Positions 1-64,000 of a stretch of 64,000 nucleotides of DNA are shown piece by piece. Each line of letters begins with the position of its first letter. Position 1 is the first letter of the stretch. The notes beneath the pieces were generated by a model. That model did no database searches, had not been told where the DNA came from, and was given only the letters and a program-made list of their open reading frames with translations. A program made the position numbers and the translations under genes. Source of the DNA: Hyphomicrobiaceae bacterium (GTDB lineage Bacteria; Pseudomonadota; Alphaproteobacteria; Rhizobiales; Hyphomicrobiaceae); assembly GCA_022844275.1 (NCBI GenBank), contig JALHMB010000008.1, forward strand, positions 248,001 through 312,000, written 5' to 3'.

Positions 1-248
1 CGCGCGGCATGGGCTTCGAGCAGGAGATCGAACCGCTCTATGCGCAGATCAAGGCTGCTTGCCCGACTACCGCCGATGGCATCCTGATTGGTGGTACCGG
101 CTTCCGCTGTGTCGCCATCATCGATGCGCTCGAGCGGGAGCTGAAGCGCCCGGTCCTTTCTGCGAACCAGATGAGCCTCTGGCACTGCCTGCGCCTGTCC
201 GGCGTTCAAACGAAGATCTCGGGATACGGACGCCTGTTGAGCCTCTGA
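1..248 (+). CDS. Asp/Glu racemase / maleate isomerase family protein, C-terminal end (partial)
   Basis: This is the last ~80 residues of a gene that begins before the window. The visible end contains GGTGFRC followed by IDALERELKRPVLSANQ and a W-H-x-L-R-L-x-G-V segment. That is the usual C-terminal signature of the maleate isomerase / arylmalonate decarboxylase / Asp-Glu-hydantoin racemase superfamily, in which the second catalytic cysteine lies in a 'GGxxxRC'-like loop. The family isomerises or racemises small dicarboxylates or amino acids in the cytoplasm. Its TGA overlaps the ATG of the downstream M20 amidase, so the two are probably translationally coupled and work on one substrate. Which substrate (maleate, hydantoin or an arylmalonate) cannot be decided from this fragment. 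Confidence 0.75.
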   Translation, partial: RGMGFEQEIEPLYAQIKAACPTTADGILIGGTGFRCVAIIDALERELKRPVLSANQMSLWHCLRLSGVQTKISGYGRLLSL

Positions 249-1537
249 TGATGAACCTTTCTGCTGACGCCATCAAAGCTGCCGTCGCAGCCCAGCGGTC
301 GCGCGCCGAGGGGCTGTTCGATGAACTGGCCCGTTGCAGCCAGCGTCCGCGCGGCATCACACGCGACACCTACGGCGCAGGGGAGAATGCGGCGCACGAG
401 GTCTTCGGTGCTCAAGCCGCCAGTCTCGGCCTGGAAATCCGCCGCGATGCAGCTGCGAATACCTACGCGACGTGGCCCGGTGGCGATCGCAGCCTGCCGG
501 CCATTGTCGCCGGCTCGCACCTCGACAGCGTTCCGCATGGGGGGAACTTCGACGGAGCCGCCGGCGTGATTGCCGGCCTCGTCGCGGTGGCCGCGCTGAA
601 AGGTCTCGGCGTCATGCCGCGCCGTGACATCACCGTCATGGGCATCCGCGCCGAGGAGAGCGTGTGGTTCCAGGTGTCCTATATCGGCAGCAGATCAGCC
701 CTCGGCACACTGCCGCCTGGGGCACTCGATGCAAGGCGCATCGATACCGGACGGACACTCGCAGAACATATGACGGCCAGCGGCGGCGATCCGGCAGCCA
801 TTCGCGCAGGGCGAAATGAACTTGCAACCTCCGCGATCCACGCTTTTCTCGAGGTCCATATCGAACAGGCGCCGAGCCTCGTCGAGCTGGGCAAGCCGAT
901 CGCCATCTGCACCGGCATTCCCGGCAACTTCCGCTATCCCGACGCACGGATCATTGGCCGTTACGACCACGTCGGTACGCCACGGCGCTTTCGTCACGAT
1001 GCCGCGACGGCCGCGGCCGACTTCGCGGTCGCGCTGGATAAGCTGTGGGAGGAGCACGAGGCCGCCGGCCTCCCCATGGCTGCCACGCTCGGCCGCTTCC
1101 ACACCGACGCCGCGGCGCATGGACTGACGAGCGTCGCGGGCGAGTTCCACTTCAGCCTCGACGTCAGAGCCTATGATGCGGACGTCCTCGCCAATCTGGA
1201 GGCCAGACTCAAGGGGATCGTCAGCGAAATCGAGGCCAGACGCGGCGTGCGCTTTGAACTCGGGCCGCGCGCCTCAGCCGCGGTCGGCATCGTCTCGCCG
1301 GTCATCCGCTCTGAATTGGAGCAAGCGGCCGTGTTGCTCAAAATTCCGGCAGCGACGATCGGTAGCCCCGCCTCGCACGACGCCGCAGCCTTTGCGGCGG
1401 CCGGCGTTCCCGCAGCCATGATCTTCGTGCGCAACGAGAACGGCAGCCACAATCCCGACGAAGCCATGAAGATCGACGATTTCCTACAAGCCTGCGGCGT
1501 GCTGACCGCGTGGATCGCCGCGAATTGCAGGGCCTAA
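248..1537 (+). CDS. M20-family Zn hydrolase, N-carbamoyl-L-amino-acid hydrolase / allantoate amidohydrolase type
   Basis: A 429-residue cytoplasmic metal-dependent amidase. I chose the ATG at 248 because it overlaps the preceding stop (ATGA), and a second ATG follows directly. Metal ligands are visible as SHLDSV with H91 and D93, and NFDGAAG with D102. The acidic pair E136-E137 supplies the general base and bridging ligand. HIEQ and a late SHDAAAF segment match the carbamoylase/allantoate hydrolase subfamily rather than dipeptidases. Length is normal for the family (about 410-430). With the racemase-like gene upstream and a TAXI-TRAP importer downstream, it probably hydrolyses an N-carbamoyl or related amide taken up from outside. 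Exact substrate is unknown, and subfamily annotation of these amidases is often wrong. Confidence 0.88.
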   Translation: MMNLSADAIKAAVAAQRSRAEGLFDELARCSQRPRGITRDTYGAGENAAHEVFGAQAASLGLEIRRDAAANTYATWPGGDRSLPAIVAGSHLDSVPHGGNFDGAAGVIAGLVAVAALKGLGVMPRRDITVMGIRAEESVWFQVSYIGSRSALGTLPPGALDARRIDTGRTLAEHMTASGGDPAAIRAGRNELATSAIHAFLEVHIEQAPSLVELGKPIAICTGIPGNFRYPDARIIGRYDHVGTPRRFRHDAATAAADFAVALDKLWEEHEAAGLPMAATLGRFHTDAAAHGLTSVAGEFHFSLDVRAYDADVLANLEARLKGIVSEIEARRGVRFELGPRASAAVGIVSPVIRSELEQAAVLLKIPAATIGSPASHDAAAFAAAGVPAAMIFVRNENGSHNPDEAMKIDDFLQACGVLTAWIAANCRA

Positions 1538-1790
1538 ATCGACCGGTCGCGTTGAATGCGCATTCGTTTACCCCGCAGCCATACGCCTATTGAAGATCGC
1601 CCATCTTTGCATATTGCCCATCACGCGGCATTACACTGTTGCAACGGAGGCTGCATGTCTCCATAGAAGCGAACGAGCAGAAGCAAGACCCCACCCCGTG
1701 CAGCATTCCGTCCGCACGGACAAAGGCTTGGCCGCAAACGTGGCCCGCTGCCGGTTGGATGGAAACTCTAGTCCCCTGGGAGGATTAAGC

Positions 1791-2741
1791 ATGCGGTTTT
1801 CTCGCGCGGCTGCGGTCGCGATGATCTTCACATTTGGTTCCGGCACCGCTGCCTTTGCCGCGGAAGTCCGCTTGATGACGGGCCCGCAGGCCGGTTTCTG
1901 GGTGCCGCTCGGTGGACAGCTCAAAGATGCCTGGGAGAAGGCCGTCCCCGATCTGAAGATCCAGTCGCTGCCAGGCGCCGGCATCGCCAACATCCGCGCC
2001 ATCCAGGAAGGCAAGGCCGAGGTCGGGTTCGGCAATACGATCACCACCGCGGATGCGGTTGCTGGAACGGGCGAAGCACCGCTCGACAAAAAGCACGACA
2101 AGGTCTGCAACATCGCGACGCTCTATCCGCAGTACTTCCAGCTCGCCGTGAACGCCGACGCCGGCATCAACACGCTCAAGGATATCAAGGGCAAAGGCTT
2201 CGCCACGCAGGTCAAGGGCAACACCGGCGAGCTGATCTCGCGGCATGTGCTCCGCGTGACCGGCCTCACTTACAATGACGTCAAGGCGAGCTTCACCAAC
2301 AGCTACACCGACAGCGTCGAGCAGATGAAGGATAACCGGATGCACGCCTTCGGGCTCGGCACAGGTATCCCGGCCAGCTCGCTTATGGACCTCGCTTCGG
2401 CGCGCGATATAAAGCTGATCGATATGGCCGAGATCTATGAGCCCATGCGCAAGATCAACCCGGCTTATAAGCTCGTGACGATCCCCAAGGGCACGTACCC
2501 GAAGCAGGACAAGGACGTCCAGGTGATCGGCTACTACACCCACGTGGTCGCCGCCTGCTCGCTGCCCGAGGACACCGTCTACAAGATGACGGCAGCTACT
2601 TTCGGCGCCAAGGACGGCATGACCGCAATCTACAAGGAGATCGCCAAGCTGACGCCTCAGATCATGGGCGAGGACATTGGCGTGCCGTTCCACCCCGGCG
2701 CCGCCAAGTGGTACAAGGAAAAGGGCATCACGGTTAAATAA
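1791..2741 (+). CDS. TRAP transporter solute-binding protein, TAXI family
   Basis: Periplasmic binding component of a TRAP secondary importer, 316 residues. ATG 1791 sits a few bases after a GGGAGGATT ribosome-binding site. A long in-frame extension further upstream has no such site and would bury the signal peptide. Residues 1-23 form a typical Sec signal ending AFA before AEVRL. The mature protein begins with the TAXI-family pattern (LMTGPQAGFWVPLGGQL) and contains the GKAEVGFGNT ligand-pocket stretch and a conserved late YYTHVV region. It is followed 91 bp later by its fused membrane subunit. The 250 bp upstream presumably holds the promoter, but I could not identify clear -35/-10 boxes. 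The ligand is probably a small organic acid or amino-acid derivative. Confidence 0.9.
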   Translation: MRFSRAAAVAMIFTFGSGTAAFAAEVRLMTGPQAGFWVPLGGQLKDAWEKAVPDLKIQSLPGAGIANIRAIQEGKAEVGFGNTITTADAVAGTGEAPLDKKHDKVCNIATLYPQYFQLAVNADAGINTLKDIKGKGFATQVKGNTGELISRHVLRVTGLTYNDVKASFTNSYTDSVEQMKDNRMHAFGLGTGIPASSLMDLASARDIKLIDMAEIYEPMRKINPAYKLVTIPKGTYPKQDKDVQVIGYYTHVVAACSLPEDTVYKMTAATFGAKDGMTAIYKEIAKLTPQIMGEDIGVPFHPGAAKWYKEKGITVK

Positions 2742-2832
2742 GCTCGTTGCTGAAAGAAGTCTCCGGGGCGGCCGCAGGTCGCCCCGGACGCGTAAACACA
2801 CACGAAGAAGACCCTCGGGCGGGAACTACCAA

Positions 2833-4983
2833 ATGACTTCGAGCACGGCCGTGCGAAACATGCCGCGCCAGCTGGCGGCTGCCGTCGCCCTCGCGATGGC
2901 GCTGTACCACCTCTATGTCATCATCCCACCGATGGACTTCATCTCGCCGTCGCTGCGTGAAGTGTTCCGAGGGCCGCCGACGGACTACATTTTCCGTGGC
3001 ATCCATCTGATGTTCGCGCTCGTCCTGACATTTCTCTACTACCGGCTTCGCTCGCCGACGGACGACGAACTGGCGATGCTGCTGCCGGAGCAACGTGAGG
3101 AGTTGGAGCGAAAGGCAAAGGCGCCGTCGCTCCTGGACCTGGCTCTGGTCGCCGCGACCGTGATCTCGATCGGCTATATTTTCGTCTACTACGACTACAT
3201 CATCGACCGCATCATCTATGTCGATGACATGACCTGGACGGATATCGTCCTTAGCATCACGCTCATCCTGCTGGTCATGGAGGGCACACGGCGCGTGCTC
3301 GGGCCGGCATTGCCGCTCACCTGCATCGCTTTCTTCGTCTACGCGTTTTTCTTTACCCGCGTCGAACCGATCCGCCTCATCGACCAACTCTATCTGTCGA
3401 CCGAAGGCATATTCGGACAGCCGCTTGCCGTCTCCGCATCCTACGTGATGATCTTCGTGCTTTTCGGCGCGTTCATGGAGCGCACCGGCACTGGTCAGTT
3501 GTTCATGGATTTTGCCATGGGCATCACGGGCCATACGGCAGGCGGCCCCGGCAAAGTGTCGGTGGTGTCGTCGTCATTGTTCGGCACGATTTCCGGCTCG
3601 GCCGTCGCCAACGTGATGGTGGATGGACCGATTTCCATTCCGCTCATGAAGCGCACTGGCTTCAAGCCGCACTTCGCCGCGGCTGTCGAAGCCGTCGCAT
3701 CGACGGGCGGCCAGATCATGCCGCCGATCATGGGCGCCGCCGCATTCGTCATGGCCGAATTTCAGGGCGTCAGCTATGCGCAGGTCGTGATCTGGGCGGC
3801 GATCCCGGCGATCCTCTACTACGTGTCTTGCTTTGCCGCCGTGCATTTCGAAGCCAAGCGCCAAGGCCTGCTCGGCGTCCCGCGCTCAGAGCTGCCGATC
3901 CTGCGGCAAGTGTTGACGGCACGCGGCCATCTGTTCATTCCGGTGTGCTCGATCCTGTTCGTCATGTACTCGGGCTACAGCGCCCCGCTGGCCGCATTCA
4001 GCGGAACGCTGCTGTGCTTCCCGGTCGCTTGGTTCGGCCCGGTCGTGCTCCTCGTGCTGCCTGCGCTCATGGTCCTCTCCTACCTCGTACCGAGCGTCCC
4101 GACGATCATTCCGGAGGTGTTCGGTCTCAATCCGCTGGCCGAAGCGGCGCTGTTCACCGGCCTCATCTTCCTCTGGATGCGAGCGGTGCGCGGCAAGATC
4201 ATCCTGCTCGAGATCGAGAGCCGACCCATCATCGACGCCTTGATCGATGGCGCGCGCAATACGCTGCCCGTGGCTCTCGCCTGCGCGGCAGCCGGCATCA
4301 TCATCGGCATCGTGATCCTGACGGGGCTCGGCATCACCTTCACGCAGTGGGTCGTGAGCATCTCGCAGAACATCCTGATACTGGCGCTGGTCCTCACTGC
4401 GATGGCTGGCATCATCCTCGGCATGGGCATGCCGACCACGCCGGCATACATCATCATGGTCGCCCTGATGGTCCCGGCACTGGTGAAGCTCGGCGTCGTC
4501 ACCCCGGCTGCCCATATGTTCGCGTTCTACTTCGCGATCCTTTCGGCCATCACGCCGCCGGTGGCACTCGCCGTGTTTGCAGCGTCAGGCCTCGCAAGAT
4601 CCAACCTCTGGACTACGGGTTGGGCTGCAGTGAAGATCGGCGCCGCCGGTTTCATCGTGCCCTTCATGTTCGTCTATGAGCCGGCATTGCTGATGATCGG
4701 CGACTGGCCAACCATCGTCTGGCGCGTCGTCATCTCGTGCATCGGGATTGCGATGCTTGCAGCCGGCCTTCACGGCTTCCTGCTGAGAGCAATGCCCATG
4801 TGGCAGCGCGTCACGGCTGTGGTTGCTGCTTTCGCGCTCGTCGTTCCGCACATGCTGAGCGACATTGTCGGCCTCGGACTGGGGGGCGCGCTTCTCGCCT
4901 TTCAGCATTTCACGACGCAACCCGAAGGTCGGCCAGCGAGCGTCGGCGCGGCCGCGGTGCCGGATAGCTCGCAGAAGAAGTGA
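2833..4983 (+). CDS. TRAP transporter permease, fused DctQ-DctM (4TM/12TM) type
   Basis: A 716-residue inner-membrane protein made of a DctQ-like N-terminal part (about residues 1-170, with hydrophobic segments near 12-30, 58-78 and 105-125) and a long DctM-like part. The DctM half shows repeated GxxMPP/GMPTTPAY-type stretches (GGQIMPPIMGAAAFVM and GMGMPTTPAYIIM), which are typical substrate/Na+ site motifs of this family. Fused permeases of this kind are the normal partners of TAXI binding proteins, and the neighbour upstream is one. Transport is driven by the sodium or proton gradient. ATG 2833 was chosen because the longer reading frame would run into the preceding coding sequence with low-complexity Arg-rich residues. 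Confidence 0.9.
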   Translation: MTSSTAVRNMPRQLAAAVALAMALYHLYVIIPPMDFISPSLREVFRGPPTDYIFRGIHLMFALVLTFLYYRLRSPTDDELAMLLPEQREELERKAKAPSLLDLALVAATVISIGYIFVYYDYIIDRIIYVDDMTWTDIVLSITLILLVMEGTRRVLGPALPLTCIAFFVYAFFFTRVEPIRLIDQLYLSTEGIFGQPLAVSASYVMIFVLFGAFMERTGTGQLFMDFAMGITGHTAGGPGKVSVVSSSLFGTISGSAVANVMVDGPISIPLMKRTGFKPHFAAAVEAVASTGGQIMPPIMGAAAFVMAEFQGVSYAQVVIWAAIPAILYYVSCFAAVHFEAKRQGLLGVPRSELPILRQVLTARGHLFIPVCSILFVMYSGYSAPLAAFSGTLLCFPVAWFGPVVLLVLPALMVLSYLVPSVPTIIPEVFGLNPLAEAALFTGLIFLWMRAVRGKIILLEIESRPIIDALIDGARNTLPVALACAAAGIIIGIVILTGLGITFTQWVVSISQNILILALVLTAMAGIILGMGMPTTPAYIIMVALMVPALVKLGVVTPAAHMFAFYFAILSAITPPVALAVFAASGLARSNLWTTGWAAVKIGAAGFIVPFMFVYEPALLMIGDWPTIVWRVVISCIGIAMLAAGLHGFLLRAMPMWQRVTAVVAAFALVVPHMLSDIVGLGLGGALLAFQHFTTQPEGRPASVGAAAVPDSSQKK

Positions 4984-4998
4984 CCGAGAACGAGTGCC

Positions 4999-5613
4999 TT
5001 AGATCTGCCCGCTGAATTCCGCCGTGATCGCCGGCGCATCGAGCCGCTTGGTCAGCTCGTCGTGCACGTTGCAGAGCGTTATTCTGAGATAGTTCTTGAG
5101 CGTCGGAAAATCCTGACCGCGCAAGCTCTCGTGAATCGGCATCAGCGCGAAGTAGGCCTCGGCGAACGTCTCAGGAATGTCCATGGCACGCTTGGGTGGA
5201 TGCAAGCTGATGCGGTCGAGCCGTTCGCTCAGGCTGGCGCGCAGTCCCCGCCACTCTTGCTCGCCGAGCACAGCCGGTACTTCAAAACCATCAAACCCAG
5301 CCAAGACGAGATCTGAAACCGCACGCACCACGGTCTCTCGCGGGAGAGACGTCGCCTGCTGGAGAACGGCGGTTGCCACCTCGCCGACCATCGCGAGACC
5401 GAGCGGATAGGCCCGCCAGCGGGACTCTTCGACGGCCCTCTGGAACCCTGGCTCGGAGAAGAGAACCTTCGCGTAGTGCCCTGCGCGCGCGCGCGCATAC
5501 TCATAAATGCCCTTCTGCACGACGAAGGCCGCATTCGCCGTGATGAACTCGGTGAGCGCGGACGTATTGCGAATGGGTTCGGGCCGCTTGAAGAGCTTGG
5601 TGAGGAAGTTCAT
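4999..5613 (-). CDS. Conserved hypothetical protein, 204 aa
   Basis: A leftward 204-residue protein that converges on the TRAP permease with only 15 bp between the stops. It begins MNFLTKLFKRPEP, then is mostly helical and soluble, with no signal peptide or clear membrane span. Residues 27-60 (NAAFVVQKGIYEYARARAGHYAKVLF) and 75-110 look like amphipathic helices. I do not recognise a catalytic motif. Similar proteins occur in alphaproteobacteria without assigned function. It stands alone and faces away from the symporter operon. Confidence 0.75.
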   Translation of the reverse strand: MNFLTKLFKRPEPIRNTSALTEFITANAAFVVQKGIYEYARARAGHYAKVLFSEPGFQRAVEESRWRAYPLGLAMVGEVATAVLQQATSLPRETVVRAVSDLVLAGFDGFEVPAVLGEQEWRGLRASLSERLDRISLHPPKRAMDIPETFAEAYFALMPIHESLRGQDFPTLKNYLRITLCNVHDELTKRLDAPAITAEFSGQI

Positions 5614-5707
5614 CCGGTTGTCGACTCGCTCGATCCACAGCCCTTGGACGAAAGTATAATAAAGGCGTCCAATCCCAAGATGTTAGCCTCTGCACAGCGA
5701 TCACTCA

Positions 5708-5723
5708 ATTGGTGATCACCGAT
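5708..5723. promoter_or_regulatory. Near-palindromic possible operator upstream of the symporter operon
   Basis: The core GGTGATCACC (5711-5720) is a perfect 10-bp palindrome and the flanks extend it to 14 of 16 symmetric positions. It lies about 115 bp before the DUF4212 start, between two divergent genes. Size and symmetry suit a dimeric repressor or activator. No regulator gene is adjacent, so binding is only inferred. Confidence 0.3.
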
Positions 5724-5837
5724 TCGGCAAAAAAGACCGAACGGACAGATGGGTATGGGGAGGTGCCGACATGGGCAATCGACGATTCCTCCTCACGCAG
5801 TCCTGCGCGCCCTTATCGCTAGGAGGAGACCGACGCC

Positions 5838-6104
5838 ATGCAAACGTCAAGTAATGACGAAGCCCATTGGAACAAGACCCGAAGATTGATGTTCACGCAT
5901 CTCGTGATCTGGTTCTTCTTCGGCTACATCATCCACATGTTCGTCAAGCCGTTGAATAACATCGTTATCCCTATTCTGGGCTTTCCGCTCGGCTTCTACA
6001 TGGCCGCTCAGGGATCTCTGATCGCCTTCGTCGTGATGCTGTTCATCTTTGCGCGGCAGCAGGACCGGATCGATCGCGAGTTTGGCGTGGCGGAAGACGA
6101 TTGA
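5838..6104 (+). CDS. DUF4212 small subunit of a sodium:solute symporter
   Basis: An 88-residue membrane protein with two hydrophobic segments (about 22-42 and 48-72) separated by a short loop with PLN, then a charged tail. The opening EAHWNKTRRLM and the IPILGFPLGFYMAAQGS stretch are diagnostic of the DUF4212 family, which is found beside acetate/pyruvate-type SSS symporters and is thought to be their accessory subunit. A strong AGGAGGAGA ribosome-binding site ends nine bases before the ATG. The large subunit begins 10 bp after its stop, so the two form one transcription unit. Confidence 0.9.
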   Translation: MQTSSNDEAHWNKTRRLMFTHLVIWFFFGYIIHMFVKPLNNIVIPILGFPLGFYMAAQGSLIAFVVMLFIFARQQDRIDREFGVAEDD

Positions 6105-6114
6105 GGGGGCACAC

Positions 6115-8088
6115 ATGGCGACGCAAACTTCATCATCTTCGGATTTCATAAAGAACCTCGGCCGCATCTACGGCATCTACACGGGAACGTTCCTCGGGTT
6201 CGTGGTGCTGATCGCGATCCTCGAGCAGATGGGCGTACCCAACAAGGTCCTCGGCTATCTGTTCGTGTTCTTCACGCTCGCTGTCTACGCCTTGATCGGC
6301 ATCATGACGCGCACAGCCGAGGTTTCGGAGTACTACGTAGCCGGCCGGCGCGTTCCCGCCTTCTACAACGGCATGGCGACGGGCGCCGACTGGATGTCTG
6401 CCGCCTCGTTCGTCGGCATGGCAGGCACGCTGTTCCTTCTGGGCTATGACGGCCTTGCCTGGGTGCTCGGCTGGACAGGCGGCTACGTGCTTGTCTCGAT
6501 CCTCGTCGGGCCATATCTGCGCAAGTTCGGCGCCTACACCGTGCCGGACTTCATGGCCTTCCGGTTTGGCGGTAACTTCACGCGCTTCCTCGCGGTGATC
6601 GTGCTGGTCTGCTGCTCCTTCACTTACGTGACGGCGCAGGTGTTCGGCACGGGCATCATTGCCTCGCGCTTTCTCGGCATGGATTTCACGGTCGCGGTCT
6701 ACGTCGGCCTCGCCGGTATTCTGCTGTGCTCAATGCTGGGCGGTATGCGCGCGGTGACGTGGACACAGATCGCGCAGTACATCGTTCTGATCGTCGCATA
6801 CCTAACGCCGATCGTCATTCTCTCGACGCAGAAGTACGGCTTGCCGTTACCGCAGCTCACGTACGGGCAGGCTCTTACCGACATTACGGCGCGTGAGCAG
6901 CAGATGATCCAGACGGGTCTGGCCACGGCTGCGGGCCTGAAGCCGCACATCGAGCCGTTCCTCAACTACTCACCACTTAACTTCTTCGGCATCATCTTCT
7001 GCATGATGTGCGGGACGGCGTCTCTCCCACACATCCTCATGCGCTACTTCACGACGCCGAGCGTTCGTGAGGCGCGCCAGTCGGTCGCGTGGTCGCTGTT
7101 CTTCATCTTCCTCCTGTACTTCTCGGCGCCGGCCTACGCGGCGTTCTCGAAGCTCGAGGTCTACACCAACATCATCGGCCGCGACGTGACTGCGCTGCGG
7201 CCGTGGCTATTCACCTGGGGCGAGCTTGGTCTTATCCAGGTCTGCGGCAAGAACGCCGTGAACCTCGATGCCGTGATCGCTGCCTGTAAGGCTATCGCCG
7301 GCCATCCAGGCGTCGTCCGGTTGCAGGACTTCGTGATCAATACGGACGTGATCGTGCTCTCCACGCCGGAGATCGCGGGCCTTCCGTACGTTATCTCGGG
7401 TCTCGTTGCTGCCGGCGGTCTTGCGGCCGCACTCTCGACCGCTGACGGGCTTCTGCTCGCCATCGCCAACGCACTGTCGCACGACGTCTACTACAAGATG
7501 CTCGATCCCAATGCCCCGACGGTTCGACGCCTGCTCGTTGCGCGCGTCCTGCTGCTCATCGTTGCAGTGGCGGCTGCTTACACAGCCTCGCAGCGACCTG
7601 GGGATATTCTAGCCATGGTGGGATGGGCCTTCTCGCTCGCCATGGCCGGAAACTTTCCGGCCCTTGTGTTGGGAATCTGGTGGAAGCGTGCGACGACTGC
7701 CGGCGCGATTTGCGGCATCATCGCCGGCTTCGGGTTATGCCTCTTCTATCTGGTGACCACGCGATACTTCCCGGGCATGGGCGTGAAGTACTTCGGCATG
7801 ACGTCGCTGCTCAATCCCGTGACAGGCGCGCCGATCGTCGACATCGCAAAGGCCATGGCGTTGCCGAATGCCATGGAGTCCTGGCCGACGCTCGCCCATC
7901 CGCTGGCCAACAAGGTCGGGTGGTTCAACCTCAACAACATCAATTGCGGCCTGCTTGGAATGCCTCTCGGCTTCCTCGTGATCTGGATCGTCAGCTTGAT
8001 GACACCTGCGCCTTCGAAGGAGATGCAGGCTTACATCGACGAAATCCGCAAACCTCGCGGCGCCACGATCCTGCAGGAAAAGACTTGA
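6115..8088 (+). CDS. Sodium:solute symporter (SSS family, VC_2705-like large subunit)
   Basis: A 657-residue inner-membrane transporter with about 13-14 hydrophobic segments. ATG 6115 is preceded by GGGGGC and lies 10 bp after the DUF4212 stop. The SSS signature region is seen in EYYVAGRRVPAFYNGMAT followed by GADWMSAASFVG, the Na+-binding first helix, and in the conserved STADGLLLAIANALSHD segment. It is longer than simple acetate permeases because of an insertion near residues 285-345, as is usual for VC_2705-type members. Together with DUF4212 it probably imports a short-chain monocarboxylate. A strong terminator follows immediately. Confidence 0.9.
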   Translation: MATQTSSSSDFIKNLGRIYGIYTGTFLGFVVLIAILEQMGVPNKVLGYLFVFFTLAVYALIGIMTRTAEVSEYYVAGRRVPAFYNGMATGADWMSAASFVGMAGTLFLLGYDGLAWVLGWTGGYVLVSILVGPYLRKFGAYTVPDFMAFRFGGNFTRFLAVIVLVCCSFTYVTAQVFGTGIIASRFLGMDFTVAVYVGLAGILLCSMLGGMRAVTWTQIAQYIVLIVAYLTPIVILSTQKYGLPLPQLTYGQALTDITAREQQMIQTGLATAAGLKPHIEPFLNYSPLNFFGIIFCMMCGTASLPHILMRYFTTPSVREARQSVAWSLFFIFLLYFSAPAYAAFSKLEVYTNIIGRDVTALRPWLFTWGELGLIQVCGKNAVNLDAVIAACKAIAGHPGVVRLQDFVINTDVIVLSTPEIAGLPYVISGLVAAGGLAAALSTADGLLLAIANALSHDVYYKMLDPNAPTVRRLLVARVLLLIVAVAAAYTASQRPGDILAMVGWAFSLAMAGNFPALVLGIWWKRATTAGAICGIIAGFGLCLFYLVTTRYFPGMGVKYFGMTSLLNPVTGAPIVDIAKAMALPNAMESWPTLAHPLANKVGWFNLNNINCGLLGMPLGFLVIWIVSLMTPAPSKEMQAYIDEIRKPRGATILQEKT

Positions 8089-8113
8089 TCCTGCAGCACA
8101 TCCCATCAATCGA

Positions 8114-8143
8114 GCGGGGCCCCGTCGGGCCCCGCTTTCTTTT
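8114..8143 (+). terminator. Rho-independent terminator of the symporter operon
   Basis: GCGGGGCCC and GGGCCCCGC form a nine-pair GC stem with a four-base loop, directly followed by TTTCTTTT. It sits 25 bp after the symporter stop codon. Confidence 0.9.
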
Positions 8144-8202
8144 GGCTTGTCGCCTGAATCGACGACCGTCAATATGCGCCGTCAACAAGAGGTGAGGTAC
8201 AC

Positions 8203-8508
8203 GTGAGCGGCGGGTCGCTATACACTTACTGGTATTTTCACCTGCCGAACTTCGTTCTGGCGGCGCTTATGTACACGCTGATCGGCCGCGTGCTGCTGGG
8301 GCTCATGGTGCAACCAGCGTCGACGAATTACATCTGGCGCTTCTTCTGTCGCATCACCGATCCGATTGTCGCGGCCGTGGGTGCCGTTACGCCGAGGGAT
8401 GCTGCGCCCGTCGTTGTCTGGTTGTTCGGCGTCGTGTGGCTCTTCTGGCTGCGCGTTCTGCTGCTCCATGCATTCCTCTATTTCGGCGCCCTGCCGCGCG
8501 TCAGCTGA
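8203..8508 (+). CDS. Small integral membrane protein, 101 aa, possibly YggT-like
   Basis: It starts with GTG after an AGGTGAGG ribosome-binding site. The protein has two main hydrophobic regions (about 12-32 and 68-95). They are separated by a short amphipathic stretch with RITDP, which resembles the segment joining the helices in YggT-family proteins. It begins a group of three or four small rightward membrane-protein genes. A role in envelope or osmotic physiology is only a guess. Confidence 0.65.
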   Translation: MSGGSLYTYWYFHLPNFVLAALMYTLIGRVLLGLMVQPASTNYIWRFFCRITDPIVAAVGAVTPRDAAPVVVWLFGVVWLFWLRVLLLHAFLYFGALPRVS

Positions 8509-8519
8509 GCACCGCACAC

Positions 8520-8846
8520 ATGGATCGCCAATACTACTACATCGCCATTGCCTTCTTCGGCATGATCAACGGTCTCTTCAACCAGGTCGCCCTTCTGTTC
8601 GCGATCCTGCACATGCAAATCCTCGCCCCGGCACTATTGTTCGGCAGTACAGGCCTGACGCTGATGTTTTCCTCATTGATGGTCTCGACGGCTACCATCA
8701 TCCTCGGCGGCATCCCTGCGGCGATCTACGAACGTGTCATGGGAGCGCGCGACGAATCGAGCGAAGCTTCGCTTTGGATCTGGCTTGCAGGCACCGCGTT
8801 ACTTACGCTGCCGGCGGTCGGGAATTTTTTCGCGATCGGTCTCTGA
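8520..8846 (+). CDS. Small integral membrane protein, 108 aa
   Basis: The ATG lies 11 bp after the previous stop. Three hydrophobic segments are visible (about 6-28, 38-66 and 84-106), with a short charged loop ERVMGARDESSEAS between the second and third. I recognise no family motif. Tight spacing puts it in one operon with the preceding membrane protein. Confidence 0.65.
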   Translation: MDRQYYYIAIAFFGMINGLFNQVALLFAILHMQILAPALLFGSTGLTLMFSSLMVSTATIILGGIPAAIYERVMGARDESSEASLWIWLAGTALLTLPAVGNFFAIGL

Positions 8847-8939
8847 GAGATGCGTTGTACACGCGTTCGTGAACGCGAATGGATTGTGAGCCCGGAGTGC
8901 CGGCGCTAGCTTTGTTGCGCCGCACAATCGGGTCGTACC

Positions 8940-9308
8940 ATGGACGAGATTCGAAACATTGCGTTTGAAACGGTCATGCGCGCTTGCGGATTTGGTTCGC
9001 TGGCAATCTTCTGCATCATGGTCGGCCTATCTTTCGAACCCCGGCTGTCATTCCAGACTGGCGGCCTTCTGATGCTGGTGATGGTTGGGATCCTCGCCTT
9101 CAAAGCGCGCGAAGCGACGACCAAGCCCTACCGCCGGACCGAGATGTGGCTCTACCTGCCCAAGGAGCTGCGCCCGCCCGAGCGCTCCGCTCAGCAGATG
9201 ATCTCCAAGCTGATGCGCGAGACGTATCTGACATTCGCGTACTGGTCCGCCTTCATCGCCGTTGGTATGTTGGTAATTGCGCTTACATTCGCATTTCTCG
9301 GCATTTAG
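8940..9308 (+). CDS. Conserved membrane protein, 122 aa
   Basis: Two N-terminal hydrophobic segments (about 15-33 and 41-56), a central soluble stretch with YRRTEMWLYLPKELRPP, and a C-terminal hydrophobic helix (about 97-121). The central stretch looks well conserved in composition and may be a cytoplasmic loop. Function is unknown. It is separated by 93 bp from the preceding small membrane gene and 30 bp from the following secreted protein. Confidence 0.65.
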   Translation: MDEIRNIAFETVMRACGFGSLAIFCIMVGLSFEPRLSFQTGGLLMLVMVGILAFKAREATTKPYRRTEMWLYLPKELRPPERSAQQMISKLMRETYLTFAYWSAFIAVGMLVIALTFAFLGI

Positions 9309-9338
9309 CCGACTATCCGGCGTTGGTCGGAGGTCACC

Positions 9339-9731
9339 ATGCATCTGTTCTCTATGGTGGTAGTCTTCTGCACCGCGCTGCTCGTGACGACCGCGCACGC
9401 ACAAACTGTTCGTCGGCCGACAGAGCTGCCGCAGGGTCCGACGGGAATTCCTGGCGGCGGCCCAGGCTCGAACGGCCAACAGCTCGGGACGACGAACCAG
9501 CCAATCGATCTTAAGGGATCTGTTGCGGTTCTTACGCCGGCGCCGCAGGTGCAGATGCAGGTGGTCCCACCGCCGGCCGCTCGTGCCGGCCCTCCTGATG
9601 CTGGCGATGCGAGCGCTTGCGAGTGCTACCGAATGGAGTTCATCGATACGATGGGCCGCGACGGCCGCATGACACGCCAGCAGTTCTGGCGCGCGACGGG
9701 GACGAAGTCGCTCGCTTGCTGTCGCAGATAG
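9339..9731 (+). CDS. Secreted hypothetical protein, 130 aa, Pro/Gly-rich
   Basis: An N-terminal signal peptide (residues 1-22, ending AHA before QTVRR) is followed by a flexible region rich in proline, glycine and glutamine. A short C-terminal domain has four cysteines (CEC at about 97-99 and CC near the end), probably forming disulfides in the periplasm. No family recognised. It converges on the PilZ gene with 18 bp between them. Confidence 0.6.
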   Translation: MHLFSMVVVFCTALLVTTAHAQTVRRPTELPQGPTGIPGGGPGSNGQQLGTTNQPIDLKGSVAVLTPAPQVQMQVVPPPAARAGPPDAGDASACECYRMEFIDTMGRDGRMTRQQFWRATGTKSLACCRR

Positions 9732-9749
9732 CGCGCGACAAGCTCCTGC

Positions 9750-10124
9750 CTACGCGCGCTGTGCGCGCACGCTGGCGTAGAACCAGTCCGCTCCGCGCTG
9801 CTCGAGCCAGAGGACATCTTCGAGCGAACTCAGCGGCATCTCGAAGCGGATGCCAATCGCGCCACGATCAGCCCACACGACGTTCCCCGCGAGATGACGC
9901 CCATCGACAAGCCGCAGCGTCATGTCATCGCCCTCGACGGGGACGAGGCCATTGGCGAGGCGCACCTGCGCTCCAGACGTCGAGAGATCCATGAGGCTGC
10001 CGGCCTGTGCGCCCCACTGGGTCGTGATCGTGACCCGCTCGGCATGGGCATGGCGATCTGCGCCCCGCCGGCTCGCTTGCCTTGGCGCTGCATGGCGGAG
10101 GTTCTCTGTGCCGTTCTGGTACAC
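9750..10124 (-). CDS. PilZ domain protein
   Basis: A 124-residue soluble protein, almost entirely one PilZ domain. The c-di-GMP motifs are present: an Arg-rich RQASRRGADR near residues 16-25 in place of RxxxR, and DLSTSGAQVRL at about 46-56, matching (D/N)xSxxG. A later GNVVWADRGAIGIRF strand with a W-x-(D/x)-x-x-x-x-G(I/V)xF pattern is also typical of alphaproteobacterial stand-alone PilZ proteins. It probably relays c-di-GMP levels to an unknown partner. No cyclase or phosphodiesterase gene is in the window. Confidence 0.85.
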   Translation of the reverse strand: MYQNGTENLRHAAPRQASRRGADRHAHAERVTITTQWGAQAGSLMDLSTSGAQVRLANGLVPVEGDDMTLRLVDGRHLAGNVVWADRGAIGIRFEMPLSSLEDVLWLEQRGADWFYASVRAQRA

Positions 10125-10219
10125 GTCTTTGCTGGGCCTTCAGATACATTAAGCGATCGTAAACTCCAGCTCGCTCATGCACGAAGCCTGCCAGATCGGA
10201 CCCCGAGTAGAGATGGACG

Positions 10220-10744
10220 TTACCGGCAGGCGCCGGCAGCCTTAACAAGTGGCGCCAGATGCGCGGCGAACAGAGCGTGTCCTTGCGCGCTGTAGTGCTG
10301 TCCATCGGGCAGACGATGCGCGCGGGCGATCTGGCCGAGGCCGTCGAGCATCACGACCTTGATGCCCCGCGCGGCGGCATGCTGTCTGATCTCGGCGATA
10401 TTTGCGGATCGATCACCGCCCTCTCCGCGCCGCTGGTCGTTGCCTCCCGGCTGCAGGATCAGCACGCGCGTATCCTTGCCGAGCACACCACCAAGACGGG
10501 CCAACATCTGTCCGGTGGTGTTGCCGGCGATACCTGCGTTCTGGACACGGACGCGACATCCCTGGGACTGCAGCAGCCGCTCGAGCTGGGCCGGATAGGC
10601 CTGGCCCGGGCTGACACCGTCAGGCGTGCTTCCACGACCGCGACCGAACGTATTGCTGGCGCCGAGGGCAACGACTTCCGCCGCCTGAGCAGCGGAACTC
10701 GAGATGGCGCAAAGCAGGACAGCTGAAAAGCCCAACCGTCTCAT
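10220..10744 (-). CDS. Secreted SGNH/GDSL-type hydrolase
   Basis: A 174-residue protein with a Sec signal peptide (1-21, ending AQA). The SGNH blocks are in order: block I GASNTFGRG (about 28-36, catalytic Ser in place of GDS, with Ala where Asp is usual), block II around AGIAGNTTGQ (about 70-79), block III PGGND (about 99-103), and block V DGQHYSAQGH (about 149-158) with the Asp-x-x-His pair. It is close to TesA/arylesterase-like small SGNH enzymes in size. It probably acts on lipids or esters in the periplasm. It is the last gene of a leftward run, 71 bp after nadD. Confidence 0.85.
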   Translation of the reverse strand: MRRLGFSAVLLCAISSSAAQAAEVVALGASNTFGRGRGSTPDGVSPGQAYPAQLERLLQSQGCRVRVQNAGIAGNTTGQMLARLGGVLGKDTRVLILQPGGNDQRRGEGGDRSANIAEIRQHAAARGIKVVMLDGLGQIARAHRLPDGQHYSAQGHALFAAHLAPLVKAAGACR

Positions 10745-10815
10745 TCGTTTCCTCCGCGATCAGCGAAAGCACGTTGGCATCGATCGATGACCGTACCACG
10801 ACCGCGAACGCCTGC

Positions 10816-11469
10816 TTAGCCCGAGCGTCCCGCGCGTATCGCAGTCGAAGAAAGATCGGAGAGTGGCGCCGTCAGAAATGTCCACACTGGGGGGGCGAGA
10901 AAGGGCAGAATTGCCGCCTCCGTTTCGGGAATGCGGTGAGCGCCAAATGCTTGCGCCCCAATTGACGACATCGACTTCAGTCGCCATCCGGGTCGATCGA
11001 CAACCGCGATCGGCATCAGCGACATGATCTCGCGCCACTGCCGCCAGCGGTGAAACTCGGCGAGGCAGTCTGCACCCATGACCCACACGAAGCGCGCCTG
11101 CGGCCGGCGCCGGCGCAGAAACGAGAGTGTCGCGATCGTGTAGGGATTGCGGAGATCACGCTCGAAACCAGTCACGGTAATCGGCCGCGATCCGACGAGC
11201 TTGCGGGCAGCCGTGATGCGCTCATCGAGCGGCGGCGCCGTGCTGGACACCTTGAGCGGATTGCCGGGCGTCACGATCCACCACACGCGCGAGAGCCCAA
11301 GGCGTCGGATTGCCGTCTCGCTGATCTGGACGTGCGCGTCGTGCGCCGGATTGAACGACCCACCGAGAAGCCCGATGGCAGCGTCGCCCGTGTCGGGAGG
11401 AAGACGGGCGGCGAGCGTGCCGAAGCCGGCGCCGGGCAGCAGGCGACGGGAGGCGGCGGCGGTGCTCAT
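10816..11469 (-). CDS. nadD: Nicotinate-nucleotide adenylyltransferase
   Basis: This enzyme converts nicotinate mononucleotide and ATP to deamido-NAD in the cytoplasm, a step in NAD synthesis. The 217-residue protein has the nucleotidyltransferase signature GGSFNPAHDAH at about 36-46 and the second ATP-binding motif SSTAIR close to the C-terminus. A 30-residue N-terminal extension precedes the first beta strand, so a later start is possible, but no better ribosome-binding site was seen. In most alphaproteobacteria nadD sits with obgE, proB/proA and rsfS. Here it lies 55 bp downstream of a Gld-like ABC exporter instead. Confidence 0.92.
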   Translation of the reverse strand: MSTAAASRRLLPGAGFGTLAARLPPDTGDAAIGLLGGSFNPAHDAHVQISETAIRRLGLSRVWWIVTPGNPLKVSSTAPPLDERITAARKLVGSRPITVTGFERDLRNPYTIATLSFLRRRRPQARFVWVMGADCLAEFHRWRQWREIMSLMPIAVVDRPGWRLKSMSSIGAQAFGAHRIPETEAAILPFLAPPVWTFLTAPLSDLSSTAIRAGRSG

Positions 11470-11524
11470 CTCTCGTGCGACGCGGCGCTTGCGCCGCGGC
11501 TCCCTGCGCTAAGTACGCGCCTCG

Positions 11525-12559
11525 TTATGTCGTCTCGAAGATGTCGGCGGCACGCTTGCCGATCTGATCAGCCTTCCACTTCGGGATCTTGAATTCCCAT
11601 CCGGACGCCTTGGAATTGATCTGGTCCGCAGCCTTCTTCGCTTCGCCCTCGCCGGTCGCGGTGAAGGACAGCCACGCGTCGTCCGGCGCACTATCGCGAC
11701 GCAAGCGGAAAGTCACCGTCAGGCCATTGCTGCTCTCGGCGGTGATGGTGCTCACGGCATCGCCGACAGGCGTCGCATCGAGCTTGCGCACGTCCTCGAG
11801 TTCGACGGAGCCGAGGCTCAGCGCAATTTGCTCGATGCCGGCGCTCTCCTTGACCTTGAGACCTTCCGGCACGGACTTCAGTACGAACTTGCCGCCCTTG
11901 CCCGCCTCGCCTTCGCGCTCGACGATGATCGGCGCCTCTTTGGGATGCGCGACGGTCACGCGATTCAGCTTCTCGGTATCGCCCTTGAAGATCGCGGGAT
12001 CGACCCAGTCTTTGACGTCGAGCGTCACGTTCGGCTCACCACTCGCGAGCCACGTCTGTGCCTCGCTCGGACGGCGAACGTAGACGCCGTTACGGCCGGC
12101 GCCGAACGCACTCGGTCGTGACTTGCCGATGACCATCTCGGCCATGGGTTTGCCGCCCGCATCGAGCAGCCGCACGAGACCGGACTTGGCGTCCTTGCCC
12201 GCGGGATCCTCGAGATCGAGCAGAGCCCAGCGGTCCTTCGCGGCGGTCTTCGGTTCGGTGAGCTCGGCGTTGGTCAGCTGCACGAGGAGCGCGCGGACCT
12301 TATCGCCCTGCACGGGATATGACGCCCGTTCCTTGATGCTCCACTGTTCGCCATTGCGCACGAGGGTGAGCGTCTGCCCGCGTTTTGAAAGCTCGATGCC
12401 CGCGAGACCGTTCGCCTGACGGCGAAGCTCCGGGAGCATGGGGCGACCGTCCGCCGTCCCGGGGCCCCGCTGCGTCGAGGATGCATGAATCACGGCGGCG
12501 AGGACGAGCGCGACGAGCGTGGTCGCGCCGAGGATCACGAAATGCTGCGGCTTGATCAT
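11525..12559 (-). CDS. DUF4340 domain protein of the Gld-like ABC system
   Basis: A 344-residue protein with one N-terminal membrane anchor (about 8-26) and a long periplasmic part. The central repeats match the DUF4340 pattern: ELSKRGQTLTLVRNGEQW, then DKVRALLVQLTNAELTEPKT, and a PSEAQTWL stretch. DUF4340 proteins regularly follow GldG-type auxiliary genes. The gene starts 4 bp after the Gldg-family stop and is clearly in the same operon. Its biochemical role in the exporter is not established. Confidence 0.88.
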   Translation of the reverse strand: MIKPQHFVILGATTLVALVLAAVIHASSTQRGPGTADGRPMLPELRRQANGLAGIELSKRGQTLTLVRNGEQWSIKERASYPVQGDKVRALLVQLTNAELTEPKTAAKDRWALLDLEDPAGKDAKSGLVRLLDAGGKPMAEMVIGKSRPSAFGAGRNGVYVRRPSEAQTWLASGEPNVTLDVKDWVDPAIFKGDTEKLNRVTVAHPKEAPIIVEREGEAGKGGKFVLKSVPEGLKVKESAGIEQIALSLGSVELEDVRKLDATPVGDAVSTITAESSNGLTVTFRLRRDSAPDDAWLSFTATGEGEAKKAADQINSKASGWEFKIPKWKADQIGKRAADIFETT

Positions 12560-12563
12560 GGCC

Positions 12564-14645
12564 TCAACCCTTCCTCTCGCTGCCCGGCGCCTGACGGCGC
12601 CGACGCGACAGCCCGACCGCGATTCCGCCGAGACCGATCAGCAGCGGCACGGCCGCGATGTTGAAGAACTTGAGCCAGCCATCGAGCCGATCGATATCGC
12701 GCCTGAGATCTGCCTGCACGCCACGCAACTCGCGCCGCACCTCGATCATCTCGCCGCGGAAGCGATCGATGGTTTGTCGGTCCTTGTCGGAGAGCAAGAT
12801 CTGGCCACCTTCGCCGCTCTTCGTCTCCATCTGCTGCAGCTTGCCTTGCAGATCCTTGAGCTTAGCGTTGAGCGCCTGCTCCTTCTCGCGATAGCGACGT
12901 TCTGCTTCGCGCCGGATGTTCGAGACCCGTTCGAAGGGACGATCGTTGACGCCGCGCCCACGCAGCGTGGCGAGTGCTTCGCCACCGGAGAGATTCTCGA
13001 GCGCATTGATGACGAACGCCGCGTTGTGTGCCTGCGGCATCGCTAGGCGCTGGCCGAGCATCTCCTGGATGGTGACCCAGAACTGGTCGTTCAGGAAATC
13101 GCTGTCGGCAACGACGATGACGTTCACAGGCCCGCTCGCGAAATGCGGGACGACAGTCTCGGCCTTGGTGGCCTCGGCCGGCTTGTCCTTCTGAGCTGCG
13201 GCTTCCGGCTTGTCGCCCGGCTTGCCATCACCCTTTGCCGCCTCTGCCGGCTTTGGGCGGCCATCCGGATAAGCGGACTTGGCCTCACCCGTGATGCGCG
13301 CCGCGAGCACCAGTGGCTTGCCGCCGCTCTTGAACTCGCGCGTCAGTGCCAGCGGGTCCGGCATCATACGCAAGCTCATCGCACCCATCTCGCCAGCACC
13401 CGGCGAGGTCTGAACGATCGGCTGCACGTTCGTCGTCGCGCCATCGACCTTGCTGATGAAGCCTGCCGAGGCGAGATTGAGGCGCTCGATGCCGGCCGCA
13501 AGCGGATCGGCCTGGTTGATGTGCTGCTGGTCCACCTGGAGCCAGGCCAGATAGTCGGTCACGACTGGTCGGCCGCCCGGGCCGCCGCCGAACTGCACGC
13601 GCCGCGCCATGCTCGGGTCGCCAGCCAGCTTCTCGGTATCGATTGAGACGCCCCACGCCTTCAGCAGATCGAGGATGTCTCCAGCCGGCGGCATCGGCGG
13701 CATGGGCATGCCCATCTGAGCCGTCGGCGGTGTCGTCTCCGAGACCGGATCGATGAGCGCCAGCACGCGACCGCCGCGTAGCACGTACTGGTCGATGGCG
13801 TAGACGGCTTCCTTGCTGAGATTGGTCGGCTGCGCGAGCATCAGGACGTCGATGTCGCCCGGAATTTCCGTGATCGTCTGCTCGAGCGGACGAACCTCGA
13901 AGAATTCGCGGATCTGCTCCATGACCGTCCACGGCGGTGCCGGCTGACGCATGGGCTGCATCGGGTTCATGGCACCGCCATCGACGGGGATGCTCGCCAT
14001 GAGCCCGACGACGCGCTTCTTGGGATTGGCGAGGCCATTGATGAGCTTGATGAGGTCGTATTCGAGGAAGCGCTCGCGATCGGGCGCGAAGAACTCGACT
14101 GCCGCGTCGTTGTCGGTCGTGTTGGAGGCGACGAGGCCGAAGTAGCCGGTCTCGCCATCCTGGTTGAGACGAACACCGCGAAGTCCGCCGGCAACGGCTC
14201 GATCCTCGGCATCGGAGAACGGCTCGGGCTCGATCACCGTGAGCTGGACCTTGCCGCCCGAGAGGTCGCGATACTGCTCGAGGAGCGCCTTCACGCGCTC
14301 GAAGTGCTTCCCGAAGAGCGGCGCCACTTCGCCGAGCTTGCGCGAATAGTAGAGGCGAACGTTGATCGGCTCATCGATGCGCTGAAGTACGCGCTTGGTG
14401 CCGTCCGAGATCGTATAGAGGCGCTCGGCCGTGAGGTCAGCCTTTGCATTCTTCGCTATGGCGCTGAAGATCAGATTCGCGGAGAGCGTGAGCAGGACGG
14501 CAAGCACCAGCGCGCCCCACGCAAGTGTCGAGCGATCGAGGCGCGCCGCCCAGCGCACGACCTCTCCGGGCGCGAGCAGGAGCTGGCCCGAGATCTTCTG
14601 CATGGCTGCGGCGAAGGGCGAGGGCTTGGGTGATTGAATGGACAT
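12564..14645 (-). CDS. GldG-family ABC exporter auxiliary protein
   Basis: A 693-residue membrane-anchored protein with hydrophobic helices near 38-60 and at the C-terminus (about 660-685), enclosing a large periplasmic part. The region LTAERLYTISDGTKRVLQ followed by INVRLYYS is the hallmark of the GldG / 'ABC-type uncharacterized transport' family. A coiled-coil-like stretch of Arg/Glu/Gln residues (about 565-650) precedes the last helix, and a low-complexity Lys/Pro/Ala segment lies near 465-500. It sits between the ABC-2 permease (13 bp upstream) and the DUF4340 gene. The system exports or assembles an unknown envelope substrate. In Bacteroidetes the Gld version supports gliding, which should not be assumed here. 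Confidence 0.88.
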   Translation of the reverse strand: MSIQSPKPSPFAAAMQKISGQLLLAPGEVVRWAARLDRSTLAWGALVLAVLLTLSANLIFSAIAKNAKADLTAERLYTISDGTKRVLQRIDEPINVRLYYSRKLGEVAPLFGKHFERVKALLEQYRDLSGGKVQLTVIEPEPFSDAEDRAVAGGLRGVRLNQDGETGYFGLVASNTTDNDAAVEFFAPDRERFLEYDLIKLINGLANPKKRVVGLMASIPVDGGAMNPMQPMRQPAPPWTVMEQIREFFEVRPLEQTITEIPGDIDVLMLAQPTNLSKEAVYAIDQYVLRGGRVLALIDPVSETTPPTAQMGMPMPPMPPAGDILDLLKAWGVSIDTEKLAGDPSMARRVQFGGGPGGRPVVTDYLAWLQVDQQHINQADPLAAGIERLNLASAGFISKVDGATTNVQPIVQTSPGAGEMGAMSLRMMPDPLALTREFKSGGKPLVLAARITGEAKSAYPDGRPKPAEAAKGDGKPGDKPEAAAQKDKPAEATKAETVVPHFASGPVNVIVVADSDFLNDQFWVTIQEMLGQRLAMPQAHNAAFVINALENLSGGEALATLRGRGVNDRPFERVSNIRREAERRYREKEQALNAKLKDLQGKLQQMETKSGEGGQILLSDKDRQTIDRFRGEMIEVRRELRGVQADLRRDIDRLDGWLKFFNIAAVPLLIGLGGIAVGLSRRRRQAPGSERKG

Positions 14646-14658
14646 ATCCGGGTCTCCC

Positions 14659-15396
14659 TCAGGCAGCTTTGCGCTGTTCGACGACGATGACGTTCGCGAA
14701 CAGGAAGAGGGCGATGATGGAGAAGTAGAAGAACAAGCTCGGCAGCGTGATGACGCCGCGGCTGATCAGCTCGAAGTGATTGAGGAAGCTCATCGAGGCG
14801 ACAGCATCGACGATGAACGACGGCGCCCAGCCCCGGAAGAAGCCAAGAACCAGCTCGAGCCCGCTCATCACCATGAGGAAGCAGATCGTCGCCGCGACGA
14901 TGAAGGCGATGACTTGGTTCTTGGTGAGCGCCGATATGCACGAGCCGATCGCGAGAAAGGCGCCGGCCATCAGGAAGCTGCCGATGTAGCTCGCGAGGAT
15001 CACGCCGTTGTCGGGCTTGCCGAGAATATTGACGGTGATCCACATCGGGAAGGTCAGCGCGAGCGCGATGCCGATGAAGATCCAGGCTGCGAGGAATTTG
15101 CCGATGATGGCTTCGCTGGTGGAGATCGGCAGGGTCATCAGTAGCTCGATGGTGCCGGACTTGCGCTCCTCAGCCCAGAGCCGCATGGCGATCGCCGGCA
15201 CGAGTAGCAGATAGAGCCACGGGTGATAGTTGAAGAATGGCTGGAGGTCCGCCTGTCCGCGCTCGAAGAAGTTGCCAATGAAGAACGCGAAGGCGCCGGT
15301 CAGTGCGACGAAGATGACAGCGAAGACGTAGGCGAGCGGCGTGCCGAAGTAGGCGCCAAGCTCGCGCTTGGTGATGATCCAGATATTACGCATGAC
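14659..15396 (-). CDS. ABC-2 type transporter permease (GldF-like)
   Basis: A 245-residue inner-membrane protein with six hydrophobic segments. The start MRNIWIITKRELGAYF at 15396 overlaps the ATPase gene by 11 bp and leaves a standard cytoplasmic N-terminus. An upstream start would add an Arg-rich extension with no support. The motif ERKSGTIELLMTLPIS after the second helix is the coupling region that contacts the ATPase in GldF/NosY-type permeases. Gene order and overlap place it in a four-gene export system with its ATPase, GldG-like and DUF4340 proteins. Confidence 0.9.
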   Translation of the reverse strand, partial: VMRNIWIITKRELGAYFGTPLAYVFAVIFVALTGAFAFFIGNFFERGQADLQPFFNYHPWLYLLLVPAIAMRLWAEERKSGTIELLMTLPISTSEAIIGKFLAAWIFIGIALALTFPMWITVNILGKPDNGVILASYIGSFLMAGAFLAIGSCISALTKNQVIAFIVAATICFLMVMSGLELVLGFFRGWAPSFIVDAVASMSFLNHFELISRGVITLPSLFFYFSIIALFLFANVIVVEQRKAA

Positions 15397-16348
15397 GGGC
15401 GTCCTCGTTGCTCGTCGTGATCTCGCGGAAGACGTCATCGAGCTTGCCGCGCTCGACGATCAGCTCTTCGACGGCGATCGACTGGTCGCGCAGAAGCGCA
15501 CCGACATCGGCCGCGATGCTTGCGCCGGGCTTCGGAAGTGCGCGGAGGCGAATATGGCCGTTCGCGGCCGCCACGCGCTCAACTGTGGCGACGCCCGTGA
15601 GCACCGCGAGTGCGGCGGCAACGCGATCGGCCTCACTGGCCGCGATCTGAATAGCAACCGCATTATGATAGGGCATCCGCCGCTGCAGGGCCTCGGCCGT
15701 GCCGTCGGCAACAATGCGGCCGCGATCGATGACGACCGCGCGCGTGCAGACCGCTTCCACTTCCTCGAGAATATGCGTCGAGACGATGATGGCTTTGTCT
15801 TTGGCCATCTCGGTGATCAGCTCGCGCACATGATGCTTTTGATTGGGGTCGAGGCCGTCGGTCGGCTCGTCCATGATCAGGACTTCGGGATTATGAAGAA
15901 TGGCCTGGGCGAGACCGACGCGACGCTTGTAGCCCTTGGAGAGCGTCTCGATGCGCTGCGTCGCGACGCTCTCGAGCCCGGTGCGCGCGAGTGCGATATC
16001 GACGTGCGCGAACTTGTTCGCACCGTCGAAGCCGCGTATCTCGGCAATGAAGTTCAGGAAAGAGCGGGCCGTCATGTCGCCATAGGCCGGCGCGCCCTCG
16101 GGGAGATAGCCGAGCTTGGACTTGGCTTCCTTGGGGCGGTCGGCAACGCTAATCCCGCAGATGCGCGCCCGCCCTGCGTCCGGCTCGAGAAAGCCGGTCA
16201 GCATCTTCATGGTGGTCGACTTGCCGGCACCGTTGGGCCCGAGAAAGCCGAGCACCTCACCTTTCTCGACCTTGAGCGAGATATCCTCGACTGCCAGGAT
16301 CGGCCCGAACGACTTCCTAAGTCGATCCGCCTCGACGAGTACTGCCAT
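15386..16348 (-). CDS. ABC transporter ATP-binding protein (GldA/CcmA-like)
   Basis: A 320-residue cytoplasmic ATPase that powers the exporter encoded downstream. Walker A GPNGAGKST is at about 38-46, the ABC signature LSKGYKRRVGLAQ at about 135-147, Walker B VLIMDEPTDGLD at about 155-166, and the switch His in STHILEE near 190. A C-terminal extension of about 90 residues, common in exporters of the ABC-2 class, may regulate activity. It is the first gene of the leftward operon, and its promoter must lie in the 630-bp gap before gcrA. Confidence 0.92.
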   Translation of the reverse strand: MAVLVEADRLRKSFGPILAVEDISLKVEKGEVLGFLGPNGAGKSTTMKMLTGFLEPDAGRARICGISVADRPKEAKSKLGYLPEGAPAYGDMTARSFLNFIAEIRGFDGANKFAHVDIALARTGLESVATQRIETLSKGYKRRVGLAQAILHNPEVLIMDEPTDGLDPNQKHHVRELITEMAKDKAIIVSTHILEEVEAVCTRAVVIDRGRIVADGTAEALQRRMPYHNAVAIQIAASEADRVAAALAVLTGVATVERVAAANGHIRLRALPKPGASIAADVGALLRDQSIAVEELIVERGKLDDVFREITTSNEDARHA

Positions 16349-16979
16349 TCAACTCCCCTCCATCGCGCCGCAAATCTCGAGCAGCGCCACTCGCGACCGA
16401 GTGTGCGGCGGGCCCGCGGCGGTCTCATTGGTTTTGTCGCGGAGTTAGGCGCTCTTTTTGGCACTGTCAAGAAACGACTGCTAAACGTTTCGTAAGGTTC
16501 GGAGGCCTGCCGGCGGTGCGTGAGAGCAAGTCACTAGTTGCAGAGGCGCCAACAACGCCCATCGGTAAACATTAGAGTTTTCCGCGCACATACAGAGAAC
16601 GTGATTCGATTTGTGGCGGACGGGTCACGCACTGTTGTCAATAGCCATCGTGCCGTCCGAGCACGCTTGAGGGCGGCGCCATAGCTGTTGTACGTTTCCT
16701 CTCGATCGGCACGAGATGTTGGGCAGGAATGCAGCCAACCCCTTAGCCGGACGGAGCGCCCTCGTATCGCGGCGGCCGTCAGTAGCGTGGATGCCCGAGT
16801 TTCCAGAGTCCGGCGGGCATCGCCGTATAGCGTTTCCCAAGTTCCTGAGTTCGTAACCGCCCAGGCTTTTCCGTGGCGCCGTACGCATTTGCGTCCGTTT
16901 GCCGCCCGGAGTTCGCCAGGGCCGATGTGGCATCGCGTGCCTGCACGACGGCACCTTGCTGCGATTCTGCGCAGGAGAG
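16349..16979. other. Intergenic region between the ABC operon and gcrA
   Basis: A 631-bp gap between two divergent genes. It should contain both promoters. I saw no convincing coding frame, tRNA or terminator. Three GANTC sites (16603, 16806 and 16963) are present, which is near the chance density. Confidence 0.5.
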
Positions 16980-17546
16980 ATGACGATTATGGTCTGGAAC
17001 GATGAGAGGGTCGAGCAGCTCAAGAAGCTCTGGGCAGACGGGCTGAGCGCAAGCCAGATCGCCGCCCAACTCGGCGAAGTTACCCGTAACGCGGTCATTG
17101 GAAAGGTGCACCGTCTCGGACTCGCCACACGGGCCTCGAGCAACCGCACAAGCAGCAGCCGCTTGCGCATGCGTCAGGCGCAGCCACGACGCGCCGTACA
17201 ACAGCGCCAGCGACCCACAAATGTCGGCAATACCGCCTTCCGTCAGATGCTGGAGTCAGATCTTTCTCAAGGCTCGGTTCCCACCGTCGAGGAAATCGAG
17301 ATCCCGCTCGGCGAGCGCAAGACGCTCCAGCAGCTCACCGAAGGCATGTGCCGGTGGCCGATCGGCGACCCCCAGCTGGCCGACTTCCACTTCTGCGGCC
17401 GCAACAAGGTGACCGGCCTTCCCTACTGCGAGCATCACGCTCGCCGCGCCTACCAGCCGCCGCAGCCGCGCCGTCGCGATCGCGAGGTCAACATTCCGGC
17501 GCTGCCGTCGGTGCTGTCCACGACCAAGGAACCGGCCGGAACCTGA
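16980..17546 (+). CDS. gcrA: GcrA cell-cycle regulator
   Basis: GcrA is an alphaproteobacterial sigma70-associated transcription activator that reads CcrM methylation (GANTC) and controls cell-cycle genes. The 188-residue protein starts at ATG 16980 after a CAGGAGAG ribosome-binding site. It begins with the DNA-binding helix-turn-helix WNDERVEQLKKLWADGLSAS and TRNAVIGKVHRLGL (to about residue 44), continues through a disordered Ser/Arg/Gln-rich linker, and ends in the sigma-interacting domain with CRWPIGDP, FHFCGRNK and PYCEHHARRAYQP. All hallmarks are intact. This gene is the strongest single clue that the host is an alphaproteobacterium. Confidence 0.95.
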   Translation: MTIMVWNDERVEQLKKLWADGLSASQIAAQLGEVTRNAVIGKVHRLGLATRASSNRTSSSRLRMRQAQPRRAVQQRQRPTNVGNTAFRQMLESDLSQGSVPTVEEIEIPLGERKTLQQLTEGMCRWPIGDPQLADFHFCGRNKVTGLPYCEHHARRAYQPPQPRRRDREVNIPALPSVLSTTKEPAGT

Positions 17547-17580
17547 GTCCGGACCGCGTCGAGAGACTTGAAGAAATAGA

Positions 17581-17614
17581 ACCGCAGCCGCACTGTGCCG
17601 GCTGCGGTTTTTCT
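17581..17614 (+). terminator. Rho-independent terminator after gcrA
   Basis: ACCGCAGCCG and CGGCTGCGGT form a ten-pair perfect stem with an eight-base loop, followed by TTTTCTTT. It lies 34 bp after the gcrA stop. Confidence 0.92.
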
Positions 17615-17678
17615 TTGGCGGCCAGAAAAACACTGAGCGAGGCATCCGCGGCCGCGGTGATCAAGCCGGAGATCATCC

Positions 17679-19175
17679 ATGACCGAGACCATCCTCGCCC
17701 TGGACCAGGGCACGACCTCTAGCCGCGCCCTGCTGTTCGACCGTGCGCTCAAGGTCATCGGCCTCGGACAGGAGGAGTTGCCCCAGCACTATCCGGCCTC
17801 GGGATGGGTGGAGCACGACGCCGAAGACATCTGGCGCGGTACGATCGAAACGGCGCGCACGGCGTTGAAGAAGGCCAATGTTACCGCGGCACGCGTCGCA
17901 GCCATCGGCATCACCAATCAGCGCGAGACGACGATTGTCTGGGATCGGCGTACGGGGAAGCCCATCCACAAGGCGATCGTCTGGCAGGACCGGCGCACGG
18001 CGGACATCTGCGCACGCATCAAGACCGAAAGCGTCGAGGCCATGATCAGCGAGCGCACGGGCCTCGTGCTCGATCCCTACTTCTCCGCAACAAAGATCGC
18101 TTGGCTCCTCGACAATGTCGACGGCGCGCGCGCAGCCGCCGAGGCTGGCCACCTCCTCGCCGGGACGGTCGACAGCTTCCTCATCTGGCGGCTGACCGGT
18201 GGCAAATCCCACCTCACTGACGCGACGAATGCTTCGCGCACCTCGCTGTTCGACATCCGCCGGCATCGCTGGGACGATGATCTCTGCCGCATGTTCCGCG
18301 TGCCGGCGGTCATGCTTCCCGAAGTGCGCGATTGCGCCGCCGACTTCGGCACGACGGATGCTGCCCTGCTCGGTGCGGCGATCACGATCCGCGGTGTCGC
18401 CGGCGACCAGCAGTCCGCGCTGATCGGCCAGGGCTGCTTCACGCCCGGCATGATGAAGTCGACATACGGCACGGGTTGTTTCGCCGTGCTCAATACCGGC
18501 GCCGAGCTTGTGCGCTCCAAGAACCGTCTGCTCTCAACCATCGGATTTCGCCTCGACGGCGAGACCGCATACGCGCTCGAAGGCTCGATCTTCGTTGCCG
18601 GCGCGGCTGTGCAGTGGCTGCGCGACGGACTCAAAGTGCTCAAGTCCGCCGCCGAGACAGGGCCGCTCGCTGCCGCCGCCGATCCCGAGCAGGATGTGTA
18701 CATGGTGCCGGGTTTCGTCGGCCTCGGTGCGCCACACTGGGAGCCGAGCGCGCGCGGCGCGCTTTTCGGCCTCACTCGTGCAACAGGCCCCGCCGAGCTT
18801 GCCCGCGCCGCGCTCGAGTCCGTCTGCTACCAGACGCGCGACCTGCTCGAAGCCATGCGCGGCGATTGGCCGGCCTGCACCGATGTGGTCCTGCGCGTCG
18901 ATGGCGGCATGGTCGCGAGCGACTGGACCATGCAGTTCCTCGCTGATGTGCTCGCCGCACGCGTCGATCGCCCGACCATGCTGGAGACGACCGCACTCGG
19001 CGCCGCTTGGCTCGCAGGGCACAAAGCTGGCGTACTGCCCGATCGTGAGGGCTTCCAGAAGTCCTGGCAGCTGGACCGCAGTTTCCTGCCCGCGATGGCG
19101 GCCAATGAGCGCACACGCCGTTACGCCGGATGGCGCAGCGCGGTAGCGGCAACGCTCGCGCACGCTGCAAGCTAG
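17679..19175 (+). CDS. glpK: Glycerol kinase
   Basis: A cytoplasmic FGGY-family kinase that phosphorylates glycerol to sn-glycerol 3-phosphate with ATP. At 498 residues it has the normal length. The N-terminal phosphate-binding motif DQGTTSSR is at 9-16, the glycerol-binding region WVEHD near 44-48 and [16 protein letters not shown] near 86-101, and the second ATP motif [10 protein letters not shown] near 258-267. [17 protein letters not shown] is the FGGY signature 2 region. It is a single gene with its own start and no glpF or glpD beside it. Confidence 0.95.
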
Positions 19176-19426
19176 TTACCGACGGTTCGGGCCTAGTCTC
19201 GGCGTTCACATCGCCTGACGTGCGTTCACGTGTGCTTGACCACCGCTGTGCAATAGACACCCCCGGCCCTATCTTGGGGACCTTGCGGCCGGCGCGGAGA
19301 TGGTTGTGCGTCGCGTCAGGGCCGCTGAATCATGCCCAAGCTTTGGATGAGTTGGGATTCGCGCTTCGGCAGACGGCGCAGGAATGCCACAAGAAAGAAC
19401 TGCCGCCGCACCGCAGAGCAACTGGA

Positions 19427-20254
19427 ATGTCAGGCCCGCAGCAAAAGCAGGAAGAGCCCAGCGGAGTGTGCGCCTGTAGCGCGACATCCAAGCGGGGCTC
19501 GTGTAATTGGCTGCCATTGGCGACGCTCGTTGCGATCGGTTGCGTCGTGTTCGCCATGGGCTGGCATGATCACCTGACGATCAAGTCGATAGGACTCAAC
19601 TATCAGCTACTGCGCGGCTTCATCGCGACGCATCTTCCAGTTGCCATTGCGCTCTATTTCGTCGCCTACGTCGCCGTGGTCGCGCTCTCCTTGCCGTGCG
19701 CACTGGCACTGACGCTTGCCGGCGGCCTGCTGTTCGGATGGAAGATCGCAGCGCCCGTGACCGTACTTGCGGCGACCAGCGGCGCGACGATCATCTTCCT
19801 GGTCGCCCGCTCCTCGCTCGGCACGGTGATGGCTTCACGCGTCGGACCGTGGCTTGCGCGCCTGCGCGAGGGCTTCTCCGAGAATGCGCTGAGCTACTTG
19901 TTGTTTCTTCGTCTCGTCCCGGCCTTCCCCTTCGTCATCGTCAATCTGGCTGCCGCCGTGCTCGGCGTGCCGTTACGCACCTATGTGCTCGGCACATTTC
20001 TCGGTATCATTCCCGGCACCACCGCGATCACGGTTGCCGGGGCGGGGCTCGGTAGCGTGATCAAGGCGCAGAACCGCAGCCATCACGCGTGCCTCGCCAC
20101 CCAGCCGGTCAACCCGGACGTGGCGTGCCCGTACAGGATCGATACCAGCGCTCTTTTGACCAAGGAGCTGATCCTGGCCTTCGTGCTGCTCGGCATCGTG
20201 GCGCTGATCCCGGTGGTGCTGAAGAAGTGGAGGGCAAGGGATGCAGCGGCCTAA
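19427..20254 (+). CDS. TVP38/TMEM64 family (DedA-superfamily) membrane protein
   Basis: A 275-residue inner-membrane protein. ATG 19427 was chosen because the 99-residue upstream extension has no hydrophobic or conserved content. Hydrophobic segments lie near 30-48, 68-100, 110-130, 165-190, 200-220 and 250-268. The VTT domain is recognisable by GGLLFGWKIA, then FLRLVPAFPFVIVNLAAA and GTFLGIIPGT. An unusual insertion (about 222-246, with CLATQPVNPDVACPY) interrupts the domain before the last helix. It overlaps the downstream flavin reductase by 14 bp, an arrangement common in proteobacteria, and is presumably co-translated with it. Family members act in lipid scrambling or metal handling. Confidence 0.85.
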   Translation: MSGPQQKQEEPSGVCACSATSKRGSCNWLPLATLVAIGCVVFAMGWHDHLTIKSIGLNYQLLRGFIATHLPVAIALYFVAYVAVVALSLPCALALTLAGGLLFGWKIAAPVTVLAATSGATIIFLVARSSLGTVMASRVGPWLARLREGFSENALSYLLFLRLVPAFPFVIVNLAAAVLGVPLRTYVLGTFLGIIPGTTAITVAGAGLGSVIKAQNRSHHACLATQPVNPDVACPYRIDTSALLTKELILAFVLLGIVALIPVVLKKWRARDAAA

Positions 20255-21716
20255 TGCAGAAGCGGGTGACAGTGCACGCGCACTTGGCCAGGGCGGTACG
20301 ATCAACGCGGATATCTGCATAATCGGGGCGGGCTCGGGCGGGCTCTCAGTTGCGGCGTCAACCGTACTTCTCGGCATGAAGGTCGTCCTCATCGAGAAGC
20401 ATCTCATGGGCGGCGACTGCCTCAATACCGGCTGCGTCCCCTCCAAGTCGCTGATCGCGGCAGCGCGGCGCGCGCATGAAATGCGGACCGCTGGTAAGTT
20501 CGGCATTCGGGCCGTCGAGCCTGAGGTCGACGCTGCGGCCCTCAACGATCACATCAAGTCCGTCATTGCCGGCATCGCGCGCAACGACTCCATCGAGCGC
20601 TTCACGGGCATGGGCGTCGAGGTCATCCAGGCACCGGCCCGCTTTCGCGACAAGCATACTGTCGAGGCCGGCGACACGCTCATCAAGGCCTGGCGCTTCG
20701 TGATCGCTACCGGCTCATCGCCAGCCGTGCCGCCGATCCCCGGCCTCGACAAGGTCCCGTACCTGACGAACGAGACGTTGTTCGATCTTCGCGAGCCGAT
20801 CGGTCATCTCGTGGTCGTCGGCGGCGGCGCCGTCGGCATGGAGATGGCGCAGGCTTACCTTCGCCTCGGCGCTAAGGTCACGGTGCTCGAAGGCCTCAAG
20901 GCACTCGGCCGCGACGATCCGGAACTATCGGATGTCGTGCTCAAGTACGCGCGCGCCGAAGGCATGGTCATCCGTGAGGGCGCGCGGGTAGAGCGGGTTT
21001 CGGGGTGGCCGGGCGTCGTCCAGGTGACGATCGCGACGTCCGAGGGCTCCGAGGTCGTCGAGGGCACGCACCTCCTCGTTGCCGCCGGTCGCAAGCCCAA
21101 TGTCCATGGCCTCAATCTGGAGGCCGCCGGCATCAAATATGACAACCGCGGCATCATGGTGAGCGACGGCCTCATTACCTCGAACCGAAGGATCTTCGCC
21201 ATCGGCGACGTCATTGCCGGCGGCCAGGCGTTCACACACGTCGCCAACTATCACGCCGGCATCGTCTTCCGCCGTGCGCTGTTCAGACTACCCGCCAAGG
21301 TGCAGAGGGAACTCATCCCGTGGGTCACGTTCACCGATCCTGAGCTCGCCCAGGTCGGATTGACCGAGGATCAGGCACGCCAGAAGCACGGCGCCATCCA
21401 GGTTTTCCGCTGGCCCTACCACGAGAACGACCGCGCCCAGGCCGAACGCGCGACCGAAGGCTTCGTCAAGGTCGTGACGGACCGCAAGGGCCGAATTCTC
21501 GGCGCGGGCATCGTCGGCCGCGAGGCTGGTGAGCTCATCCAGATCTGGTCGCTGGCCATCTCCCAGGGGCTCAAAATCACCGCCATGACCCGGTGGATTG
21601 CTCCCTATCCGACGCTTGGCGAGATTAGCAAGCGGGCGGCTATGGGCACCTATGCGCTTTCGGCCGGCAAGCCCCTGGTGCGTAAGGCTGTTGGGCTCTT
21701 GCGCAAGCTAGGGTAG
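20241..21716 (+). CDS. FAD-dependent pyridine nucleotide-disulfide oxidoreductase (mercuric reductase / Lpd-like)
   Basis: A 491-residue cytoplasmic flavoenzyme. The FAD-binding motif GAGSGGLSVA is near 29-38, the redox-active pair CLNTGCVPSKS near 61-71, the NAD(P)H Rossmann motif VVGGGAVGMEMAQ near 192-204, and the second FAD contact AIGDV near 319-323. The C-terminal dimerisation domain ends with MTRWIAPYPTLGEISKRAA, where the His-x-x-x-x-x-Glu pair of dihydrolipoamide dehydrogenase is replaced by APYPTLGE. It lacks the terminal Cys pair of true MerA. Overlap with the TVP38 gene makes this a two-gene unit. Substrate unknown. Confidence 0.88.
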   Translation: MQRPNAEAGDSARALGQGGTINADICIIGAGSGGLSVAASTVLLGMKVVLIEKHLMGGDCLNTGCVPSKSLIAAARRAHEMRTAGKFGIRAVEPEVDAAALNDHIKSVIAGIARNDSIERFTGMGVEVIQAPARFRDKHTVEAGDTLIKAWRFVIATGSSPAVPPIPGLDKVPYLTNETLFDLREPIGHLVVVGGGAVGMEMAQAYLRLGAKVTVLEGLKALGRDDPELSDVVLKYARAEGMVIREGARVERVSGWPGVVQVTIATSEGSEVVEGTHLLVAAGRKPNVHGLNLEAAGIKYDNRGIMVSDGLITSNRRIFAIGDVIAGGQAFTHVANYHAGIVFRRALFRLPAKVQRELIPWVTFTDPELAQVGLTEDQARQKHGAIQVFRWPYHENDRAQAERATEGFVKVVTDRKGRILGAGIVGREAGELIQIWSLAISQGLKITAMTRWIAPYPTLGEISKRAAMGTYALSAGKPLVRKAVGLLRKLG

Positions 21717-21761
21717 AATGTTCCGGGATTTCCTGCCTTTGAAGGAGGGAATTCGGACCTG

Positions 21762-21783
21762 GAAGCCGCGGCGGTGCGGCTTC
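21762..21783. terminator. Possible terminator hairpin after the flavin reductase gene
   Basis: GAAGCCGC and GCGGCTTC form an eight-pair perfect stem with a six-base loop, 45 bp after the stop. There is no T-tract, so it may be a factor-dependent terminator or simply an RNA-stabilising hairpin. Confidence 0.35.
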
Positions 21784-21945
21784 GCAGGCGGCTCAGCCGT
21801 GGGCGATCACGGCGTACGATAACACCCGAGGTGGGCGGACGGATCGCGCCGGCTCGTTCGAGCGATCAGCGCAGGCCGACTTGGCTAGCGTGCCGGCGTG
21901 CGACACCGCGGGCCTGCTAAAAGCCCACGAGAAGGGACGCGACGT

Positions 21946-23457
21946 TTGGATCAGAAGGTCGAGCAGCCGGCAGAAATCGACATCGCGGCCCCGAGCCGGC
22001 TGCGTGGCACTGCCGCGCGCGTCAAGGCTGGCCTCGTAAAGATCGGTCTGCCCGGCAAGTTGCTCCTCCTCACCCTCCTCTTCGTGATGCTGGCCGAAGT
22101 CCTGATCTTCGTGCCGTCGGTCGCAAACTATCGCGTCAACTGGCTGACAGAGCGCCTCCGCTCCGCGCAGCTCGCCTCGCTCGCCGCGGAAGCGTCCCCA
22201 CAAGGTGCTGTGCCCCAGGGTCTGCGCGACGAACTCCTCCGCACCGCGCAGGTGCGCGCCGTCGCGCTCAAGCGCAATGATCAGCGCCAGCTCATTCTTG
22301 CCGCCGACCCTATGCCGGCGATCGATGCGACGTACGATCTCTCACCGCCAAGCCCCGACGAGATGATCTCGCCTGTGAGCCGGCGCGTGACGCAGGTGTG
22401 GGACGCGCTCGCTGTGTTCTTTTCGAACGGAGATCGCACGCTGCGCGTTGTCGGCCTGCCGCACGAAGGCGCGGGCGCACTTATTGAGGTCGTGCTTCCT
22501 GAGGCGCCGCTCAGGAAGGCCATGCTCAAGTTCGGCCTGAATATCCTCGTGCTTTCCGTCATTATCTCCGTCTTCACGGCGGCCCTCGTCTATTTCGCTC
22601 TGAGCTCCCTGCTGGTGCGTCCGATGTTGCGGCTAGCTTCGAACATGCAGCGTTTCAGCGAGCGCCCCGAGGACGCGAGCCGCATCATCTCGCCGTCCGA
22701 GCGCAAGGACGAGATCGGCACGGCAGAGCGCGAGCTGGCGCACATGCAATCCGAGTTGCACCATCTGCTCAATCAGAGGAGCCGCCTCGCCGCCCTCGGC
22801 CTCGCCGTGAGCAAGATCAATCACGATCTGCGAAACCTGCTCGCCAACACGCAGCTCCTGTCCGATCGCTTGGTGTCGAGCCCGGATCCGACCGTGCAGA
22901 GCTTTGCGCCGAAGCTCATCGCCTCGCTCGACCGCGCGATCGCCTTCTGCAATGACACGCTCCGCTTCGGCCGTGCCGAGGAGCCGGCGCCGCGCCGCGA
23001 GCTCATTCCACTGCGCTCGCTTGCGGAGGAGGTCGGCGATGGCCTCGGGCTCTCGCCTTCGACGCGGGTCGTGCTTGCCATTGCCGTCGACGATAGTCTC
23101 ATCGTCGATGCCGACCGTGATCAGCTCTATCGGGTGCTGTCGAATCTCGTTCGCAATTCACTGCAGGCCATCGAGGCACAGCGCAGCCAGGGCACGATCA
23201 CCATTGCGGCGCGCCGCGGCGTTGGCACGACGCATATCCGCCTCAGCGACACCGGACCGGGCGTACCCGCGCGGGCTCGCGCCCATCTCTTCCAGGCCTT
23301 CCAGGGCTCGGCCCGCAAAGGCGGGACGGGTCTCGGCCTCACCATCGCACGCGAGCTCGTCGTGGCGCATGGAGGTGATCTCCGCCTGGTCGAAAGCGCC
23401 GTTGATCAGGGTGCCGTCTTCGAAATCGACATTCCGGATCGCAGCGCTTCCGGCTGA
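21946..23457 (+). CDS. Orphan membrane sensor histidine kinase
   Basis: A 503-residue inner-membrane kinase. TTG 21946 follows a GAAGGGA ribosome-binding site, while the longer reading frame starts inside a region with no such site, so TTG is preferred. A transmembrane helix (about 39-58), a periplasmic sensor of about 130 residues and a second helix (about 197-222) precede a HAMP segment. The H-box KINHDLRNLL (His near 288), N-box NLVRNSLQAI, G1 DTGPGVP and G2 GTGLGLTIAREL are all present. No response regulator gene is adjacent, so its partner must be elsewhere. Signal unknown. Confidence 0.9.
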   Translation: MDQKVEQPAEIDIAAPSRLRGTAARVKAGLVKIGLPGKLLLLTLLFVMLAEVLIFVPSVANYRVNWLTERLRSAQLASLAAEASPQGAVPQGLRDELLRTAQVRAVALKRNDQRQLILAADPMPAIDATYDLSPPSPDEMISPVSRRVTQVWDALAVFFSNGDRTLRVVGLPHEGAGALIEVVLPEAPLRKAMLKFGLNILVLSVIISVFTAALVYFALSSLLVRPMLRLASNMQRFSERPEDASRIISPSERKDEIGTAERELAHMQSELHHLLNQRSRLAALGLAVSKINHDLRNLLANTQLLSDRLVSSPDPTVQSFAPKLIASLDRAIAFCNDTLRFGRAEEPAPRRELIPLRSLAEEVGDGLGLSPSTRVVLAIAVDDSLIVDADRDQLYRVLSNLVRNSLQAIEAQRSQGTITIAARRGVGTTHIRLSDTGPGVPARARAHLFQAFQGSARKGGTGLGLTIARELVVAHGGDLRLVESAVDQGAVFEIDIPDRSASG

Positions 23458-23617
23458 CGGACCCGGGCGAACGTTAGGCGCCTCACACCGCGGCGACCGT
23501 ACCCAGAATGGGTGCCTCGCTTCCGCCACCCGCGCCGGCTAGCATTATCATTGTACTGCGGACAGGCGGGGCGGCGCCCCTGTCCAGCGCATTACGGTGG
23601 GAAACAGGGAGCAGGCC

Positions 23618-24271
23618 GTGGCCGACAAACGCCGTGAAGCCCTTATTCAGGGCGACACCATCGTCAAGGGTACCATCCTCAATGCCGGCGTCATCGACGT
23701 GTACGGCTACGTGGAAGGCAATGTCGCCGCGCAGGAACTGCGCCTCCACGAAGGCGGCCGGCTCGCCGGCAAGCTCAGGGCCGATACGGCTGAAGTTCAT
23801 GGCACGCTTCAGGGTGAGGCGGTCGTCAAGCGGCTGATCCGGATCTCCAGCACTGGCGTTGTGGAGGGCGACATCCGCTACGGCAGCCTCGCGCTCGAAG
23901 CCGGCGGGGATCTCTCGGCGGAACTGCGCAATATTCCCCCCGAAATCGCTGGCGATCTGGAGCTTGTCGTCGCGCGCGGGAAATCCGTCACGGTGACGGT
24001 GATGGACCTCATGGCGGTCGACCCCGACCACGGCGCCGACGCCCTCACATTCACGGTGTCGAACCCGACGGGCGGTTGGGTTGCTCTCACCGACGCGCCA
24101 CGCGATGCCGTGACGTCCTTCAAGCAAGCTGACATCGATGCTGCTCGCGTCGAGTTCGTGCACGATGGCTCGGAGGGCCGCTGGGCGGGCTTCGACGTGG
24201 TGGTCGTGGACGGCGCTGGCGCCGCGTCGGGGGCCGCGCAGACGGTTAAGGTCGCAGTGCTGGCGAAGTAG
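23618..24271 (+). CDS. Bactofilin fused to a C-terminal cadherin/CSPG-like repeat
   Basis: A 217-residue protein. GTG 23618 follows AGGGAG, and an upstream in-frame GTG at 23597 is less well placed. Residues 1-110 form a bactofilin (polymer-forming cytoskeletal) domain with the repeating beta-helix pattern: GDTIVKGTI, then YGYVEGNVAAQELRLHEGG and GVVEGDIRYG. Bactofilins make filaments beneath the inner membrane. Residues about 135-215 do not belong to that fold: LTFTVSNPTGGWVAL, then FKQADIDAARVEFVHDGSE and VVVVDGAGAASG match the extracellular CSPG/cadherin-like repeat. No signal peptide or membrane span joins the two, so the domain combination is odd. Confidence 0.8.
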   Translation: MADKRREALIQGDTIVKGTILNAGVIDVYGYVEGNVAAQELRLHEGGRLAGKLRADTAEVHGTLQGEAVVKRLIRISSTGVVEGDIRYGSLALEAGGDLSAELRNIPPEIAGDLELVVARGKSVTVTVMDLMAVDPDHGADALTFTVSNPTGGWVALTDAPRDAVTSFKQADIDAARVEFVHDGSEGRWAGFDVVVVDGAGAASGAAQTVKVAVLAK

Positions 24272-24351
24272 CTTCCGGGATGCTGGACAGCGCCCTGCTC
24301 AGCACCTATAAGGTCGCGGCTTGCGTGGGGCTTCGAGGGCTGCCGCGTTAC

Positions 24352-24427
24352 GCCCAGGTAGCTCAGTTGGTAGAGCATGCGACTGAAAATCGCAGTGTCG
24401 GTGGTTCGATTCCGCCCCTGGGCACCA
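24352..24427 (+). tRNA. tRNA-Phe(GAA)
   Basis: A 76-nt cloverleaf with CCA encoded. The acceptor stem GCCCAGG pairs with CCTGGGC, the D arm is GCTC/GAGC, the anticodon arm is TGCGA/TCGCA around loop CTGAAAA (anticodon GAA), and the T arm is GGTGG-TTCGATT-CCGCC. All stems are fully paired, so it should be functional. No duplicated 3' end or integrase was found next to it. Confidence 0.97.
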
Positions 24428-24820
24428 TTCAAAATCACCAACAATTTGGACTTTGAAGCGCGACGCCGGGCTCGCGCGCCGACAGGTTAAAACAGCCGAT
24501 CCAGAACGAAGCTAATGGTGTGGCGCGCGAAGGCTCGTCGCAGTGATTATTCTGTTACGTCGGCAACGAGCATTGGGACCTGCTCTTTAGACACACCCGC
24601 GTTAAGGCTTCGTGTGGACGTTGATCAAATTGTTGATTTAAAACGCGTAATATCAAAATAACAGAACTGTGGAAAATCGAGCTTAGGCCATATTCCGCGC
24701 TGTGCATCGCCACCCACCCTCCCTATGCTGATATTAGGAAATTAGTCCTGCAAGCGACGCATACCTCAAGCTTCGCTCCAGCGCAGTCTGCTTAGATGAA
24801 GCAAGCTGCAGGCCAATGTC
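24428..24820. other. Intergenic region after tRNA-Phe
   Basis: A 393-bp gap, more AT-rich in its second half (24600-24780) than its surroundings. It probably contains the promoter of the glycosyltransferase. No coding frame, repeat or attachment site was recognised. Confidence 0.4.
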
Positions 24821-25834
24821 ATGGGACGATATGAAAATCCGCTAGAGCGAAGGGTCACGGAAGGCGAGGCTGCGGCTTCTGCCACACCAGCGATCAGTGT
24901 CGTGCTGCCCACGTTCAATAGAGCGAGGCTCCTTCGGCAGGCGATCGACAGTGTCCTGGCGCTGGACGAGACTCACTTCGAGCTAATTGTCGTTGACGAC
25001 GGTTCAACCGACGCGACTCACAGCGAGCTGAAAGCTCTGCGTGATCCACGCGTGTCGGTTATCGTGCTTTCGACGAACTCAGGTGCAAACGCCGCACGCA
25101 ATGCCGGTATCGTCGCAGCACGCGCACCCTATGTCGCTTTCCTCGACTCTGACGACACCTACCTGCCGGGGCGGCTTCGTTGGCCCCTGAAGATTCTCGA
25201 GCGCAATGCTCACATCGGCATGGTGCTGTCGGCCTTCACAACCGAAAAGGCCGCAAAGACGACCGTTTTCTCAATGCCGCAGCGCCTTTATGCAGGCCAT
25301 GAGATGATGCGGCTCGTCGCCCGGCGCGTCATCCAGCCGACCACGTCGGGACTGACGATCCGCCGGGATATTCTGCTCGCCGCCGGCGGATTCGACCCGA
25401 CCCTCATGCGCATGCAGGACAGCGATCTCGCCATGCGCATCGCGCAGCGAACCATGGCGGCGACAATCGCTGAACCCCTCTGGCACAAGCGTTGGCAGAG
25501 CGACGGCATCTCATCGAGGCGGGATACGTACTTCCCCGCGCTGCTCGCATTGATCGCGCGCCACGATATCTATCAGCGCGAGGAGCTCGATACCCGCGAC
25601 TATCTTCTAGCCCGTCACCTCCTGGTGCTCGCGAAAGTCATGCGCTTCGGTCAGCTCCGGCATGATTACAACATGGCGCTCGAGCAGCTCACGCCTCCAC
25701 CGCCGCCCCTTCGCAAGCTCATTTCGAAGTATCGGAGTGTCCGGAGCAATCGCCACCAGCTCCGCGAACGCCTTCTGCTAGCAGACCCGATACCGGAGAT
25801 CGGCGAGGCGCCGTCCCTCGAGGTCGCGCCCTAA
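24821..25834 (+). CDS. Glycosyltransferase family 2 protein
   Basis: A 337-residue cytoplasmic or membrane-associated GT-A transferase. The nucleotide-sugar site is shown by ISVVLPTFNRARLL at about 25-38, IVVDDGSTDAT at about 64-74, and the metal-binding AFLDSDDTYLPG near 113-124. MQDSDLAMRIAQR near 199-211 provides the conserved catalytic ED-like region. A C-terminal helical part with a Pro-rich PPPPP segment follows. It probably adds a sugar to an envelope glycan. Its TAA lies within the left arm of a palindromic repeat, and an eptA-like gene follows. Confidence 0.85.
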   Translation: MGRYENPLERRVTEGEAAASATPAISVVLPTFNRARLLRQAIDSVLALDETHFELIVVDDGSTDATHSELKALRDPRVSVIVLSTNSGANAARNAGIVAARAPYVAFLDSDDTYLPGRLRWPLKILERNAHIGMVLSAFTTEKAAKTTVFSMPQRLYAGHEMMRLVARRVIQPTTSGLTIRRDILLAAGGFDPTLMRMQDSDLAMRIAQRTMAATIAEPLWHKRWQSDGISSRRDTYFPALLALIARHDIYQREELDTRDYLLARHLLVLAKVMRFGQLRHDYNMALEQLTPPPPPLRKLISKYRSVRSNRHQLRERLLLADPIPEIGEAPSLEVAP

Positions 25835-25907
25835 AGCGTCGGACCTTAAATGCGATCCACGCCTGGGCCGGTCTCAAAGTCGAATTTAAGGTCCAAAGAT
25901 GCTTTAG
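25831..25907. repeat. REP-like inverted repeat 1
   Basis: Left arm 25831-25851 (begins CTAAAGCGTC, then GGACCTTAAAT) pairs with right arm 25884-25907 (ATTTAAGGTCC, ends GCTTTAG). The right arm carries three extra bases (AAA/TTT) as a bulge and one mismatch. The upstream glycosyltransferase stop codon is inside the left arm, so this may also act as a transcript end. Confidence 0.75.
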
Positions 25908-25919
25908 AGGCATAGTGTT

Positions 25920-25995
25920 CTAAAGCAACTTTGGACTTGAAATTCACCCCCCGCCCGGCCGCGAATTGAGGTGAATTTCAAGTCCGTTGCTTTAG
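25920..25995. repeat. REP-like inverted repeat 2, related to repeat 1
   Basis: Left arm 25920-25948 (begins CTAAAGCAAC, ends AATTCACC) pairs perfectly with right arm 25970-25995 apart from a three-base TTT bulge in the left arm. Both this and the preceding element share the outer CTAAAGC-N-N-C and inner GGAC(C/T)T, so they are members of one family in tandem. Confidence 0.8.
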
Positions 25996-26239
25996 GATCG
26001 GGAGCCGTCCGCCTCCCAAGTCGAGGACGCCGCAATGGCGCCTTCAATCGGGAATCTGGTACCCACGTTTCGGGCCGCAGGATCGTTCTGTCTTGGTCGC
26101 GGCGTTTACCCCCCATCCTCGGCGGGTGATATATTGCCGGCATCAAGCCAGACAGCCCCATCGCCGATCCGATCCTGGTGCCCAGGATTTTGGTGGCCAC
26201 GTGGGGCGTGAAGCAGAGTTCCTGATTGGCGGTACGAGA

Positions 26240-27895
26240 ATGGCCCGTCGCATAGCGGTCACGCCTGGTCAGCTCTGCCTGCTGACATCGCTGTTCATCG
26301 TCGCCGGCCTCAACAGCGCATTCTGGATGCGCGTCCTGACCGACGTCCATCCCGCAACGATGGCCGAGTGGCTCTTCATCGCGGCTTTCGCGGCGACTCT
26401 CGTCGCAGCGTTCAACGCTGCCCTCTCGATCGCGGCCCTGCCCTACGTACTGAAACCGCTCGCTACGGCGCTCGTGCTCCTGTCGGCACTTGCTGCGTAC
26501 TTTGTCCAGGAGTTCGGCACCGCCATCGACGCCAATATGGTGCGCAACGTACTCGAGACGAACGCAGGCGAATCGGCAGAGTTCCTGACCGCTCAGTTTC
26601 TCGGCTCCATCATCCTGTCGGGGTTCGTTCCCGCGGCGATCATTTTGCTGGCGCCGATACGTTGGCGGCCGCTCCCGCAAACGCTCTCGTCCAACGTCGT
26701 TCGCGCCCTGCTTTCGAGCGCGATCGCAATGGTCCTGATCCTTTCCTTCTACGCGAACTTCGCAAGTACCATACGCACGAACCGCGGCCTTCTACTCACG
26801 CTGGTACCCTCGAATGTCATTGTTGCTCTCGGCAAGTACCAGACCAGCAGGGAATTCCACGTTCAGAAGACGCCGACGTCATTTGGCGATGATGCCCGTC
26901 GCGACGAGGCCTCTCTTGCGTCGGCTCGCCCGCTCGTCAACGTTCTGGTCGTCGGCGAGACAGCACGATCGGCCAATTTCTCGCTCAACGGCTATGCCCG
27001 AGAAACGAACCCGCGCCTATCCAGCATTGACGGTATCCTGAGCCTCAAACATGCGTCTTCGTGCGGCACGGATACGGCCCACTCCGTTCCGTGCATGTTT
27101 TCGGGGATCGGTCAGGACAAGTTCACCGTGCCGGCTGCGGCACAACAGGAGAATCTCCTGCACATTCTCGAGCGCACAGGGCTCGACGTCCTGTGGCGTG
27201 ACAATCAATCGGGCTGCAAGGGCGTCTGCAGGGGCATCCTGTCGGAGCAGCTGAACAAGAGGCGAGGCAGGCTCTTCGAGGAAGTTGCGACGTACGACGA
27301 GGCGCTGCTGGATGGGCTCGAGGACAAAATTCTTGCCATGCAACACGGCGGCATGATCGTGCTGCACATGATCGGCAGTCACGGGCCGGCCTACTTCAAG
27401 CGCACGCCGCCGGCGTTCGCCAGATTTCAGCCGACGTGCGAGTCCAGCCAGCTGAGCCGGTGCACCACCGAACAGATCGTCAACAGCTACGACAATACGA
27501 TCCTCTATACGGACCACGTGCTGTCAGAGCTGATCGAGATACTTCGGAGCGCCGACACGAAGGGCGTCGATGTCGCCATGATCTACGCCTCGGATCATGG
27601 CGAATCGCTCGGCGAAAAAGGTCTCTACCTCCATGGGATGCCGCGGGCTCTGGCGCCCAAGGAGCAGACTCACATCCCCATGATCCTATGGGCCTCGCAC
27701 GCGGCGCAGGCCCGCCTCGGGGTGGACATGGAGTGCCTGCAGGAACTCGCCGCAACGAAGACCGCGAGCCACGACAACCTGTTCCATACCGTGCTCGGCG
27801 TCTTCGCCATTCGTACGCGGCTGTATGATCCGCGGCTCGATCTTCTGCATCGATGCCGCGCTGGTCATGTGAGCCCCCAAAAAAGTCCCATGTGA
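26240..27895 (+). CDS. eptA: Phosphoethanolamine transferase, EptA family
   Basis: An inner-membrane enzyme that moves phosphoethanolamine from phosphatidylethanolamine to lipid A or another envelope glycolipid and releases diacylglycerol. The 551-residue protein has five N-terminal hydrophobic segments (about 12-33, 40-62, 68-88, 108-132 and 148-172). It then has a periplasmic sulfatase-fold domain. Metal-site motifs are VVGETARSANFSLNGY near 241-256, the nucleophile region SCGTDTAHSVPCMF near 274-287, and YASDHGESLGE near 451-461. Cysteines typical of EptA disulfides are present. The identity as lipid A modifier is by family; acceptor not shown. Confidence 0.88.
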   Translation: MARRIAVTPGQLCLLTSLFIVAGLNSAFWMRVLTDVHPATMAEWLFIAAFAATLVAAFNAALSIAALPYVLKPLATALVLLSALAAYFVQEFGTAIDANMVRNVLETNAGESAEFLTAQFLGSIILSGFVPAAIILLAPIRWRPLPQTLSSNVVRALLSSAIAMVLILSFYANFASTIRTNRGLLLTLVPSNVIVALGKYQTSREFHVQKTPTSFGDDARRDEASLASARPLVNVLVVGETARSANFSLNGYARETNPRLSSIDGILSLKHASSCGTDTAHSVPCMFSGIGQDKFTVPAAAQQENLLHILERTGLDVLWRDNQSGCKGVCRGILSEQLNKRRGRLFEEVATYDEALLDGLEDKILAMQHGGMIVLHMIGSHGPAYFKRTPPAFARFQPTCESSQLSRCTTEQIVNSYDNTILYTDHVLSELIEILRSADTKGVDVAMIYASDHGESLGEKGLYLHGMPRALAPKEQTHIPMILWASHAAQARLGVDMECLQELAATKTASHDNLFHTVLGVFAIRTRLYDPRLDLLHRCRAGHVSPQKSPM

Positions 27896-27900
27896 GTGCC

Positions 27901-28863
27901 ATGCAGGAGCATGTCGATTCACCACAGGGCAGCACTGGCGCCCATAGCGCCATCGAGACGACGGCGACCGGCACCGCCGCACGGAAGCGCTTTCTGATCA
28001 TCCACAATCCGATTGCCGGACGAAACCGCATTGGTCTCGTCCAGCAAGTCGTGCGGCGTCTCGAGCAGGCTGGCGCAGTCGCGGATCTGCACCTCGTATC
28101 GGATACAGTGAGCAGCGATTGCTCCACTCTGCCCATCGACTCGTATGACGTTCTTGTCGCTTCGGGCGGCGACGGGACGGCGCGCAGCATGGCGTCGCTG
28201 CTGCATGGACGTGACATGCCGTTCGGTCTCATTCCGGTCGGAACCGGCAATGTTCTAGCGGAGGAGCTGCAGCTTCCGCGCACCGCCGACGCTATCGCGG
28301 AGATGCTGCTTCATGGACCGGTCGTCAGCCTCTCGACGGCGAGCGTCAACGGCGCGCCCTGCTTGCTGATGCTCGGTGCCGGTTTCGACGGCGAGGTGAT
28401 CGCACGCCTGCCCATCGAGCTGAAACGCCGTATCGGCAAGCCGTCCTACGGCTGGCCGGTCCTCGCCGCGCTCGCACGCAAGCCGCGGACCTTCACGGCC
28501 GTGATCGACGATAGGGAGTGCGCAGCCTCGTGGATCGTCGTCGCCAACGCAGCACGATACGGCGGCCGATTTCTCCTATCGTCGAGGACAAACGTATTGT
28601 CGGCCGGCTTCAATGTCGTGATCTCGCGCGCGACGAACCGCCGGCAAAGACTGTGGGAGCTTTTCCATCTCGCTGCCGGCCGCCTGGAGAGAGCTAGCAC
28701 CATCGAGATGATGCCGGCGCAAGCGGTCGACATTCCCCACGCCGAGAACCTTGCTGTCCAGATTGACGGCGAGACGATCGCGTCGCCGTCCTTCAGGATT
28801 GTAGCGGACGTCGCTCGGATGCCGATGATCGTGCCAGCGCGGCGCGCCGAGCCTGTTCGCTGA
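27901..28863 (+). CDS. Diacylglycerol/lipid kinase (DAGK catalytic domain, YegS-like)
   Basis: A 320-residue cytoplasmic lipid kinase starting 5 bp after the eptA stop. FLIIHNPIAGRNR near 31-43 is the first phosphate-binding segment, VLVASGGDGTARSM near 82-95 contains the GGDGT hallmark, and PFGLIPVGTGNVLAEEL near 107-123 follows as in all family members. It phosphorylates diacylglycerol or a related lipid. Since EptA releases diacylglycerol, the tight coupling suggests this kinase recycles that product to phosphatidic acid. That link is inference from context and from the known DgkA/EptA relation in enterobacteria. Confidence 0.87.
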   Translation: MQEHVDSPQGSTGAHSAIETTATGTAARKRFLIIHNPIAGRNRIGLVQQVVRRLEQAGAVADLHLVSDTVSSDCSTLPIDSYDVLVASGGDGTARSMASLLHGRDMPFGLIPVGTGNVLAEELQLPRTADAIAEMLLHGPVVSLSTASVNGAPCLLMLGAGFDGEVIARLPIELKRRIGKPSYGWPVLAALARKPRTFTAVIDDRECAASWIVVANAARYGGRFLLSSRTNVLSAGFNVVISRATNRRQRLWELFHLAAGRLERASTIEMMPAQAVDIPHAENLAVQIDGETIASPSFRIVADVARMPMIVPARRAEPVR

Positions 28864-29094
28864 GTTTCTCGAGATTCTCTGCGTCGCTGCGTGAGCAGCT
28901 ATCGCATGAGCCGCGCCACCGAGATTGCGGTGCGCATGTGTGTTCACTTTAGACTGCTAAGTATTTCTATCTTGGCGTGTTATCGTTTTAACCGCATTCA
29001 ATGAACCGATATTCAACCGACAAAGCCGACGTTCAGGTCCGGATAGGAACCATCCTCACAAGCTCGCGTTCTGCAAACTTCTCACGGAAGGAGT

Positions 29095-29379
29095 ATGAGC
29101 ATGAACGCTTTTGGCAAGGGACTTTTGATTGCGGCAGGCGCTCTGACGCTTGCTGGCGGCGTTACGACGATGACGGCAAGCGAAGCATCGGCGGCCGTGG
29201 TCTGTAACCGCGACGGCGACTGCTGGAAGGTTCGCGGAAGGCCGGCGTATAAGCCGGAGTTCGGCCTGCGCATCTACGGTGATGACTGGCGCTGGCGCCG
29301 CGGCGAGAACTATCGCTGGCGCAAGGTGGGTCGTGGGCACGGCTACTACCGCAATGGCGTCTGGATCACCATCCGCTAG
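29095..29379 (+). CDS. Small secreted protein, 94 aa, Arg/Trp-rich
   Basis: ATG 29095 follows a strong AAGGAG. A Sec signal ends near residue 34 (ASEASA-AVV). The mature part of about 60 residues is basic and rich in Arg, Trp, Tyr and Gly (WRWRRGENYRWRK) and has two cysteines close to its start (CNRDGDC). Short proteins of this kind are common in Hyphomicrobiales but have no assigned function. A terminator hairpin follows closely. Confidence 0.7.
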   Translation: MSMNAFGKGLLIAAGALTLAGGVTTMTASEASAAVVCNRDGDCWKVRGRPAYKPEFGLRIYGDDWRWRRGENYRWRKVGRGHGYYRNGVWITIR

Positions 29380-29405
29380 ATCATCAATTGTTTGATCGAT
29401 GGAAA

Positions 29406-29430
29406 GCCGCCTTCTCGGGCGGCCTTCTTC
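29406..29430 (+). terminator. Terminator-like hairpin after the small secreted protein gene
   Basis: GCCGCC and GGCGGC pair around a short loop, followed by a pyrimidine-rich CTTCTTC tail. It begins 27 bp after the stop. Confidence 0.55.
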
Positions 29431-29523
29431 GATTCTGCAGACGATGCTGCGGGCGAATGGGACCGAACCGACGCGCGCGCACGAAGTACAGCACCGATGA
29501 TAGGGCGAGTGCTCAGCGTTTAT

Positions 29524-30282
29524 CTAGGCCGGAATCCGGCGGTGTTTGATTCCATCCCGCAACTCGGTAAGCGCTGCCTTCAACTCCTGGTCCGTCGTTG
29601 TAGCAATCTGCTGCGTGAGCTTTTGGACCAGACCCTGCCTATCCTCATTCGTGAAGACCGGCAGGTAAGACGGCAGCCTTTCGAGAGCTCCCCTGGTCAT
29701 CGCAAGGAGATCAGGTTTGGAGTAAGTACCCGTGGCAATCGCGCTCCCTACCAGACGGGAGTAGAGCTGACGGGCATCGCTTTTCATCTGTTCGAGAATA
29801 TTGATGTTGGCTTGGTATCGCTTGTCCCTTGGAAGCGCCGAAACATAAGACTCGTGCAGGTCCAGAAGCGCGCCAGAGACCTTGACCTCATAGATCATAA
29901 GCGTGGCGAGCTCCGTAGTGTACGGCTTCCCCTTTTCTGTCTCGCTCGCGTAAAGGGCGACAAGCCGATGAAGTGCCGGCAAGGCACTGTCCAACTTCTG
30001 AAAGCGGATTGTAACGGCGAGCTTCGGATCCAGCCCCGCGCGCAGGGGAATGTTATCAGAACGGACCATTCGCTCGAAAACCGGCTTCGTCGCTGCATCT
30101 GCCAGTGTGGGAAGTGCTAAACCATCAGTCTCGACCCGCTGTATCAGAGCCCTGTAGTCCGTCCCATCCCACGCTTCCTCGATGGAGGGATAGCGCTTTT
30201 GAGCGTTCGCGGATGAGGCCGCCACAATCATCAGGAAGAGGAGCCAAGCCGTTGGCGTCAGTATCTTGGGCAATAGTCTCAT
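29524..30282 (-). CDS. Secreted hypothetical protein, 252 aa
   Basis: Signal peptide with hydrophobic core at about 11-24, ending SANA before QKRYPS. The mature part is predicted mostly helical, with many Leu/Glu/Lys heptad-like stretches and no cysteine. No catalytic motif or family recognised. It is the last gene of chromosomal character before the integration site, and its start lies about 245 bp from the tRNA-Gly fragment. Confidence 0.7.
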   Translation of the reverse strand: MRLLPKILTPTAWLLFLMIVAASSANAQKRYPSIEEAWDGTDYRALIQRVETDGLALPTLADAATKPVFERMVRSDNIPLRAGLDPKLAVTIRFQKLDSALPALHRLVALYASETEKGKPYTTELATLMIYEVKVSGALLDLHESYVSALPRDKRYQANINILEQMKSDARQLYSRLVGSAIATGTYSKPDLLAMTRGALERLPSYLPVFTNEDRQGLVQKLTQQIATTTDQELKAALTELRDGIKHRRIPA

Positions 30283-30527
30283 GGGACCTCCGTCCGAGGT
30301 GGGCCTTTCGACGCCAGTAGGACGGCACGATAAGGTGATTTATGTGGCGGCAGTCGGAGGAGAGGCCGGGAACCAAGCTGCAGAAGCACTGAGCGTGTAT
30401 GGCGCTCAGCTTCCTACGGGCGACCGGAGCGGTTTCGGAGTGCAAGGTCAGCGCAGAGGGGCGGTGTGTCCGAGCTGCATTCGACGTCCCTTCCAGATGG
30501 AAGGAGTCGGCCATCAGTGTTCCTAAA

Positions 30528-30572
30528 TGGAGCGGGCGATCGGGATCGAACCGACGACATTCAGCTTGGGAA
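30528..30572 (-). repeat. att site: 3' part of tRNA-Gly(CCC)
   Basis: On the minus strand this stretch is the 3' 45 nt of a tRNA. It runs from anticodon loop TTCCCAA through stem GCTGA, T arm GTCGG-TTCGATC-CCGAT and acceptor strand CGCCCGC to the CCA end at 30528. The expected 5' half (GCGGGCG, D arm) is missing, and identity stops at the anticodon loop, exactly where tyrosine recombinases often cut. The integrase begins 160 bp away. It is therefore best read as the duplicated attachment end of an integrated element. The intact tRNA-Gly should lie at the other end, beyond the window. Confidence 0.85.
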
Positions 30573-30734
30573 TTTCGTTTCTCAATGCGTCAGGGGCCGC
30601 CAGAACTACCTAAATGCTTGATTCTCCACAAACAGGTCCGCCGCTATTTCGCCGCATTTCGACCTGGAAAGCCATATAATGTGACCCCGGCGTGACCCCG
30701 AAATTCATCTCATCTCCCATTTCAAAGAGCTTCC

Positions 30735-32012
30735 ATGGCCAAATTTCTGCGCGCAAAAATCACCAAGTCGCTCATCGATGGACTGTCCCCGGATCAGCAG
30801 GTGCGTGACACCGAGATCAAGGGCTTCGGCGCTCGTCGCCGGCAAAAGACAGTCACCTACTTCCTCTTTACGCGGGTGGCCGGGCGACAGAGGCGTATCA
30901 CCATCGGCGCCCACGGCAGCCCCTGGACCGCCGACACTGCGCGCAAGGAAGCCAGTCGGCTCCTTCTAAGCGTACGCACCGGCAACAACCCCATTCTCGA
31001 GCGCCAGGCCGCCCGCGCCAAGCAGATGACCTTTCAGGAACTCACCGAACAGTTCTTGGAGATTCACGGCCCAACGCTCAAACCGTCGACACTTGTCACC
31101 TACACGGACTGCATCGAGTTGCGGCTACGCCCGAAGTTCGGCAGCAAGCCCATCAATGAAATCACCCACCAGGACGTGGCCAAGGCCCACATCTCCTGGC
31201 GGGAACACAAGACGGCGGCCAACAATGCGCTGACCTGCCTCTCATCCATCTTCGGCTGGGCCGAAGACCAGAAACTGCTGCCCAAGCACACCAACCCGTG
31301 CCCGGACATCAAGCGCTACAAGACCTCGAAGAAGGAACGCTACCTTACGCGCGAGGAACTGAGACGGCTTGGCGATACGCTCGACGACTGGGAAGCGAAC
31401 GGCAAGATCAACATCTATGCGGCCTTTGCCATCCGCCTGCTTATCGTCACCGGCGCGCGCTTCCGCGAAATCCTCACCTTGCAGTGGGCCAACATCCACT
31501 GGGAGCACAGGGTGCTCCAACTTCCGGACAGCAAGACCGGCTTCAAGTACATCTTCCTCAATGACTATGCACTGGCCGTCCTCAGGAGCATTCCGCGTCT
31601 CTCAAAGAACCCTTACGTCATCGCCGGCAAGAAAGAGGGGAGGCACTTCGTCGGACTGACCAAATGCTGGTACGGACTGCGCGCTGCCGCTGACCTCAAC
31701 GACGTACGCATCCACGATCTGAGGCACTCGTTCGCGTCATTCGCCATCACCCTTGGCGGATCGAACATCCCGGTGCTCGGCCGTGTGCTTGGTCATTCCA
31801 ACCCGGAAACCACGGCGCGCTATACCCACATCGCCAAAGACCCAGCGGCGGCCATCGCTGACGCCACTGGCAAAGAGCTTGCGCTCATCATGAACCGCGA
31901 CTTCCGTCTTCCTCGCGCGCGGCCAGTCTACGTTGCGCGCTATACCGTCGCTCAACGCATTGCGAAGGCGCGACGAATGCGGAGAGACCGCAGAGTTCTT
32001 ACTTTGACGTAG
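30735..32012 (+). CDS. int: Tyrosine recombinase / phage-type integrase
   Basis: A 425-residue site-specific recombinase that should catalyse integration and excision at tRNA-Gly. It has an N-terminal Arm-binding DUF4102-like region (1-95), a core-binding SAM-like domain (about 98-180) and a catalytic domain. Catalytic residues are visible: R242 in TGARFREIL, H327 and R330 in HDLRHSFAS, H354 in LGHSNPETT, and Y363 in ARYTHI. A basic C-terminal tail (about 395-425) is extra. The gene starts beside the att fragment, as expected for an island integrase. Confidence 0.95.
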   Translation: MAKFLRAKITKSLIDGLSPDQQVRDTEIKGFGARRRQKTVTYFLFTRVAGRQRRITIGAHGSPWTADTARKEASRLLLSVRTGNNPILERQAARAKQMTFQELTEQFLEIHGPTLKPSTLVTYTDCIELRLRPKFGSKPINEITHQDVAKAHISWREHKTAANNALTCLSSIFGWAEDQKLLPKHTNPCPDIKRYKTSKKERYLTREELRRLGDTLDDWEANGKINIYAAFAIRLLIVTGARFREILTLQWANIHWEHRVLQLPDSKTGFKYIFLNDYALAVLRSIPRLSKNPYVIAGKKEGRHFVGLTKCWYGLRAAADLNDVRIHDLRHSFASFAITLGGSNIPVLGRVLGHSNPETTARYTHIAKDPAAAIADATGKELALIMNRDFRLPRARPVYVARYTVAQRIAKARRMRRDRRVLTLT

Positions 32013-32040
32013 CGCCGTGAGCGGCGAGCAGGATCTTCTC

Positions 32041-32169
32041 CTAAGTCCACATGTAGGCTGCTCCTAGCGAGATGCCGGCGATGGCCAAACCCCAATCGCT
32101 GTACGCCAAAAGATAACCCGCGAGCACGAAGCATCCGGCGGCGATGAAACGCATGGAGATGTGCAACAT
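32041..32169 (-). CDS. Small hydrophobic protein, 42 aa
   Basis: The ATG at 32169 follows an excellent GGAGG ribosome-binding site. The product is almost entirely hydrophobic (about residues 5-40), with a Tyr-Ser-Asp-Trp turn in the middle, consistent with a membrane hairpin. It ends 29 bp from the integrase stop. Similar tiny membrane proteins are common and unassigned. Confidence 0.5.
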   Translation of the reverse strand: MLHISMRFIAAGCFVLAGYLLAYSDWGLAIAGISLGAAYMWT

Positions 32170-32259
32170 AAAGATCCCTCCACCTCGGCAATGAATGAAG
32201 GGTGCCGGCAGGTCTGGCGAGAGTATGGCGCTCGGGTTCGTTGACCACAGGCTGGGCAA

Positions 32260-32439
32260 TCACGAGGTGCCGCAGTCAATGATGCAGGCACCTTGACGAC
32301 ATTCACGAATTGATTTCTCTTCAATGTGCATACCTAGAACGGTGCAGGCTTCGGCCGAGATACCATCGCCACGGAGCAGCTTCTGCCCGCAGGGGATGCT
32401 GCGATCGTGCAGCGCGACCGCCTTTACTGGCGTCAGCAC
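32260..32439 (-). CDS. Possible small cysteine-containing protein, 59 aa
   Basis: A leftward frame with a GTG start. The product has five cysteines (including SIPCGQK, EACTV, RECRQGAC and IIDC) and a balanced composition that looks protein-like. There is no clear ribosome-binding site and no signal peptide, so it may be a fragment or a chance frame. It fills most of the gap between the integrase and the peptide/ligase genes. Confidence 0.3.
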   Translation of the reverse strand: MLTPVKAVALHDRSIPCGQKLLRGDGISAEACTVLGMHIEEKSIRECRQGACIIDCGTS

Positions 32440-32570
32440 TAAACGGACGACTGATCAAGACCCATCTTGTTGAGCTCAGCTAAGTGTGACATCAATACTG
32501 CTCCATATTGAAGACGCGTTGACTGCGAAAACCTTTGTGCTTCAACCTCGACCATTGTCAGGGAGTTGTT

Positions 32571-32744
32571 ATGTCAAAGAGTTCGCTTCCCAGCATCGAA
32601 GACCTGAGCAATCAGCTTCTGAACGTATTGCCATCCGCCACGGACTTTGCGCGGGCAGTGCAAAGGATCAATGAGAATAAGGCGGCGATACACGGCCTTA
32701 AGCCGGATCGCATGATCGTGACCGGCTCATCAATGGAGAAATAG
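32571..32744 (+). CDS. 57-aa peptide, candidate precursor or carrier for the adjacent biosynthetic island
   Basis: ATG 32571 follows GGGAG at a good distance. The 57-residue product begins MSKSSLPSIEDLSNQ, has an amphipathic helical first two thirds (about 6-40) and ends with a basic-hydrophobic PDRMIVTGSSMEK tail. It has no cysteine and no signal peptide. It lies 55 bp before the PaaK-like adenylate-forming enzyme on the same strand and near two radical SAM proteins. It therefore has the size and setting of a RiPP precursor or a small carrier. I do not recognise its family, and a regulatory role is equally possible. Confidence 0.55.
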   Translation: MSKSSLPSIEDLSNQLLNVLPSATDFARAVQRINENKAAIHGLKPDRMIVTGSSMEK

Positions 32745-32799
32745 GTACCGTATTCGGGTCACGGGCTCTTGGATTGCTTGCTGAGTGGCGGAGCGGGCC

Positions 32800-34143
32800 A
32801 TGCATGAAGATTTGCTAAGTTTCCAACGAAGGGCAATTGTTGCAACGCTCGGCAACGCGTTGAAGCACCCGCTGTATAGGGAAAAGTGGCAAGGCTCGTT
32901 GGACAAGTTCGGTTCCCTTCTGGGTGATGCTGACCCGTTCGATATTCTCGCCGACCTGCCGTTGACAACAAAGTCGGATCTTCAGTTCAGATTGCCGCCG
33001 GCTCTGGAAGCTTCCGATCAGCTGGCATCAATCATCTTCACCACAGGCTCGACCGGTCCCGTCACATACCGCTATCGCAGCGCGAAGGAGCTGCGAGAGA
33101 TCCGGCGTTACGGGATGGAGGTTGTGCAAACCGTAAGGCCTCGGCAACGACGTCCTTTAGCATTCCTGTTGTACGGTCCCTATCATGGGCAAGCCGTGAT
33201 CAATGGTGTCGCCGACTTCGCCCCGTACTATTTTGCCGGAGCAATCTGGGAGGACATCTTTATCAGGCAGGGCGTTGAGTTGCTTCAAAAGACCTTCGAT
33301 ATCCCACATCTGGAGTCCCGCGTGACCCAGATTCATGGTGCGGTAAGGCTGCTGAGGATCTTCACTCAGGCGCTGATTGATATGCGCGTCAACCCTTCGG
33401 AAATGGCCGTAGAGTCACTCGTCAGTTTCGCGGGTTTTCTGCCCAGCGAGACCAAGAGTTTTCTCAAGGCGTATTGGAACGTTGAGCCTGTCGATATCTT
33501 CTCAATGTCCGAGATGTTAGGAGGTGCCACAAAGTGCCCGTCTTGCGGGTCTCTCAGCTTCGACGCGCAGCTCGTGCCCCACGTTTGTGCCCTCGACGGA
33601 CAGACAGAGGTCGAGGAAGGGATTGGCCGCCTCGTTTTGACAGAACTCCTGCCGTTCGGATTGTGTCAGCCATTGGTGCGATACTACAATGGTGACTTGA
33701 TCCGGGTGGAGAACGGGCCGTGCAGTGGATGCGGGCAGACGCGACGCATGATCCATGTAGGAAGGGACAATGAAAGTCCCATCATTCCCCACAAGGAACG
33801 GCAATTCGTTGCGTTGGCATCTAGCGATCTCAGGGAGGCTGTCTACTGCGAAGCGGTGGCCCGAACCGTCGAATTCCCCCATCTCAAGCTGCTGAAAGAT
33901 CGAGAGAGCCATTTGGGCGTCCCCCTTGTCGGAATGAGTGTGGATCGCTCGGCATCCCCTCCCAAAATCGTTGTCACATTCAAGCCTAATGAACAGTATC
34001 TCGATACGTCCGCAGCGCGCGTCGAATATCTGCACGAGAGATTGATGAGCACCTCGCCTGAACTGACGTACGCTGTGCGCAACAATCGCGTCGCGCTTTC
34101 CGTGGTGAGCGACAACAGCTTTTCCAAGCCACTCTGGAAATAG
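32800..34143 (+). CDS. PaaK-like adenylate-forming enzyme (phenylacetate-CoA ligase / F390 synthetase family)
   Basis: A 447-residue cytoplasmic enzyme, expected to activate a carboxylate as acyl-AMP. ATG 32800 was preferred over GTG 32785 because of the GGCGGAG just upstream. The nucleotide-binding loop FTTGSTGPVTYRY is at about 80-92, the aromatic/metal region DIFSMSEMLGGATKCPSCG is near 234-252, and CSGCGQTRRMIHVGRDNE, the PaaK-type hinge with extra cysteines, is near 303-320. The paired Cys motifs suggest a bound zinc. It converges with the radical SAM operon (43 bp between stops). The substrate could be the upstream peptide or a small acid. Confidence 0.8.
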   Translation: MHEDLLSFQRRAIVATLGNALKHPLYREKWQGSLDKFGSLLGDADPFDILADLPLTTKSDLQFRLPPALEASDQLASIIFTTGSTGPVTYRYRSAKELREIRRYGMEVVQTVRPRQRRPLAFLLYGPYHGQAVINGVADFAPYYFAGAIWEDIFIRQGVELLQKTFDIPHLESRVTQIHGAVRLLRIFTQALIDMRVNPSEMAVESLVSFAGFLPSETKSFLKAYWNVEPVDIFSMSEMLGGATKCPSCGSLSFDAQLVPHVCALDGQTEVEEGIGRLVLTELLPFGLCQPLVRYYNGDLIRVENGPCSGCGQTRRMIHVGRDNESPIIPHKERQFVALASSDLREAVYCEAVARTVEFPHLKLLKDRESHLGVPLVGMSVDRSASPPKIVVTFKPNEQYLDTSAARVEYLHERLMSTSPELTYAVRNNRVALSVVSDNSFSKPLWK

Positions 34144-34186
34144 CGCACAAGCAAGAGGACTTTGCGAATGATTGACAGCTCGATCT

Positions 34187-35437
34187 TCAGTCGCCGTCAC
34201 GAGTGACAGTCCACTCTTTCAGGCGAACGGTGCCAGGGCTCGCCTGAACAATACTTTCGATTTCGGAATTCGTGTAACCGGCGCGCTTCATTGCCTGTTT
34301 GTCTACGGGATACTTCCGCGCCCCTGTGATCGCCTCTGGCGCAATCCGGAACCATGTCTCCAACGCATCCTGGACCACAGCCTCCACTGCGGCATCGTTC
34401 TGTGAACATAGGACTCGAAGCCACCGATTTCCGATTTCAACATGCGAAATCTCTTCGACGTAAATGATCCGCTCGACGTCAGCGAGTTCGTGTTGCCCGG
34501 CTTCGTCATAATAATGAATGCGCCATGAGGCCGAATTCACGCCGAGCGTCTCGCCGATGCGTTGATGGATCGCCAGTCGCAATGGGAGTTCCTTGTCGTG
34601 CGTTAAGGCCCACATCGCACTTCTATCGGAGAATGAGCCAATGTCGAAGTGCCGATCCCGGAGAATTCGAATGCACGCTTGGGCGTGCCTCGACTCGTCA
34701 GCCGCCTGGCGCGCCATGTCAGCGATGAATGCGAAAGGCATCCCTGAGGAGCAGGCAATGTTGTGCGCGCAAGCTTCTATCGTTGGGACTTCCGTGCTGA
34801 TGAGTATGCGATGGTAGCGCTTCGCAATTTCGTATTCGGGGTCGTTGGGCCCGTCCTCGTCGTCTTGCAACTGCCTTCGCTTGGATAGCCTGAAATCCTC
34901 AGAAAGTACGCTGGGAGTTTCATGCCAGACCCACTCCTTGTGGGGGAGCTCACGATCGAGAGCGTCTCTCAGGCGCTCATCCGCGCAGAGGGCCTTCAGT
35001 GCGCTCGTGAGATCAACGAGCATCCGTTGCGCGTTCTCTATGACTCTGAAGGACGGCGAATCGAGGCAGTACCTGACCTGACTGACAGCTGACTGACCCG
35101 ATGATTCGATGAAATTGCACACAGCGGAAAGTTCCGCAGATATGAAGTCCAAGCATTGGCGACACGTGACAATATTCTGTGGGAAGCGTTCATAATCGTG
35201 GCGCAGCGGGGATATGATCGGTGTCGCCGTGCCGGTCCTGATCCTTGCTATGCGGTCACTGACCGCGCATATGGCGTCCGCCAAGTCTGCAAGATGCTCT
35301 CCAAGGCACAGTTTTACTTCAATGACTGGCACCTGAACGCTGAGCGAAGCACACATCAATAGCGTTTTGCTTAATCCCTCGGAGAGCCGTTCCAGTCGCG
35401 GCACCGAGTGTTCGAACCAGTAGCCGGCATGTGACAT
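34187..35437 (-). CDS. DUF455 ferritin-like (probable di-iron) protein
   Basis: A 416-residue protein. ATG 35437 was chosen over an upstream TTG. The C-terminal half carries the DUF455 pattern: STEVPTIEACAHNIAC, then DMARQAADESRHAQACIRIL, and later YVEEISHVEIGNRWLRVL. These give E, E-x-x-H and a second E-x-x-H, the ligand set of ferritin-like di-iron enzymes such as MiaE-type hydroxylases and AurF-type N-oxygenases. The N-terminal ~180 residues are helical and not recognised. It is the last gene of the seven-gene leftward operon and may hydroxylate or otherwise oxidise the pathway intermediate. Confidence 0.75.
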   Translation of the reverse strand: MSHAGYWFEHSVPRLERLSEGLSKTLLMCASLSVQVPVIEVKLCLGEHLADLADAICAVSDRIARIRTGTATPIISPLRHDYERFPQNIVTCRQCLDFISAELSAVCNFIESSGQSAVSQVRYCLDSPSFRVIENAQRMLVDLTSALKALCADERLRDALDRELPHKEWVWHETPSVLSEDFRLSKRRQLQDDEDGPNDPEYEIAKRYHRILISTEVPTIEACAHNIACSSGMPFAFIADMARQAADESRHAQACIRILRDRHFDIGSFSDRSAMWALTHDKELPLRLAIHQRIGETLGVNSASWRIHYYDEAGQHELADVERIIYVEEISHVEIGNRWLRVLCSQNDAAVEAVVQDALETWFRIAPEAITGARKYPVDKQAMKRAGYTNSEIESIVQASPGTVRLKEWTVTRDGD

Positions 35438-35458
35438 ACGCAAGCCCCACAATGTCTG

Positions 35459-36208
35459 CTAGTCCCCATACGTCAGGGCGGCTGATCGCTGAACCTGTCG
35501 CCGCGACCAACCGAGCCATGCGTAGAGGGCTTCGGCCAGGTCGTCGATGTTGTCCCTTGCTCTCTTGAAGCACATCGCCGTGCCCCCGGTCTCGCGAAAA
35601 GCGGCGCAATTGTCCTCGCGGTCATCGATCAGGACGGCTTCTGCGAAATCCAGTCCGAAATGGCGAAGCGTTGCGCCGAAAAATTTCTCGGGATTCTCGG
35701 CTTTCAGCACGCCAACATCACTTGAGCACACCAACCCATCGCAGAACTGCGCCCACTCGCGCAGCCGCAGCGCCCTCTGATTAGGAGCAGGCCTTCGCCG
35801 ACGGGCCAGCGATGCTTGAAAGGCAGTTGCGAAACAATCCATGTTGTCAGTCGCCAAGATGACCGGGGCCAGCCATCGGACATCGTGCAAAACACTGACG
35901 AGCTCGGCATCGACGCTCATCGTGGCGCAGTCATCCACCAGGCGTCGGGCGACGAAGTCCTGACCATAACGCCCTGCGTTTGAGAACCCCATTCGGGCTA
36001 TGACGTCAGCTGATGTGTCGCCGCCCCGCATCCAGCGTTCCAGCGCGTGCTGCTCGGAGAACATATTCTCGACTGCATTGCCCAGGCGGGGTTTAAGAGG
36101 ATGGGAAGCCGCGCTCAATATCGAAGACCAGAATGGTTCGTTGGACAGCACTCCATGCCAGTCCACAAAGACAATCCGCCTGAACAAAGGGATTTGAGCA
36201 TCGGTCAC
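35459..36208 (-). CDS. HAD-superfamily hydrolase-like protein
   Basis: A 249-residue cytoplasmic protein. Motif I is FVDWHGVL with the nucleophile D16. The usual second Asp is replaced (D-W-H), so phosphatase activity through the standard acid/base is uncertain. Motif II lies at LATDNMD, motif III at the Lys of GVLKAENPEKF, and motif IV at VLIDDREDN. It overlaps the upstream P-loop kinase by 4 bp (ATGA), implying a matched kinase/phosphatase-like pair, and lies 21 bp upstream of the DUF455 gene. Confidence 0.8.
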   Translation of the reverse strand: MTDAQIPLFRRIVFVDWHGVLSNEPFWSSILSAASHPLKPRLGNAVENMFSEQHALERWMRGGDTSADVIARMGFSNAGRYGQDFVARRLVDDCATMSVDAELVSVLHDVRWLAPVILATDNMDCFATAFQASLARRRRPAPNQRALRLREWAQFCDGLVCSSDVGVLKAENPEKFFGATLRHFGLDFAEAVLIDDREDNCAAFRETGGTAMCFKRARDNIDDLAEALYAWLGWSRRQVQRSAALTYGD

Positions 36209-36876
36209 TTCGGACTCTCCCCAACAGAGCTTCCGAAACGCGACCTCTCGACAAATGCCTGGATTGCGGTGCGCGCGGCGGTTTGAACATCATTGGGCGA
36301 AAGAGTGCCGTCAAGCCATTCGAGAGCTGGAACGCCCGACGCCCTGACGTCCTTGAAATAATTTTTGAACCCGCCATTGTATACTGCATCCATAAAAAGG
36401 CTTCCCGTTGGGAATTTCCCCCTGTTCCGCAGGGTCATAATATCGAGAGGAATATCCAAGTATAATATCAGATGCGGCCAGAACGACAAGTTGGCGTTCC
36501 GCAGAAGCGTTAGTGCGAGGCCGGCACAGCGGTAATTGACGAGGGGTTCGATGCCCGCGCAGTGGGCGATCAACGTGTGTAAGCTACGATCGACGATGAC
36601 TATCTGAGACGGATGTGAAGCGGCGTCCCGCGTTCGCGCGTGCTCGATCTTGACGAAAAACTCAAGGGCTGCCTGTTCCGCTGCTTCCGTGCTGGGCATG
36701 GGGTCCGGTAGGTATTTTCCACCGCCGACGAAGTCAGAGTAATCACGCACGTGTGCCATGCCGTTTTCCGCAGCGCGGATCAAGCTTCCAGTCAGGGTCG
36801 TTTTGCCGGCGCAGCAGGGCCCCTCGATCGCAATGACGAGCTTATCTGTGGATATGGCCAATTTTGCTGAATCCAT
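36205..36876 (-). CDS. P-loop kinase (thymidylate-kinase/AAA_33-like)
   Basis: A 223-residue protein. Walker A is GPCCAGKTT at about 19-27. VIVDRSLHT near 96-104 resembles the DR-x motif of nucleoside/nucleotide kinases, and LILYLDIPLDIMTLRNRGK near 139-157 matches the strand and Arg-rich lid that follow. Cys-Cys in the P-loop is unusual. It probably phosphorylates a small hydroxyl compound made by the cluster. It is coupled to the HAD gene by a 4-bp overlap and separated from the upstream transferase by 104 bp. Confidence 0.75.
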   Translation of the reverse strand: MDSAKLAISTDKLVIAIEGPCCAGKTTLTGSLIRAAENGMAHVRDYSDFVGGGKYLPDPMPSTEAAEQAALEFFVKIEHARTRDAASHPSQIVIVDRSLHTLIAHCAGIEPLVNYRCAGLALTLLRNANLSFWPHLILYLDIPLDIMTLRNRGKFPTGSLFMDAVYNGGFKNYFKDVRASGVPALEWLDGTLSPNDVQTAARTAIQAFVERSRFGSSVGESPK

Positions 36877-36980
36877 GACAAATGAGGATCTTCCAGGCGA
36901 ACGGATGGATCAAGCTGCCGGAGTGTCTCAGGACGCCGGTTGTCCACATTGCACACAGGCACATCCGCAAGTGCGGCTGA

Positions 36981-38297
36981 TCACCCCTGACGCTCGGTCT
37001 TGGCCTGGAAACTGCCGCCTACCAGGAGCTTCAAGGCCCCTACCCACCCTGCAATGCCGAATAGCGTCACTACAATCGGAAACACAACAAGCTTGCCGAG
37101 ACGGTGTCCAGGGGAGCTACTGCTCCCTAGTACCAACTCGGTAACGAGCAACTGGAACAGGAACAGACCCAGAATTGCGGTGGCGAGCAGCTGTGCCGTT
37201 GAAGTTCCGAACATTGCAACGCCGAAAAGAAGCGCAGGCATGAAGGCGCAACTCAACCACTCCAACGAGATCGCCGCCGCCGTAAGAGCGAGGGACCATG
37301 CGCGGGGGCCGCTTCTGATCGCGTCGTCGGAAAAGTATTGCGCGAACCGGGCTGGGCCCTGGAACCAGGACGCAGCCTGCTCGAACTGAGCCTGCAGGGA
37401 GGGAGGGACTTCTGCTGAATCCAAGGATGGGATCGGCACCATTGCAATATTGTGCGATCCAAGGATGAAGCTGTAGTGCATGTCTTCGAGCGGCGAACGG
37501 GCTGGAAACGGTAAGCATTTTAGCAGCGAAGCCCGAATACAGAGGCCGTGGCCGGTAACGTGCGTATAAACGTACGACGTGATAGTACGCCGCAACGGCC
37601 CCCGAAGCGCTGCGCGAGAAAGTAGTCTGGGCAGTTCGTAGGCCAATACGAACCTGTTCGCGCGAAGGGCGCCACTTTCGACGAGCATCCGACGCAGGTA
37701 TGCGGGCCCTGTCTTGTCCGCAATTTTCTTGTCACCCCGCACCTCGAAGACAGAAGATTGGTGGAAGACATCCACAGTGGGATTGTTGCAAATCGCCCGG
37801 GAGAATTCGCTCAAGGATCGCGTGGGCGGCCGAGAATCCGCATCGTACACTAGCACAAATGCGTCCTCGAAACTTTCCTGCAGCAGCTCTCTGCAGCGGG
37901 CCACGGCAAAATTCAGCTGATCGCCCTTGACGCCCAGCGGATCGTCGTAATGGAGATGAATCACTCTGCCTTCGCGGGCAAGCGTACGCGCTACTTCAAG
38001 GGTATCCGCCGCATCAGGATGGCTGGCGGCTTCGGCAACTTCTCGCTGCGTTGTGACCACGACAATGTGCGCCAGGTGTGTCCGTCTCAGAAGGTCCAAA
38101 TGATCGATTGCTGACCGAAGGATGCTGCCCTCCCGGAGAACGGGAACCATTATGATGAACTGTGGAGCGGCACGATGGCCCTGCGAGTGTTGCGTGCGTG
38201 CTGACCGCAAAAATCTCACCGCGCGCTGCACACTTAGTGACACCAAAAAGTGCCGCAGCAGCATCAAAAGTAGGGCTACATTCAACACGAGTTGCAT
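36981..38297 (-). CDS. Membrane glycosyltransferase, family 2 (GT2)
   Basis: A 438-residue inner-membrane enzyme with an N-terminal hydrophobic anchor (about 2-20), a cytoplasmic GT-A domain and three or four C-terminal membrane segments (about 328-420). The donor site shows IIMVPVLREGSIL near 48-60 and LVYDADSRPP near 149-158. TGHGLCIRASLL precedes the catalytic LEDMHYS, and QAASWFQGP stands in the place of the QxxRW motif of processive synthases. That last motif is altered, so single-sugar transfer is as likely as polymerisation. It belongs to the seven-gene operon. Confidence 0.8.
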   Translation of the reverse strand: MQLVLNVALLLMLLRHFLVSLSVQRAVRFLRSARTQHSQGHRAAPQFIIMVPVLREGSILRSAIDHLDLLRRTHLAHIVVVTTQREVAEAASHPDAADTLEVARTLAREGRVIHLHYDDPLGVKGDQLNFAVARCRELLQESFEDAFVLVYDADSRPPTRSLSEFSRAICNNPTVDVFHQSSVFEVRGDKKIADKTGPAYLRRMLVESGALRANRFVLAYELPRLLSRAALRGPLRRTITSYVYTHVTGHGLCIRASLLKCLPFPARSPLEDMHYSFILGSHNIAMVPIPSLDSAEVPPSLQAQFEQAASWFQGPARFAQYFSDDAIRSGPRAWSLALTAAAISLEWLSCAFMPALLFGVAMFGTSTAQLLATAILGLFLFQLLVTELVLGSSSSPGHRLGKLVVFPIVVTLFGIAGWVGALKLLVGGSFQAKTERQG

Positions 38298-38330
38298 CGC
38301 AACTGAGCTCGGAACACCGTCCTTGCTACC

Positions 38331-39485
38331 TTACTTCGTGCGGATCCCAGCTCGGTTGTTTAACGAGCCATCAAACTGCGTGGCAGTCAATCGGGACATG
38401 CTTAAGTGGGTGGCCCGGAGGTCTTCTGCTCCTGCGGCGTAGCGATGCTTTTCCTGATGCTGCGTGAAATGGCAAGGGTCTGATAGCTGAGCGCCGCTCA
38501 CCGGTCGCAATTCGGAGTCGCCCCAGCGAGAAAAGTACTGCGAATGCACCCCGTCACAAATGCTCCTGGCCGCGCAGGCGGTGCACGCGGAAGGGTGCAC
38601 ATAGTTATGCCGCCGCCTCTGGTGCTCGGATGCGATTGAATACCATTCCCGTATGGGGACCGCCTCTGCTTTCTGGTCGTACCAGCTGTTGTAGTCCCAC
38701 TCGTGCGGGTCGTACGGAAGCTGAAATCCCGTGTAAACATTCTTTTCGTATCCGGGCAACATGCAGATCGGGAAGTATCGAACGTTTACTTCAACGCCCA
38801 GTGACTCTCCGAGCTTAATCGCGGCTGAAAGATGAGGAGCCGCGCTGGAATGAGACACCTGAAACTCGACGTGGCCCTCCTTCGCCCATTCGAAATAGGG
38901 ATTGAATGTCAGGAAGTTCACAACCCGGGCCCCCGTCTGGGCTGCGAGTGCCACGACATCGATGAGCTGATCTAAATTGTCTTTTATTGGAACGCAGTTG
39001 AAACGGAATGGTATTCCCGCTTCTTTGAGAGCCCTTAGCGCAGTCATCTGCTTTTCGAAGTTGTCCGTGCCCCACATATGGATCTGCCGCGCAGTCGCTC
39101 CAATGCCATGGATGGAGACCAGGAAATCTCCGATGCCGGCCTGCTTGTATTTTTGGACGAGGGCGGGGTCCGCCAGATGCATGCCATGGGTTATTATCGT
39201 GGGTCGAAGGCCTATGCTTGAAGCATGGTGCACGATCTCCAGCATTCGGGGATGCAGCGTGGGCTCTCCGCCCATGAAGTCGACGAACTCATTCTTGTAG
39301 AAATATCGAAACTTGTTAAGCGCCTCAATGGCCTGCTCAAGTGGCAGCCATATCTTGTCGCGCGGGTGGATGCGGTCATCGTAGCAAAACTTGCATCGGA
39401 CGTCGCACTTGAGCCCGACCCACAAGACGCCACGACGCGTCACCTGGAGCTGCGCAGCCCCTCCGTATTCAGTCATGGCATGCAT
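38331..39485 (-). CDS. Radical SAM protein with C-terminal Cys cluster (SPASM-like), copy 2 of the island
   Basis: A 384-residue Fe-S enzyme. The [4Fe-4S]-SAM motif is CDVRCKFC (C27, C31 and C34), followed by the GGEPTLHP strand that binds the SAM amino group and LVSIHG. Three further cysteines in ACTACAARSICDG near 302-314 and one near 340 (DPCHF) resemble an auxiliary cluster site of SPASM/twitch type. Such proteins modify peptides or sugars by hydrogen abstraction. It lies 26 bp after one GT2 gene and 33 bp before another. Confidence 0.85.
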   Translation of the reverse strand: MHAMTEYGGAAQLQVTRRGVLWVGLKCDVRCKFCYDDRIHPRDKIWLPLEQAIEALNKFRYFYKNEFVDFMGGEPTLHPRMLEIVHHASSIGLRPTIITHGMHLADPALVQKYKQAGIGDFLVSIHGIGATARQIHMWGTDNFEKQMTALRALKEAGIPFRFNCVPIKDNLDQLIDVVALAAQTGARVVNFLTFNPYFEWAKEGHVEFQVSHSSAAPHLSAAIKLGESLGVEVNVRYFPICMLPGYEKNVYTGFQLPYDPHEWDYNSWYDQKAEAVPIREWYSIASEHQRRRHNYVHPSACTACAARSICDGVHSQYFSRWGDSELRPVSGAQLSDPCHFTQHQEKHRYAAGAEDLRATHLSMSRLTATQFDGSLNNRAGIRTK

Positions 39486-39511
39486 GGCTCAGAGCCCTTC
39501 AATTGAGATCA

Positions 39512-40399
39512 TTAGACATATAACTCGCGAAACCGGATCGAGCCTTGGATTGATCCAGTCCAAATTGCAATGGCCTCGGTCGCCTGCAGCAGAGCTTGGC
39601 AAGCATCCGCTGCGTCGCCTTTCGTCAGGTTGGCAAGCGCTGAAGGCGCCTTGCCGAAGGCCCCAATGAAGCGCTTGTAGGGGTAAGGATTGAGAACGTA
39701 GCGCAGACGTGTGATGTGCTTGTATTTTTTGAAAAGGAGGACCTGGTAGACCGCGTACTTGCGGAATCTGTTAAAATGAGCGGACAGCCCGGCGCGGTCC
39801 TCATGGTAGACAAGGGCGTCGGGCGCGATGCCGATCGTAGCCCCTCTCAGGCCGATCTTGTAGCAGATGTCGACATCGCTGCCAGATTCAAGATCCTCGT
39901 CGAACCCGCCAACCAATCGGATCGTATCAGAGTGGTAGCCGCAGTTTGCGCCCGCGACGTACGGGAGGTCGAGCGCCGGCAGATAAGAGACGGCGCGCTG
40001 ACCGTCACATATCGTAATGGCGTGCTTTTGCACCAGCGTCTCGGGTTGGAACTTCTCTATGGCGCCCCCAACCGCGCCGTACCTGCCAGTTTCGAGAGCG
40101 CTGAGCATCCTCCCGACCCACTGGGGCGAGGCTACGACATCTGCGTCGGTTGAAAGAACGTAAAGACCGGAGGCACGTGAGACGCCCAGGTTTCGCGCTC
40201 TTGCCATATTGCTAACTTCGAGCTGAAAGTACCTTATGGTGAGCGTAGGGTGTACCGCCACATCTGCGTGCTTCTTGCTTCCGTTCTCGACGACGATCAC
40301 CTCAAAGTCTTCTTTGGCAACGTCCTGGCACGCCAAGGAGTCTAATAGTCGATAGATGCGGTCGTCGTCCTTCACCGCAATTACCACAGTAGCCCTCAT
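39512..40399 (-). CDS. Glycosyltransferase family 2 protein
   Basis: A 295-residue soluble GT-A transferase. TVVIAVKDDDRIYRLLDSL at 4-22 and EVIVVENGS near 33-41 form the nucleotide fold, and LSTDADVV near 82-89 holds the metal-binding DxD. GGFDEDLESGSDVDICYKIG near 164-183 is the acceptor/catalytic region with the conserved acidic pair. It begins 3 bp after the first radical SAM stop, so the two are translated together. The acceptor is unknown, possibly the radical SAM product. Confidence 0.82.
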   Translation of the reverse strand: MRATVVIAVKDDDRIYRLLDSLACQDVAKEDFEVIVVENGSKKHADVAVHPTLTIRYFQLEVSNMARARNLGVSRASGLYVLSTDADVVASPQWVGRMLSALETGRYGAVGGAIEKFQPETLVQKHAITICDGQRAVSYLPALDLPYVAGANCGYHSDTIRLVGGFDEDLESGSDVDICYKIGLRGATIGIAPDALVYHEDRAGLSAHFNRFRKYAVYQVLLFKKYKHITRLRYVLNPYPYKRFIGAFGKAPSALANLTKGDAADACQALLQATEAIAIWTGSIQGSIRFRELYV

Positions 40400-40402
40400 G
40401 GC

Positions 40403-41509
40403 TTACTCGTTGAATTGGCGACACATGCTGGGTGTCAACCCGAGCGTCTTGTGTCTCGGAGCGGAGCATTTCGTGCAGAAGGGTATCCGGGCCTGATCGA
40501 ACTGCTGGTATGCGGCACTGTTCCAGACATCACGCATCGAAGAGGTCGCAACAGAGCCGACCTCGCCTTCATGAGCGATTTCAATGAGACAGCAGGGAAG
40601 CACGCGACCGTCGGGCTCAACCAGCGCATATTGGCTGGGAGACGTGCAAGCTGATTTCGCATCTGCCAGGGAAGACCAGTAAATCCCCTGGGCATAATTT
40701 TCATCTGTGTTGTCACTGGAAAAAAAGGACGCCATCACGGCCTTGGCATTCTGAGCCACAACTTCCGGAACATTGTGCTGTGCTATGACGCCATGCACAG
40801 CTGGGACGATCACATCCCTGAACTCGACAATGTCGGAGACCGTGAGCAACTCCTGGCCTGTTTCGTCGCCGTAGACGTTCATGAGGTAGATGGCGGAGAC
40901 GCCAGTATTCAGGCAATGGTCAACCAGAGCAGGAAGTTCTCGAAAATTCTGCTTCGTGATGACGGTCATGTAGTTGATGCAAAACGCAGCTTTGTGGGCC
41001 GAGGCCGACCTGACGGTTTCGATGGCGTCAAATATGGTAGCAAGAGCGTTTTTTACGCCACGGATCTTGGCGTAGAGTACCGGATCCAAGGTGTCGATTG
41101 AGAAATTCCAGCACCCGAGCCCCGCATCGATGAGCTCTTGGGCTCGGTCGAATGTGATGCGGGTTCCGACGGAGTTGATGAGTACAAAGACCCCAGGATG
41201 CTTCGATCCGGCTTTAATGAGATCCAGTATGTGCGGATAGAGAAGGGGGTCTCCGCCACTAAGTTGAAGCGTTTGCATTCCCAAGGCGGCCGCTTCATCA
41301 ATGAGCCGCAGCGCTAAGTCAAGTGGCATGTGGCCAGCATTATTCTTGCGGCTTCCTGGCATCTGGACGTTGATGGCGCGGCGCCGCTCCGCCATCAAAT
41401 CAGAATAGTAGTCCTGCCGCAGGCTGCAGTACGAGCACTTGTGATAGCAGTATAGGGTTGGCTTCAGGACGAACTGCTTCAATTGGCGGGAGGCGGGTGA
41501 GATCTGCAT
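40403..41509 (-). CDS. Radical SAM/SPASM-like protein, copy 1 of the island (first gene of the operon)
   Basis: A 368-residue Fe-S enzyme. The cluster motif CYHKCSYC (C21, C25 and C28) is followed by LQLSGGDPLLYP and FSIDTLDP, the usual SAM-binding strands. The C-terminal part has ACTSPSQYALVEPDGRVLPCCLIE and then FCTKCSAPRHK with a last Cys near the end. This matches the SPASM pattern (Cys before the beta hairpin, CC after it, CxxC later) and suggests one or two auxiliary clusters. SPASM proteins most often modify ribosomal peptides, but some act on sugars. The sequence differs clearly from the second copy. Confidence 0.87.
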   Translation of the reverse strand: MQISPASRQLKQFVLKPTLYCYHKCSYCSLRQDYYSDLMAERRRAINVQMPGSRKNNAGHMPLDLALRLIDEAAALGMQTLQLSGGDPLLYPHILDLIKAGSKHPGVFVLINSVGTRITFDRAQELIDAGLGCWNFSIDTLDPVLYAKIRGVKNALATIFDAIETVRSASAHKAAFCINYMTVITKQNFRELPALVDHCLNTGVSAIYLMNVYGDETGQELLTVSDIVEFRDVIVPAVHGVIAQHNVPEVVAQNAKAVMASFFSSDNTDENYAQGIYWSSLADAKSACTSPSQYALVEPDGRVLPCCLIEIAHEGEVGSVATSSMRDVWNSAAYQQFDQARIPFCTKCSAPRHKTLGLTPSMCRQFNE

Positions 41510-41863
41510 GAAGCTGCCTCGAACCCTACTTGCAATTCAAAAATCGAGGTCGATTACTGACGGCCAGTTCAGTAGCAACGCATGCACCTTGCCGCTCAAC
41601 TGTGCTTAGCTCGTTAAGAGTATCATCATTTGAGTTTGATGCCAACTAATAGGCGGACCCCGCTGCCATTCTCTGCCGTTGATTTTCGGATCGACCTGCT
41701 GCGAAGTAGCGATGGCGGTCCCGCGTGCAACGTGATGACTGACGTGAGCCCCTGCAAATCCTCCAGGAATGGGTAGAGTCCGCATCTCCAGGAAGCAGAC
41801 GGGATGAAGAAGAGCTGGTTCAAGGCGACGACGCGGCTATCGTCGCGGACTTCCAAGGTTTAG
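41510..41863. other. Intergenic region with one weak frame
   Basis: A 354-bp gap that should hold the promoter of the radical SAM operon. The stretch 41590-41640 is AT-rich. A leftward 76-residue frame (41626-41856) starts with TTG and has no ribosome-binding site. Its product is unrecognised, so it could be a fragment of a lost gene. Nothing else supported. Confidence 0.35.
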
Positions 41864-42571
41864 CTAGCGGTCTGAGAGCGTTGAGATCCACACAAGACGC
41901 GTGGCTTGAGTAGGCTTAGACGGCGTCCACACCACCCAGCAATAGCGCTGATTGGCAATCGTTGGCGTCGCCTGGGACGGGTCACCATTGGGCCAGCAGA
42001 TGCATTCGTCGAGCGCGTAGATGGCGGTTGGCGGATGTGCGACGTAGAACCGATGTCGTCGTGGATGGCACAGACTGGTGATGTTCAACAGCATCGCCAC
42101 TTTGCCGCCCGTGGAGGCAACCAGCTGCAGCGCATGCTTTGCGAACGCATCAGCAAGCCCACGCCCATAAGGCGGATTGGTCACGATATGACGGGCGAGG
42201 GGAATACGCTCGGCCAGGAAATCCCGGCCACCTTCACCGAACCCATAGTCAACGAGATCGGTGGAGATCACATCGTGACCAGCGGCTGCCAGAACCTTGG
42301 CAATGTGACCTTCGCCACAAGCGGGCTCCCAGATGGACCCATCGAAGGATTCAACAGAGAGCAGGGCTCGGGTTGCTTCGGGCGGCGTCGGATAGAACTC
42401 GTACGGCGCTCGTCCAGGCGCCACACGCGGACCGAACCGGAAGGCTTTTGCGGTTGCCGACGCGATGGCACTTACCCGAACCTCATCCGGATGCAGCAAA
42501 CGCATCCTGGTGGTCTCTGAAGCCACTTTGCGGGCCGAAAGCTCGATAGGAGAGAGAAGCCGTCGCGTCAT
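41864..42571 (-). CDS. N6-adenine type DNA methyltransferase
   Basis: A 235-residue SAM-dependent methyltransferase, mostly catalytic core. EFYPTPPEATRALL near 58-71 is the entry motif often seen in plasmid/phage adenine methylases. WEPACGEGHIAKVL near 81-94 is motif I and VTNPPYGRG near 129-137 is the catalytic NPPY motif IV. No target-recognition domain of size is visible and no restriction partner is adjacent, so it is likely an orphan that protects the element from host restriction. It overlaps the upstream gene by 4 bp as the last member of a six-gene string. Confidence 0.85.
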   Translation of the reverse strand: MTRRLLSPIELSARKVASETTRMRLLHPDEVRVSAIASATAKAFRFGPRVAPGRAPYEFYPTPPEATRALLSVESFDGSIWEPACGEGHIAKVLAAAGHDVISTDLVDYGFGEGGRDFLAERIPLARHIVTNPPYGRGLADAFAKHALQLVASTGGKVAMLLNITSLCHPRRHRFYVAHPPTAIYALDECICWPNGDPSQATPTIANQRYCWVVWTPSKPTQATRLVWISTLSDR

Positions 42572-42834
42572 GACGCCAGCTTCCGTTGGCCATCGATGCG
42601 GATATCAACGCGGGGCAGGGGATCAATGCTGTTTTCGTCTGCCTGCTCGAGATGCCAATGGCCGATGCCCACAGCAACGATGCCAAGGTAATCCAGCCCT
42701 AACGCATCAGCATAGTGCCCGAGATTGCCGATCAAGTCGGCAATGGCGTCTTCAACGGTATCCACGCCGGTCGCCTCAGCGAACGACCGGATACATTCCT
42801 CGGCGCAGAGGGCGCGTTCGATATTGCTCGTCAT
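42568..42834 (-). CDS. Hypothetical protein of the mobile-element operon, 88 aa
   Basis: An acidic, soluble protein with a helical N-terminal half (ALCAEECIRSFAEATGV) and a later hydrophobic stretch, ALGLDYLGIVAVGIGHWHLEQ. Its start overlaps the upstream stop and its own stop overlaps the methyltransferase start, both by 4 bp (ATGA). No family recognised. Confidence 0.65.
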   Translation of the reverse strand: MTSNIERALCAEECIRSFAEATGVDTVEDAIADLIGNLGHYADALGLDYLGIVAVGIGHWHLEQADENSIDPLPRVDIRIDGQRKLAS

Positions 42835-43154
42835 GACGCCAGCACCTCATCTTCCGGCAGCTTGCTATCGAGCAACGCCACAATCTCCGGCGGGAGGTAC
42901 TTGCGTGGATCGTCATAGCCACATTTGGCACTGGGCGGGATGAGAGGCATGCCATCCTTGGCAATCGCGATGATGATTTCATTGTGGATGCCCCATTGCC
43001 AGCTACGTACGTCATAGCCGGCGTTTTCAAGCACCTTCACGACCTCCTGGGTCATGACCTGGCTTTCGCCGTCGTTGAAGCCGAATTTGTCAAAGGCTTC
43101 CTCCCAGATCCACTCGTGGATGTTGCCACAGGTCAGGCATTCGGACTTAGGCAT
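42831..43154 (-). CDS. Hypothetical protein with CxxC motif, 107 aa
   Basis: The start MPKSECLTCGNIHEW at 43154 overlaps the upstream DpnD/PcfM-like gene by 8 bp. A longer frame reading into that gene is not supported. A CLTC pair at residues 6-9 and a single Cys near 83 could bind zinc. The rest is a mixed alpha/beta protein with a C-terminal DDPRKYLPPEIVALLDS stretch. Function unknown; it is part of the same overlapping operon. Confidence 0.65.
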   Translation of the reverse strand: MPKSECLTCGNIHEWIWEEAFDKFGFNDGESQVMTQEVVKVLENAGYDVRSWQWGIHNEIIIAIAKDGMPLIPPSAKCGYDDPRKYLPPEIVALLDSKLPEDEVLAS

Positions 43155-43368
43155 CGAGGTCGCTTTCATGGGTTGTACGGACCCGGACATCGATGATCTC
43201 GTAGCTGCCCTGGTCGAGGAGCTCGATCTGCGCACCGGACTTGAAGCCCTGCTGCAGATAAACCGCGCGTGCTTGATCCCTGGCTTCGGTGGAATTCCTA
43301 GCCGTGACGTAGATGGCATGGACGCGGGTCTCGCGAATGCGGACCTGGAAGGCTTGCGTGCGGCTCAT
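43147..43368 (-). CDS. DpnD/PcfM-like small protein, 73 aa
   Basis: The pattern FQVRIRETRVHAIYVTAR, then a helix NSTEARDQARAVYLQ and a strand AQIELL, corresponds to the DpnD/PcfM family of small proteins found on conjugative and mobilizable elements. Function is not established. It is coupled on both sides by overlaps (4 bp upstream, 8 bp downstream). Confidence 0.6.
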   Translation of the reverse strand: MSRTQAFQVRIRETRVHAIYVTARNSTEARDQARAVYLQQGFKSGAQIELLDQGSYEIIDVRVRTTHESDLDA

Positions 43369-43529
43369 GCTTTGAGGCTTTCATCGACGGTATAGGCGGG
43401 GTTGCCGTCATAGTGGTCCTGCGCGAACCAGGCATCGAGGATGTCATCCAGCTCCGCGTCGGGAATGCCCTGAATAGGGAAGGGGAAGAGGTCACCAATC
43501 ACGGCGCGCTCTTTGGCAGTGAGACTCAT
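43365..43529 (-). CDS. Hypothetical protein, 54 aa
   Basis: A short gene with both ends locked into the operon: its ATG (43529) overlaps the upstream stop and its TGA overlaps the ATG of the DpnD/PcfM-like gene. The product begins MSLTAKERAVIGDLF and is acidic (AELDDILDAWFAQDHYDG). No motif recognised. The chain of exact ATGA overlaps is the main evidence that it is real. Confidence 0.6.
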   Translation of the reverse strand: MSLTAKERAVIGDLFPFPIQGIPDAELDDILDAWFAQDHYDGNPAYTVDESLKA

Positions 43530-43747
43530 CGCTGGGCCTCCCCTTGCGCAGGCTTGTCCTTGCGAATGCGGACAACGAGGCGTCCGTCACCGTTCACCGG
43601 CACGAATTCGAGCGCGAGGTTCAGCCCCTGGCCGTCCTCGTGCAGCCAGGCGGCGCCGACCTTGGTCCAGTAAGCGGCTTTGCCTTCGCCCCGGACGTGC
43701 AACACGTCATGCGTCGGCTTGCGGTTGGTGGTTTGTTGAGTTGCCAT
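43526..43747 (-). CDS. Hypothetical protein, 73 aa, first gene of the small operon
   Basis: ATG 43747 follows AAAGGAGA. The product has a central AYWTKVGAAWLHEDGQGLN and ends LVVRIRKDKPAQGEAQR. It looks like a small beta-rich protein with an exposed charged tail. Homologous-looking proteins are common in Hyphomicrobiales mobile elements, function unknown. It overlaps the next gene by 4 bp. Confidence 0.65.
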   Translation of the reverse strand: MATQQTTNRKPTHDVLHVRGEGKAAYWTKVGAAWLHEDGQGLNLALEFVPVNGDGRLVVRIRKDKPAQGEAQR

Positions 43748-44078
43748 TGCGGCTGTCTCCTTTGGTTCGAGGCCACACCCGTTGCGGCCTGTCGGGGCCC
43801 AAGGGAGCCCACGGCTGTGAGGAGACAGGACAGAGGGGAGGGGCGTCACCCGCCTGCACAAGCGCACGCGCGGAAGGCGGGGATACCCCTTGGACAGGCT
43901 CCGCCGGGGCTTACCTTCCCCCGACGGATTGGACGCACGGCGTGCTGCCTCGGCCAATCAGACAAAAATGGCTACGACAAACGGCATGCCCATCAGACGA
44001 CGCCGTAGCGGCAAGCAACTGGCGTCTCATACTTGAGCTGGATGCTGTCCGTACGCGTCGCGGCCAATCTGAAAGATA
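43748..44078. other. Leader/intergenic region with direct-repeat copy A (43900-43947)
   Basis: A 331-bp gap between the small operon and the patatin gene. It is GC-rich near the operon and should contain its promoter. At 43900-43947 lies a 48-bp block that is about 75-80% identical to 45514-45560 on the far side of the patatin gene (shared GGATTGGAC and ACGGCGTG). No coding frame is supported. Confidence 0.55.
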
Positions 44079-45380
44079 CTAGCATTTGCCGCCGGTGTTT
44101 GAGCCCAGCCCCACACTTGGAAATGGTAGCGTAGATGAAAGCTTCCACATCATCAGCCCGTCTGGCTGATATGCCCAATAGCGTCCCTCATACTTAGAAC
44201 TCCATAGTGCATTGCTGTAAGGAAGCGCGAAATCTGCGCTCAGGTATCCCATGTTGACCAGCCTTTTTGCGATGCATGGTTCAACCTTTGACAGCTGAGT
44301 GGGAAACGTCGCCAGCGTGAGCAGATCAGCGGAGAGCTTCTCCCGCTCTGTATTTAGGTACTTTTCCGGTGTCAGCACATCGGGCTTGTGGGTTGGGAGC
44401 TGCTTGATTGTCCAGTAGATGCCATTCGGAAAGCGGCGCTTGAACTCTTCCAACAGCTCATTGACTTGATTTCTTCTAAGGTGTTGTTGTGCAATGTCTA
44501 CCACGTGCTCAACTTGATCCAACCAGCTGACTGGCGCTGAGAATAGCACTGGAGGCATGCCAGCATCACTCGCGAACACCACGGTCTTATTCTCGATGGA
44601 AGTCAGGCCAAGGTTATCGATCACTCCACCATCTGTGAGTAATATTTGCTTCCGCGCATTGGCAATCTTGTCAGCGTATGATCGAGTCTGCAAACCATCG
44701 ACCCAGCTGACATCACCTGGCTCAATTTTCAACGGTGACAGGAACGGGGGAAATGCGCTTGAGCCAGCGATAGCTGTGGCAATGTCTACGTTTGGATTCT
44801 CGATATAGCCCAGAATATCATCTCCCATTCGCTCTCGAGCGAACGTCCAGATGGCGCGGGTTCCATAATTAACAGCATTGAAGTGGAAGCTAGGCTTGAC
44901 GGGCAACGCTGCCAAATTACCGGATCCAACCAGCTGCCTATACGCTCCTTTGAGTATCTCCGGTCCTTTTCGGTATGCGCGTAAGACGCTTGACCAGGTT
45001 TGGTCGATGACCGTTGTGTTGGAGAAGTTCAGGATTGGTTCCGAAATCAGTTTGTCAAAGTTAGTCGCAATGCCCGTTCCCTCATCGAACTGAAGTTGCT
45101 TCCAGCGGATAGCAAGTAGCCCAGCGATGATGGAGCCACCCGAGACGCTCGAAACGCTACGTGCGCAAGGCAGTAACCCAAGCTCATTGAGGCGCTTGAG
45201 TGACCCCAGATGAAAGAGCATAGCGCGATAGCCGCCTCCAGAGAGAGCAAGAGCATATTCTTCGGTGGGCCAACGGTCGCTTGTGCAATGAGGGGGCTTG
45301 GCCTGGGCGCTCGATGCTGAAGGCGCCATTAGCAAAACAATCATTACGCCGGCGAGGAATGCGAATAATCGTTGCCGCAT
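44079..45380 (-). CDS. Secreted patatin-like phospholipase
   Basis: A 433-residue protein with a Sec signal (1-25, ending SSAQA). The patatin catalytic dyad and oxyanion loop are intact: LSGGGYRAMLFHLG near 46-59 is the Gly-rich loop, SSVSGGSIIAG near 77-87 is the GxSxG nucleophile elbow, and LTDGGVIDN near 240-248 contains the catalytic Asp of the DGG motif. It should be a periplasmic or exported lipid acyl hydrolase. It stands alone on a more AT-rich segment flanked by imperfect direct repeats, which suggests separate acquisition. It may be a toxin-like effector, but no immunity gene was recognised. Confidence 0.87.
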   Translation of the reverse strand: MRQRLFAFLAGVMIVLLMAPSASSAQAKPPHCTSDRWPTEEYALALSGGGYRAMLFHLGSLKRLNELGLLPCARSVSSVSGGSIIAGLLAIRWKQLQFDEGTGIATNFDKLISEPILNFSNTTVIDQTWSSVLRAYRKGPEILKGAYRQLVGSGNLAALPVKPSFHFNAVNYGTRAIWTFARERMGDDILGYIENPNVDIATAIAGSSAFPPFLSPLKIEPGDVSWVDGLQTRSYADKIANARKQILLTDGGVIDNLGLTSIENKTVVFASDAGMPPVLFSAPVSWLDQVEHVVDIAQQHLRRNQVNELLEEFKRRFPNGIYWTIKQLPTHKPDVLTPEKYLNTEREKLSADLLTLATFPTQLSKVEPCIAKRLVNMGYLSADFALPYSNALWSSKYEGRYWAYQPDGLMMWKLSSTLPFPSVGLGSNTGGKC

Positions 45381-45513
45381 ATGATCCTCCTGGCACTTCG
45401 AGATCTTCGACTGACATTATGGTTTGCTGTTTACGGCTTTGTGCAGTGAGACGACGGTAACAATATCGCTGCAATCTGTAACGACGTCCAATCACCTCCC
45501 GGTCCGGACCACG

Positions 45514-45560
45514 TCCGCCAGGGCTCACCTTCAAGGAAGGATTGGACCAACGGCGTGGTG
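45514..45560. repeat. Direct-repeat copy B flanking the patatin gene
   Basis: This 47-bp block aligns with 43900-43947 in the same orientation with one single-base gap and several mismatches. Shared stretches are TCCGCC, CACCTTC/TACCTTC, GGATTGGAC and ACGGCGTG. The two copies bracket the patatin gene and its promoter. Confidence 0.5.
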
Positions 45561-46043
45561 GTACCGCAAATGGAAAGCTCGATGCGGGCCACAAGCCGTC
45601 ACGCCTGACACCCCACTCTGTGAAGCGATTGGCCTAGTGTGGCTGGCTCTCTCGTCAGAATTGTGCAGCGCCATGGGCAGGTTTTGAACACAGACGCTTC
45701 CGACCTCTCTGAGCACACCGGTGAACGCGTCCATGAACTCGTAGGTCTGCGGGGCTTCCTGCTCAAGAACCTGCAGACAGATGGGCTTGAACTCCTCATC
45801 TGTGAAAAACGAGACGGACCCAGCGTTTGGCGAATGCCGATGCTCGGAGCGATGCGCCGAGGTGGCAAGCGAGCCTCGAAGACCCGCCACGCGCAGGCGC
45901 AATCACGCGGATCGATGAGGCCACCCTTCGCGCAGGCCGCGACGAAGGAATGCTCGAGCGTGCGGGAGAGCGTGACTTCGGGATTGGCTGCATGACGCAA
46001 GGATATGAAGGCAAGGAATGGCTAGCCTGGACATGCGGTTCAT
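45531..46043 (-). pseudogene. Frame-disrupted small gene downstream of the PcfJ-like gene
   Basis: The PcfJ-like stop and an ATG at 46043 share a base (TGATG), and the ATG has GGAGGTG upstream. The frame from that ATG soon loses protein-like character. A second frame then reads EVTLSRTLEHSFVAACAKGG and on to CACAWRVFEARL, and a third reads FFTDEEFKPICLQVLEQE and VLREVGSVCVQNLPMAL. These pieces together look like one protein of about 150 residues broken by at least two frameshifts. The parent family is not recognised. Chance frames cannot be excluded. Confidence 0.4.
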
Positions 46044-47413
46044 CACTGCACCTCCTTCGCGCTTGCCAGGAATGTTGGCGGTGGCGGCTGCGAAGGCGTC
46101 GGCGGCAAATTCGGCTGGCAAACCTCCGCGTAAGGCGAGAGCACATTGCAGCGCCCGACATGTTGCAACGCCGGTTGATGGATGAGCGTCGCGTAGTCGC
46201 AGAAATTGCTGCCGCCGATACGCACGAGCTGCGGCTGGTCGATGACCTTCGTGTGATCGCAGAAGTTCGAGCCACCAATGGCCACCAGGCTTGGCATCAT
46301 GAGGGTTGGCGCGTGCTGCGCTAACAGGTGACCACCAATGAACGACAGCCGGTCAACACGAACGGGCTGCTTACCAAAGACAAGCGTACCCTCGACGCGG
46401 GCGACGCGCTTCAGCAGCCGCACCGGAACCTGTTCAAGGTTCAAGCGGATGTATGGAACACTGCAGAGGAAATGAAGTTCGGGGAACGTGATGGTTGGCG
46501 GAACCACAATGTACCCGGAGAAGATCCGATGTGCGTTGGTTTCAGAGAGGATTTCATACGTCCCGTCCGTCGTCAGGCAGGCGCGAGGATGAGTCCCTTG
46601 AGGCAAGCCTCGGACACTAACGAGGTCACCCGGCGAGCGCAGATGCTGAAGGGCGCGACAAAGCGGCGGTAGGAGCCGGTCGCCGACGGTGAGCGGCGAC
46701 CGCGCTTGCAGGTGCGTGATGTTTCCGGACATGCAGCCGTATTGCAGCGTGACGCGAGGTCTCTCGTCCTCCATGAGCGTGAAGAAGCGCGACGTCCCGT
46801 TCTTGATCTTCTGCCAGTAGGCAAGGGCAAAAAGTGCTTCGCGCGCCGTTGGCCTTCGCTCAAGGCTGCTGAGAACAGAATGGTCGTAGCAACTCCCCGT
46901 GCAGTGGCGCAGCGCAATCCCGTCTTCACGCAAATGACGTGGGTGCGTCATTTCCGTAAGGCTGAAGGGCGGATCCTCCCAGAGAATGCGCCGAGGCGTG
47001 ACCGGCCTGTTTGCGGCCTCGGTGAGCGCACAACGATGTCTTGCCAAGCCCGTCGCCACCAGCGAGGCGAAGCCCACCTTGCTGCCCATCAGCTGCGGCT
47101 TGTCCTTGAGCGCGTTGGCAACGACACTTACGGGATAGTCAGCCCCGACGAGAGGATAACCCTGCCGGGTCTTTGCGAGGTGGGCGAGAAGCTTGCTTGC
47201 GAGCCAGGTCAGATGCTGCGGGTGATAGACGCCGCCGAGCCGCTCGATGAGATCCATAAGAATAAGAGCGGCACGGGCGTGATTGCGCCGAACGGCACTC
47301 GGGAAGGGGATGCGCGTCTGGATGTCCGCGTTCCCAGACGCTTCGCGACCGGTTAGGACATTCTCTATGGCGTAGAGGGCTTTCTCCGGCGTGATGCTTG
47401 ACTGCTGAACCAT
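46043..47413 (-). CDS. PcfJ-like domain protein
   Basis: A 456-residue protein starting MVQQSSITPEKALYAIENVL at 47413. A longer frame upstream is low-complexity and unsupported. The central part has LREDGIALRHCTGSCYDHSV near 164-183, matching the H-C-x-x-S-Y core of PcfJ-like proteins of conjugative elements, followed by strands SRFFTLMEDERPRVTLQYG. A C-terminal part has two near-identical segments (AIGGSNFCDH and RIGGSNFCDY), like short repeats, and a Pro-rich tail. Function is not established; it marks the mobile backbone. Confidence 0.65.
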   Translation of the reverse strand: MVQQSSITPEKALYAIENVLTGREASGNADIQTRIPFPSAVRRNHARAALILMDLIERLGGVYHPQHLTWLASKLLAHLAKTRQGYPLVGADYPVSVVANALKDKPQLMGSKVGFASLVATGLARHRCALTEAANRPVTPRRILWEDPPFSLTEMTHPRHLREDGIALRHCTGSCYDHSVLSSLERRPTAREALFALAYWQKIKNGTSRFFTLMEDERPRVTLQYGCMSGNITHLQARSPLTVGDRLLPPLCRALQHLRSPGDLVSVRGLPQGTHPRACLTTDGTYEILSETNAHRIFSGYIVVPPTITFPELHFLCSVPYIRLNLEQVPVRLLKRVARVEGTLVFGKQPVRVDRLSFIGGHLLAQHAPTLMMPSLVAIGGSNFCDHTKVIDQPQLVRIGGSNFCDYATLIHQPALQHVGRCNVLSPYAEVCQPNLPPTPSQPPPPTFLASAKEVQ

Positions 47414-47804
47414 GGCGCTACGCGTCCGTACGTTGATGGGTTGCCCTGATGGGCGGGGCACGCGTGAAGGCGTGCCCCGCTTACGCGGCACAAGGCGGCT
47501 GGCCTTCGGGGGAAAGGCGCGTTCCGCTCTTTGCAGCGAAGGAGAAGCGCGCCGCTCGCAATCTGAGCGGCGCGGTGCTGGCTGCAGGCGTCCCCGCAGC
47601 TGCCAGGCGTTCGGCAGACCCCTCCTGGCTATGGGCGTAGTGCACCCCGGCCCGAAGGCCGGAGCCGCTGCCTTTTCGAGCGGTGCAGCCCCATGCACCG
47701 CCACAGCACATGATGGTTTTGTCGCTCAATTCAGGCCCGTCAACGGCGCTGCGCGCGCTTTGCTTCCTCCGTGATGCCACCCGCATTTCCCGCAAGAAAC
47801 GGCA
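47414..47804. other. GC-rich leader region upstream of the PcfJ-like gene
   Basis: A 391-bp gap between two leftward genes. It is GC-rich and rich in short repeats of GCCGC and CCCGC type. It probably contains a promoter for the PcfJ-like gene. The frames that cross it are low-complexity and unsupported. Confidence 0.4.
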
Positions 47805-48530
47805 TCATCTGCGCTTCCCACTGTCGCGCGAATGAGCCTGCAAATGCTGCGTTTTCAGCGCGTCCAGCTGCGCGTTCGTCAGAGGGGCAACGACCTCTTC
47901 GACCTTGTGCTCAGGCGGCAACAAATCGGTCACAAACAGGACAAACGCCTGCGGTCCCGAAGCGATGTTGAGGGCGGATGCGAGCTTTGACGCGGGCTCA
48001 TACGCGAGCACGCGACCGCTTTGGTTTTCATCGAACGCTTGGGTCAGGTTCTGATAGCGCAGGTCCATGATTGCGGCGGCGAGCCGCGCACTGACGCCAG
48101 CCAACTCCCAACACGCTCTGGCCCGCCGCCAGACGTAGCTGCGGTGTCGCGCACTGATCCGATAGAATTCCCAACGTGCAGCCTCGTCCGCCGTGAGCTG
48201 GCGCAGCAGTTGGCGTGGCGACAATCCAAGTTGCCTGGCGAGTTTCGCGACATCGCCAGCGCTGATTGCGAGCCGCCCCTGCGACAGTGCCTGCAGATGC
48301 GGTCGACTGAGGAAACGCGAGGCGGCAAGCCGTGCGCCCACACAGCCCGTCCGGTGCAAATGAAAGGCGACCCGCGCTTCAAGACTGTTCGGGTCTTGCC
48401 CCTCGACGAGAAGGGGCCATGGGCGCGCGCGCGGTGCCGCCTTCGGCCCACGCGTTGGAGCCTCCCGCGTGCGGGATTCATTATCGCCCGCACCCCGCGC
48501 CTTTTCGTCGTGGATGCTGGATACATGCAT
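47805..48530 (-). CDS. Helix-turn-helix protein of the mobile backbone, 241 aa
   Basis: ATG 48530 follows GGGGAGGA. After a disordered basic N-terminus, residues about 70-110 contain ISAGDVAKLARQLGLSPRQL, which fits an XRE-type helix-turn-helix. The middle (ARHRSYVWRRARACWELAG) is strongly basic and helical, and the C-terminal domain is not recognised. It is probably a regulator of transfer or maintenance genes. A terminator-like hairpin lies 30 bp upstream of the start. Confidence 0.6.
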   Translation of the reverse strand: MHVSSIHDEKARGAGDNESRTREAPTRGPKAAPRARPWPLLVEGQDPNSLEARVAFHLHRTGCVGARLAASRFLSRPHLQALSQGRLAISAGDVAKLARQLGLSPRQLLRQLTADEAARWEFYRISARHRSYVWRRARACWELAGVSARLAAAIMDLRYQNLTQAFDENQSGRVLAYEPASKLASALNIASGPQAFVLFVTDLLPPEHKVEEVVAPLTNAQLDALKTQHLQAHSRDSGKRR

Positions 48531-48560
48531 GCAAATCCTCCCCTCGTGACACACGGCAAC

Positions 48561-48588
48561 AAAAAAGCCCCAGTGAAAACCAACTGGA
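48561..48588 (-). terminator. Minus-strand terminator or attenuator before the HTH gene
   Basis: Read on the minus strand, CCAGTTGG-TTTTC-ACTGG is followed by GGCTTTTTTG, a stem with a T-run. It stands about 30 bp upstream of the HTH gene start and downstream of the ardC gene, so it may end the ardC transcript or attenuate the HTH gene. Confidence 0.6.
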
Positions 48589-48911
48589 GCTCGGCTACGG
48601 GCGCTATTCGCCCGGACTGATTTTAAAAGAGTTTCTCTTCAACTACGTCATCGGCGCATACCTCCGGCCCGGTTGATCTCTAGATTCAATTCGAAATCCG
48701 AAGCGTGGCGGATCTTGGGCAGCCACCTACGACTTTCTGAGGAGTTCTGCGGCGCTTTTCAGGGCAGGAGTTCCCGAACGCCACGCACCACAAGGCCAAT
48801 CTCGCATTTGAGGCCGTGTCAAAGCGGGCACATATGGTGGCGCAATTAAATGCAGCCGAGTGGAGGCCAAAACAATCCGCGATTAGAATTCTGAAAAAGC
48901 GAGAATATGCG
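48589..48911. other. Gap between ardC and the terminator
   Basis: A 323-bp stretch without a supported gene. It is more AT-rich around 48830-48910. I saw nothing else in it. Confidence 0.35.
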
Positions 48912-49825
48912 TCATTTCTGGTTTGCTCTCGTTGCCGCAGCCGGAGATAATCCAGCCTGCTGCGCGATCATCCAGCTAAGCGCCTCCTGCGCACGGGCGG
49001 CAGCGACAAAGATCGCCTTCCTGTCGGCCTTCAACACATTCAGCCATGCGCAATATACCGCGCATGATCGAGGCGCGGCTGCGCGCTCAGGCCGAGATGC
49101 GCCATCACCATCGCACTGGTGAGCTCGGCCACCAGCTCTTCCATGCAATAGGCCTCATCGCCGAAGCGCTTGCCCATCTGGCGGTCAAGGCGCTTCTGGA
49201 CGCCGGTCGCATGACCAGCCTCATGGAACGCGACGCTGTACCAGTCCCCCGTGCGGGAAAGCTCGGTCGCCGCATCGAACAGCCGCTCTTCGGGCATGTG
49301 AATGGTATCGGTGCCAGGCCGGTAGAACGCCTGATCGCCACCGATCACAATGGGAACGCCAAGACCAGCAAGAAAGGCCTCCGCAGCCGTACGTTTTTCA
49401 ATCAACGGCCGCTCCGGCATACCCGGCACATTGAAACCATCGACCTGAGCGACATTAAACACCCACGACGCCTTGGCGACGCGGCGCTTGCCGTCGTCAT
49501 CGTCTTCGCTCGGCTCGACCCCGTAGCTCTTGTAGAAGACGACGAGGGACGCCTTCTCGCCCTTGCGCACTTGGGCGCCAAGCTCGAGCCATTGGCGATA
49601 GGTCGCCCACAGCGAGACTTGATGCGATGCGTGCTGCGCCTCAGCCCACAGGCTCACGATGTTGATGCCGTTGTAGGCGTTGCCGGTGAGAGCATTCTTC
49701 GGAATCATGGCCGAAAGGCCCGGCCGATGCCACGGCATACGGGCTTCGGCGACGCCGGCGTCGATGGCGGCGACAATCTTGTCGGTCACGACCTGATGGA
49801 GATCGAGGGCTGGACGCGTGGTCAT
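48912..49825 (-). pseudogene. ardC: ArdC-type antirestriction protein gene with a C-terminal frameshift
   Basis: ATG 49825 follows AAGGAGC. The product as encoded is 261 residues, stopping at 49040. It has the N-terminal ssDNA-binding ArdC domain (PWHRPGLS, then PKNALTGNAYNGINI) and the metallopeptidase-like HEAGHATG motif near 202-209 with a following Glu. ArdC proteins shield incoming DNA from restriction. Here the frame ends at ARYIAHG. The adjacent frame continues AWLNVLKADRKAIFVAAARA to a stop at 48912, exactly the usual family C-terminus. A single base is missing near 49050, so the last ~37 residues are lost. The catalytic part is intact, so activity may remain. Confidence 0.8.
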
Positions 49826-50130
49826 GATGGGCTCCTTGGCTCACGACCGGCCCCAATGGCCGGCTCGTGCGCCGTCAGAACCCGAGGGCGGGAAGGGCGC
49901 CCGCACCCGCAGGGCGCGCCAACGGCGCGAGGGCTTGTCCCTTGCGGGCATCCCGCTCCGGGTTAGGCGCACTCACACGAGCCGGCGCCGGGCGTCGCCA
50001 AAGAGACGCCGACACACGCCTATGCCCTCGACGTCAGCCGCAGACAGAAATGATAGCGATCAAGGGGAGGCAGATGGTTGCCGCCGCCGAATGCAGGGAA
50101 GCACAGGGAACAACGAGCTTCGATGCATTC
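49826..50130. other. Intergenic region between umuC and ardC
   Basis: A 305-bp GC-rich gap that should contain the ardC promoter. An imperfect palindrome (CACGA-CCGGCC and GGCCGG-TCGTG) lies at about 49844-49871. No gene seen. Confidence 0.4.
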
Positions 50131-51384
50131 TCAGGCAACACGCAACAGCTCATTCCAATCGGTCGTATAGCGCAGCGAACGCTTTTCAGCGCGCAATGCC
50201 CACGCCACCTTACGACCGGAGGACGCGAGGGAGAGGGTCTCGCGGCCATAGACAGCATTGAGCTTGTCCATGGCCTGCATGAGACGCAAGCTGCGCGGCA
50301 AGTCGGGAGAGGTCCACAAATCAGCCTGGACCGTCCGCGCATCGACGAGATCCAGAAGTACCACGCCGGCCTTCTTGTAGCGGACACCATCGCGCCAGAG
50401 CCGCGCCAGAGCCGTTGTGGCAGCTTTCACGAGCTTGGTGCTGTTAGCGGTCGCCACCGGCAGCGTAATGGTCGTGGAGGCCGTGTATTGCGTCTCCTGT
50501 GCTTTGAACGGGTTGGTCGTCACAAACACCTGGATGGTGCTTGTCGCCAAATCCTGGCGCCGCATTTTGGCGGCGGCGCGCTCTGCGTAGGTGCTCAGGG
50601 CCTCCTCTAGCTCGCGGCGCGCCGTGACGGCACGCCCGAAGCTGCGTGAGCACATGATGCTCTTCGCCTGCGGCACAAGTTCCAGCAAACCCGCACAGGA
50701 AATGCCGCGTAACTCAAGGGCCATACGCTCGATGACGACACCGGCATGCTGCCGCAAGACATGAACGTCCGCATCGCGCAACTGCAGCGGCGATGTGATG
50801 TCTATGGCGGCGAGGCGCTTCTCCATGCGACCGGCGACGCCCCACAAGTCCGTCAGCTTGAGTTGTGCCAGCGCCTCGCTCTGCGCGTCGGTCGTCATTA
50901 ACAAGCTCACACCATTGCCTCGCTTGGCCAAACGGTTCGCAGCTTTGGCCAGCGTCTTGGTCGGCGCGATGCCAATGCTCACGGGAATGCCCGTCCATTG
51001 CAGTACAGTGCGGCGGATGTCGCGCGCATGGCCCTCGATGCGGTCACCGAACCCTTCCAGGCCAAGAAAGGCCTCGTCGATGGAGTAGATTTCGAGATGA
51101 GGAGTGAATGTGCTCAGGATGCGCATCACGCGGCGGCTGATGTCGCCGTAGAGCGTGTAGTTCGATGAGCGGACGATGACACCATGGCGCTTGAACGTCT
51201 CTTTGCTCAAGTGCCAGGGCGCGCCCATGGCAATGCCGATTGCCTTGGCCTCGTTGCTGCGGGCGATAACGCAGCCGTCGTTGTTGCTCAAGACCACGAC
51301 AGGCTTGCCACGAAGGCGCGGCTGGAACAGCCGCTCGCAGCTGGCATAGAAGTTGTTGCAGTCAACGAGTGCCACCGGACGCAT
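50131..51384 (-). CDS. umuC: Error-prone DNA polymerase V subunit, Y family
   Basis: A 417-residue translesion polymerase. The start MRPVALVDCNNFYAS at 51384 shares a base with the umuD stop (TGATG). The catalytic carboxylates are D8 in LVDCNNFY and D103-E104 in YSIDEAFLGL. The steric region VLSNNDGCVIARS is the usual UmuC finger motif, followed by the thumb (TKTLAKAANRLAK) and little-finger domains. It copies across lesions when activated by UmuD' and RecA. Carriage with umuD and an SOS box on a mobile element gives the host an inducible mutagenesis function. Confidence 0.93.
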   Translation of the reverse strand: MRPVALVDCNNFYASCERLFQPRLRGKPVVVLSNNDGCVIARSNEAKAIGIAMGAPWHLSKETFKRHGVIVRSSNYTLYGDISRRVMRILSTFTPHLEIYSIDEAFLGLEGFGDRIEGHARDIRRTVLQWTGIPVSIGIAPTKTLAKAANRLAKRGNGVSLLMTTDAQSEALAQLKLTDLWGVAGRMEKRLAAIDITSPLQLRDADVHVLRQHAGVVIERMALELRGISCAGLLELVPQAKSIMCSRSFGRAVTARRELEEALSTYAERAAAKMRRQDLATSTIQVFVTTNPFKAQETQYTASTTITLPVATANSTKLVKAATTALARLWRDGVRYKKAGVVLLDLVDARTVQADLWTSPDLPRSLRLMQAMDKLNAVYGRETLSLASSGRKVAWALRAEKRSLRYTTDWNELLRVA

Positions 51385-51812
51385 CAGAGCACACGGATGC
51401 TGTTTCGGATGCAGCCCCACACCTCGAAGGGTCTGTGCTCGTCCAGCTCTATGGGCTTGTAAGCTTTGTTCTCCGGCTCGAGCCAGCGGCGATCGCCGCG
51501 CTGCCGGTAGCGCTTGATGGTGAATTCGCCATCGAGGATCGCAAGGATGATGGTGCGGTCGCTGGCGGACTGGCTGCGGTCAACGATGGCAATATCGCCA
51601 GGAAAGATCCCGGCCTCGATCATACTGTCGCCCACGACGCGCACTGCAAACGTCGCATCGGGATTCGCAACCAGCAGCTCGTTGAAATCGAGCGGTCGAT
51701 CCAGGTAGTCATCGGCAGGAGAGGGGAAGCCTGCGGGTACAGAGCACAGGACAAGCGGCACTGACGCGGCCCGCCGCGCCACGACCACTGAAATGGCTGA
51801 TGCTCCACGCAT
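51384..51812 (-). CDS. umuD: UmuD-like S24 autoprotease
   Basis: A 142-residue protein. The self-cleavage site is A27-G28 in SVPAGFPSP, the nucleophile is S63 in GDSMIEAGI, and the general base is K100 in EFTIKRY, all in the spacing typical of UmuD/LexA proteases. After RecA-stimulated cleavage UmuD' pairs with UmuC. The gene starts 61 bp from a consensus SOS box and is coupled to umuC by a one-base overlap. Confidence 0.92.
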   Translation of the reverse strand: MRGASAISVVVARRAASVPLVLCSVPAGFPSPADDYLDRPLDFNELLVANPDATFAVRVVGDSMIEAGIFPGDIAIVDRSQSASDRTIILAILDGEFTIKRYRQRGDRRWLEPENKAYKPIELDEHRPFEVWGCIRNSIRVL

Positions 51813-51873
51813 GTTGCCCCCCCCTCGATTACCGCACGATAATCAGGCGAACGGCCGACCCCGTCAAGCATTT

Positions 51874-51888
51874 GTTCACTATATGTTC
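51874..51888. promoter_or_regulatory. LexA (SOS) box, alphaproteobacterial type
   Basis: GTTC-ACTATAT-GTTC is an exact match to the alphaproteobacterial LexA consensus GTTC-N7-GTTC. It lies 62 bp before the umuD start and 38 bp before the divergent small membrane gene, so LexA could control both. Confidence 0.85.
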
Positions 51889-51925
51889 TTGCCAAGCTAT
51901 GTGAAGCGGTATATTGAATCCGCCT

Positions 51926-52084
51926 ATGCACCAACATTTTGCGAATGGATTCTTTATTGAGGAGGAGCCAAAGGCGGAAGCGCGGCTCTCCAGGACAATT
52001 CGGAGTGTAATTGTCTTGCTGACGCTTATTCTTTTTCCTGTGGTCCTGGCTATTCTCGTTTGGGAGCGCGTCAGGGTCGGATGA
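51926..52084 (+). CDS. Small single-pass membrane protein, 52 aa
   Basis: The ATG at 51926 opens a frame with a charged cytoplasmic N-terminus (FIEEEPKAEARLSR) and one hydrophobic helix (about 26-45), ending WERVRVG. The stop is immediately followed by the ATG of the acetyltransferase gene with no spacer, which supports translation. No clear ribosome-binding site was seen. Family unknown. It lies just downstream of the SOS box. Confidence 0.5.
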   Translation: MHQHFANGFFIEEEPKAEARLSRTIRSVIVLLTLILFPVVLAILVWERVRVG

Positions 52085-52651
52085 ATGGGATGGAAGAAGT
52101 GGATCGGGCCCCTCGCTTACCTGGCTGATGATCTGCAGGCCGAATTCGATGCACGGGGAAACGAGTTTTCCAAGCTTTACGTCGTGCTCTTTCACACCGG
52201 CTTTCACCTCGTCGTTCTTGTGCGCCTTCAATCGGCACTGCGGCTTATCCCGGTGATAGGGCCGGGGCTCGCCCGCGTGGTTTTCGTGTTCACGTCTATC
52301 ATACGGGGATGCGAGGTTTCGCCGGCGGCGTCGATCGGCCCAGGATTTCGCGTCGGCCATCCGCTGGGAATAGTCATCGGATCTCATGTTCGAGCCGGCC
52401 GCAACCTGACGGTGATGCATCACGTAACAGTTGGCGGGCGACGGAATGTTGGGAGTCCTCGCCCGGCCGTGCAGATGATCGGTGACGACGTGGTCATCGG
52501 CACGGGTGCCGTGCTGCTGGGCGACATCGAGATCGGCTCTAATGTCGTGATCGGGGCCCAGGCACTGGTTGTGGAGAGCGTATCCGATCGTGGCGTCGTG
52601 TTTGGCCATAAGGGCCGCGTTATCGAGAAGAAGCAACGCAGCGGCGATTGA
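52085..52651 (+). CDS. Serine acetyltransferase-like hexapeptide-repeat protein
   Basis: A 188-residue left-handed beta-helix acyltransferase. The hexapeptide repeats run from about 82 to 170 (ASIGPGFRVGHPLGIVIG, then HVRAGRNLTVMHHVTVGG and DVVIGTGAVLLG). GHPLGIVI and the HHVTVGG loop with its catalytic His resemble CysE/serine acetyltransferases. The N-terminal region has a hydrophobic patch (FHTGFHLVVLVRLQSAL) unlike the usual CysE helical domain, so it may acetylate a glycan or lipid carrier instead of serine. It is head-to-tail with the small membrane gene and overlaps the flippase gene tail to tail by 32 bp. Confidence 0.75.
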   Translation: MGWKKWIGPLAYLADDLQAEFDARGNEFSKLYVVLFHTGFHLVVLVRLQSALRLIPVIGPGLARVVFVFTSIIRGCEVSPAASIGPGFRVGHPLGIVIGSHVRAGRNLTVMHHVTVGGRRNVGSPRPAVQMIGDDVVIGTGAVLLGDIEIGSNVVIGAQALVVESVSDRGVVFGHKGRVIEKKQRSGD

Positions 52652-53855
52652 GGACGATGGCGAGGGCAAAGATTGATGCCATCATGTTCGCCCACGCCAT
52701 GCCGATAAGTCCGTGGGTAGGCACGAGTATCAAGGCGGCTAAGGGAATTGTCGCAGCAGCACAACATGACGCCATGAGGCGGACGCCATCCCGGCGGCGC
52801 GCGTAGAGGCCCATACCCGCGAGGGTCAGCGCCATTTGCAGCCAGCTTGCGGCGAGGATCCAGCATCCGGCGGCAAACTGCGCTGCAACGGATACAGGCA
52901 GCGCAAATTGCCCTACGATAACGAAGGCGACGATCGCTAAGCCGAGTTGCATGGCCATGAGCGCAAGCGCCTTAAGGCAAAGAGCGTTGAAGGCGATCGT
53001 AAACGCTTGGACACTTTCGTGGGCGGCCGCGATCAGGGACGAACGGGCGGGGAAGACGAATGCTGAGTTGACGAGCGTGGACGCCGCATTGGCAAACTGC
53101 AGGAAGAACACGTAGACACCTGTCGCTTCGATACCCATCAGAAGGGTGATCAGATATCGGTCGCTATGGTCCCTGGCCGTGTTTAAGAGCTCATGCAGAT
53201 AGATGGCGCGACTTTCGATGAGCAGGCGTCGGGCCCATCCGATGGTTTGTTTGACCGAGGGTGGTTGCAAGCGCTCTGCCGCTGACCAATTTAGTACCGC
53301 AACTGTAAGTGTCGCTGCGGCACTCCACGAGAGAAGCAGGCCATCTAGGCTTCGCCACGACGGCTCGAGGGTCGAGATGATCATGAACAACGCGGCCGAG
53401 CCAATGGTGTATCCAAGCGTAAGCCAAGCAGCGGCGCGGGGCTTGCGCAAAGCGAAGAGGATTTGGGTGGCATCGGCTATGCGCTGCTCGCAGTAGATGA
53501 TCCACACCACGCAAAGGGTGATAACTGGCGTTACTCCGGCAAAGAAGGCCGCGCAGATGATGGGGATGGTGAGCAAGCAATAGCCGAGCGCAACGAAGCT
53601 GCGATAGAGGCTCAGCTCCTTGCGAGTCGACGCTGCATCAAGAAGAGCGAGCTCCCGAAGCAGTGCATTGAAAACGCCGCCCCGCAGCAGAATTGGCCCC
53701 GCCAAGCTCGCACTGACAATGAGGCCATACCAGCCAAGGACGTCCAGTCCGACTACGCGGGCAAGATAGATTGTTAGTGCGAATTTGGTGGCGAGCGCAC
53801 AGCCGCGCGTAAGAAGCAGCTCCGTGACGCGCCAGTATCTCTTGCTTAGGCGCAC
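52620..53855 (-). CDS. Polysaccharide flippase-like membrane protein (Wzx/MATE superfamily)
   Basis: A 411-residue membrane protein with about 10-12 hydrophobic segments. GTG 53855 with AAGAGGGG upstream was chosen, since the longer frame adds an Arg/Pro/Cys-rich stretch of 50 residues with no membrane pattern. The start LSKRYWRVTELLLTRG and the paired-helix layout match Wzx-type flippases that move lipid-linked sugars across the inner membrane. Its 3' end overlaps that of the acetyltransferase, suggesting the two were acquired together as glycan-modifying cargo. Confidence 0.75.
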   Translation of the reverse strand: MRLSKRYWRVTELLLTRGCALATKFALTIYLARVVGLDVLGWYGLIVSASLAGPILLRGGVFNALLRELALLDAASTRKELSLYRSFVALGYCLLTIPIICAAFFAGVTPVITLCVVWIIYCEQRIADATQILFALRKPRAAAWLTLGYTIGSAALFMIISTLEPSWRSLDGLLLSWSAAATLTVAVLNWSAAERLQPPSVKQTIGWARRLLIESRAIYLHELLNTARDHSDRYLITLLMGIEATGVYVFFLQFANAASTLVNSAFVFPARSSLIAAAHESVQAFTIAFNALCLKALALMAMQLGLAIVAFVIVGQFALPVSVAAQFAAGCWILAASWLQMALTLAGMGLYARRRDGVRLMASCCAAATIPLAALILVPTHGLIGMAWANMMASIFALAIVLNRRCVASSR

Positions 53856-54079
53856 TTGATTGGCCCCTCTTGAGGGCGAACATGACGGTGAGGGGGCCCG
53901 GTCGCAAGGGAGGTGGGAAAGAAATGGGCAACGTCGAGCGAGAGGCCAACGGGCCATAGCGCAGCGCCCTGCGCGAGCGCGCAACGCGATGTCATCCATG
54001 AGCACGTCAAGGCACGAGCGCAGCGAATAGGTGGGCTAATACTTGCGACCCTGAGAAACAGCGGGAGGAGGTCAGCCAG

Positions 54080-54424
54080 CTAGGCCTTGACTGCTGCAAG
54101 CATCCTCTTGATTGCTCCCTGCAAGGGGATGAGGTGCACGGTTGCCACGTCCCAGATGATGTCCGGATCCACGCGATGGTATTCGTGGCGCAGGCGATCC
54201 CCGATTGATTTTATGTTGGGCCAGGGGATGGTTGGCTCGGTGGCCTTGAGGTCAGCAGGCAAATGGTGGACCGCTTCGGCGATAATCAGAATCGCGTACT
54301 GCAGGGCATAGCGAAAGGCATAGTCGGCCGCGAGGTGCTTCAGTGTTCGACCACGAATGAGATCAAGCGCGATGGCGATGTTCTCGTCGATGTCATGAAG
54401 GCGCGGGCGGACGGAGCGGATCAC
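54080..54424 (-). CDS. hepT: HepT-like HEPN toxin (DUF86)
   Basis: A 114-residue helical protein of the HEPN/DUF86 family. RYALQYAILIIAEAVHHLP near 38-56 and the active-site region RLRHEYHRVD near 77-86 match the R-x-x-x-H-x-Y nuclease motif of HepT toxins. It overlaps the antitoxin gene by 4 bp. HepT is an RNase neutralised by AMPylation by MntA. The pair stabilises mobile DNA and can act in phage defence. Confidence 0.88.
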   Translation of the reverse strand: MIRSVRPRLHDIDENIAIALDLIRGRTLKHLAADYAFRYALQYAILIIAEAVHHLPADLKATEPTIPWPNIKSIGDRLRHEYHRVDPDIIWDVATVHLIPLQGAIKRMLAAVKA

Positions 54425-54717
54425 AGGACGCGGATGGCGCTCTTCTCGATTTCTTCGCGGAGCACCGGATGCAGTGAGGTCCGCGTTGTCAGGTCGACCT
54501 CGGTGCCAAGAATCTCCTCGAGCAGGAATTCGAGCTCAGTAAGCTGCATCATACCGAAAGGCTTTGAGGCATCGGGATCGATGTAAATGTCCACGTCGGA
54601 TTCGGGGCCGGCCTCGTTGCGGGATGTTGAGCCGAAGAGGTACAGCGCTGACGCGCCGAGGGAACGAATGGCGGGCTCCGACGCCTTAATGCGGGATATG
54701 GCGTGCTCGCGCTCCAT
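54421..54717 (-). CDS. mntA: MntA-type nucleotidyltransferase antitoxin
   Basis: A 98-residue minimal nucleotidyltransferase. LFGSTSRNEAGPESDVDIYID near 28-48 contains the GS-x10-D-x-D catalytic motif. A third carboxylate should be Asp in EVDLTT near 73-78. It AMPylates HepT on a Tyr in known systems. The gene precedes hepT with an ATGA overlap, the usual order for this toxin-antitoxin pair. Confidence 0.9.
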   Translation of the reverse strand: MEREHAISRIKASEPAIRSLGASALYLFGSTSRNEAGPESDVDIYIDPDASKPFGMMQLTELEFLLEEILGTEVDLTTRTSLHPVLREEIEKSAIRVL

Positions 54718-54989
54718 AGCCTGATTATGGGCAATAAATTCCGCTGCCGCAATATCATTGGAGTTATTTATCGGGGGAGCCGATTAGATGCACGCGCCAT
54801 TTAACGGCAATTGACATTCTAACTCAATTGCGCAACCATTCGATGGTTCTAATAGATTGCGCATCGCTCCATAGGAGCCGCTTGCGTTTTACATAAACGA
54901 CATTATGCGAACCAATACATACGCAATACTGCATTGAAATTCGAGTGTCACGCGTAAGCAATTTCTAGCGTCGGTACGCAGGAGATCAA

Positions 54990-55140
54990 TCATAGGAAAC
55001 TGCAGGTTACCTGGGCCTGACGGGCAGCCTGCCAGGTCCACGGCAGGAGCTCGTCGAGGCGCTTTGCCGGATGCCCCAGCAATGCGCCCGAGCACATCGG
55101 CAAGCCAGATCGACCGGTTGTCCGCTACCGACCACCGCAA
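54990..55140 (-). pseudogene. IS66-family transposase (TnpC) remnant
   Basis: The minus strand reads NRSIWLADVLGRIAG in one frame and then HPAKRLDELLPWTWQ in the next, ending at a stop at 54990. Joined, this is the highly conserved C-terminus of the IS66 TnpC transposase, broken by a one-base frameshift. No inverted terminal repeat was identified. The rest of the 614-bp gap between mntA and the nuclease gene (54718-55331) shows nothing further. Confidence 0.7.
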
Positions 55141-55331
55141 TTAAGTGATCTAGATGCGTAAAATTGTGTCACCTCACCTCTCTCTTAGGGCGGCAGCTAA
55201 GGCGATGTAAGAAAGCTACACACGTTCTCAAAGGGCCACACCGGCCTTACCAGGCGCTGGACACACCCGTGGCCAAAAATCCATGACTCAGCTAACGTTC
55301 CGCCGCTCGACTGTGTGGGAGATCACCACGA

Positions 55332-57824
55332 ATGCAAGCGCCGTTCGAGATGACAAACGGGCTGGATAAGTTAAGGTCCATCATAACCAGTTTTCCTATT
55401 GATAGCCCCCACTGGAATGAAGCGCAGAATAGGTTTCAGTTTATTGATAGGTTGCTCTGCGAATGTTTGGGGTGGCAGAAGCCCGATATGCGAGTTGAGG
55501 TCAAGGACGAAGCGGGGGGTAAGTCGGACTACATCCTGGCTAATAAGGCGGTACTGGAAGCCAAGCGCGAGGCTCGTCTTTGGGAGACACTGCCTACTGG
55601 CCAAGCTTCTACTGTTAGGAAGCTGCGGCCCCTGGTGACCACCTCAAAGTCGTTCGAAGACGCTGTACTCCAAGTCATCCCTTACTGCACGATGCAAGGC
55701 GCTCCGATTGCGGTGGTGTGCAACGGACCGCAGCTAGCAATATTCCAAGCGATAATTATCGGGCAGTCGCCCCTCGAAGGCGAGTGCTTCTTTTTCAATG
55801 GCTTCCAGCAGTATCTCGATAATTTTCCGCTTCTTTGGACTCTCCTTTCGCCGGAAGGGATCGCCGAGAATCGTGCCTTTCGAGACCTCGGTAGGCACCG
55901 GACGCCACGTATCCCGCTTAAGGCATCAACTAACATTCCAGAGCCCCACAGCTATCGTTATCGGGATACCGTTCAGGAGGAGTTAAGGCAACTCGGCGCC
56001 CTTCTCCTAGAGGAAATTGAGGACAACCCTGAGCTGAAGCAGCAGTTCTTCTCAGACTGCTACGTGCCGCTGGAAGCAAATAACCGACACCTTCTTCTCA
56101 GCAAGAAAATCATCAATGCGAGATACAAGCGAGTAAGTGACGATGGAATTGCGCCGTCGGCCCTGGGCTCCGCAATGCCTGGCGGACAATTGGGCATTCA
56201 GCTTACGGCAAATGCTGGCTCTCGACCGATAGTCGTGGTCGGTGACGTGGGAGTTGGGAAAACATCCTTCTTTGAAAATTTGGCTTTAAGCATTGCTTCC
56301 AATAGCAGGTCAGAAGCATACATAGTACACATAAACTTAGGCATCAAAGCTAACCTCACCGCTGATCTTCGTACCTATATTTTGGATGCCATACCGGCCG
56401 ACCTATTGAAGCATCATGGATTAGATATATTCGCCGCGAGCTTTGTTGAGGCCGTGTATAAGAACGAGTTGGAGCAATTTGATCGAGGCATTGAGGGGCG
56501 GTTGAAGGCAATTGATGCCCGCCAATATGAGGAGGCAAGGATTACTTTCTTGAAGAAGAAAGTTGACCGCGCGGACTCTCATCTCCTCGCCTCGCTCTCG
56601 CACCTTTCGCGTACGCGAAGAAAGAAGCTGGTGCTTGTGTTAGACAATTCTGACCAGCGAAAGTTCGAATTTCAGCAAGAAGCGTTCCTGATTGCGCAGG
56701 AGCTAGCCGCCTCTCGTAGCTTGCTCGTATTCGTTGCTCTACGGCCGAGCACCTTCTACGCATCCAAGCTGACAGGAGCCCTCTCCGGTTACCAGAATAA
56801 GCTGCTTACTATTGCTCCCCCGCCTGCCGATGAGGTTCTCGAGCGGCGAATTACCTTCGCTTTGCGTCTGGCGGAAGGCCAGGTCGCGCCCGCGAACTTA
56901 GAGGGAATTCGTCTGAATTTGCATCGAATCGCACATTTTTTGCGAGCCACCTTGCGATCCATTAGTACCAATGAAGAAATCAGGCAATTCCTAGGCAATA
57001 TAACCGGGGGGAATACGAGGCTGGTTATCGAGCTGATCACTTCATTTTGCGGCAGTCCCAACGTCGACGCAAAAAAGATTGTGGAAATTGAGGCCGAGTA
57101 TGGGAACTATAAAGTACCACTTCATGAATTTACGAAGCACGCCCTTTTGGGGGAATACTCATATTACAATCCTCACTCGTCCTTAGTCGCCTGCAATGTC
57201 TTCGACGTTTCGACGGCAGATCCACGCGAGCATTTTCTCCGGAGTCTCATCATAGCTTATTTGAGTTCGAATCTGGGGATACGTGACAATGATGGATTTC
57301 TGACCGGGGAAAACATATCAAGGGAGATGCTTCGGCTGGGTTTTCTCGACGACCAAGTAAGTAGCGCCCTCGTGCGTCTATCAGAAAAGCGGCTCATTGA
57401 AACTCCGCATTCGCATTACAGGGAGCTTGAAGTCCCGGATAGCGTGTCCCCGATGAGTTTTCATTATCGCGCGACCTCCATCGGAATATACCACACACGG
57501 TACTGGAGCGGGTCTTTCTCATTTCTGGATGCGACGTCAATTGATACGCCTATATTTGATGAGGACGCGCGCGCGAAAATAGCAGAGCTGGCTGCATCGT
57601 TCACCATAAGACAGCGTTATGATAAGACGGTCGCTTTCCGCGATTATTTAGAGACACGGTGGCACGCAGCGGATATTCAGTCGCCGTACTACGACTTTCC
57701 CACGCTTATCGAGAGCCAGCAGAAAGGCTTTGTACTGGTAGAGCGAGCACTACCGGGCGATGCGGGGCGTGGCGTTAAGAAAGCCAAAAGGAGAAGCGAG
57801 TTCAAATCGCGGTCCCGTAGGTAA
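55332..57824 (+). CDS. PD-(D/E)XK nuclease fused to a P-loop NTPase, candidate defence protein
   Basis: An 830-residue soluble protein. The N-terminal domain resembles HSDR_N of type I restriction R subunits: VEVKDEAGGKSDYILAN followed by VLEAKREARLW gives D66 and E76-x-K78 of the PD-(D/E)XK nuclease. Walker A GDVGVGKT is at 304-311, Walker B LVLVLDNS at about 433-440, and IFVALRPST-like sensor sequence (LVFVALRPSTFYA) lies near 465-477. The C-terminal 350 residues are helical with a possible winged-helix part. Nuclease plus STAND/AAA-type NTPase is the design of several single-gene antiphage systems. It is not one I can name, and it is shorter than Avs proteins. Nearby MntA-HepT supports a defence patch. 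Confidence 0.7.
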   Translation: MQAPFEMTNGLDKLRSIITSFPIDSPHWNEAQNRFQFIDRLLCECLGWQKPDMRVEVKDEAGGKSDYILANKAVLEAKREARLWETLPTGQASTVRKLRPLVTTSKSFEDAVLQVIPYCTMQGAPIAVVCNGPQLAIFQAIIIGQSPLEGECFFFNGFQQYLDNFPLLWTLLSPEGIAENRAFRDLGRHRTPRIPLKASTNIPEPHSYRYRDTVQEELRQLGALLLEEIEDNPELKQQFFSDCYVPLEANNRHLLLSKKIINARYKRVSDDGIAPSALGSAMPGGQLGIQLTANAGSRPIVVVGDVGVGKTSFFENLALSIASNSRSEAYIVHINLGIKANLTADLRTYILDAIPADLLKHHGLDIFAASFVEAVYKNELEQFDRGIEGRLKAIDARQYEEARITFLKKKVDRADSHLLASLSHLSRTRRKKLVLVLDNSDQRKFEFQQEAFLIAQELAASRSLLVFVALRPSTFYASKLTGALSGYQNKLLTIAPPPADEVLERRITFALRLAEGQVAPANLEGIRLNLHRIAHFLRATLRSISTNEEIRQFLGNITGGNTRLVIELITSFCGSPNVDAKKIVEIEAEYGNYKVPLHEFTKHALLGEYSYYNPHSSLVACNVFDVSTADPREHFLRSLIIAYLSSNLGIRDNDGFLTGENISREMLRLGFLDDQVSSALVRLSEKRLIETPHSHYRELEVPDSVSPMSFHYRATSIGIYHTRYWSGSFSFLDATSIDTPIFDEDARAKIAELAASFTIRQRYDKTVAFRDYLETRWHAADIQSPYYDFPTLIESQQKGFVLVERALPGDAGRGVKKAKRRSEFKSRSRR

Positions 57825-58035
57825 GCAGCGCGTTTCTTAAGGCCCAATCGATTGACGCGCAATCCAGAAACATCTTAGCGCAGAGCCGGTAAGTAGGGGT
57901 ATTTGTATTAGTCGTGGCAGCATCGCTCGTCGATCCGACGCGCCGGCATGAGGCCCCTGCTCGATTTGACCGAGATTCTCATGCAAAGCTATTGCCGTCG
58001 GCTTAGTGCCGATTCAATACCAAATCCCAATAGAG

Positions 58036-58054
58036 CGCCCGCCGTCGGCGGGCG
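58036..58054 (-). terminator. Possible terminator of the mob operon
   Basis: CGCCCGCC-GTC-GGCGGGCG is an eight-pair perfect stem 27 bp downstream of the last gene of the leftward mob operon. The following minus-strand sequence (CTCTATT) is only weakly T-rich. Confidence 0.4.
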
Positions 58055-58080
58055 TCACTTGGAAGTCTGTGTAAGCGTCT

Positions 58081-58668
58081 TCAGTTGCGTCCGAGCGAAC
58101 GGCCTTCCGGCATTCCCTTGCTCACCACTCCACTATCAATTAACGACTTAAGCTCCGGCGCCGCATCCTGCTGCTGCGCCTCGCTCTTGCCGGGCATGGG
58201 ATAGCTGGTGGCACCGGCGAGCATGGCGTGCTGCTGGCGGTCCTTCTTGGCCCAGACGCTGATGCGCACGACCGGCTCGTTGTTGCCAGGGTAGTAGGCG
58301 CCCCAGTAGTCCGGCCGCGATTTCTCCGGCGCATCGGCCTTGTAGGCATTGGGAAAGAGCACGATCTGGCGCGGTGCCAGTTTCAGGCCGCCGAGCTCGG
58401 CAGGCCCGCGCTCCGGCGCCCCTTCACGCAAGAGCGAGGCCACCTGATCCATCGGCGCGGCCGACGTCGAGATCGCATCGGTTTGGCCATTGAACATGAT
58501 GCGGACCTCGCCCGTCTTGGGGTCGGCATACTCATGCGCCCAGAGCGCAAAGTGCTTTTCGATGTCGCTGCCCGGAATGACCAGTCGGCCATCGAAGGTC
58601 GGTTTGTTGTCGCCGGGCTGCTTGTCCCGGTTCATGAAGGCAATGAAATTGCCGTGCGGTTGGTCCAT
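58081..58668 (-). CDS. Hypothetical protein of the mobilization operon, 195 aa
   Basis: ATG 58668 follows a consensus AAAGGAGGT. The first part (FIAFMNRDKQPGDNKPTF and FDGRLVIPG) resembles the beta-rich proteins often encoded next to relaxases. A middle stretch ends PRQIVLFPNAYK and is followed by RPDYWGAYYPG. The C-terminus is polar. Function unknown. It is 120 bp downstream of the relaxase gene and probably in its transcript. Confidence 0.65.
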   Translation of the reverse strand: MDQPHGNFIAFMNRDKQPGDNKPTFDGRLVIPGSDIEKHFALWAHEYADPKTGEVRIMFNGQTDAISTSAAPMDQVASLLREGAPERGPAELGGLKLAPRQIVLFPNAYKADAPEKSRPDYWGAYYPGNNEPVVRISVWAKKDRQQHAMLAGATSYPMPGKSEAQQQDAAPELKSLIDSGVVSKGMPEGRSLGRN

Positions 58669-58788
58669 GGCACCTCCTTTATGTTGTGCATCAAGAGGCT
58701 GCGCGCCACTGCATACAGCGTCAATACAGCCTGCCCACGCCTTGAGCACCCGCGTGCACACGCCGCCCATGCCAGAGGCACCGCACCC

Positions 58789-59808
58789 TCACCGCCCGCC
58801 CCGCTCGTGCTGACGACGTTGGTGCGCGCGCAAGGCGGCGGCCACCTCCTCCTTCAGCGAGCGTTCGGACCGCGCCGCCTCGCGTTGCTGCATGGCATCC
58901 TCCACGGCGATCCGAATGGCTCTGCGCTCGGCGAGACCCAGCGTCACCAGGGCCTTGGCGATGTCCACGCCATCGACGAGCTCCGGCGCCCGTCGTCGAT
59001 GGTCTGCGAGGGACGATCCGAACAGCCCTTCGAGCGCCTTGATGCTCTCTGTCAGTCCGAGCGACGAGAACTTGGCATAATCGTTCCCGTCGGCAAGCAC
59101 GGCCCCCTGCCCTTTCGTTTCGAGTAGATAGCCGGCGAGGCCGGCCAGCACATCGAGATCGCCCCATCCACGCGCGGCCGGCAGCAGACGCTGCATCTCA
59201 GCGCCAATCTCGCGGGCTTTGTCCTTGGGCATCTGCGGCAGGGCGTCCACGCCCTCGCGCCGCGCCTTCTGGACAGCGGCCTTGTGCGGGCCCCGCCTCC
59301 GTCCCTCCAAGGCATCGTCTGCGTTGTAGCGATGGGCGGGCACATAATCGAAGCCATGGCTGTCGGCGAGCTGCTTCATGGCACGGTCGAGGCGCAGATA
59401 GTCATGTGACGTCCGCCAGGCCTTGCCGCTGCCGGGATGGACACGATTGACCATCAGGTGCAGATGGCGATGGTCGGTGTCGCCATGGGCGACCACCAGC
59501 GCCTGGTGCTCAGCAAGTCCCATCAACTCGAGCGTGCCGTCGGCTACGGCCCGCATCTCCTCATCGGTCGGCTGCTCGTCAGGATGCCAGGCAATGCTGG
59601 CGTGATAGACGGGCTTTTCGACCCGTGCCGAGAGCTTGGCGGTGGCGGCCATGATCTTGGCGGCCCGCAGGGGATCGTCGCTCGCAAGATTGCGCGCCAC
59701 AATCCAGCTCACGCGCGCCGGGGATACCGTCTCGCCGGCCTTGCCATGCAGCAGGTAGTTCGAGAGGGCCGCGAAGTCATCATGGGACTGGGCGGCCGAG
59801 GCGAGCAT
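58789..59808 (-). CDS. Relaxase, MOBP-type (MobA/VirD2-like)
   Basis: A 339-residue protein whose N-terminal ~150 residues form the relaxase domain. HGDTDHRHLHLMVNRVH near 108-124 is the metal-binding three-His motif of the MOBP class, and a Tyr near residue 18 (NYLLHG) is a candidate nicking residue. YHASIAWHPDE near 68-78 is the second conserved motif. The C-terminal half is Arg/Glu-rich and helical. It nicks the element at oriT and leads the strand to the recipient. The start shares one base with the mobC stop. Confidence 0.88.
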   Translation of the reverse strand: MLASAAQSHDDFAALSNYLLHGKAGETVSPARVSWIVARNLASDDPLRAAKIMAATAKLSARVEKPVYHASIAWHPDEQPTDEEMRAVADGTLELMGLAEHQALVVAHGDTDHRHLHLMVNRVHPGSGKAWRTSHDYLRLDRAMKQLADSHGFDYVPAHRYNADDALEGRRRGPHKAAVQKARREGVDALPQMPKDKAREIGAEMQRLLPAARGWGDLDVLAGLAGYLLETKGQGAVLADGNDYAKFSSLGLTESIKALEGLFGSSLADHRRRAPELVDGVDIAKALVTLGLAERRAIRIAVEDAMQQREAARSERSLKEEVAAALRAHQRRQHERGGR

Positions 59809-60146
59809 CAGAGACGGTCGATGACCTCGGCCAGACTGGCGAGGTGCGCTCTCAGTTCATCGGCGGGCACAGTGACCTTCGGTGTGTTGGCGGCGCGGGC
59901 GAGCTGATTGAGGTTGTTGCCGATGCGGTTGAGCTCGCGGATGAGCGCGGCGGCATGACCGCGCGCCTGTTTGAGCTCGGGCCGCTGGCGCTTGTAGTAG
60001 GCGATGGCGAGGGCACGCGTCAGCTTGGAGATGGTCATGGCGCGGGCTGCGGCGTCGGCCTTGAGGGTTTCGTATTCGGCATCGGGAAAGCGGACATAGA
60101 CCTGTCGGTTCAGCGGCTGGGATTTGCGATGTCCCTTTGCTGGCAT
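59808..60146 (-). CDS. mobC: Mobilization relaxosome protein MobC
   Basis: A 112-residue DNA-binding accessory protein. RQVYVRFPDAEYETLKADAA near 14-33 is a ribbon-helix-helix, and RELNRIGNNLNQLARAAN near 70-87 is the conserved MobC segment. It helps melt oriT for the relaxase, whose ATG overlaps its stop. The basic N-terminus (MPAKGHRKSQPLNRQ) fits DNA contact. oriT is expected just upstream. Confidence 0.88.
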   Translation of the reverse strand: MPAKGHRKSQPLNRQVYVRFPDAEYETLKADAAARAMTISKLTRALAIAYYKRQRPELKQARGHAAALIRELNRIGNNLNQLARAANTPKVTVPADELRAHLASLAEVIDRL

Positions 60147-60271
60147 GGCGGATTGCGAGCCCCCCGGCGTTTGAGGGCGAGGTGAGCGCTTGAGGCCACA
60201 GCCGAATGCGCGGTGCCTGATGGACCCATTTTGTCCAGAAAGGCATACCTCGCCCTGATGACGGCATCAGG
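60147..60271. other. Candidate oriT region upstream of mobC
   Basis: oriT of MOBP elements usually lies directly upstream of the mobC-relaxase genes. This stretch has a perfect inverted repeat, CCTGATG-ACGG-CATCAGG (60254-60271), and a partial third copy, GCCTGATG, at about 60215-60222. A nic-consensus could not be assigned by eye. Confidence 0.35.
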
Positions 60272-60404
60272 CGCGATATACGCCCAGCATACAAGACACA
60301 TTGCTCACGCCTTCATCAGCGTGTGTGCAGCACTGCAACATCCTGAGGCAATTGAAATCACCGCAACGATGCGCAAGATACTGACCGACGTGAGAGCTGG
60401 ATGA
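60213..60404 (+). CDS. Possible small protein, 63 aa
   Basis: A GTG-started frame that diverges from mobC. The product (MPDGPILSRKAYLALM, then HAFISVCAALQHPEAIEI) has a reasonable helical composition and one Cys. No ribosome-binding site and no family seen. It overlaps the candidate oriT, so it may be a chance frame. Confidence 0.3.
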   Translation: MPDGPILSRKAYLALMTASGAIYAQHTRHIAHAFISVCAALQHPEAIEITATMRKILTDVRAG

Positions 60405-60407
60405 CGA

Positions 60408-60821
60408 CTACCGGATGATGCGCGGTGCCACAGGCGACGGCGGGCGCGAATGCGATCGTTCTTCACTCCTGGCAACAGGCGGTGCCGCCACGAACCCCTG
60501 TTCGACAATCTTCCGCCGCCCCTGCGCCATGCGCCGGCGGATGAAGGGATCGCTGGTGTGGAGCGCCGCGATGGTGTCGAAGGGCACCTGGTGCAAGTCC
60601 TGCGTCGCGACGGACAATTCTTCCGCAAGCTTTTGCAAGGCGTAGACCGCGATGGCGCGAACATCCGCTGCGTGCAGCGGCTGCCCTGTCACGGCGGGGA
60701 GCCAGTGGAAGCTCCAGCCACGCCCGTCGTCATCGGGCTCAATCCAGCACTCAACGCTGGCCTTGCCGCCAAAGTAGATGCGGCGCTGTCCCTCGGCATT
60801 GCGGGTGTGCGTGACGATCAC
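60408..60821 (-). CDS. Hypothetical protein, 137 aa
   Basis: A GTG start at 60821. The first part (RRIYFGGKASVECWIEPDDDGRGWSFHW is a beta-rich stretch, shown here in short: IYFGGKASVECWIEP) looks like a small antiparallel sheet. It is followed by a helix, AIAVYALQKLAEELSV, and an Arg-rich tail ending PRIIR. Not recognised. It sits upstream of mobC in the same direction. Confidence 0.5.
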   Translation of the reverse strand: MIVTHTRNAEGQRRIYFGGKASVECWIEPDDDGRGWSFHWLPAVTGQPLHAADVRAIAVYALQKLAEELSVATQDLHQVPFDTIAALHTSDPFIRRRMAQGRRKIVEQGFVAAPPVARSEERSHSRPPSPVAPRIIR

Positions 60822-60957
60822 ACTCTGAAGCTACCGAACGGCAGTCGCGACACAATGCGCACTGCACAGTCGGTAAGCATCGCCAAGCAACGCGACCTAT
60901 TCCCTTCAGCCCCTGTTGCATCTTAGCCGAGGGATGTCCGACAGCGCGCTCTGGCGC

Positions 60958-61072
60958 GGTGCTGTTTCTTCGGAGCCGGCTCTCGCGGACTGCCCTTTAC
61001 CTCCGGCCGCCTTAGCGGGGGCAGTCCGCGAGAGCTGGCGAACCCCTGCACCGCCAGGTGCTGTTTCTTTGG
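60958..61072. repeat. Pair of 16-bp direct repeats around the long stem-loop
   Basis: GGTGCTGTTTCTTCGG at 60958-60973 and GGTGCTGTTTCTTTGG at 61057-61072 differ at one position. Each is followed at a similar distance by GCGGACT, so a longer unit may have been duplicated. They bracket the 60975-61039 inverted repeat. Confidence 0.6.
60975..61039. repeat. Long inverted repeat (21-bp arms)
   Basis: The arms 60975-60995 and 61019-61039 are complementary at 20 of 21 positions (core CTCTCGCGGACTGCC). The 23-nt spacer is itself GC-rich (CCGGCCGCC). There is no T-tract on either side, so a simple terminator is unlikely. Confidence 0.75.
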
Positions 61073-61568
61073 TGAGGCTTGAGCGGACTCACTTGCCAGC
61101 ACAACGGCCACGGGCATCAGGCGGGGGCTCTGCCCCCGCAACCCCCGAAGTATTGCGGCCCGATGAAGTTAGGGGATGCATCCATGGGCAATGTCGTTGG
61201 AAGGCGTTCGCACGGGCGCTAGGATTCGTCTTGCCGCTGAGGCTGAAGAGCCGTACGGCGGTCCCGGTGATAGCTCATCGAATGGGGCGCCCTACCCGTT
61301 GGGATTGCGGGGCGCCTTCTCTAAATAGCTCCGTGTGTCTGTTCCCTCGCGTCAAGTTGCTTGACAGCTTTGGACTAGCTGATTGTCCAGGTGTTTATTG
61401 ATTCAACATCTTCTCCCGGCCACAGTAGGGTCCTACGAAGAGGTGAACGGAGATAGCTCATGAATGGTATCGGACCGCAGTGGGTCGGAGAGATCGACCA
61501 CGTGCAGGACTAAACTATCGACCTTTTAGTCGACGCAGGGGAGGTGAGCTAATGGCTCGCCGCTCTTG

Positions 61569-62657
61569 CTATATTAGGGATCGAAGCTCTTCCAAAAGTG
61601 CATCGTTCAGTGCGTTTCTATGGCAAAGTTCCATGAGCGAATTATCGTAGGTTGAAAGTTGGGTAAGAATGGAGTGAACGAGCGTGTAAATTTTTGTGCC
61701 TTTGGGATGGTAGGGATTCAAACGTGTCGGCTCCTCTAGTACGCGGATCATAAAGGTGGGCCTCGCCACCGTCGATCTGCGCTCAAACTTTATGTCTAGC
61801 GTTATTGCTAGCATGGCCGTAATCGTTGCGTGATTCGGCACGTCGATAATGTATGACCCCGGCGGATAGTCGCCGTCGTATTCCAAGCGAGCGAGCAATT
61901 TATCGGAACCATGAATCACAACGTACCCGTGAGGGGGTGGAGTTTGCGCTGTCGAGTTTTTATGAACAAGCGTCGCTTCGTCGGTAAAAAGGCGCCCCTT
62001 CTTGAATTCGAAATGGTCCAGCACCGCCCCTTTTGTGCGGGAAATATAACAGTTGACGAAGTGACCCAATATTTTCCCGATAAGCTTGTCTGGTTCTACT
62101 TGTTCAAGGCCTAAGACGCCTGCTAGGAATGAGCGCTGATCTGAATTGGCGTGCATTGCTCGTATGATTTTCTCGGGCCTGGAGCCCCAGACATCTATTT
62201 CGGCAAGATCGGGATACTTGGCAACCAGGTCGCGCTCAGTGTCCGCACGGAAGTCTGCTGGCAGTGCTCTAGAGTGCGGCTGGCGCGAAAGATTTTCAGG
62301 TGAAGTGTTATACTTTCGAGCTAGGGCGGCTTGCGTTAGTGGCGAGCTCCAGTCGTCAGCCAAAACATACCGCGCGAGTTTGAGGCGCTGCTTGTGGAGC
62401 TTTAGTTCCAGTGCACGTGCGGCCGCTTCCGGATTGTGCGTTTCCGGCCGACGCTCTGACACCTCCGCAGTTGTCGCCTTCGCCGCTAACATCTGCCGAT
62501 GAGCAGTTGGTCGGTTCGGGCCTTTCGATACTTCAGCGGAAAGTTCGGCGTTTGGGGAAGAGGCAGCATCGATAAGCTGCACATTGATCCTTTTCGGCGC
62601 TTGGGAGCGATTGGACGCGGCGCGCTGCTTGTCAACGCGCTTGTCGGACTTTGCCAT
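61569..62657 (-). CDS. Hypothetical protein, 362 aa
   Basis: The start MAKSDKRVDKQRAASN at 62657 gives a basic disordered N-terminus of about 110 residues. A helical segment follows, LTQAALARKYNTSPENLS, possibly a helix-turn-helix. The C-terminal domain is mixed alpha/beta (GYVVIHGSDKLLARLEYDGDYPPG, shown in short: GYVVIHGSDKLLARL). No family motif recognised. The body looks more AT-rich than the mob genes. It is divergent from the small secreted peptide genes. Confidence 0.6.
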   Translation of the reverse strand: MAKSDKRVDKQRAASNRSQAPKRINVQLIDAASSPNAELSAEVSKGPNRPTAHRQMLAAKATTAEVSERRPETHNPEAAARALELKLHKQRLKLARYVLADDWSSPLTQAALARKYNTSPENLSRQPHSRALPADFRADTERDLVAKYPDLAEIDVWGSRPEKIIRAMHANSDQRSFLAGVLGLEQVEPDKLIGKILGHFVNCYISRTKGAVLDHFEFKKGRLFTDEATLVHKNSTAQTPPPHGYVVIHGSDKLLARLEYDGDYPPGSYIIDVPNHATITAMLAITLDIKFERRSTVARPTFMIRVLEEPTRLNPYHPKGTKIYTLVHSILTQLSTYDNSLMELCHRNALNDALLEELRSLI

Positions 62658-62792
62658 GGCGTCGAATTCCAGGGGCAAGATCGTTGAACGTTTGGACCAA
62701 TGGAATTGGCCCTTAAGCCTTTGCTTTGTATGACTGAATTCGGCACGATACTGATGTCGCCAACGAAGCAATCAGGAGGCTTCGAGACGCGA

Positions 62793-62854
62793 CTGCAAGG
62801 CGGGATGCGCCCGCCTTGCAGGTTAGGCCGAGTGGGGAAGTTTCAGCCTTCCCC
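62793..62854. repeat. Two adjacent hairpins in the leader of the small secreted peptide genes
   Basis: Hairpin 1 is CTGCAAGGCGGG (62793-62804) with CCCGCCTTGCAG (62810-62821), a perfect 12-pair stem with a five-base loop. Hairpin 2 is GGGGAAG with CTTCCCC at about 62834-62854. Both lie just before the first peptide gene, with no T-run, so they may stabilise or regulate the leader RNA. Confidence 0.65.
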
Positions 62855-62877
62855 TCTCACATTCGAAAGTAAGCACC

Positions 62878-63057
62878 ATGAAGGGCAAGATCGTCAACCT
62901 GACGGCCGCAGCCGGCGTTGCCATGACAGTTATGAGTGCGCCCCCGGCAAGCGCGTTCTCGTGCCAGACTACCGTGAGCTGCACCGGCACAATCCCGATA
63001 CCGCCGCAGCCGCCGTCGCCGCCGATGTGCACCGTCACTGTAAGCTGCAAGTTCTAA
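62878..63057 (+). CDS. Small secreted Pro/Cys-containing peptide, 59 aa
   Basis: The ATG at 62878 opens MKGKIVNLTAAAGVAMTV, a Sec signal cleaved near ASA-FSC (residue 26). The mature peptide of about 33 residues has a Cys pair, a Pro-rich centre (PIPPQPPSPP) and another Cys pair in MCTVTVSCKF. The two TVSC segments suggest an internal repeat. No known family. It is followed 68 bp later by a second small secreted peptide. Confidence 0.6.
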   Translation: MKGKIVNLTAAAGVAMTVMSAPPASAFSCQTTVSCTGTIPIPPQPPSPPMCTVTVSCKF

Positions 63058-63125
63058 TTGACGGTGGGCTTGGTCGGTAACAATCGGCCAAGCCCGGCCC
63101 GTCCTCAAATGTGGGGTGAATAGCC

Positions 63126-63332
63126 ATGTTGAGGCTTCTGGTTGTAACCATGATTGTGGCATTCGGTTCGCTGTCGCCGGCCAATGCCAGGCCGGGTGGA
63201 GAGGTGATCTGCACGAGATTGCCGTGCCCGATTAGTTTTCCAAGGGTTCATGGACCAATGTGCTATTGGCAGAAGAATCCTATTTGTCTTGATCCGTGCC
63301 TAATTGACCGAATGCGTTGCATTCAAAAATAG
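63126..63332 (+). CDS. Small secreted six-cysteine peptide, 68 aa
   Basis: ATG 63126. A signal peptide ends near residue 21 (NAR-PGG or PANA-RPG). The mature part of about 47 residues has six cysteines (ICTRLPC, MCYW, ICLDPC and MRC), enough for three disulfides, plus several Pro and Arg. It resembles a compact secreted toxin or inhibitor in layout, but no family was recognised. It is in tandem with the preceding secreted peptide. Confidence 0.62.
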   Translation: MLRLLVVTMIVAFGSLSPANARPGGEVICTRLPCPISFPRVHGPMCYWQKNPICLDPCLIDRMRCIQK

Positions 63333-63468
63333 GTCGGTGCGGTAAGGGAGGCGGCCCAATGTATTGGGCCGCCCGATCTGCTCGTCATAAATTGAAATTT
63401 CGGCAAGGGCGAAATTGGAATTTTTATATATCCCTCATATAGGGGCCTGAAGTAAGCCTGCGTAATCA

Positions 63469-64000
63469 CTACCGCTTTCTTTCAAGCGAGCGTTCTTGCT
63501 CCGTAAGCGGCTCCGCGCGCGGAGTATCCAGCGTCTGCACCAGCATCTCCGCCAGCGACCGGGTCTCACCCTTCCGCTCATCGCGCGCTTCAACGCGCTC
63601 GGCGCTCAGCAGCCCCCGCGCATCAATGTCTATCGAGAACAGCTCGCCCTGAATATTGATCTCCCGAGCAGACGCCCCATCCCGGTTCGTCAGTGCCTCC
63701 AAGCGAAGCTGCGCGCGGTCCAGATCATCATGCCGGTCTATGAGCGCACTCAGCGTGGCCACCAGCTCATCCTTACGCGAGCGATAATCGGCACCATCCC
63801 TTTGTGGGTCGCCGAACGCACGCGGATCCTCACATAAGCGTTCGACCGCATGCTCAGGGCCGAACTCATCGGCCTGCGAGAGCAGCACATCCACAACATC
63901 AGCCGGTGCCCGAAAATCCCCCGCAAAGACCGACTGCAACATGCCGCGCGCAAGACCAAACCCCTCGCGCATGGAGGCGAGCTCACTTTGAAGGTCGGCG
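63469..64000 (-). CDS. Partial protein of the mobile backbone, C-terminal end (start outside window)
   Basis: The frame runs off the right edge without a start being required: residues ADLQSELASM precede an internal Met at 63972. The visible ~176 residues are acidic and helical (MLQSVFAGDFRAPADVVDVL, shown in short: SVFAGDFRAPADVV). Then comes a Glu/Arg-rich end with ERLCEDPRAFGDP and SLAEMLVQTLDTP. No motif recognised. It could be the tail of a large conjugation or DNA-processing protein. Confidence 0.5.
   Translation of the reverse strand, partial: ADLQSELASMREGFGLARGMLQSVFAGDFRAPADVVDVLLSQADEFGPEHAVERLCEDPRAFGDPQRDGADYRSRKDELVATLSALIDRHDDLDRAQLRLEALTNRDGASAREINIQGELFSIDIDARGLLSAERVEARDERKGETRSLAEMLVQTLDTPRAEPLTEQERSLERKR

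Follow-up and report, generated by a model that had tools for sequence, protein, structure and literature searches.

The window (the whole stretch of 64,000 nucleotides that was analysed) contains a nine-gene segment carried as cargo by an integrative element; the pathway that this segment encodes is probably one for a small sugar-like molecule. Among its products is a PaaK-like ligase which, judged by sequence models, belongs to a distinct subfamily whose members nearly always follow a small ORF. The reading we favour, while stopping short of calling it probable, is that a sugar- or nucleoside-type product made by the cluster enzymes is joined by this ligase to a ribosomally made carrier peptide.

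The integrative element and its cargo

The element is 51.3 kb long and is bounded by two identical 46-bp copies of the 3' end of tRNA-Gly. The left direct repeat, an attachment site, lies at 30527..30572 (minus strand), and the identical copy is found 51.3 kb on, outside the window, in an intact tRNA-Gly(CCC) (G000:C8:329874-329919). The element encodes a tyrosine integrase (30735..32012, plus strand; Pfam Phage_integrase 9.4e-20, Arm-DNA-bind_3 5.4e-8), a relaxase (58789..59808, minus strand; PF03432 2.8e-32) and a coupling protein. Together with the tRNA-end repeats, these mark it as an integrative and conjugative or mobilisable element, and they bear out the suggestion of the first-pass annotation that the pathway had moved horizontally. 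A Wzx-like polysaccharide flippase (52623..54005, minus strand; PF01943 25.8 bits, cut-off 28.2) is also carried and is a possible exporter for the cluster product. The element extends past what the earlier reader could see. GC content was computed as 56.2% for the cluster, 58.7% for the whole element, 62.8% for the left flank and 56.4% for the right flank (1.6 kb read), so the segment, which had seemed more AT-rich than the chromosome, is so relative to the left flank but not relative to the 1.6-kb right flank. A phage origin was rejected; there was no PHROG for the peptide, ligase, DUF455 protein or GT2 enzymes, and no relative of the ligase was found in viral contigs.

The nine ORFs of the first-pass annotation are real and stand in the order it gave, and its spacing of the minus-strand unit (3, 26, 33 and 104 bp, then a 4-bp overlap and 21 bp) was correct throughout, the last value applying with the DUF455 start at ATG 35437. 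The enzyme motifs of the cluster appear intact. In this minus-strand unit, radical SAM/SPASM protein 1 (rSAM1, 40403..41509; PF04055 1.3e-21, SPASM 7.4e-13), which has a relative on a Streptomyces plasmid (E 3e-25), is followed by a GT2 related to MftF (39512..40399; Pfam GT2 8.7e-19; TIGR03965 119.6 bits, cut-off 280). Radical SAM protein 2 (rSAM2, 38331..39485; PF04055 1.7e-19, phrog_27238 1.3e-21) has CxxxCxxC plus further C-terminal Cys. Its best relative among solved structures is the sugar-acting cytosylglucuronate decarboxylase BlsE (3e-11), yet the BlsE model gave 49.9 bits against a cut-off of 400. Next come a membrane GT2 (36981..38297; PF13632 1.5e-8) with a Nocardia homologue (E 7e-18) and a putative P-loop small-molecule kinase of thymidylate/deoxynucleoside-kinase-like type (36205..36876; AAA_28 3.6e-5, below the Pfam cut-off, dNK 3.4e-4, phrog_761 thymidylate kinase 2.3e-10), relatives of which are found on one Streptomyces and one Rhizobium plasmid. 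The HAD phosphatase-like protein (35459..36208) has DWH in place of DxD and a Pfam HAD E of 0.044, below cut-off; its identity to actinobacterial HADs is 44% (Nonomuraea) and 37-38% (38% for Nocardia). The last protein is DUF455 ferritin-like (34187..35452, TTG start; PF04305 1.8e-24) with two ExxH motifs, ESRH and EISH, read from the translation, and is presumably a diiron enzyme. With two GT2 enzymes, an rSAM2 near BlsE and a HAD and GT2 in common with Nocardia, the partner enzymes look to be of sugar type. Anti-phage system models gave merely generic viperin-like matches, and these to the radical SAM proteins only.

None of the other genomes and plasmids searched, which are samples with few candidates scored per genome, contained the complete nine-gene set. 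Nor were five or more of these families found together in unrelated genomes among those searched, a recurrence that had been named as support for a system. The best shared sets were the small ORF with PaaK, and the HAD and membrane GT2 as neighbours on one Nocardia plasmid beside a P-loop kinase. That kinase and the window kinase have only the Pfam family in common, with no BLAST match at 0.01. In 396 other genomes of the order the HAD had weak partial matches in 9 (best 1.3e-5), while the membrane GT2 had no match at 1e-20 among 326 other genomes of the class, nor the kinase at 1e-10 among 338 others of the phylum. The plasmid records examined, out of those matched, were none of 8 for DUF455, 1 of 89 for rSAM2, 2 of 81 for rSAM1, 3 of 48 for GT2, 2 of 4 for membrane GT2 (one unannotated), 2 of 2 for the kinase and 4 of 4 for the HAD.

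Two of the three GT2 relatives examined (L120 and L121, not L119) lie in polysaccharide-type loci. This and the Wzx-like gene on the element would fit a surface-glycan or capsule modification, in which a CapK/PaaK-type enzyme and both GT2 enzymes make or modify a polysaccharide for export by the flippase. However, the flippase is 11 kb distant and below its own cut-off, and two radical SAM proteins, a nucleoside-kinase-like protein and DUF455 are, to our knowledge, unusual for capsule loci. We regard this explanation as clearly unlikely and favour a small sugar-like molecule.

The ligase subfamily and its upstream ORF

The ligase (32800..34143, plus strand) is better started at ATG 32800, which has GGAG six bases before it, though GTG 32785 is possible. 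It matched the NCBIfam DVU_1553 and PaaK models at 1e-11 and 6e-10, both below cut-offs, as were Pfam AMP-binding (E 0.057) and the curated PaaK model (25.8 bits, cut-off 646). When scored with a subfamily model built without the window sequence it reached 236 bits, above all of the 63 ordinary PaaK loci (at most 103). With an ordinary-PaaK model it scored 85 bits, compared with at least 300 for the 63 sequences that form that model and match it by construction. Since the subfamily alignment (A4) includes most subfamily loci, only leave-one-out scores are fair. The 63 controls represent 61 distinct genes (L088 and L116 are identical, as are L089 and L117); L008, L009 and L109 have almost no upstream sequence and most have less than 1.5 kb.

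Among 102 other genomes of the family, 7 had partial matches to the ligase at 25-31% identity. A profile search at 1e-10 gave matches in 82 of 398 phylum and 94 of 385 class genomes, the window's own included; the two sets overlap and four candidates were scored per genome. From these, G494 and G594 (L114, L115), G1000 and G1086 (L116, L117) and G1037 (the genome of L049) were examined. The ligases of L116 and L117 were ordinary (79 and 78 bits). G1037 carries a second ligase, L124, with 92.7 bits in the profile search, which adjoins a radical SAM gene and is intermediate (116 bits in the subfamily model and 121 in the ordinary-PaaK model). The rest scored no more than about 66 bits and were treated as ordinary PaaK. 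Eleven plasmid records had ligase matches, and five were examined.

Upstream ORFs were counted at 19 subfamily loci, among them ones of Rhizobium, Roseibium, Nocardiopsis and Myxococcus; 18 were usable after L050 was left out (its contig ends 158 bp upstream). In 17 of the 18 a small ORF, mostly Ala/Glu-rich, lies directly upstream of the ligase; it is absent at L047, and also at the more distant ligases L114 and L115 and the intermediate L124. Ala+Glu content ranged from 24 to 50% and was at least 30% in 16 of 17. Automatic picking found an ORF of 26-46% Ala+Glu in 15 of 18 subfamily loci, against at most 24% in the 63 ordinary loci. The ORFs of L042 and L043 were taken by eye because an extended ligase frame concealed them from the automatic pick, and L043 is the weakest case, with 24% Ala+Glu, the same as the top control, and a gap that depends on the assumed ligase start. 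Nor can the 18 loci be counted as independent: L013, L015, L038 and L040 resemble one another, L014 is almost the same as L036, and four come from Nocardiopsis. Our own grouping leaves about 11 groups, 10 with the upstream ORF. Amino-acid changes per site were fewer than silent changes in all seven pairs measured (0.17 against 0.81 for L013/L038). Only 7 of 17 upstream peptides had AE pairs in excess of the shuffled expectation (at most 25 of 500 shuffles), and of eight peptides from relatives that were tested, none reached a curated family cut-off. The idea that peptide and PaaK form a unit is thus upheld by recurrence in distant genomes, with the window peptide atypical. Among the literature matches listed (titles and abstract starts), none described the pairing of a ribosomal peptide with a PaaK-like ligase.

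In 6 of 17 loci the upstream ORF and the ligase start share 4 bases. Such tight coupling would also suit a partner with a structural or regulatory role, such as a stabilising subunit, the ligase itself converting a small acid to a CoA thioester or an amide. However, both the length (59-234 aa) and the number of repeats vary, which would be odd for a subunit, and S8 peptidase genes near the ligase at L013-L015 and L036 point to cleavage of the peptide. A mere ligase partner is considered very unlikely, and a carrier or conjugate partner is preferred, although the window cluster encodes no protease, which counts against the carrier reading.

The window peptide and the proposed pathway

The candidate carrier or precursor in the window is a 57-aa peptide (32571..32744, plus strand) directly upstream of the ligase on the same strand, with a 55-bp gap and its own ribosome-binding site (AGGGAG five bases 5' of the ATG). 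It had no family match in Pfam or NCBIfam, it ends in SSMEK, and the plasmid search gave one chance-level match (E 5). Its Ala+Glu content is 14%, with no AE pair, against 24-50% in the 17 relatives, and it aligns with their small ORFs at 3-19%. None of 54 ORFs of at least 40 aa between 30800 and 36100 exceeded 22% Ala+Glu. Position alone argues that the peptide may be equivalent to the relatives' small ORFs; its composition counts against this.

Partner genes at several ligase relatives are of 7-deazapurine, purine, pseudouridine-synthase or sugar type. They include FolE, QueC, QueE, nitrile hydratase, PurA/PurB-like proteins, PurH, SAICAR synthase, TruD-like and ribonucleotide reductase-like proteins, AIRS, HisG, carbamoyltransferase, GT2-cytidylyltransferase, heptose genes, DegT and radical SAM proteins. 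The sole annotated Nocardiopsis locus (L039) has a flavin oxidoreductase, an ADH and a regulator, without nucleoside or sugar genes. The nucleoside and sugar neighbours suggest that the peptide may be a carrier rather than the modified product. In the pathway that we propose, the two GT2 enzymes, small-molecule kinase, HAD phosphatase, two radical SAM proteins and DUF455 enzyme would build and tailor the molecule. The PaaK-like enzyme would then adenylate a carboxylate, instead of forming a CoA thioester, and join the small molecule to the 57-aa peptide. That the ligase acts on the peptide is inferred, as are the carboxylate used, the class of the product and the sequence of its assembly; for the carboxylate, the Ala/Glu repeats in the relatives point to Glu side chains as the most plausible candidate.

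The SPASM domain, the MftF-like GT2 and a short peptide preceded by a ribosome-binding site of its own would also suit a classic RiPP, in line with the glycosylated, radical-modified peptide suggested by the first-pass annotation, in which the 57-aa precursor is modified by the radical SAM proteins, glycosylated by the GT2 and acylated by the ligase, and radical SAM genes do adjoin the ligases at L012, L048, L114 and L124. Against this, the peptide has no Cys, the peptide and PaaK genes are on the strand opposite to the radical SAM genes, and ten proteins tested gave no PqqD/RRE match in Pfam at E up to 1 (RREs can escape Pfam). Furthermore, ligase loci L037-L050 have no homologue at E 0.01 of the other eight window proteins, radical SAM and GT2 included, which also weighs against the carrier reading. 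A classic RiPP is considered unlikely, and conjugation to a carrier peptide is the reading pursued here. A broader form of it is doubtful: that in several phyla nucleoside- or sugar-type products are assembled on, or exported joined to, small ribosomal peptides, the many Glu side chains of which a dedicated PaaK-like ligase loads, with the window a diverged case that combines a new sugar pathway with a scarcity of attachment sites. The pairing of a tiny protein and a ligase in distant bacteria hints at an undescribed natural-product assembly on a ribosome-made carrier. If this is true, the pair would be a genetic flag for peptide-conjugated nucleoside or sugar metabolites that current family models would miss, since the tested ligases fall far under PaaK-type cut-offs and the eight peptides under family cut-offs.

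Comparison with known systems

The first-pass annotation knew of no pathway that combines these families, and no described cluster matched. Mycofactocin comes nearest, by one gene, and fails. Like the window it has a short peptide, a radical SAM protein and an MftF-like GT2 in one locus, but the window GT2 is far under the model cut-off given above, the radical SAM proteins reach 42.7 and 32.1 of 265 bits, the peptide differs, none of ten proteins tested matched MftB, and none of the nine window proteins matched the other mycofactocin proteins. Mycofactocin, PQQ, viperin and heme radical SAM assignments were all rejected as far below cut-offs. PaaK, DVU_1553 and the BagE/FevW ligases share a fold family with the window ligase by sequence models, but the latter is far below every cut-off and separate by leave-one-out models.

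The proposed logic of the window would be like that of LysW/ArgW-type AmCP systems. AmCP ligases are ATP-grasp enzymes, whereas that of the window is PaaK-like, and the Ala/Glu repeats of the relatives' peptides and a LysW-like zinc domain with C-terminal Glu are both absent from the window peptide (no Pfam or NCBIfam match; it ends in MEK). Pearlins differ in that the PEARL ligase is LanB-like, whereas the window ligase is of ANL/PaaK type and none of the nine proteins had a lantibiotic-dehydratase match in Pfam. With AmCP (LysW, Vzb22), a small molecule is linked through its amino group to the activated gamma-carboxylate of a Glu on the ribosomally made carrier, an arrangement that serves lysine, arginine and natural-product pathways (PMC9303977). 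Pearlins (3-thiaglutamate, 3-thiahomoleucine) are small molecules built on a ribosomal carrier peptide and released by proteolysis, the tmo pathway including a radical SAM enzyme (PMC9303977). The carrier logic suggested for the window would be comparable to that of LysW/AmCP and the pearlins.

The nine genes and the element that carries them

The ORF reading of the window bears out what the first-pass annotation had described at 32571..41509, with order, strands and gaps all in agreement: a peptide and a PaaK-like adenylate-forming enzyme (the ligase) on the plus strand, and DUF455, HAD, kinase, membrane GT2, rSAM2, GT2 and rSAM1 genes on the minus strand. A good ribosome-binding site precedes the peptide gene, and the ligase probably starts at the ATG at 32800. 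Pfam and NCBIfam confirmed the integrase, DUF455, both GT2 proteins and both radical SAM proteins, of which one has SPASM; they recognised the kinase, HAD and ligase only weakly, and the peptide matched no family in either. Read by eye, the translations contain Walker A in the kinase, CxxxCxxC in both rSAM1 and rSAM2, DxD-type motifs in the GT2s and two ExxH motifs in the DUF455 protein. A HAD subgroup with DWH or DWY replacing the usual DxD motif includes the window HAD (35459-36208) and those of loci L033 and L020.

A 46-bp stretch at 30527-30572 has a second copy, 100% identical, on the same contig (G000:C8:329874-329919); a third match, on a different contig, is partial (32 bp, 91%). On the right, the repeat forms the 3' end of an intact tRNA-Gly(CCC), which puts the element at about 51.3 kb, extending beyond the window. 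It encodes an integrase, relaxase, type IV coupling protein, replication initiator, ArdC and ParA-like protein. The GC content of the cluster is 56.2%, compared with 62.8% in the left flank; the right flank is at 56.4% in the 1.6 kb read. The element also contains a patatin-like phospholipase gene (44079-45380) and, in an AT-rich stretch, a gene for a protein of 830 aa that matches AAA_16 weakly (55332-57824).

Recurrence of the whole cluster was found neither in the genome samples nor in the 72,556 plasmid records searched. Genome searches with the ligase (103 genomes), HAD (397), membrane GT2 (327) and kinase (339) returned the cluster's own genome, any further matches being weak, and plasmid relatives of the nine proteins (tblastn) had at most 44% identity. 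No described cluster in what was searched corresponds to the nine-gene set.

A ligase subfamily with a small upstream ORF

On plasmids, the ligase has relatives of 29-30% identity in Rhizobium leguminosarum, Aminobacter, Mesorhizobium and Roseibium, with a small ORF directly upstream in all five records opened. When 84,980 species were scanned with a five-sequence alignment, 14 loci came up, including four from Nocardiopsis and others from Myxococcus, one Micrococcales and one Acidobacteriaceae bacterium. The 18 usable loci (13 from the scan, without L050, plus L012-L015 and L036) have the ORF in every case except L047, with Ala+Glu of 24-50% (at least 30% in 16). An automatic pick found it in 15 of the 18, where Ala+Glu was 26-46%; in 63 ordinary PaaK control loci the value never exceeded 24%. 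Silent changes per site exceeded amino-acid changes in all seven pairs measured. The more distant ligases L114, L115 and L124 have no such ORF upstream. L114 has AIRS, adenosine-deaminase-like, APH, HAD and rSAM genes, and L124 has an rSAM gene related to rSAM2 (6e-11); the region L124:235-7463 contains a second, intermediate PaaK-like ligase of the L049 genome, with the rSAM and further unannotated genes upstream.

By its score the window ligase is a subfamily member: a subfamily model built without it gave 236 bits (ordinary PaaK at most 103), and an ordinary-PaaK model gave it no more than 85. The 236 bits are the lowest of 16 leave-one-out scores (next, L049 at 248). The window peptide fits only by position: it has 14% Ala+Glu and no AE pairs, and none of 54 nearby ORFs exceeds 22%. 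It may be a subunit of the ligase and not its substrate.

Two R. leguminosarum plasmid loci, L013 and L015, combine the Ala/Glu peptide and ligase with FolE, QueC, QueE, nitrile hydratase alpha, IMP dehydrogenase, PurA-/PurB-like and S8 peptidase genes, a 7-deazapurine set as in the toyocamycin/sangivamycin pathways. L038 and L040 have similar ligases and peptides. L037:9217-15794, with successive genes for Ala/Glu peptide, ligase, TruD-like protein, methyltransferase, ribonucleotide reductase-like protein and HAD, looks like a C-nucleoside pathway. The peptides L046:2794-3441 (24 AE pairs) and L048:9189-9890 (21) have these pairs in AAEP-type repeats and overlap the ligase gene by 4 bases.

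Relatives of the other enzymes

On a Nocardia plasmid, a HAD with 38% identity to that of the cluster lies next to a membrane GT2 homologue (26%, E 7e-18) and near a P-loop kinase, which shares its Pfam family with the cluster kinase but gives no direct BLAST match to it; another GT and a nucleotide-sugar dehydrogenase accompany them. Within 10 kb of a HAD from Nonomuraea (44%) there is no second homologue of a window protein. Kinase homologues on Streptomyces and Rhizobium plasmids stand among GT genes, the latter beside a HAD. The rSAM of the Roseibium ligase locus (L012) is matched in its SPASM part by rSAM1 (E 3e-6), and relatives of rSAM1 on two Streptomyces plasmids are accompanied by DegT, HAD, GT and Gfo/Idh genes, which resembles the NtdABC kanosamine set. 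These plasmids (L018, L019) also share a hypothetical gene after the rSAM1-related one (amino-acid-kinase-like in L018), making a second recurring sugar-type cluster. The closest solved structure to rSAM2 is cytosylglucuronate decarboxylase, and its closest plasmid relative lies beside PqqD and further rSAM genes; an Indioceanicola plasmid (L022) has three rSAM genes and a PqqD-like gene near TIR and SIR2 genes. Taken together, the HAD, GT2, kinase, rSAM1 and rSAM2 relatives and their neighbourhoods give a tentative indication of a small molecule of sugar or nucleoside type.

A possible carrier peptide

We infer a scheme in which the tailoring enzymes would make a small molecule that the ligase would then join to the peptide. 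The repeated Glu of the relatives' peptides would fit loading, and the S8 peptidases near four relatives (L013, L014, L015, L036) would fit release. Attachment to Glu is the weakest part for the window, because its peptide has three Glu only. The peptide itself may be the product, as in a RiPP pathway, or the cluster may be a glycan locus. No PaaK-like ligase paired with a ribosomal peptide is described among the literature matches listed. The proposed carrier use draws on the precedent of AmCPs and pearlins, which, according to PMC9303977, are ribosomal carriers used for small molecules, the gamma-carboxylate of a C-terminal Glu being activated in AmCPs.
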